Positions 1 to 22,844 of a stretch of 22,844 nucleotides of DNA are shown here, piece after piece. Position numbers and translations under genes: made by a program. Below the pieces are notes generated by a model. That model searched no databases, was not told the origin of the DNA, and was given only the letters and a program-made list of their open reading frames with translations. Each line of letters starts with the position of its first letter. Position 1 is the first letter of the stretch. Location: positions 1 to 22,844 of IMG/VR virus record IMGVR_UViG_3300028598_000012. One strand, given 5' to 3'. The DNA comes from a virus.

Positions 1-11
1 TCCTTAGATTT
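1..11 (-). promoter_or_regulatory. Ribosome-binding site for a gene beyond the left edge
   Basis: Read on the minus strand, the last bases after the stop of the glycine-rich protein are AAATCTAAGGA. They contain the same AAGGA-type Shine-Dalgarno core that precedes the capsid and tail-fibre genes here. This suggests that another minus-strand gene starts just outside the window. Nothing else can be said about it. Confidence 0.5.
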
Positions 12-1217
12 TTAGAGTTGCAAGGTGTACGTCGCAGTACCAGCAGTAACCGGCGTACCCGTAGAGGCTGTCACAGAGGCTACAAGGATACCGTTTTTGT
101 AGATGTAGACGCCGCCGCTTTCGCCGTCTGAGCCGTTAACAATACTGGCTGCTCCATTACCACCAGCACCATTGCCGCCTTTGCCCCTAGGGGTGGCTGT
201 TTGCGTCCCCAGAGACGGCTGTGTGACGGCTAATGCTTGGTGAGCCGTGCTTGCCTCGAAAGAGCCTTCAGCGCTGACCAAGGATGCATCGTTGACGACG
301 TAGGTTGCGTTGTAGTATGACCCGCCACCGCCACCGCCAGCTCCAGATTCAGAGCCACCATCAGCGCCATCACCGCCGGAGCCGCCAAACCAACCGCCGC
401 CGCCAGCACCGCCGCCGCCTTCGCCGCCAGTCGTCAATGCTCCATCACCGCCAGCGCCGCCCCAACCTGCGGGATGTGGGGTCGCAGACTGACCGTTACC
501 GACGGTGTTGGAGTCTTTCTCTCGCCCATCGCCGCCATTTTGCAGGGAGTCAGTTTTAGCCGGAGGATTAGTCCGATTGTCGGTGTTCGGCCCATCCCCT
601 GCCGCTGTCGCATTACCAGATTGACCGCCAAAGCCTGCGCCGTTGCTACTGACATCGGTTGCATTCACGTTACCTCCGGCTAGGCTGTTGCCCCCACGAC
701 CTCCGGTAGCGTCCGCCGCCGCCGTAGCGCCAGCGCCACCACCACCGCCGCCACCGCCAGCCACGGCAATAACCGTGCTGCCCAGCCGAATTGCGGATGC
801 ACCCCCGCCAGCTCCTGACGAGGCGACGTCGTTACCTCCCTTGCTGCCACCTAAGCCTGCCCCACCAGCAAGTAGCTGTAGGGTCGTACCAGCCGTTAGG
901 TTGACAAGCGTTCCGGCAACGTATGCCCCACCGCCGCCCGGCCCTGAGTGCTCTGTGTTAAGAGCAGCGCTATTATGAGGTCCGCCACCGCCACCGCCAG
1001 CACCCCAAAGCTCAAAGGTGTAGACGTTGGGAGCGTAACTCGCCTGTAGCATCTCGGCTAGAGACAGCACGCCCGTCGTCGGCACGTTGCCGCCGGATGT
1101 CACCAGTGACCGCCCGGTGATCCCGCCCCAGCGCCGTGTGGGCCGTGTAGTGGACGCCCCGTCACCGCCGAGTGACCCGAGGTTGAATATGCCGCTTTCG
1201 ATTATGTTTTTTGTCAT
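12..1217 (-). CDS. Glycine-rich tail-tip adhesin-like protein (ALK/LTK-type glycine-rich fold)
   Basis: This 401-residue protein is very rich in glycine. After a short N-terminal part (about residues 1-65) comes a segment reading VYTFELWGAGGGGGG, then GGGGAYVAGTL, then STVIAVAGGGGGGGGAG. This is the pattern of phage glycine-rich adhesin domains and of the animal ALK/LTK glycine-rich region, where polyglycine helices pack beside a beta sandwich. More glycine-run segments fill about residues 150-300. The C-terminus (about 350-401) is beta-rich and glycine-poor. An AGGAA ribosome site sits about 8 bases before the ATG at 1217. It is the last gene visible in the adsorption module, after the fibre genes, so a role at the distal fibre tip in receptor binding is inferred. 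No catalytic motif is seen. An unrelated low-complexity structural protein is the alternative. Confidence 0.75.
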   Translation of the reverse strand: MTKNIIESGIFNLGSLGGDGASTTRPTRRWGGITGRSLVTSGGNVPTTGVLSLAEMLQASYAPNVYTFELWGAGGGGGGPHNSAALNTEHSGPGGGGAYVAGTLVNLTAGTTLQLLAGGAGLGGSKGGNDVASSGAGGGASAIRLGSTVIAVAGGGGGGGGAGATAAADATGGRGGNSLAGGNVNATDVSSNGAGFGGQSGNATAAGDGPNTDNRTNPPAKTDSLQNGGDGREKDSNTVGNGQSATPHPAGWGGAGGDGALTTGGEGGGGAGGGGWFGGSGGDGADGGSESGAGGGGGGSYYNATYVVNDASLVSAEGSFEASTAHQALAVTQPSLGTQTATPRGKGGNGAGGNGAASIVNGSDGESGGVYIYKNGILVASVTASTGTPVTAGTATYTLQL

Positions 1218-1226
1218 GTTGCGTTC

Positions 1227-2024
1227 CTATTCGGTCACACTGAAGTTACCGTCGCCCGTGATCTGGAGGACGGTGTAACCAGCCACAGACGTTATTGGCG
1301 TAAGGTCGGAGGCGGCACCATCCCAGCCGTAAGAGCTAAATGAAGAGGACGGGTAAGCGACGTAGACAACACCGTCTCCGCCGGGGCAGTTTGTGTTGTA
1401 ACCCCCTTGTCCGCCACGGCCATAAGGTGTGCCAGTGGTGGTGGACACCGAGCTGGCGGTGCCTGAAATTTGGTTCCAGTCCCCACCCGCGCTGATGGAG
1501 GTGTTCACATCCGTACCGTTCACCGCATATTCGTATGCCGCCCCCGGCACAGACCCTGTCGCTGAACCCCCAGCACCTGAGCCTCTTGCACCCCGTGTAT
1601 TCAACGTCCCCCCGTCTGACGCTGCGCTGTAAGAGCTGACCACACCGTCAATGTCGGCGCTGGTCTTGTTGGTGTAATCTGCCGCGGCTATGTGGTTTGA
1701 GTTTAACCCAACGCCCCCAGCAGCCGTAAGCGTCCCAAAACTTGATGCACCGCCGCTCGCATTGAGGTAGCTATTTCCACTAGCCGCTCCGTTCACAGAG
1801 GTAGCTCCTGCACCGATAGTGACAGCGTAAGCAACACTTGGCGTGATCTCGAAAGAAGTCCTTCGGACCACAGAACCCCCGTTACCGCCGCTCGCGTAGG
1901 CCACACCACTGAGAAGCTTTGTCCGAGCCGAGCCGCCACCTACAACTAACACGTCGATTGAGGGAGGGGCCACCAACGGGTCCGCCCCGATGAGTCCCCC
2001 GATGTATGGATGTTTGCGTCCCAT
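1227..2024 (-). CDS. Second glycine-rich tail-fibre/adhesin protein
   Basis: This 265-residue protein opens with a basic segment and then SIDVLVVGGGSA, the entry motif of phage glycine-rich adhesin domains. It continues with short Gly/Ser/Ala runs alternating with beta-type segments such as AYAVTIGAGATS, ASSFGTLTAAGGVG and GRGGQGGYNTNCPGGDG. The segment GVVYVAYPSSSFSS closes the glycine-rich part. The last 35 residues, ending QITGDGNFSVTE, are a separate beta-type tail. It starts 3 bases after the stop of the preceding small protein with only a weak ribosome site (GCGAG), so translational coupling is likely. It shares architecture but no long identical stretch with the 401-residue protein downstream, so the two look like diverged or separately acquired tip proteins. 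Receptor binding is inferred from composition and position. Confidence 0.7.
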   Translation of the reverse strand: MGRKHPYIGGLIGADPLVAPPSIDVLVVGGGSARTKLLSGVAYASGGNGGSVVRRTSFEITPSVAYAVTIGAGATSVNGAASGNSYLNASGGASSFGTLTAAGGVGLNSNHIAAADYTNKTSADIDGVVSSYSAASDGGTLNTRGARGSGAGGSATGSVPGAAYEYAVNGTDVNTSISAGGDWNQISGTASSVSTTTGTPYGRGGQGGYNTNCPGGDGVVYVAYPSSSFSSYGWDGAASDLTPITSVAGYTVLQITGDGNFSVTE

Positions 2025-2027
2025 CGG

Positions 2028-2405
2028 TTAGCTCGCCGTTTCGAGGCGTTCGTAGCTACCCAGAACAGTCACGGCGGTTGCGCTGTTGGTTTTCACGGCA
2101 AGGTAGTCACCGTTGTTAAGGTAGACGTGGCTCGCAAGAACGTCGAGCGTTGCACCTACAGGGATACTGAGTCCGCTGACAAACGTGTACTCTGCGGCTG
2201 CACTTGAGTCGTAGAAGCAAACGTCAATGTCTGCTGCTGTTGTGGCGTCCTTGTTTGCGATCATTAGGCTGTTGACTTTCACGCTCGCGTCCGACGCTGC
2301 GATACTGTCAAGAACGTAAGTCGGTGCGCCTGTTGTAGTAGATGCTGCGATTTCGTAGCCTTTGGTCTCGCCTTGGAGATTGTCTACGGTTGTTATGTTT
2401 GGCAT
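2028..2405 (-). CDS. Small beta-rich virion protein of the tail-fibre module
   Basis: This 125-residue protein has no membrane segment and one cysteine. Alternating hydrophobic residues in VKVNSLMIANKD, DIDVCFYDSSAAAEYTF, GATLDVLASHVYLNNGDYLAVK and AVTVLGSYERLE indicate an all-beta sandwich. Similar small proteins occur beside fibre and neck genes in marine podoviruses and myoviruses, where they are usually labelled structural without a defined role. A good AGGAAACAAC ribosome site precedes the ATG at 2405. It lies between the fibre stalk ORF and two glycine-rich proteins, so a fibre-associated or decoration role is inferred. The family cannot be named with certainty. Confidence 0.55.
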   Translation of the reverse strand: MPNITTVDNLQGETKGYEIAASTTTGAPTYVLDSIAASDASVKVNSLMIANKDATTAADIDVCFYDSSAAAEYTFVSGLSIPVGATLDVLASHVYLNNGDYLAVKTNSATAVTVLGSYERLETAS

Positions 2406-2419
2406 GTTGTTTCCTATCC

Positions 2420-2896
2420 TTAAAAGACGATGGACATGGCTATTGCAAAGCCAGAGGTTGCACCAGAAGCAGGTTTATTCGTGAGATCAGCGTAATCACC
2501 AGAGGTTGCTACAGTTGCTAGGCTGTTATCCAAGGTTGTGATCGCCGTGGCGTTGGTCGAGATATCATTCTGAGCCGTAGACATTTGACTTTGCAGGGTC
2601 GTAATGTTCCCAGCGTTGGCCGTAATGTTCCCAGCGTTGGTCGTAATGTTCCCAGCGTTGCTCGCGATATTAGTGGTGTTCGTAGAGATGTTCCCAGCGT
2701 TCGTACTGATGTCCGAAGCCGCATCGGTAGGGAGGTTCAAATCGCCCTGCACATCTGCAACAGCCCTGCGTTCCCACTGGTTACTAGAGTTCCTGTAGAG
2801 GTAGTCGCCAGATTGAGGAGTGCTTGTGTAATCCACGTCACCCACGTTACCGAGGCTAGACGTGTTGAGTACCTGTGCCGCAGCAGCAGGGTTCAC
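2420..2896 (-). CDS. Tail-fibre stalk continuation, apparently split from the upstream fibre gene
   Basis: This 158-residue ORF starts with GTG at 2896, and the GTGA overlaps the TGA stop of the upstream fibre gene. Its N-terminus (VNPAAAAQVLNTS) is what would normally follow the GSAW end of a fibre bead motif, and the upstream ORF stops at GSA. A further bead-like motif, SGDYLYRNSSNQWERR, lies at about residues 29-44. Then come tandem seven-residue repeats of NAGNITT type (about residues 64-98), typical of a trimeric fibre stalk. Near the end is a tail-fibre signature, DYADLTNKP, followed by a short hydrophobic C-terminus (AIAMSIVF). It could be made by coupled reinitiation, by -1 frameshifting from the upstream gene, or be the remnant of one longer fibre gene. 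Its role as fibre stalk is inferred from the repeats and position. Confidence 0.65.
   Translation of the reverse strand: MNPAAAAQVLNTSSLGNVGDVDYTSTPQSGDYLYRNSSNQWERRAVADVQGDLNLPTDAASDISTNAGNISTNTTNIASNAGNITTNAGNITANAGNITTLQSQMSTAQNDISTNATAITTLDNSLATVATSGDYADLTNKPASGATSGFAIAMSIVF
2601..2705. repeat. Tandem 21-base repeat inside the fibre stalk gene
   Basis: Five consecutive 21-base units start at 2601, 2622, 2643, 2664 and 2685. The first three are nearly identical (gtaatgttcccagcgttgg plus two variable bases), the fourth is diverged and the fifth is again close. Each encodes one seven-residue step of the stalk (NAGNITT type). Because the unit is a multiple of three, gain or loss of a copy would change stalk length without breaking the frame. 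Confidence 0.85.
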
Positions 2897-3975
2897 GCAG
2901 AGCCGTTGTAATACTTGAGCTGTGTTGTGGTGGTGTTGAAGTAGATGTCACCAGCAGACAATACGCTTGCCTTCGCGGCGTTGACCGCAGCGTCAGAGGC
3001 GTAGGAGCCGAGGTATTGGTTTACAAACGTGTTCAGCGCAGCTTCAGCAGCCGTCTGTGCAGCTAGAGCCGCAGTCGCAGAGGCTGTCGCAGATGCAGAG
3101 GACGTAGTGTTGGCAATGTCGAGCCAAGCTGACCCAGTGTAGACCTTCATCCGACCATCTGTCGAATTGAAGTACAGGTCACCAGCGTCCTTGGTGTAGC
3201 TAACGCCACTGAGGTTGAGGTAGGTGTCTACCGCAGCATCGTCTGCGAATTGCCCAAGGATAACCTCACGAACAATGTCACGGGCGGATACGGCAGACGC
3301 CGCAGATGCCGCAGCATTCGTTTCACTGGTAGAAGCGTTGGACTCACTGGAAGCCGCAGCTACTTGAGACGCCGCAGCGTTGGTTTCACTGGTAGAAGCG
3401 TTAGATTCTGAGGTTGCAGCAGCCGTCTGAGAGGCAGCACTGGCTGCTTGAGACGCAGCAGCGTTAGTCTCGCTTGTGGAAGCGTTGGTTTCTGAGGTTG
3501 CAGCAGCGCTTTGGGAGGCGGCAGCAGCACTAGCAGAACCTGACGCAGCCGTAGCAGACGTGGAGGCTTCAGATGCTTTGGTAATCGAGGTGTTCGTAGC
3601 GGAAGTCACAGCGTCCGTCTGGGCGTTGATCACCGTGTTCGAGGTCTGATCGTTCTTTTCTTCGGTGTAGTCGCGGAGAAGCTTCATAGAGTCCCCGATA
3701 TCCGAAGGACGGAAGATTGCACCCGCAGCCCATGTAAAGAGGTCAGTGGAGAGGTTGGTATCTCGGGTAAAGGTTACCCGGAAGTTGTTTGGTACGTTCG
3801 CATCAAAGCGGTATGTCGAGGCGTCTACAAGACTTCCGGGGTGAGACCCAGTTACATCTGCGAAACCTTCGTCTTCCACCTTCACTACGACGAATGAATC
3901 GTCGAGATACGAGAAGGCGATGGTAAAATCAGTCGTCGCACCGTCAGCGGTGTAGACATTTACCGTATCAGACAT
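2893..3975 (-). CDS. Tail fibre protein, T7 gp17-like N-terminal attachment domain
   Basis: Residues 1 to about 115 match the pattern of the T7 tail-fibre N-terminal domain that fixes the fibre to the tail: DGATTDFTIAFSYLDD, FVVVKVEDEG, a YRF segment, and GAIFRPSDIGDSMKLLRDYTEE. An Ala/Ser/Thr/Asn-rich stalk with repeated SETNAST/SETNAAAS units follows (about residues 120-225). Then come two bead motifs: GDLYFNSTDGRMKVYTGSAW, and a second copy that stops at YYNGSA, just before the expected Trp. The ORF stays open to a TTG at 3981 and there are ATGs at 3978 and 3975. The AAAGGA site is best spaced (7 bases) for the ATG at 3975, giving 360 residues. T7 gp17 is about 550 residues, so this is the proximal part only. 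The distal part is encoded by the downstream ORFs. Confidence 0.88.
   Translation of the reverse strand: MSDTVNVYTADGATTDFTIAFSYLDDSFVVVKVEDEGFADVTGSHPGSLVDASTYRFDANVPNNFRVTFTRDTNLSTDLFTWAAGAIFRPSDIGDSMKLLRDYTEEKNDQTSNTVINAQTDAVTSATNTSITKASEASTSATAASGSASAAAASQSAAATSETNASTSETNAAASQAASAASQTAAATSESNASTSETNAAASQVAAASSESNASTSETNAAASAASAVSARDIVREVILGQFADDAAVDTYLNLSGVSYTKDAGDLYFNSTDGRMKVYTGSAWLDIANTTSSASATASATAALAAQTAAEAALNTFVNQYLGSYASDAAVNAAKASVLSAGDIYFNTTTTQLKYYNGSA
3305..3530. repeat. Degenerate repeats encoding the Ala/Ser/Thr-rich fibre stalk
   Basis: Three copies of a roughly 55-base segment (about 3305-3358, 3362-3416 and 3445-3500) encode variants of SETNAST-SETNAAAS, separated by Ala/Ser/Gln-rich spacers. 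The copies share stretches such as gtttcactggtagaagcgtt. This is coding repeat for an extended coiled or triple-helical stalk, similar in style to lambda-type side-tail-fibre stalks. Confidence 0.7.
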
Positions 3976-4001
3976 CATCAAATCCTTTAAAGAATAGAGT
4001 A

Positions 4002-4020
4002 GGGGGCCGCTTGGACCCCC
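4002..4020 (-). terminator. Hairpin after the ejection-protein gene, possible weak terminator
   Basis: On the minus strand, GGGGGTCC and GGCCCCC flank an AAGC loop with one bulged T, giving a strong GC stem 5 bases past the stop of the gp16-like gene. The bases after it (TACTCTATTCTTT) are pyrimidine-rich but not an uninterrupted T-run. It may act as an attenuator or mRNA-end stabiliser between the ejection genes and the fibre module rather than a full terminator. Confidence 0.5.
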
Positions 4021-4025
4021 TTAGG

Positions 4026-7000
4026 TTAAAATTGATCAGCGACGAAGCGCTTCTCTGCGTCGGTCCATCCGGTTGTCTGATAGACTTCCTCAAGTTCCTT
4101 GCGTATCTCTGGGCCTACGCTGGTTAAGGCGTACCTCAGGGCGGCATCCCGGTACTGAGACAGGAGGCCACGCCACAATTTGACCCTTGGGTCTTTGACG
4201 CTTGCTCCTCCAACTTTGAGAATGGGCTGGCTCTTACTGTTTACGTGCCGTTCAGCCAGTAACGCCCTCCATTTGCTATGCTCAGTCTGGTAGTAGTCGC
4301 CTTCGATCATTGCATTAGCGGCCTGCTCTAGGGTCATTCCGTTAATCTTAACGTCACCCTGAGAGATGGACTCTTGCATGAAGTCATATACGGACTGACC
4401 GTCCTGAGCCTTCATCTTGTGGTACGGCATTCCGTCCCGCTCGAAGGTAGGGGACAGAAAGTCAGTTCCTGTTTGTTCTTGGATGTCCGCAAGTTCATCT
4501 GAGAGTGCATCTACAGCAAACTCACGGGATACAAACGGCATGAACCCCCGGCTGTGCGAAGGTTGCAAGCGGCCCAGCGCATCACGTTCTTGGTTGATAG
4601 CCCCAAAGCCCATGAGCTTGAGAGGGCCAATGGATTTACCCAGTCTCTCATAGAAGTTGACTGGCTTTCCTTGGAACTCTCCGCCGCCCGTAAGGTCAGC
4701 TAATTGTAATAGCCAAAAGTTGAACGGCACGGCTGTCGCAAGGTTAGACGCTATTAACTGGCCTCCACCTTTGAAGCCATCGTCCAAAATAACCGCCAAA
4801 CTGTCCGTCATGTTTTTAAGAGAGGACTTCTCTAGGGTCTGGTTAAGGTACATCGCAGTGATAGCCCCAACAGTGTCGAGGTATTCTGTTGCTTGTTCGA
4901 TATCCTGAGCATGCTTTACGTGTTCCGCAGCCATACGCGCAAAGACGAATGCGTTAAGGAACGGCACCTCCATATCAAGCGTGTTGAGATACCTTTTCTT
5001 ACCGTTGGGGTAGCGGATACGGATTTGACCATAGGTTCTAGACTTAGGGTCAACGTCAATGAGACCCTCATCTCCGTCTCCTTTGAGAAGACCAATCGCT
5101 GACATTAAACCCATAGAAGTGAAGATGGAGTTAGCTGCGAGAATAGCACGGGTACGGGAGCGCACACGCATGTCAGGAGACCCATCGTCCAGCACCGCCT
5201 TTAGGTCGCGATGGAACTTACCAGCCGTTACCTTAAAGAAAGTGTCGGTGACCTTGTTATCTCCAGCTACGAGCAGGAACGGCGACAACGCGGTAGCCAT
5301 ACGTTCTTCCATTACGTTTAGTGGGGTGGTCACAAACCGCATGAAGAACAAACGCAGCATCATGGCATGGGTGGTACGTCCCATCATGAAAGACTTGATG
5401 CCCTTGTTGAGGGAGCCTGCGGCTGCATCAGACTGGAACATAGTGTCCAGAGCTACGTCTCTCGCATAGGAATCCATGATTCGACCGTCAGTGGACCGCA
5501 TGGACAACGCAGCTTCCTCGCCTTCCTTCATGAGATATGCCTCAAAATCGGCGTTGGTGAGCTTACGTTTCTGCGCCAGCTTCATAAAGTCGTCACCGTA
5601 TGTTCCTGCACGGGCATGGGTAGCCATTTCAGAGGAGATAACGATCTCTTTGAACATCTCATCCACGGCCCCCATGAAGCGGTAAACGTGTTCCGCAGCC
5701 TTCATGCCATGATCCAGAGACCCTTCTGCCTTAGACTGGCGGACCTCTTTGAGTGTCTTGTTGGTGTAGTAACCCTTGTCGTCAAACATGGAGTTCTCAC
5801 CGAATTGAGACTTACCTCTGCGCCAGAACTTACTGAAGGCAGTCATGGCATCAGGCATCGACTGTGCGATGGCCCCGTAAGAGTGCCAGAACCTCTTGAA
5901 GGACTGACCAGACGCCTTTGACCAATCGGCACGGCCCAATACACCCTCGATAGGGTTAACCACCGCAGCCTCGATCAGGTTAGCCATAGGGTTACGGATG
6001 GTCGCCCGTACAAAGTTACCTATGAGCATCAAACTCTGCGTACCTGTATTGAACAGTAGGTTAGCATTGGAGATGTGTAGAAGCTTCTCCAAGGTGGTAG
6101 GCTTGGTTGAAATCTCGTTAAAGACTTTGGCTCTTGAGCGCTTGTCTGTTGCGTTCTTAAAGGCTGAACCTAACAGTTGTACCATGCGTTTGTCAGAGAT
6201 TAGGCCACGGCTGGCCTGCCACTTAATGTCGGCTTCCCTACGGGCCAGTTCTGTTTCCGCTTTCTTTACCCGCTTTAGAGCGTGCATCGCATGAGAACCT
6301 TTAGTGCCTGCCTTTGCTATGCCCACTTGGAGTCGGGCCACCTGTTCCTGTAGTACGTTGATTCGCTTCATCTTTTCTTGGAACAGTTTATTGTCCATTT
6401 GATCAGCATTTGACGCCAAGTCCGCAATAATCTGATTTGCTCTTTCAACGTACATGTCTTGAAGCGAGGCGGCTGCAAAGATATTGACAGCATCGTTGGT
6501 GGACCACTCACTGGGGTCCATGTTTCGGACCTTGCCGTACAGCGCGGAGTCGATCATGTCCTCATCGAGTTGGTCCAATAACTTAAAGGCCATGCCTTTG
6601 AACATGTTCATGGACACAGGCTCATTCTGAAGCTTTTCCATTGTTTTGGCGAACCTTGTGGCAATGATGTCGTACATCTCCCTTGCATCGACTTCGTACA
6701 TTTTACCTAGCTTGCCGTTAGGAACGTCTGCGGCATCACCAAGCCACTCCGCACCGAAGATTACTTCCATTTGTTTCGAGCTTACACCCGAGGCTGTCCC
6801 AACCCGAACAACTGCGGTTGCTGCATCCAGAACTAGTTCATCCTCATCAACGAAATCAGGTATTTTGTCTCGATCAAACTGGAAGATTTCCTTGGTGGTC
6901 ATCTGCCCGGTTTTCTCTGCGCCATCAGCGATTTGAACATGCTGTTCGTCAGCTTTAGCGCGAAGCTCGTTAATTGACTCTACAAATTTCTCATCGTTTT

Positions 7001-8387
7001 TCGCAGAAACCTTAGCTTCGGCATCAACAGATTTGGCTACGCTCTCTAAAGCCTTCGTGTGATTACCTTTGCTAGCGTTCTTGATTGCTACGAGACCAAA
7101 ACCTAAGGCCTCAAACCCCGTGCCGATGAAACCACCTTCTGCAAGCACTTTTGCAAAGTTCATGATTTCGCTGTCATCAGGGTCCGTAGCCAAGAACTCC
7201 AATACTTCTCCACCCGGAATGCCGGAGTGAGCTATCCATGCTGATACGTTCATGTCGCCTTCGTTGTAGACCACCGCATCTGTGATTGCGCCTTTAGTCA
7301 GACCGTTTACGGCTCGACCAAGCATTGTTACCCCTTTGGAGAAACCCGGAGTTGCAACGTAGGTTCCGATATACTCGCCAGCGAGAGCCATAAACTGACC
7401 AGTTCCAGAGTCAATTCTGGACATCAGTTCCTCTTTGGTCTCCCCTAAACCCTCTAAAGACAGGTCTTTGATACGCTCTTCATTAGGGCGGAACATAGTC
7501 ATCCACTCATCATAGATGTCTGCAGGCATATCCATAACTTCAGACTTTCCGAGAGTCCTGTCAGCAAACACCTTGTTCTCACCACCACCCGCAATCCACC
7601 GACGTTCCATACGCTCATCGAGCCATGCAAGTTCCTCATCAGTCTTAGGGGTAATACGGGCCTGAACATTTAGTTCACAGCCTATGCGATTAGCTACACC
7701 TTCAGCGAACCCCATCTGCATGGACCGGACGTTCTCACCGATTCCTGCCATAGCTGCAAGAGGGGCCAAGGCAAACTCACCTTCGCCGAAGAACGTGCCG
7801 ATATCACCCGCAACCGTTCCAAGCAGGCCTTTAGGTTCTTGGGATTTTTCGTGCAGTGCAAAGGAAGACCGCAGGTTGTTCATACGAGCTTCCCCAAGAC
7901 GGTTCTCAAGAGCGGCCATAGCCCGAGGACTGGTCTTTGCTGCAAGGTAGTAACCGACTACCTTAGGGTTCTCCCCTGTCAGCGCCATGAGGCTCATTAC
8001 ATGAGGAAGGGGCTGGTAAGGTGACGTTTCGAGTTTGTAGTTGAGAGTACCTTCAGCCCTGCGGCGAAATGCATCCGCAATTGCCTGATCCCCATAAACG
8101 AGGCGGTTAACATGTCGTCGGTGTTCTTCTACATGCAACATTTCGGAGATAATCTTAGGATCACTCTCGCTCTGCTTTAGGTAAGGAGAGGCAACCTGTG
8201 CCTCCCCCTGTTCTTCTACAGGTTCACTACGAGGAACGTCCTCAACAGTAGGTGCTGGTTCTGGGTTTACCTGAGGTTCTGGAGCCGTTGCAGGCTCAGG
8301 CTCAGGCTCAGGGTTACGTTGCGCGTCCCGCATATAGGCCGCTTGTGCAAAGCCACTGATAGATTCATCAGCTTTGATTTCTACCAT
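4026..8387 (-). CDS. Large internal virion/ejection protein, T7 gp16-like
   Basis: This 1453-residue protein is the largest in the window and holds the place of T7 gp16 (1318 residues), which is ejected into the cell and helps form the trans-envelope channel. Residues about 25-60 are a Pro/Glu-rich linker (NPEPEPEPATAPEPQ and onward). A mostly helical body follows, with amphipathic or hydrophobic stretches at about 190-220 (FALAPLAAMAGIGENV) and 1090-1110 (SIFTSMGLMSAIGLL). A coiled-coil-prone part lies at about 660-730 (KRINVLQEQVARLQVGIAK). The C-terminal half resembles the large polyvalent or ejection proteins of marine podoviruses. I do not see the N-terminal lytic transglycosylase that T7 gp16 carries; a muramidase-like domain is instead on the neighbouring gp15-like protein. 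It starts 15 bases after that gene with an AAGGA site. Position is the main evidence for the name. Confidence 0.75.
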   Translation of the reverse strand: MVEIKADESISGFAQAAYMRDAQRNPEPEPEPATAPEPQVNPEPAPTVEDVPRSEPVEEQGEAQVASPYLKQSESDPKIISEMLHVEEHRRHVNRLVYGDQAIADAFRRRAEGTLNYKLETSPYQPLPHVMSLMALTGENPKVVGYYLAAKTSPRAMAALENRLGEARMNNLRSSFALHEKSQEPKGLLGTVAGDIGTFFGEGEFALAPLAAMAGIGENVRSMQMGFAEGVANRIGCELNVQARITPKTDEELAWLDERMERRWIAGGGENKVFADRTLGKSEVMDMPADIYDEWMTMFRPNEERIKDLSLEGLGETKEELMSRIDSGTGQFMALAGEYIGTYVATPGFSKGVTMLGRAVNGLTKGAITDAVVYNEGDMNVSAWIAHSGIPGGEVLEFLATDPDDSEIMNFAKVLAEGGFIGTGFEALGFGLVAIKNASKGNHTKALESVAKSVDAEAKVSAKNDEKFVESINELRAKADEQHVQIADGAEKTGQMTTKEIFQFDRDKIPDFVDEDELVLDAATAVVRVGTASGVSSKQMEVIFGAEWLGDAADVPNGKLGKMYEVDAREMYDIIATRFAKTMEKLQNEPVSMNMFKGMAFKLLDQLDEDMIDSALYGKVRNMDPSEWSTNDAVNIFAAASLQDMYVERANQIIADLASNADQMDNKLFQEKMKRINVLQEQVARLQVGIAKAGTKGSHAMHALKRVKKAETELARREADIKWQASRGLISDKRMVQLLGSAFKNATDKRSRAKVFNEISTKPTTLEKLLHISNANLLFNTGTQSLMLIGNFVRATIRNPMANLIEAAVVNPIEGVLGRADWSKASGQSFKRFWHSYGAIAQSMPDAMTAFSKFWRRGKSQFGENSMFDDKGYYTNKTLKEVRQSKAEGSLDHGMKAAEHVYRFMGAVDEMFKEIVISSEMATHARAGTYGDDFMKLAQKRKLTNADFEAYLMKEGEEAALSMRSTDGRIMDSYARDVALDTMFQSDAAAGSLNKGIKSFMMGRTTHAMMLRLFFMRFVTTPLNVMEERMATALSPFLLVAGDNKVTDTFFKVTAGKFHRDLKAVLDDGSPDMRVRSRTRAILAANSIFTSMGLMSAIGLLKGDGDEGLIDVDPKSRTYGQIRIRYPNGKKRYLNTLDMEVPFLNAFVFARMAAEHVKHAQDIEQATEYLDTVGAITAMYLNQTLEKSSLKNMTDSLAVILDDGFKGGGQLIASNLATAVPFNFWLLQLADLTGGGEFQGKPVNFYERLGKSIGPLKLMGFGAINQERDALGRLQPSHSRGFMPFVSREFAVDALSDELADIQEQTGTDFLSPTFERDGMPYHKMKAQDGQSVYDFMQESISQGDVKINGMTLEQAANAMIEGDYYQTEHSKWRALLAERHVNSKSQPILKVGGASVKDPRVKLWRGLLSQYRDAALRYALTSVGPEIRKELEEVYQTTGWTDAEKRFVADQF

Positions 8388-8402
8388 TGAGGCATTTCCT
8401 TC

Positions 8403-10946
8403 TTAGTTGTCTGTATACAGCTTCTTACCCAACTGGATGTTGGTTGCTACGTCTGTCTTTGACATGATGTCTTTAAGCATTTCCTGCGCTTCTTCGTCTC
8501 TTGCTCCAGCTTCCCACTGGAACATAGCGATAGCCGCTTCTGCTAATTGTTCATCTGTCAGTGCAGCAGCAGGCTTAAACCCTGTCTGCTCAACCACGTA
8601 TTTCTTGTAATCCGATGGGTTTCCTGTGGCATATTTATTGATAAGGTCATTGACCGTTGGTTTAACCTTACGATGCTCCATCCAGAAGCCAAGATACTGA
8701 ACTCCCTGCTCGATGGTATCGAACGAGGGGGTGTCAATACGGCCACCCGAAGAGGCCTTCAGGTTGATAGAGGATTTCTCGCCAAAGGCTTTCTTAAACT
8801 TAGCCGGTCCTTTACCGTTAGTAATCCTGCCGATTCCGCCAAAGTTAAACGTGCGGATTGAGGCCGGAACTTTCTTACCTGAAGACTGTGTAGGGGACTT
8901 CAAGTTGTCGATCCCGAGTGTCTCCCGATTAAGCCCTGTTTCCGACGGTGCATCCAGTTCGAAGAGAGGTTCACGGGAGTTTATAATCCCATCACCATCA
9001 TCGTCCTGCAGAGCTTCTCTAGTGAGACCCTGAGCTTCTTCAAAACGAGCCATAACCGCAGCAGGGTTATCTACACCCAAGTTACGCTCTAGAGCGTCAG
9101 CTACGCTTTCTCCCGCCCGCTGCTCATACGGGTTGACATCGATCAAACCTATAGGCCCAAAATTGTAAGCAAGTTCCAAGTCCTCATCGGTGTCGGTGAC
9201 AGGTATCAACCCGGTTTCGTACTCAACCAGCATCTGGATCATTGATTCATCAGCGAAGTATTTACGGAAGATTACATTGTTAGAAAGCATCAGAAGATCT
9301 GACGGGTCTTGGATTTTTTTGTTCAACTCTTGGCGGATAGTTACATCGTCCACGGACCCGAACTGTCCGTCCAGAATGTAACCCGAAGACTGGTCCATGA
9401 TATTGTTTAGAAATTTATCTACAGTTCCCTCAGCTAATGCTTTTTTCCAGCCTGCAGAATCTTGTTCAATAAGATCTCGAATTTTGGCTTCATACTGGCG
9501 TTTGATCTCAGATCGAGAGAGTGTTGTGGTTCCCGTAACACCCATAGACGTATCGCCCATTATCTGACCAGCTAAGTCTGCCATCGCTGCAGAATCCTTT
9601 AGAAGAGACTTCACGAAAGGATGTTCGATTGCTTCAGGAACCTCAGGAACAAAACTCATTAGTTTTATGCCATCTGCTTCCGTCAGGCTTGGTAGCCTTC
9701 CTGCCATGAACCCACTTCTGTCAAAGTCTGGTTTAACAATTTCTTCAGCAAGTTCAGCCTTAAACACCACAAGAGATTGTGCAGATTGACCTTTAGAGAA
9801 GGGATCGTCATCTGCGAAAGTTATGGCACTAATATATGTTTGCTGTATGTCTTTGAACTCTTTCCACTTTTCAGTTCCCTCCTCACGTCCAAACTGTTCC
9901 CTAAAGGCAGGTAAGTAAGAACCAATCTCGGCTGTATTACCCGGAGCACTCACGCTAGCGTACTGGCCTTCTAGGAACGCTTTGTTTGATTCGTCCTGTT
10001 GACGTTTCTGCTCTGTAGCCGCTGCGGTTACCGCCGCAGAATAGTCGCGTTGAGCGTCCTTGAAAGCCGTTTTCATTGACTCTTGAGCGCCGCCTTGCCC
10101 CGAACCAAACTGGTCCATGAAGTCTTCATTACTCATTAGCTGCGTAGCATAATCTAGAACCCGTCCCGCATGTTCTAGGTCCGACTGCCACACTACCTCT
10201 TTAAGTTCAGTGGAGAAGACATCTAGGAACATTGCGTTACCTCGCTCCCTTCCTTTAATCCCCACCATCTGCTGACGATGTTCCAGCAAGCTCGCGCCAT
10301 ATTCCAAATAGTCACCAGCTTCGTAAGCAGAGCGTCTTACACCCTTTTCAAAGTTGGATATAATCTCTGCATCGGCACGTTGAACCGCCAGTGCATCACT
10401 TTCAGCCAGAACTTTAGCTGCTAAAGGGGCAAACCGGGCCAAAACTTCAGGGCGTAGCTCCGCTGGGGTACTCTCGATACGTTCCTGAACGAAGGTAGAA
10501 AGCTGGTCTTGCAGCGCAGCGCGGCCCTGAGGGTTCCCATAGTTATCGTCTTGCTGAATGGTACTCATCATACCTACAAGGTCTTCATCTAGTTGTCCGA
10601 TGATGTTGCTTTCATTGTACGCCATCAGATTAGCTGGATTGTTCCAGAACTGATCAATGTACTCATCACCTGTAACAGCGGACAGTGCGCCCAATTGAGA
10701 GGCAAGCTCTTTCTGCTGTTGCTGATACTCCAGAGAATCTTTGTATTCGTCGTTACGCTGTCGCTCTGCCAAACGAGACTCGTTGGAGGCTATACGTCCA
10801 AGGCTAGAGTTAATCTGTGAGAATGCCTTAGCGAGCATTCGGGAGTTTTGATTGTCGAGTGCGGGGCGCATGTACTGAGCGCGGTTACCCACCTCACCAG
10901 ACGCTGCTCCACCCCGGCCCTGTATTTGTACTGGACCTCTTACCAT
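8403..10946 (-). CDS. Internal virion protein, T7 gp15-like, with C-terminal muramidase-like domain
   Basis: This 847-residue protein occupies the place of T7 gp15 (747 residues), a component of the ejection tube. Residues 1 to about 620 are largely helical and charged, with a Gln-rich helix near 75 (YQQQQKELASQLGALS). At residues 648-659 is a canonical EF-hand loop, DDDGDGIINSRE, with acidic residues at loop positions 1, 3, 5 and 12, Gly at 6 and Ile at 8. From about residue 697 (IRTFNFGGIG), through FDTIEQGVQYLGFWM and KPTVNDLINKYATG, to YKKYVVEQTGF, the spacing follows phage muramidase-like domains that begin NNPGNI and contain a TxxxIIxxYxP...NxxxYxxxV block. The final helix FQWEAG ends the domain. 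Peptidoglycan cleavage during DNA ejection is inferred; the catalytic acid cannot be fixed by eye. An AGGA overlapping the upstream stop supports the ATG at 10946. Confidence 0.75.
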   Translation of the reverse strand: MVRGPVQIQGRGGAASGEVGNRAQYMRPALDNQNSRMLAKAFSQINSSLGRIASNESRLAERQRNDEYKDSLEYQQQQKELASQLGALSAVTGDEYIDQFWNNPANLMAYNESNIIGQLDEDLVGMMSTIQQDDNYGNPQGRAALQDQLSTFVQERIESTPAELRPEVLARFAPLAAKVLAESDALAVQRADAEIISNFEKGVRRSAYEAGDYLEYGASLLEHRQQMVGIKGRERGNAMFLDVFSTELKEVVWQSDLEHAGRVLDYATQLMSNEDFMDQFGSGQGGAQESMKTAFKDAQRDYSAAVTAAATEQKRQQDESNKAFLEGQYASVSAPGNTAEIGSYLPAFREQFGREEGTEKWKEFKDIQQTYISAITFADDDPFSKGQSAQSLVVFKAELAEEIVKPDFDRSGFMAGRLPSLTEADGIKLMSFVPEVPEAIEHPFVKSLLKDSAAMADLAGQIMGDTSMGVTGTTTLSRSEIKRQYEAKIRDLIEQDSAGWKKALAEGTVDKFLNNIMDQSSGYILDGQFGSVDDVTIRQELNKKIQDPSDLLMLSNNVIFRKYFADESMIQMLVEYETGLIPVTDTDEDLELAYNFGPIGLIDVNPYEQRAGESVADALERNLGVDNPAAVMARFEEAQGLTREALQDDDGDGIINSREPLFELDAPSETGLNRETLGIDNLKSPTQSSGKKVPASIRTFNFGGIGRITNGKGPAKFKKAFGEKSSINLKASSGGRIDTPSFDTIEQGVQYLGFWMEHRKVKPTVNDLINKYATGNPSDYKKYVVEQTGFKPAAALTDEQLAEAAIAMFQWEAGARDEEAQEMLKDIMSKTDVATNIQLGKKLYTDN
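8970..9005 (-). other. EF-hand calcium-binding loop within the gp15-like gene
   Basis: Twelve codons encode DDDGDGIINSRE, which fits the canonical DxDxDGxIxxxE loop exactly. It lies between the helical body of the ejection protein and its C-terminal muramidase-like domain. Calcium binding is predicted from the family rule, not shown. Confidence 0.65.
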
Positions 10947-10950
10947 CTTA

Positions 10951-11586
10951 TTATCCTACATAAGGGTTCATTGCTTGGCCCATGAAGCCGCCGCCCGTGC
11001 CGCCGCCCATGCCGCCGCTCATCATGGACCCCGGTACTTGACCGATCTGGCTCATGCGCTGCTGCTGGTAGTTATTGTTCTGTCCTTGGATCATCAGTGA
11101 TGAGAACCCATTAACAACAGGGGCCAACATCGCCATCGTGTCACCAGCCGTCCAGCGGCCTTGCATCACGGTGTTGATCTGGTTGACTTTGGTTACCTCA
11201 AGGTTGTGCAGGTCCATCTCGTAGGCATCTGCAAGGTTCTTACGCTCATCAATAAATCGACGGGCATCCTTGGACCATTTGCCCTTAGCATCGTTGATCG
11301 TTGCACGGATAGACGCACCACCGAGGTTAGAACTACCCGCCTGAGCCGATAGGTTTGACTCGGAGAGCTTCCCCATGAGTTCGAAGTCGAACCCTTGCTG
11401 TCGAATCTTTTTGTTATTCTGCAGGAACTTCAGGGAGGAAGTTTCTACCGCTGCGCCGTAACTGGCTTCAGCAGCTAATTTGTTAGCTTCATACTGTCGG
11501 TTTTGTTCTTCGATCCGCGCTTTCGATTGCGCAGCCGAGGACATCATTCCGAAGCCCATTTGGAGTACCTGACCGATACCACACAT
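10951..11586 (-). CDS. Internal virion protein, T7 gp14-like
   Basis: I place the start at the ATG at 11586, giving 211 residues and an N-terminus of MCGIGQVLQM. The frame is open to 11664, but an AGGAG site 9 bases before 11586 and the adjacent upstream stop (11588) favour the inner start. T7 gp14 is 196 residues and also begins Met-Cys. The protein has a small hydrophobic N-terminal helix (GQVLQMGFGMMSSAA), a long charged helical region (about residues 20-150, including ARIEEQNRQYEANKLAAEA), and a Gly/Met/Gln-rich tail with GGGMGGG-type runs. In T7 the counterpart is ejected early and forms the outer-membrane part of the channel. Gene order (gp13-, gp14-, gp15-, gp16-like) supports the call. 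Confidence 0.8.
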   Translation of the reverse strand: MCGIGQVLQMGFGMMSSAAQSKARIEEQNRQYEANKLAAEASYGAAVETSSLKFLQNNKKIRQQGFDFELMGKLSESNLSAQAGSSNLGGASIRATINDAKGKWSKDARRFIDERKNLADAYEMDLHNLEVTKVNQINTVMQGRWTAGDTMAMLAPVVNGFSSLMIQGQNNNYQQQRMSQIGQVPGSMMSGGMGGGTGGGFMGQAMNPYVG

Positions 11587-11587
11587 A

Positions 11588-12112
11588 TTATTTGCTCCTA
11601 AGGATTGGATGAACTGGTTCACCGCTAGGGTGAGCCACGCGGTCAAAGATTTCGAAGCCGACAAACTCCACCCACTTTAGGTGTAACTCGTTGTCAGCAT
11701 GGACGAAGTTGTAGATTTGCTCATGGTCACCCTGAAGTATCTCAACTTCATCTCGGGAGACCCGTAAAAACCCCATGACGTGCTTATCTACTGCTGTACT
11801 GCCCAAGCCCCAGACGATGCCGTCTTTGGTGGTCCCGTACATGATCAGTGGGGTGTCTTTGTGGGAGAGCGTCCGACATACTGTGGACTGCTCAAAACAT
11901 TCTGTCAGGGCTTGCTTAGGCTCCTGCCCTGATAGGAGCATGATCTCACGTCTATCAGCGTGGCGCATCGAGGCTGCAATAGCCCCGATGTCACCTTGTG
12001 TCGCTGGGCGAGCGTTATACTCGCCGCGCGTGAGGGTTGTGTTTGCCGAACCAATCGACGTGGAGGATCGTGCAGCCGAATGGGCTGTCGTTCCTGAGGG
12101 TAATTTCTGCAT
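11588..12112 (-). CDS. T7 gp13-like GNAT-fold virion protein
   Basis: This 174-residue protein carries the features of the phage gp13 family (GNAT-like, formerly DUF2833): ARPATQGDIGAIAASMRHADRREIML, FLRVSRDEVEIL, NELHLKWVEFVGFEIFD, and a closing GEPVHPILR. (The first stretch is given only in outline; its core is RPATQGDIGAIAASMRHADR.) In T7, gp13 is needed for virion assembly and is not part of the final ejection tube. The first 33 or so residues lie inside the end of the tail tubular B gene (a 98-base overlap) and are Ser/Thr/Ala-rich. No better start is available before the conserved block, because the next Met is already inside it. A GGAACGATA stretch precedes the ATG at 12112. The TAA is followed directly by the gp14-like start. 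Enzymatic acetyl transfer has not been established for this family. Confidence 0.8.
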   Translation of the reverse strand: MQKLPSGTTAHSAARSSTSIGSANTTLTRGEYNARPATQGDIGAIAASMRHADRREIMLLSGQEPKQALTECFEQSTVCRTLSHKDTPLIMYGTTKDGIVWGLGSTAVDKHVMGFLRVSRDEVEILQGDHEQIYNFVHADNELHLKWVEFVGFEIFDRVAHPSGEPVHPILRSK

Positions 12113-15100
12113 TATCGTTCCGAGTCATTACAGGCACACGCAATGTCCCTGAAGATTTCGGGAGGTCACCAAAGGTTGACGACGTGTAGCCTACGCGAGG
12201 GCCAGCATGATATGTTTTGGCTGGACGCCCACGGCTTGAGACATCCACAGAGAACGTGGCAGTGTCAGTGTAGGCAATGTTGATATAGTTGATTGTCAGT
12301 CGCCCATCGGTAACCAAGATTTCACCCTGAGGTTTCCGAGGTGCCCTCATGTAGAGGGTCGAGAGCTTCACCTCCATATCGTAGGGAATGCCCACAACAA
12401 GATCAGCAGCCGAATAATCTCCCTTAACGAAGAGGTTTCCACCCTCCGTATAGCGGTCGATATTTACGGTATGTCCGCTGGTCAAATCCCACACCTCTAC
12501 GAGGTTGGTCCCGTCATAGGGAATGGTTAGAAGTGTCTCTGGGTCACCGCTTGAAGATATCCCACTCTGATAGAATGTCTTTGTTGGGGTTACCTGCATA
12601 TCGAGACGCAGCAACTCATATCCAAATAGGTCTTGTTGGTCGCGAACATCGATCTTAGTGAGTTCACGCTCAGTTCCAAGGGAAGACACGCAGTAGAGAT
12701 AGTTGCCGTAGATACCGATAGATTCGATATCTCCGATACTCAAATCCCAGCGGCACCACGCAGATTGGACCTTAGTTTGTCCGTCGTACTCGAACTTGTA
12801 GACCCAGATAGATTGAGGGTCTGCTCGATTGAGTACAAAGACAGCTTTATTGTCGCGAGATGCTTGGATGTAGCGAGCATCACCCGTAATGAACTGCGGA
12901 CACTGGATCGTTAAATCCGAGGACAACAATCGGTCATCTTGAGCAGCACCCAAGAAGAACTCACGGGCTTGCGTGTATCCGCCAATTTCAGCCGTAAAGA
13001 AGGCAGACTGACCGATAGCATGGGGACGAACCGCTGTTGAGGTTTGGTAGTCTCCGATTTGCTTGGCTGAGACTGTTTTAGGTGTCAGAGCTTGGGAGTT
13101 CGTGTTGAGAGAGAACTGGCCTTTGTCAGAGAATAGAATTAGCTCATCCTGAACAGCCAATGCCGCGTGTATTAACTCGACACGTCCAAATCGTAACTCA
13201 ACGTCAACCCGGTTGTCATCTTCAAGTTGAACACAGGTTGAGCGGTAGAATTGCTCGTAATAGCTGACCTCAGACAGAACCACAGATTCACCGGCACAAA
13301 ACCCGAGCCGTCCCTGAAAGAGGAACACGTCACTAAGTTGTTGCCCCACAAAGGACGGGGTTTCGTTGGAAACAGCATCACCTACTGCACGTCCACGCCA
13401 TGAGTATGGCTGGACAAGCCAGCTACCATCACCAAGGCGGATCAGGACTTGAGGCATGGTGTCAGGGTCAAGTTCTTCAGCCGCATCAAAGCCTACAGTC
13501 TCAGCCCATCTACTACCGCTCCACTCCACGTAGTAGTCATCTGTACCGTCATCCGACTGGCCGCCTACTCGCACTACCTCTCCAACCTTACCTCTATCAG
13601 GTAAATCTTCGAAGTCAGTTACATTTCGACCAGCGTAGGAAGTGGAAGAATCCATCGTTCCAGTAGCACTATTCCCATATTCGTTTAGAGAGTCGATATA
13701 GAAGGGTTCAGTACAATTAATCTCAATCCGGCCCGTGCCTGTGTTGTAGGACGTAGCCGCAAAATCAGCTTCAAAGCTATTGCCATCACTATCAGTGTCG
13801 ATAACAGAAGTGGCAGCAATTGAGGCAGCAAGTTCACTGTGAGTTTGATCGTTGTTAGCAATACGAGTTGTGAATAATTCTACCTGACCATTTTGAAGTG
13901 TACGCGGATTAACAAGTACAATCTCCCTGCGGCGATCTTGGTTAGACGGACCTGCAGGATGAATTGACTGGTTCTTCTTAGGGTCAGAACGAGTGTCTAC
14001 CAACCTTGTATCATCAGTTATCGCTGCAACTGTTACATTCTGGAAGTCTTCATAAGCAGCACTGATGTAACACTGTTGATTAGTGGTAATTGTAATCTCT
14101 TCATCAGAGTTTATCGCTACTCCAGTAATCTGTAAGGTGATCGCTGTCCCATCTGATGCCGTAAAGGTCTTCTGTTTACCCGTAAGACGTTTCACAAACA
14201 TCTGCCAATATACAGAAACACCAGTAAAGTATCCGTTATCCAGTTCAAGGCCGGGGCTACTTACGGAAACGAAGCGAGTCTCGGACCATGAGTCGGCCCA
14301 TTCCCGGGAGCCTGTGGCAATCGCCTTAGCCGCATAATCGCCGTAGCTTGAACTGTAAGACGCGACTGGATGGGCGGGTGTGATTACGGTTGGGTGATTT
14401 CGCGTGGGCGGATCGTTGAACGCGTTGGATGTTTTGATATATTCCCACCAAGGGTCAGAGCCGTCTAGGGCCACAGGAACCATGTCACTAGCATACTCCC
14501 ATTCGTTGGTACGTATTTCATGGTAAGTTTGTCGGTGAGCTTGCATCAAATTTGAGCCGACGGATTTTAGTACCGTATCGGTGGCAGTGTGGTTGCGCCG
14601 CTTAAAATAAAGCGTCGTTCCAATGTCCCTGTAGTCTTCAAAGGGATCCCATGCAAAGGTCTGCTCACTCAGGTCCGAGTTAACGTGCTTTACCGAAAGC
14701 TCCAACCGAGCTTCGTAGCTTGGGCTTTTAGTGGGGGCAGTGGGGTCCACTAGAAATGCTTCTGAGGAATTATGTTGTAGTTTTTTATATTTAAGGTAGT
14801 GACTGGTACGTGTTTGCTGGGCCGCTGGTGCTTGTACGACTTCTTCTTTTAAGGCTGTCTGCCGTGTTCTATTAATTAGGAACGTATAGTCACCAGCGGT
14901 TACTGCTCGAATGTTCTTTGAGGGGTCGCTGGTTGTCAGATAATCTTGCGCCCGACTATCGAGAGTAAGGTTCATCTTGTCCCCGTACAGATCGTAAACC
15001 TCCACGGTTCCGTCTGAGTTGGTCACAGTAAAATATTTCTCGTTCAAATCACGGTCAATTGTATGAAAGAACGATGTTGTACCGATAGCGCTCGAAGTCA

Positions 15101-15263
15101 GGCTTGAAACGAACTCAGCGCCCCTTCGTTTAGATAACCCTTGGATAGCCGATGGATAAGCATTGACCATCGTTTGGGTAGCTTCCTTAATACGGGTTTC
15201 GGGCGGCTGCTGGGTAATGCCCCCCGTCAGCTTGCCAATATGATCAGTGATCTGTGCCATCAT
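12015..15263 (-). CDS. Tail tubular protein B (T7 gp12-like)
   Basis: This 1082-residue protein starts MAQITDHIGKLTGGITQQPP, the characteristic opening of T7 gp12-type nozzle proteins, followed by ATQTMVNAYPSAIQGLSKR. T7 gp12 is 794 residues, so this one carries about 290 extra residues. A Ser/Thr/Asp-rich beta region at about 290-600 is the likely insertion. The conserved core continues with SFVGQQLSDVFLFQGRLGF, ENVVLSE-like and FGRVELIHAALAVQDELILF segments, and WCRWDL near residue 830. The protein builds the tail nozzle below gp11 and contacts the fibres. A DxDxDG motif at residues 489-494 may bind a cation. Its start overlaps the gp11-like stop by 4 bases (ATGA), indicating coupled translation. 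The last 98 bases overlap the gp13-like gene. Confidence 0.93.
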   Translation of the reverse strand: MMAQITDHIGKLTGGITQQPPETRIKEATQTMVNAYPSAIQGLSKRRGAEFVSSLTSSAIGTTSFFHTIDRDLNEKYFTVTNSDGTVEVYDLYGDKMNLTLDSRAQDYLTTSDPSKNIRAVTAGDYTFLINRTRQTALKEEVVQAPAAQQTRTSHYLKYKKLQHNSSEAFLVDPTAPTKSPSYEARLELSVKHVNSDLSEQTFAWDPFEDYRDIGTTLYFKRRNHTATDTVLKSVGSNLMQAHRQTYHEIRTNEWEYASDMVPVALDGSDPWWEYIKTSNAFNDPPTRNHPTVITPAHPVASYSSSYGDYAAKAIATGSREWADSWSETRFVSVSSPGLELDNGYFTGVSVYWQMFVKRLTGKQKTFTASDGTAITLQITGVAINSDEEITITTNQQCYISAAYEDFQNVTVAAITDDTRLVDTRSDPKKNQSIHPAGPSNQDRRREIVLVNPRTLQNGQVELFTTRIANNDQTHSELAASIAATSVIDTDSDGNSFEADFAATSYNTGTGRIEINCTEPFYIDSLNEYGNSATGTMDSSTSYAGRNVTDFEDLPDRGKVGEVVRVGGQSDDGTDDYYVEWSGSRWAETVGFDAAEELDPDTMPQVLIRLGDGSWLVQPYSWRGRAVGDAVSNETPSFVGQQLSDVFLFQGRLGFCAGESVVLSEVSYYEQFYRSTCVQLEDDNRVDVELRFGRVELIHAALAVQDELILFSDKGQFSLNTNSQALTPKTVSAKQIGDYQTSTAVRPHAIGQSAFFTAEIGGYTQAREFFLGAAQDDRLLSSDLTIQCPQFITGDARYIQASRDNKAVFVLNRADPQSIWVYKFEYDGQTKVQSAWCRWDLSIGDIESIGIYGNYLYCVSSLGTERELTKIDVRDQQDLFGYELLRLDMQVTPTKTFYQSGISSSGDPETLLTIPYDGTNLVEVWDLTSGHTVNIDRYTEGGNLFVKGDYSAADLVVGIPYDMEVKLSTLYMRAPRKPQGEILVTDGRLTINYINIAYTDTATFSVDVSSRGRPAKTYHAGPRVGYTSSTFGDLPKSSGTLRVPVMTRNDNAEITLRNDSPFGCTILHVDWFGKHNPHARRV

Positions 15264-15859
15264 AGAATCCTTGTGCGCATCGATGCAAAGCGCAGAGTGG
15301 GCTGGTCTTGGAGGATGTTATAATCCCCTACGCGATCTTCTTCCTGTTCAAGAAGGACCATCGCCCGTTGTGCTTGGATTTGCATCTGTTGCAGGTCAGT
15401 GTCTGACCCGAGAATGTTCTGCATATATCGCGAGGCGGCATCGAGTAGGATGAACCTACGAGCAGCCTCCGTTAGGTCTTCCCAGTCCAAGCCTTCCACC
15501 AAATCCAGAACCACCTTGTCGTTAAACTTGCGGGTACGGTTCAGTACATCGTAAAGCTTGCCACCGCGGTCGGTGTAGCGCTTGGTCGTGTCGGGTCGTC
15601 CATCATGTCGGGACACCGCATCAACACGCAGGGTATTCGCTGGGAGAAGAATTTCTTTTAAGGTCGTAGGGGATAACTCGCGTTTTCGCTGAGTGTTCCA
15701 TGACCAACCCTTAGTTTGGATTTCGCGGGAGGTCGCAGTGAGGACTTCAAGTGCGATCTGTGCTTCCGCTAGGTCTTCGTTAAGGTTCGTAATAGGTGCT
15801 TCACCTACAGCGGCCAACATGTAGTTAATGGCCTCTAGCTTCGTTGTTGCTTGGATCAT
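15260..15859 (-). CDS. Tail tubular protein A (T7 gp11-like)
   Basis: This 199-residue protein matches T7 gp11 in length (196) and pattern: LEAINYMLAAVGEAPITNL at the N-terminus, EIQTKGWSWNTQ near residue 50, a beta strip with LPANTLRVDAV, and FNDKVVLDLVEGLDWEDL followed by AARRFILLDAASRYMQ. The C-terminal helix is Gln/Arg-rich. The protein forms the ring under the portal that gates DNA. An AAGG site about 9 bases before the ATG at 15859 supports the start. It is the first gene after the capsid-distal hairpin and its stop overlaps the next gene. Confidence 0.93.
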   Translation of the reverse strand: MIQATTKLEAINYMLAAVGEAPITNLNEDLAEAQIALEVLTATSREIQTKGWSWNTQRKRELSPTTLKEILLPANTLRVDAVSRHDGRPDTTKRYTDRGGKLYDVLNRTRKFNDKVVLDLVEGLDWEDLTEAARRFILLDAASRYMQNILGSDTDLQQMQIQAQRAMVLLEQEEDRVGDYNILQDQPTLRFASMRTRIL

Positions 15860-15887
15860 GTGTTCGCCTTTCGGTGAAGGAATTTAA

Positions 15888-15911
15888 GGGGAAGCCCGTT
15901 AGGACTCCCCC
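15888..15911 (-). terminator. Weak terminator-like hairpin downstream of the capsid gene
   Basis: On the minus strand, GGGGAGTCC pairs with GGGCTTCCCC around a TAAC loop, with one internal mismatch, followed by TTAAATT. The T-run is short, so read-through is expected. T7 has a partial terminator (Tphi) at the same place, just after gene 10, which raises capsid transcripts over tail transcripts. This hairpin could play that role for the host polymerase. Confidence 0.5.
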
Positions 15912-15929
15912 CTGTAGGATTTGTAACGC

Positions 15930-17048
15930 TTATACGTCAGCAGCCTTACGAACTTCGTAGAGGCAATCAGGGCGAAGCGTTGCAGCACCCATAAGAAGCT
16001 TGGAAACGAGCAAAGTACCCTGCTTGGCAACTGAGTATTCGGACTCAGTGGTGAGGTCTTGCAACTTAACCATGCCGAGACCTTCTGTGTGCATAAACAA
16101 ACCAAGGTTGTCAGATGCATCCACAGCATAGTCTTGGCCGAAGCCATCTGTAGGTACGCCAGCGTCTGCACCGTTAGGGGCATTCAGCGGGGTACGGCTA
16201 TCAGGGCCGGTGTTGGAGTTTGCAGTACCGTTAATCGCGAGGTGGTTCGTTGGTACAATGTTAAAGCCAGCAATCTTGTAGACTACTGCGTCACCGTAGT
16301 TACCGTTACCCGCAGAGAAATCAGAGTTGATAATCGTCTTATCGTTCTGGTTAATCAGGGAGTAGTAGGTGCGTGGTGACACGTACAGGTGACGGCCATC
16401 CATAGGGATGTCATGCTCATCAAAGTACGCGGCAGCTTCAAACGCAGAGGTAACGAGTTCAGCAGCGCCAGCGCCTGTGCCAACGTGCTTCGTTACTGCG
16501 TTCTCCATGTCAACAATACCCTTACCAGCACCAGAAGCGGCACCAGTGGCTGTTACGCCGGGAGCGCCGGGTACTTGTGCAGCGTTGAACTGGTCACCGA
16601 GACGTGCATCACGAATAGCCATCTGGAACAAGGTACGCTCACAGGTGAGAGCCAAAGCTTGAGCCATCTGCTTGCTGTATTCAGCGCGGAACTCGAAGTG
16701 CGTCAGCATTTCGTCAATGTTGTTCAGGAATACGCTGGATACCAAGAAGTCATCGATGGAAATCGTCTTCTCATCAGTCTTCATGGCCTGACCGACGATC
16801 TCTTGGCCGGGAACGAAGTGTTCAGCCTTAGCTTGGCCGATACCCGGGAATTGAGCGGTTTTGCCCCCCGAAATTGTACGGGTACGAATCTTGTCTTTGA
16901 GAGAAAACTTCTCATCAAAATGCTTTAGGACTTCACCGCCAAAGGTTTTGAGCAGGAGGTCACGGGAGTTGTTGTAAGCGTTAGCGCCATTAATGGACGC
17001 AGGAAAGTTAGCTACTTGAGCTGGGGTAGGAGCGGCTGTCTGAGCCAT
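15930..17048 (-). CDS. Major capsid protein (T7 gp10-like, HK97 fold)
   Basis: This 372-residue protein (T7 gp10A is 345) has the family landmarks: VLKHFDEKFSLKDKIRTRTI with GGKTAQFPGIG early on; DEKTISIDDFLVSSVFLNNIDE; CERTLFQMAIRDAR; the A-domain segment MDGRHLYVSPRTYYSLI; and the C-terminal ESEYSVAKQGTLLVSKLLMG followed by ATLRPDCLYEVRKA. A Gly/Ala-rich loop at about 155-190 and an Asn/Pro/Gly-rich insertion at about 270-300 are the most variable parts. A strong AAGGA site 8 bases before the ATG at 17048 and a separate leader suggest high expression. A hairpin follows the stop. I see no -1 extension comparable to T7 gp10B. Confidence 0.95.
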   Translation of the reverse strand: MAQTAAPTPAQVANFPASINGANAYNNSRDLLLKTFGGEVLKHFDEKFSLKDKIRTRTISGGKTAQFPGIGQAKAEHFVPGQEIVGQAMKTDEKTISIDDFLVSSVFLNNIDEMLTHFEFRAEYSKQMAQALALTCERTLFQMAIRDARLGDQFNAAQVPGAPGVTATGAASGAGKGIVDMENAVTKHVGTGAGAAELVTSAFEAAAYFDEHDIPMDGRHLYVSPRTYYSLINQNDKTIINSDFSAGNGNYGDAVVYKIAGFNIVPTNHLAINGTANSNTGPDSRTPLNAPNGADAGVPTDGFGQDYAVDASDNLGLFMHTEGLGMVKLQDLTTESEYSVAKQGTLLVSKLLMGAATLRPDCLYEVRKAADV

Positions 17049-17126
17049 TTTCTTAATCCTTAAATTGAGATATTTCGTTTATTGAAAAGAGCATGCCCCC
17101 GCGAGTGAACTCAGCGTCTCTCAGGG
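17049..17126 (-). promoter_or_regulatory. Capsid gene leader with strong ribosome site and a 13-codon mini-ORF
   Basis: This 78-base gap is the largest untranslated stretch in the head region. It ends with AAGGATTAAGAAAATG, the ribosome site and start of the capsid gene. Within it, a 13-codon frame runs from an ATG at 17094 to a TAA at 17053, ending 4 bases before the capsid start. It has only a G-run one base upstream as a ribosome site, so translation is doubtful. No convincing sigma-70 -35/-10 pair is visible. Confidence 0.45.
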
Positions 17127-17270
17127 TTATCGCCGCAGCGGCCCATCGGTATTCTTTGTGTGTCTTGGGGTATATGTTTCTTGGTCGTCACCAAGGCCGT
17201 TCCACTTATGAGCGGCAACGGTCCCCGGACCTGTGCGATATTGCGCAGAAGCCCGAGGTAGTGGGGTCAT
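17127..17270 (-). CDS. Possible 47-residue protein between the HNH-like gene and the capsid
   Basis: An ATG at 17270 opens 47 codons ending at TAA 17127. The product begins MTPLPRASAQYRTGPGTV, contains HKWNGLGDDQETYTP, and ends in a basic TDGPLRR. It fills an otherwise unexplained 245-base gap on the coding strand, and its composition (one Trp, balanced charges, no low complexity) looks like a real phage protein. The start directly abuts a 15-base perfect palindrome, so AGGA lies too close to the ATG to be a normal ribosome site. Translation might rely on coupling to the HNH-like gene that stops 24 bases upstream, or on a leaderless transcript. I do not recognise the family. The alternative is an untranslated structured leader: it contains a 6-bp CTTGGT/ACCAAG stem-loop. 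Confidence 0.5.
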   Translation of the reverse strand: MTPLPRASAQYRTGPGTVAAHKWNGLGDDQETYTPRHTKNTDGPLRR

Positions 17271-17284
17271 CCTATAATATAGGA
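17270..17284. promoter_or_regulatory. 15-base perfect palindrome with promoter-like AT core
   Basis: TCCTATAATATAGGA reads as a perfect inverted repeat with 7-base arms around a single central base. It overlaps the first base of the small ORF start. On the plus strand its core is TATAAT and on the minus strand TATATT/TATTAT, both -10-like, but neither side shows a good -35 at normal spacing. It could be an operator, a promoter element or an RNA hairpin over the start codon. Confidence 0.4.
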
Positions 17285-17293
17285 GAGGGCCAC

Positions 17294-17524
17294 CTACTGG
17301 TTCCGAGAGCGGTTTGTGGATCTCTTTTGGATCCGCAGGTTACTCATGGAGTTGTTCTTTGGGTTGCGATCTTTGTGGTCGATATCCTTGCCACGAAGAG
17401 CCGCTTTACCCTTCTTTTTGATCATCAATCGCCGTGCTTTCTTTCGCGCATCATTGCGACGACGCTGGGAAGGCTTTGACTGATAATTCTCGTATTCTTT
17501 GCGGTAGTTACGTTTAGTAGCCAT
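17294..17524 (-). CDS. Small HNH-endonuclease-like basic protein
   Basis: The preferred ATG at 17524 gives 76 residues; a GTG one codon upstream is possible. A GGGAGG site precedes both. The N-terminal half is strongly basic (KPSQRRRNDARKKARR). The C-terminal half contains KDIDHKDRNPKNNSMSNLR, the DHxxxNPxNN...NL signature of the second half of HNH motifs, with His50, Asn54, Asn57 and Asn62 (numbered from the ATG). The first-strand His and the zinc-knuckle cysteines of full HNH nucleases are absent, so it may be a minimal nicking or DNA-binding protein. Such short proteins are common in marine phage genomes near packaging and head genes, and a role in DNA processing or packaging is possible. 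It overlaps the o-spanin-like gene by 11 bases. Confidence 0.65.
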   Translation of the reverse strand: MATKRNYRKEYENYQSKPSQRRRNDARKKARRLMIKKKGKAALRGKDIDHKDRNPKNNSMSNLRIQKRSTNRSRNQ

Positions 17525-17744
17525 CACAAAAGGCCTCCCGTTTTGTGTTGTTCATGAAGACCTGACTGACGGTGCCTAAAGAATCGTACTTACTTGCGTA
17601 GAGGTAGTCCCATTGGCCGCACGCTTGCTCAATCCCTGAACCAGCCCTTGTCGCGCATCCGCTGATGCTGCTGATCAGGACTAAGACGCAGACCATCGGA
17701 AGCAGCGTCGAGAGCAGCGCGAGACCGTCTATCGGCGTCCTCAT
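17514..17744 (-). CDS. Outer-membrane spanin-like lipoprotein (Rz1-type)
   Basis: This 76-residue protein has an N-terminal signal: a short Arg-containing head, the hydrophobic run LLPMVCVLVLISSISG, and a lipobox ISGC with the acylated Cys at residue 30. That leaves a mature lipoprotein of 47 residues with two further cysteines. It starts inside the preceding membrane protein gene in another frame (116-base overlap), which is the classic Rz/Rz1 arrangement. A good AAGGA site lies about 8 bases before the ATG. In the family, o-spanin sits in the outer membrane and joins with the inner-membrane partner to fuse the membranes in the last step of lysis. It is less Pro-rich than lambda Rz1, so the call rests on the lipobox and overlap. 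Confidence 0.78.
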   Translation of the reverse strand: MRTPIDGLALLSTLLPMVCVLVLISSISGCATRAGSGIEQACGQWDYLYASKYDSLGTVSQVFMNNTKREAFCDGY

Positions 17745-17880
17745 CTTCTTTTTCCTTGTGTTGTTTTACAGCGGCTCTTTGAGAGACAAAGACAACCGCA
17801 ACCAGACCAAGGAATGCCGCAGCGACCTTGGCCTTACCTGCGTCAAACCAAGTGAGAATGAATGCTAATTGTTCCATCAT
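17629..17880 (-). CDS. Inner-membrane spanin-like protein (Rz-type), or a holin
   Basis: This 83-residue protein has one clear membrane segment (about residues 18-33, VAAAFLGLVAVVFVSQ), preceded by a weakly hydrophobic start. A strongly charged helical domain follows (KQHKEKEDEDADRRSRAALD) and it ends RMRDKGWFRD. The topology (N-terminal anchor and charged periplasmic helix) and the out-of-frame overlap with a lipoprotein gene fit an i-spanin, although it is shorter than lambda Rz (153). C-termini of the KGWxRD kind are seen in short spanin-like proteins of alphaproteobacterial phages. A class with a single membrane segment could also be a holin. Its start overlaps the preceding stop by 3 bases. 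No endolysin is visible in the window. Confidence 0.65.
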   Translation of the reverse strand: MMEQLAFILTWFDAGKAKVAAAFLGLVAVVFVSQRAAVKQHKEKEDEDADRRSRAALDAASDGLRLSPDQQHQRMRDKGWFRD

Positions 17881-18128
17881 TTACGGCTCTTGGTTCCAGA
17901 ACATTTCCATTTCGCCCGTGACAAACGCAGGGGTGAGTTAGGGTTCTTTGCCGCCTTGGAATGGGATTTCATCTGACCAGCGGACCTTGCGCAATACGCA
18001 TCCCCTTTGGATGTTCCGGGGCGAACACGGGGTCCACCACCTTTTGCTTTTCCTGCTTGGCCGTAGCTTACTTTTTTACCCGAAGAAGTGACTTTTACGG
18101 ACGCCTTGCCCTTAGCAGGTTTCGCCAT
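17877..18128 (-). CDS. Small basic phage protein with GDAYCARSAGQM motif
   Basis: This 83-residue protein has a Lys/Gly/Ser-rich first half. A conserved-looking block follows: RPGTSKGDAYCARSAGQMK at about residues 36-54, then NPNSPLRLSRAKWKCSG near the C-terminus. Two cysteines (46 and 76) stand in these blocks and could bind a metal. Similar short proteins recur in marine T7-like and other phages as conserved hypotheticals; I know no established function. It starts one base after the stop of the 47-residue protein, and its own stop overlaps the spanin-like start, so it belongs to the same tightly coupled string. Confidence 0.7.
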   Translation of the reverse strand: MAKPAKGKASVKVTSSGKKVSYGQAGKAKGGGPRVRPGTSKGDAYCARSAGQMKSHSKAAKNPNSPLRLSRAKWKCSGTKSRK

Positions 18129-18129
18129 G

Positions 18130-18273
18130 TCACTTCTTTTTCGGCTTAAAGCCGCCTGTCTTGTTCTTCATCTGAGAATAGGACTTAGAAGACACTGTAG
18201 ACTTACTCTTTGGGCGGCTGTTGCCAGCTTTCTTCCGAGCGTTGATGTTATCGTAGAGACCTTTACCGGGCAT
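18130..18273 (-). CDS. 47-residue basic protein of the MPGKGLY type
   Basis: The ATG at 18273 begins one base after the stop of the 220-residue protein and runs 47 codons to TGA at 18130. The product opens MPGKGLYDNINARKKAGNS and ends in a very basic GFKPKKK. It has about 15 Lys/Arg and no cysteine. The MPGKGLYxNI opening is one I recognise from short conserved phage hypotheticals of unknown role. Nucleic-acid contact or a head-assembly accessory role is possible from the charge and the position between scaffold and capsid. The tight spacing on both sides supports real translation. Confidence 0.72.
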   Translation of the reverse strand: MPGKGLYDNINARKKAGNSRPKSKSTVSSKSYSQMKNKTGGFKPKKK

Positions 18274-18274
18274 C

Positions 18275-18937
18275 CTACTTTCCTTTCTGTGCGTTGAAGA
18301 GGCGTGACCAGAAAGACCGTTGAGGCTTCTCTGGGGGTTGGTACGTCATCTCTTCAGGTGTAACTTCGATGCTATAACCACCGTCACGCCAAGCTTCTCG
18401 CAAGCCGTGTATCATCCCCCAAAATAACTCATCGATCACAGCCTGATCAGACAGGTCGTAGACGATGTTGAAGGCTTCGAAGCCGGGAGCAGCGCTAGAA
18501 CGAGCGCCTGCTTCCCACTTCCCCATAGCGACCATCACTTGGTACAGCCGGAGGTATCCCGCAGGGTCGCCCCATAGGTCGATCACCTCGTACATGCCAA
18601 GGCCAGCGTCGCGAGCTACAGTGTTACCGTAGGTGTCGGAGTTACCTGTGGAGTATGCCTTCATAATTGCAGCGATGTTCGTCTGCCCCGGCTTAACTTC
18701 AGCACGTCGAATGACGTAGTGTCCGTAATAGGCCGCACCGCCATATACTGAGTTAAAGGCCGGGGTAGGTAATTGGGAACCATCTGAGGCAGGCAGTGTG
18801 GCTGTATCGATTGCGCCGAACCTTGCCTCATGATTGTCACGACTGGCACCGATGGCCCCAATGTTTCGTAATCGAACACTGGCAGGCACAGACTTGTCGT
18901 GTAGGTCGTAGGCCCAAGGGCCAGTGTAGATTTTCAT
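18275..18937 (-). CDS. Unknown 220-residue protein between scaffold and capsid genes
   Basis: This is a soluble-looking protein with no cysteine, no signal and no membrane segment. Visible blocks are MKIYTGPWAYDLHD at the N-terminus, PAFNSVYGGAAYYGHYVIRR near residue 60-80, the helical YLRLYQVMVAMGKWEAGARS near 130-150, and DELFWGMIHGLREAWRDGGY near 170-190. The C-terminus is basic and aromatic (RSFWSRLFNAQKGK), a tail that could bind capsid, nucleic acid or membrane. I do not recognise the family and assign no function. It starts 9 bases after the scaffold gene with an AGGG-type site and is followed after one base by the MPGKGLY gene. Position suggests a role in head morphogenesis, but it may equally be a cargo gene. 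Confidence 0.75.
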   Translation of the reverse strand: MKIYTGPWAYDLHDKSVPASVRLRNIGAIGASRDNHEARFGAIDTATLPASDGSQLPTPAFNSVYGGAAYYGHYVIRRAEVKPGQTNIAAIMKAYSTGNSDTYGNTVARDAGLGMYEVIDLWGDPAGYLRLYQVMVAMGKWEAGARSSAAPGFEAFNIVYDLSDQAVIDELFWGMIHGLREAWRDGGYSIEVTPEEMTYQPPEKPQRSFWSRLFNAQKGK

Positions 18938-18946
18938 GGTGTAACC

Positions 18947-19690
18947 CTAGAGTTGCGATCGGCCCAGCTTTTGGACAACCGCATTATTGTACGCTGGGTC
19001 GGTGGAGTAGCGTGGGTCTGCCATCGCTTCCTTTACCTGCGCCCAAGAGTCGAAGCGGTCTGCTGAAGGGGCTTGACCACCCTCGATCTGTCGCACTGGA
19101 TCAGACGGAGAGTTGGAGTTGCGGCGAGCCTGAAGGCCATTCACAGCAAGCTTAATTCCATCCACGTCGTTACTTTCAATTGTACGGTTAAACGCATCGA
19201 TCTCACCTTCAGACAGGTTGTCCGAGGCCCAGCCAATCAGATCGTCGTAGCCTGTCCGACCGCCCACCGTAGACACAATGTCTTCTACTTGGCGCTCAAC
19301 TACGGCCTGTTGACCTTCGATGTACTTGTCTACGACTTCCTTCGAGTACCCAGCCTTAGCCGCTGCATCGTAGGAGTCTGAGGACAACTCACCGCTCTCA
19401 CGGTACTCCGCTTCCAGAGAGGGCAAATCCAAACCAGACTCACGCACAGTTTCTGCTGTCGGCACTGAGTCTGCTGGCGTGTCTCCAGCGCCCATCTTGC
19501 CTTCCAGCTCAGAGTACGCTTTCGCCATATCCTCAGGGGACTGGAACTTTTCTGGTAGCCATTCAGGACGTGAGGAGGCAGCAGATTTCTCTGCCGCCGC
19601 CGCATCATGGGCTTCCTGTACGAGTTGATCGGGGGTCTTCCCCACGGTCTCAGAACTCGTATCGATTGTGTTAGAGATTACTTCACCCAT
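18947..19690 (-). CDS. Capsid assembly scaffolding protein (T7 gp9-like)
   Basis: This 247-residue, strongly acidic, Ala/Glu/Ser-rich protein lies directly after the portal, as in T7 (gp9, 307 residues). The segment RPEWLPEKFQSPEDMAKAY, followed by SELEGKMG, at about residues 41-67 is the recurrent signature of podovirus scaffolds. The middle is helical (YRESGELSSDSYDAAAKAG, VVDKYIEGQQAVVERQVEDI). The C-terminal helix (DSWAQVKEAMADPRYSTDPAYN, given in outline) is the part that in T7-like phages contacts the capsid protein. It would direct procapsid assembly and leave before or during packaging. The ribosome site before 19690 is weak. Confidence 0.9.
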   Translation of the reverse strand: MGEVISNTIDTSSETVGKTPDQLVQEAHDAAAAEKSAASSRPEWLPEKFQSPEDMAKAYSELEGKMGAGDTPADSVPTAETVRESGLDLPSLEAEYRESGELSSDSYDAAAKAGYSKEVVDKYIEGQQAVVERQVEDIVSTVGGRTGYDDLIGWASDNLSEGEIDAFNRTIESNDVDGIKLAVNGLQARRNSNSPSDPVRQIEGGQAPSADRFDSWAQVKEAMADPRYSTDPAYNNAVVQKLGRSQL

Positions 19691-19709
19691 TAGGTTATAT
19701 ACTCACTTA

Positions 19710-21278
19710 TTATTCTTGTTCTTGTGTTTGAGCTTTGGCTTGGTCACGCATTGCGCCCATACCTTCTTGCATCGCCATCTGAGCCATTGCTGCCTCTTGA
19801 GCCTGCTGTTGTTCAGCCTGAATCTGTTCTTGGGATTTGATCAGACCATCAGCATCGATGCCAAGGGAGGTAGCCACGCGCTTCATGAGGTCGCCTACGT
19901 TAACCATAGAGAGAGCTTCAGGACCGAGAGGGGCCATCATCTGCATCATCTGTCCGTACTTGGTGAGGTCATGCCCACGTCCCAAAGCCTCAAGGCCAGT
20001 AACGATAGAAGGCTTCACGACACCATCAGGCAACTCAGGGAGTTTCTTCTGCTTCTGCATCCGAGACATCAGACGGTTCACCAGTGGCTGCTGCAGTTCG
20101 CTAGAGAGTACCGAGTAGACCCCGCCCAAAGCGTTCTCCAACATGGAGGACAACAGGCGGATTTCTTCAGCGGTCACACGTTCAGCGTTACGGGTAGCAG
20201 CGCTTTCCATGATGAAGGCTTGAGCCAGACGTTGTTCGAGCTTGGCTGCAGTACCTTCAGCAACCCGGAGGTCGGACGCCTTGTTAACCTGCAGAAACTC
20301 TACGTCGGTAGCCTTGCCTGTAATGACTGCGCCATTGGAGGCGCTAGCCACTTCTGCCTTGTTTGTCTGGCTGTTGGCGTTGACCATAACCAGTGTACGA
20401 GCAGAGGCTGCAGAGGCATCGAGGATGTTCTTGTGCAAAGCCTCAAGAGACATGAGGTCACCGAAAAGTTCCTCTACGTGTGAACGTCCGTAGCTTTCTC
20501 CGGTAACGGAGGTCCAACGGAGTGCCATCAGTGGAGGGGCTTCAGCCGGGTATGTTCCATATGAGTCGGGTACAACTACATCATTAATTTCCTGATAGGT
20601 TACCCACTTGGTTTTCTTACCGGGTTCCATCGTCAGGTTGTAGCAAGTGTAGACATCAATGGTTTTAGAGCCAGCGGTGTTCTTAACCTCATATTCAGGG
20701 GTCCAGCCAACAGCCTGTAGTACACCGGGGTCCATTGTCTCCGGGGCAAACTGTTCTTTGATGGTGACCTTCTTGAGTCGGCCCTGTGGGTCTCGGGATA
20801 CAACAAACTTGTCGAGACCATAGCCCTTCAAGTTTCCGTCCTTAGGCAGTACCAGCAGGTAGTTACCAGTGACGATCAGATGACGCAGTGCCTCATGCAA
20901 GGCGTTACGCATTCCCTCACCTTCCAACTCGGAGATGACTGCACGTTCAATCGTGGAGAGACTTTCATCGACAGAGGCCCGTTGTGTTGGGTCTCCATTG
21001 GTCAACTGCAAGAGAGTGAAGTCATCTACACCAAGTTTAAAGAAGGGCGTGTTAGGGGGAAACAAAGCCATCATCAGCTTGGCGGCTAAGTTGTTCGTAC
21101 CCCGTGCGCCGATAGATTGATAAGGCGTGTTAATGCGGAGAGAGGCGGTTACGCCCTCTTCCATCATTAGGGAGGGGACGGTGAGTGCAGATGACTCGCG
21201 TGCGCGACCCAAGTACACGTCTCTTGGGCCTTGCATCATCGAGTAGGAACCCGCGAGTGTTGCGTTAGGTTCAATCAT
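19710..21278 (-). CDS. Portal protein (head-tail connector, T7 gp8-like)
   Basis: This 522-residue protein (T7 gp8 is 535) has the order of podovirus portals. The N-terminal region contains LTVPSLMMEEGVTASLRIN and QSIGARGTNNLAAKLMMALFPP. Next is the wing core with NALHEALRHLIVTGNYLLVLP. The stem and clip region contains PPLMALRWTSVTGESYGRS followed by HVEELFGDLMSLEAL. A crown part includes QAFIMESAATRNAERVTAEE and the helix GGVYSVLSSELQQPLVNRLMSRM. The C-terminus is Gln/Ala/Met-rich. It forms the dodecameric vertex that docks the terminase and the gp11-like ring. Its ATG shares one base with the preceding stop (TGATG), indicating coupled translation. Confidence 0.95.
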   Translation of the reverse strand: MIEPNATLAGSYSMMQGPRDVYLGRARESSALTVPSLMMEEGVTASLRINTPYQSIGARGTNNLAAKLMMALFPPNTPFFKLGVDDFTLLQLTNGDPTQRASVDESLSTIERAVISELEGEGMRNALHEALRHLIVTGNYLLVLPKDGNLKGYGLDKFVVSRDPQGRLKKVTIKEQFAPETMDPGVLQAVGWTPEYEVKNTAGSKTIDVYTCYNLTMEPGKKTKWVTYQEINDVVVPDSYGTYPAEAPPLMALRWTSVTGESYGRSHVEELFGDLMSLEALHKNILDASAASARTLVMVNANSQTNKAEVASASNGAVITGKATDVEFLQVNKASDLRVAEGTAAKLEQRLAQAFIMESAATRNAERVTAEEIRLLSSMLENALGGVYSVLSSELQQPLVNRLMSRMQKQKKLPELPDGVVKPSIVTGLEALGRGHDLTKYGQMMQMMAPLGPEALSMVNVGDLMKRVATSLGIDADGLIKSQEQIQAEQQQAQEAAMAQMAMQEGMGAMRDQAKAQTQEQE

Positions 21279-21619
21279 CAGTAATTCACCGGCCCCTTGC
21301 TAGCCCGAAGGCCACCAATAGTAGGCAGCGAAGGGGAAGCCATATTTCCGCCTGTAGGGATGCTCAGGGGGTTGCGGTATCCGCTTCCTCCCGGCGAGGC
21401 TTTCTTCCCAGAAACAACTTTAGAAGAAGTGGCGGGGCTACTCATAGCGTCGTCAGCAAGACCTTGGTTGGTATTCGCTTGATCTTGTGCATTGGAGCTA
21501 TAATTCGTCTTGATTCGGGGGAGAACGGGAGCAGGGGTTGGTTCCTTGCCGCCTTTTCCACGCCCACCCATCAATGCGAGTAGAGCGATGCCACCTACAG
21601 CGGCCATAATGTTACACAT
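21278..21619 (-). CDS. Unknown 113-residue protein upstream of the portal
   Basis: The product begins MCNIMAAVGGIALLALMGGRG, a hydrophobic N-terminal helix with Cys at position 2, followed by a low-complexity Pro/Ser/Gly/Lys-rich tail (GGKEPTPAPVLPRIK, SSKVVSGKKASPGGSGYRN, PSLPTIGGLRASKG). A strong GAGGA site precedes the ATG. It overlaps its upstream neighbour by 8 bases and its stop overlaps the portal start. The Met-Cys-x-Ile opening and Gly-rich character echo the gp14-like internal virion protein in this window. A small virion or membrane-interacting protein is possible. There is no lipobox ahead of the Cys. I do not recognise the family. Confidence 0.7.
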   Translation of the reverse strand: MCNIMAAVGGIALLALMGGRGKGGKEPTPAPVLPRIKTNYSSNAQDQANTNQGLADDAMSSPATSSKVVSGKKASPGGSGYRNPLSIPTGGNMASPSLPTIGGLRASKGPVNY

Positions 21620-21833
21620 AGGATTCTTCCTCTTGTTGTGTATTCACAGCGCGTAGGTGATCCAAGACTTGTCTGTGTCCGACAGCTACATTGATAGTAT
21701 GTAACTCCGTCACAACCTCATCTGGAACTATCAGAGGGAAGACATGCTCAAGGTACGCGATTAGTTGTTTTGATATAACTGGTTGTTTAACCACCGGTTT
21801 TTCCTTATTACCGTAAATTATCGTACCGGGCAT
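21612..21833 (-). CDS. Unknown 73-residue protein coupled to the reductase gene
   Basis: The ATG at 21833 lies inside the last codons of the ribonucleotide reductase (16-base overlap), with GGAG only one base before it, so expression probably depends on translation of the reductase. The product begins MPGTIIYGNKEKPVVKQPVI, has a central hydrophobic helix (QLIAYLEHVFPLIVPDEVVTEL), and ends with an acidic QEEESYV. No cysteine, signal or known motif is seen. Function unknown. It bridges the nucleotide-metabolism and head-assembly modules. Confidence 0.6.
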   Translation of the reverse strand: MPGTIIYGNKEKPVVKQPVISKQLIAYLEHVFPLIVPDEVVTELHTINVAVGHRQVLDHLRAVNTQQEEESYV

Positions 21834-22843
21834 GCTCCGGTTGCACAGTCAGGGTCTTCCAGTTCGTCCATTAAGTCCGTAGCAGACAGGTCAACTTCCC
21901 TAAGTACAGCCATGTATTCCTCATATTCTCCCTCAGTGATTACTTCCTGAGGTAGGTACGGGTAGCCCAAATCTTTTGCAGTCTTGGTGGGATCATTTCG
22001 GAAAATCCAAGATACACCCACGTAGGTGTCCCAGTTTTCTAAAAGCCAGCTAATGATGTCTTTCATCTCTGAAGGATCGTAGGAGATTGTCACTGAACAG
22101 TTGTGGTCCACGTAGTGGTCCATCATTAATTTGTATCGATCCAACTGCTTAACAGCAGACTCAAGGTTGACGTGCTTTCCATCTACCTGATCGAACTCGA
22201 CGGTATCCCACTTCACAGGGAAGGAGAAAATAATCGCGTCAGCAGGACTATATGGATCAGCAAAGTTGCGGTAACCCGCATCCTTCAGCCGTTCTACCAG
22301 AGGGTCGCTTACAGAGAACTTTACGTTATTGATGAGGTACTTTCCGAGAGGCTTGTGTACGCCCTCAGTTGTACTCATGACCTTGGACAGAGTGCCGGAA
22401 GGCTTGATCGTGGTGATTGCCTTGGAACGGGGAAGACCCAACTCATCAGCCATCTCATGGGCAGCATCATGCGCAGCCGCACGGATAGCCTGTAGGTACT
22501 CTGCGCTGGGGTTAGCAGCGGCGATACCAGTAATACCAACACCCATCAGGCGAAGGTAATCGTTACTCTCATCCCAACCGGGCTGGAGAACACCGTCTTT
22601 AAAACTTACGCAGGTCTGGCGGTAGTTAGCGCGTGATACCAATCGGACAACCTTGAGGATCGTGGGGTTCTTTAGCGAGAACTTGCTGAGGTCAATCTCT
22701 ACTAGGTTGCAAAAACTTGTATCGCCGAGCATAATTTCCGCACATGGATTTACGCCCTTAAACCAAGGCGCACGTTTCTTTGCGGCAGAACCATTAATGA
22801 AACCCGGCTCTGATCCGCCAGCTTCCACCATCTTGGCAAACAC
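21818..22843 (-). CDS. nrdJ: Class II (B12-dependent) ribonucleoside-triphosphate reductase, C-terminal part
   Basis: The visible 341 residues are the C-terminal half of a monomeric adenosylcobalamin-dependent reductase that makes deoxynucleotides for phage DNA synthesis. The frame runs off the right edge; the first codon is GTG but is most likely internal. Landmarks, numbered from that codon: NPCAE at 32-36, with Cys34 and Glu36 as the active-site radical Cys and Glu; Cys45 in SFCNLVEIDL, 11 residues later, matching the Cys408/Glu410/Cys419 spacing of the Lactobacillus leichmannii enzyme; TIKPSGTLS at 145-153; and the C-terminal redox pair Cys333/Cys338 in DCATGACP, matching Cys731/Cys736. 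The first half-cystine partner (Cys119 equivalent) and the N-terminal region lie outside. It needs no separate radical subunit but depends on host or environmental cobalamin. It is the first gene of the visible late string. Confidence 0.93.
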   Translation of the reverse strand: MFAKMVEAGGSEPGFINGSAAKKRAPWFKGVNPCAEIMLGDTSFCNLVEIDLSKFSLKNPTILKVVRLVSRANYRQTCVSFKDGVLQPGWDESNDYLRLMGVGITGIAAANPSAEYLQAIRAAAHDAAHEMADELGLPRSKAITTIKPSGTLSKVMSTTEGVHKPLGKYLINNVKFSVSDPLVERLKDAGYRNFADPYSPADAIIFSFPVKWDTVEFDQVDGKHVNLESAVKQLDRYKLMMDHYVDHNCSVTISYDPSEMKDIISWLLENWDTYVGVSWIFRNDPTKTAKDLGYPYLPQEVITEGEYEEYMAVLREVDLSATDLMDELEDPDCATGACPVR

Positions 22844-22844
22844 A

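Follow-up and report, generated by a model that had tools for sequence, protein, structure and literature searches.

Layout of the fibre locus

The window analysed here comprises positions 1 to 22,844 of the IMG/VR virus record IMGVR_UViG_3300028598_000012 (22,844 nt), in which a tail-fibre locus is divided over two ORFs on the minus strand, read in different frames and overlapping by four bases (Table 1). The upstream ORF encodes a T7-type N-terminal anchor, Ala/Ser/Asn-rich coiled-coil-like repeats, a first bead ending in YTGSAW (AGDLYFNSTDGRMKVYTGSAW) and most of a second bead (AGDIYFNTTTTQLKYYNGSA), which breaks off one residue short of the Trp, with the C-terminus reading TTQLKYYNGSA*; both bead ends are as described in the first-pass annotation. 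The downstream ORF has V(M)NPAAAAQ as N-terminus, and contains the end of the second bead, a spacer, heptad-like NAGNITT/NAGNITA repeats and the C-terminal end of the fibre.

Table 1. Features at the fibre locus and in the adjacent genes of the window, named according to the interpretation given in the text
Feature	Position	Strand	Details
5′ part of tail-fibre gene	2893..3978	-	ATG at 3978; 361 aa; premature TGA at 2895-2893
3′ part of same fibre gene, -1 frame	2420..2896	-	GTG at 2896; 158 aa; TAA ending at 2420
Break point, GTGA overlap (4 bases)	2893..2896	-	One base shorter than the relatives L002, L003, L004 and L006, inside the Trp codon
Downstream ORF, 125 aa, apart from the broken gene	2028..2405	-	AAGGATAGGAAAC upstream; no Pfam or PHROG match
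Glycine-rich protein Gly_rich_2, possible tip or adhesin component	1227..2024	-	PF21722, E 4.2e-12

The N-terminus of the fibre corresponds to the PF03906 domain (Phage_T7_tail; residues 5-139, 30.6 bits against a cut-off of 25.2), and numerous PHROG tail-fibre families are hit by the remainder of the protein, chiefly by way of its repeats. The surroundings are those of the virion genes of a T7-like podovirus, with a minus-strand gene order and an ORF at 12015-15263 similar to tail tubular protein B from many T7-like phages, most closely to that of Roseobacter and Pelagibacter podophages (about 30% identity). The N-terminal half of this tail-tubular-B-like gene (13513-15048) is the main stretch of the window for which the L005 and L003 contigs offer no close DNA match, although both flanks match well. 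Two glycine-rich proteins are encoded on the minus strand after the fibre, one at 12-1217 and the other being the Gly_rich_2 protein of Table 1, so that the receptor-binding parts may be divided among several small genes. Elsewhere on the minus strand, two overlapping ORFs at 17514-17880 are located between scaffold-like and capsid-like genes and resemble, by eye only, an Rz/Rz1 spanin pair, as one contains a transmembrane-like segment and the other a lipobox-like SISGC. A small ORF at 17294-17527, immediately upstream of the capsid-like gene, resembles an HNH-type endonuclease (GKDIDHKDRNPKNNSMSNLR), again by eye.

Beads of the form GD-[LI]-YFNTT...LKYYNGSAW occur widely across IMG/VR contigs. 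Trp ends 45 of the 56 distinct motif matches, a count that is biased by the use of KYYNGSAW among the search seeds. Two related beads have Phe in place of the final Trp (GSAF), and the remaining non-Trp matches look like unrelated sequences picked up by the loose search expression. The Trp is also kept in MRVYDGSSW and LKFYSGTAW beads, which were found with other seeds. Among genome contigs, distant bead matches were limited to one Pelagibacter MAG and one Polaribacter MAG, and both have the Trp.

Relatives carry a single fibre frame

A search of the viral_contigs collection with the upstream part of the gene identified six close relatives, four of which (L002, L003, L004 and L006) span the junction; the contigs concerned are 3300020169_001340 (L002), 3300009495_000076, 3300025849_003189 and 3300025640_000239. 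All four have one continuous open fibre frame reading YYNGSAWNPAAAAQ (YYNGSAW-NPAAAAQ), with KYYNGSAWNPAAAAQ at the junction, each is one base longer than the window at this position, and the split two-frame layout is absent from every one of them. Alignment to homologous fibre genes, as had been proposed in the first-pass annotation, hence shows the two parts fused and carrying GSAW-NP in 4/4 spanning relatives. Counted from its ATG, the intact fibre of L002 has 519 aa; those of L003 and L004 have about 654 aa, and L006 is cut at its 5′ end.

The closest comparison is with L002, the fibre gene of which has the same start, C-terminal stop and bead motifs as the window, but is continuous and one base longer at the junction; the residues of the 3′ part in the window form the C-terminal portion of its single 519-aa protein. 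Identity between the two is 99.95% over 1964 bases (fibre and next gene), where the junction indel is the sole difference, and over window positions 1-4538 (about 4.5 kb) the differences consist of this one-base gap and substitutions at 35 and 4010. When viral_contigs was scanned with a pattern tolerating 0-2 bases at the junction, the same four contigs were returned and no others, and a wider search with the bead region gave these four at 95-100% plus many distant bead carriers; the scans may omit the records nearest to the window, so that the broken form could be present in further records. Annotated phages were of no help in deciding the matter, since a nucleotide search with the region gave only short, partial matches among them, several in annotated tail or tail-fibre genes, and a tblastn search with the intact fibre gave no match; it was the IMG/VR contigs that settled it.

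Two further differences between the window and its relatives lie away from the junction. L003, L004 and L006 match the window fibre at about 95-98% down to about position 2719, after which they have an unrelated, longer C-terminal part; the C-terminal third of the fibre, from 2718 downwards in the window, is on these alignments an apparent tip exchange between near-identical phages. A sharply bounded diverged patch relative to L002 is present at 4710-5921 inside a 1453-aa ORF, with the fibre side almost without differences, and looks like a recombination patch.

A single base missing from a Trp codon

With near-identical relatives that are intact, and an indel at the junction that is not a multiple of three, we are nearly certain that both ORFs represent one ordinary tail-fibre gene of a T7-like marine podovirus, with one base missing in a Trp codon. 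The codon order of the intact gene is Ala-Trp-Asn. With one base gone from the Trp codon of the second bead, the original frame reads GCG-TGA and runs onto a stop, and the -1 frame reads GTG-AAC and stays open for the remainder of the gene. The four-base GTGA overlap with its GTG start arises because the TGG that has lost a base is preceded by a codon with G as its last letter, and is an accidental by-product of the base loss. The overlapping GTG opening VNPAAAAQ, to which the first-pass annotation drew attention, does start a real ORF, but its Val is no additional residue and represents the remnant of the Trp codon, as the relatives read GSA-W-NPAAAA. A match to phrog_29482 also favours a single gene, as it extends past the junction in the intact protein (293-379) but reaches no further than the break in the window fragment (293-361).

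The locus had been explained in three possible ways, as one gene interrupted by a small deletion, as a programmed frameshift or as a coupled split. The fused genes in all four relatives support the first, and the other two are unsupported. A programmed -1 frameshift at the GTGA overlap would yield a short and a long fibre, and the downstream frame is indeed the -1 frame and fully open. It is open only from 2947, which leaves an overlap of 55 nt (2947-2893) for any shift, and a heptamer scan of this overlap found neither an X XXY YYZ slippery heptamer nor a near match to one. The two-frame arrangement is not conserved in any relative, 4/4 being fused in one frame, the frameshift product would miss the Trp kept by related beads, and the near-identical, intact gene of L002 comes close to refuting the mechanism, so that we regard the probability of programmed frameshifting as practically negligible. 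It is likewise very improbable that the gene was deliberately split, with translational coupling producing the 158-aa C-terminal piece by reinitiation at the overlapping GTG. Coupled genes typically show overlaps of the GTGA type, but here the overlap is automatic once one base of TGG is lost after a G-ending codon, there is no Shine-Dalgarno sequence in the 20 bases (AAGTATTACAACGGCTCTGC) preceding the GTG, and the first in-frame ATG after the GTG is located only at 2584. No relative shares the split, and the C-terminal fragment has no family match beyond weak ones that are probably driven by the repeats. The suggested mixture of two fibre lengths thus has no support, as no relative is split, the overlap lacks a slippery heptamer and the GTG lacks a preceding Shine-Dalgarno sequence; a search of the literature on tail fibres with frameshifts or two forms found nothing bearing on this case among the papers listed. 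We also give very little credence to a real phage haplotype in which the broken gene makes a 361-residue fibre together with a reinitiated C-terminal piece, resulting in an altered or mixed fibre population. The two ORFs should therefore neither be annotated as separate proteins nor be cited as a fibre-length switch.

Within the reading as one gene lacking one base, the missing base reflects either an error in assembly or sequencing, which we consider probable, or a real and recent loss-of-function mutation marking a defective or altered haplotype in the phage population, which is possible but the less expected of the two; our preference for error is judged rather than measured. The break stands alone, with no other clear frame-breaking indel in about 21 kb compared with near relatives (window 1-6048 against L002, 3269-13513 against the L005 contig (L005, L032) and 15048-22844 against L039), which indicates that the record is not generally indel-ridden and counts in favour of a real mutation. 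The other gaps are a compensating +2/-2 pair at 13437/13431, gaps in a strongly diverged patch around 5210-5420 with a net length change of 12 bases, a multiple of three, and a cluster relative to L033 near 10950-11033 at a variable gene end, where L032 is gapless. The break site is not a long homopolymer, and nothing obvious would make an error likely at precisely this position. Against a real mutation, a lytic T7-like phage lacking an intact fibre is expected to lose adsorption, and the L005 and L007 contigs end inside the repeat-rich fibre gene, which suggests that this locus is hard to assemble. If real, the mutation would probably inactivate the fibre and, as the gene shows no further decay, would have to be recent, and it would mark only one defective or altered haplotype in the marine phage population.

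Comparison with known systems

Programmed -1 frameshifting is known from phage structural genes such as lambda gpG/gpGT and T7 gp10A/10B, with which the window shares a downstream frame in -1, but from which it differs in having no slippery heptamer, no conservation of the arrangement, and homologues that are intact and fused. The closer counterpart is the T7 gp17-type fibre. The window shares with it an N-terminal anchor scoring above the gathering threshold and a gene position directly downstream of long ORFs resembling internal virion proteins. The Pfam T7 domain covers only the N-terminus, and the rest of the window fibre consists of Ala/Ser/Asn repeats, GD-YF...YxGSAW beads and NAGNITT heptads, with a tip that varies even among close relatives. 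From its family we infer that the intact fibre would form a trimeric stalk carrying GD-x-YF...YxGSAW beads.
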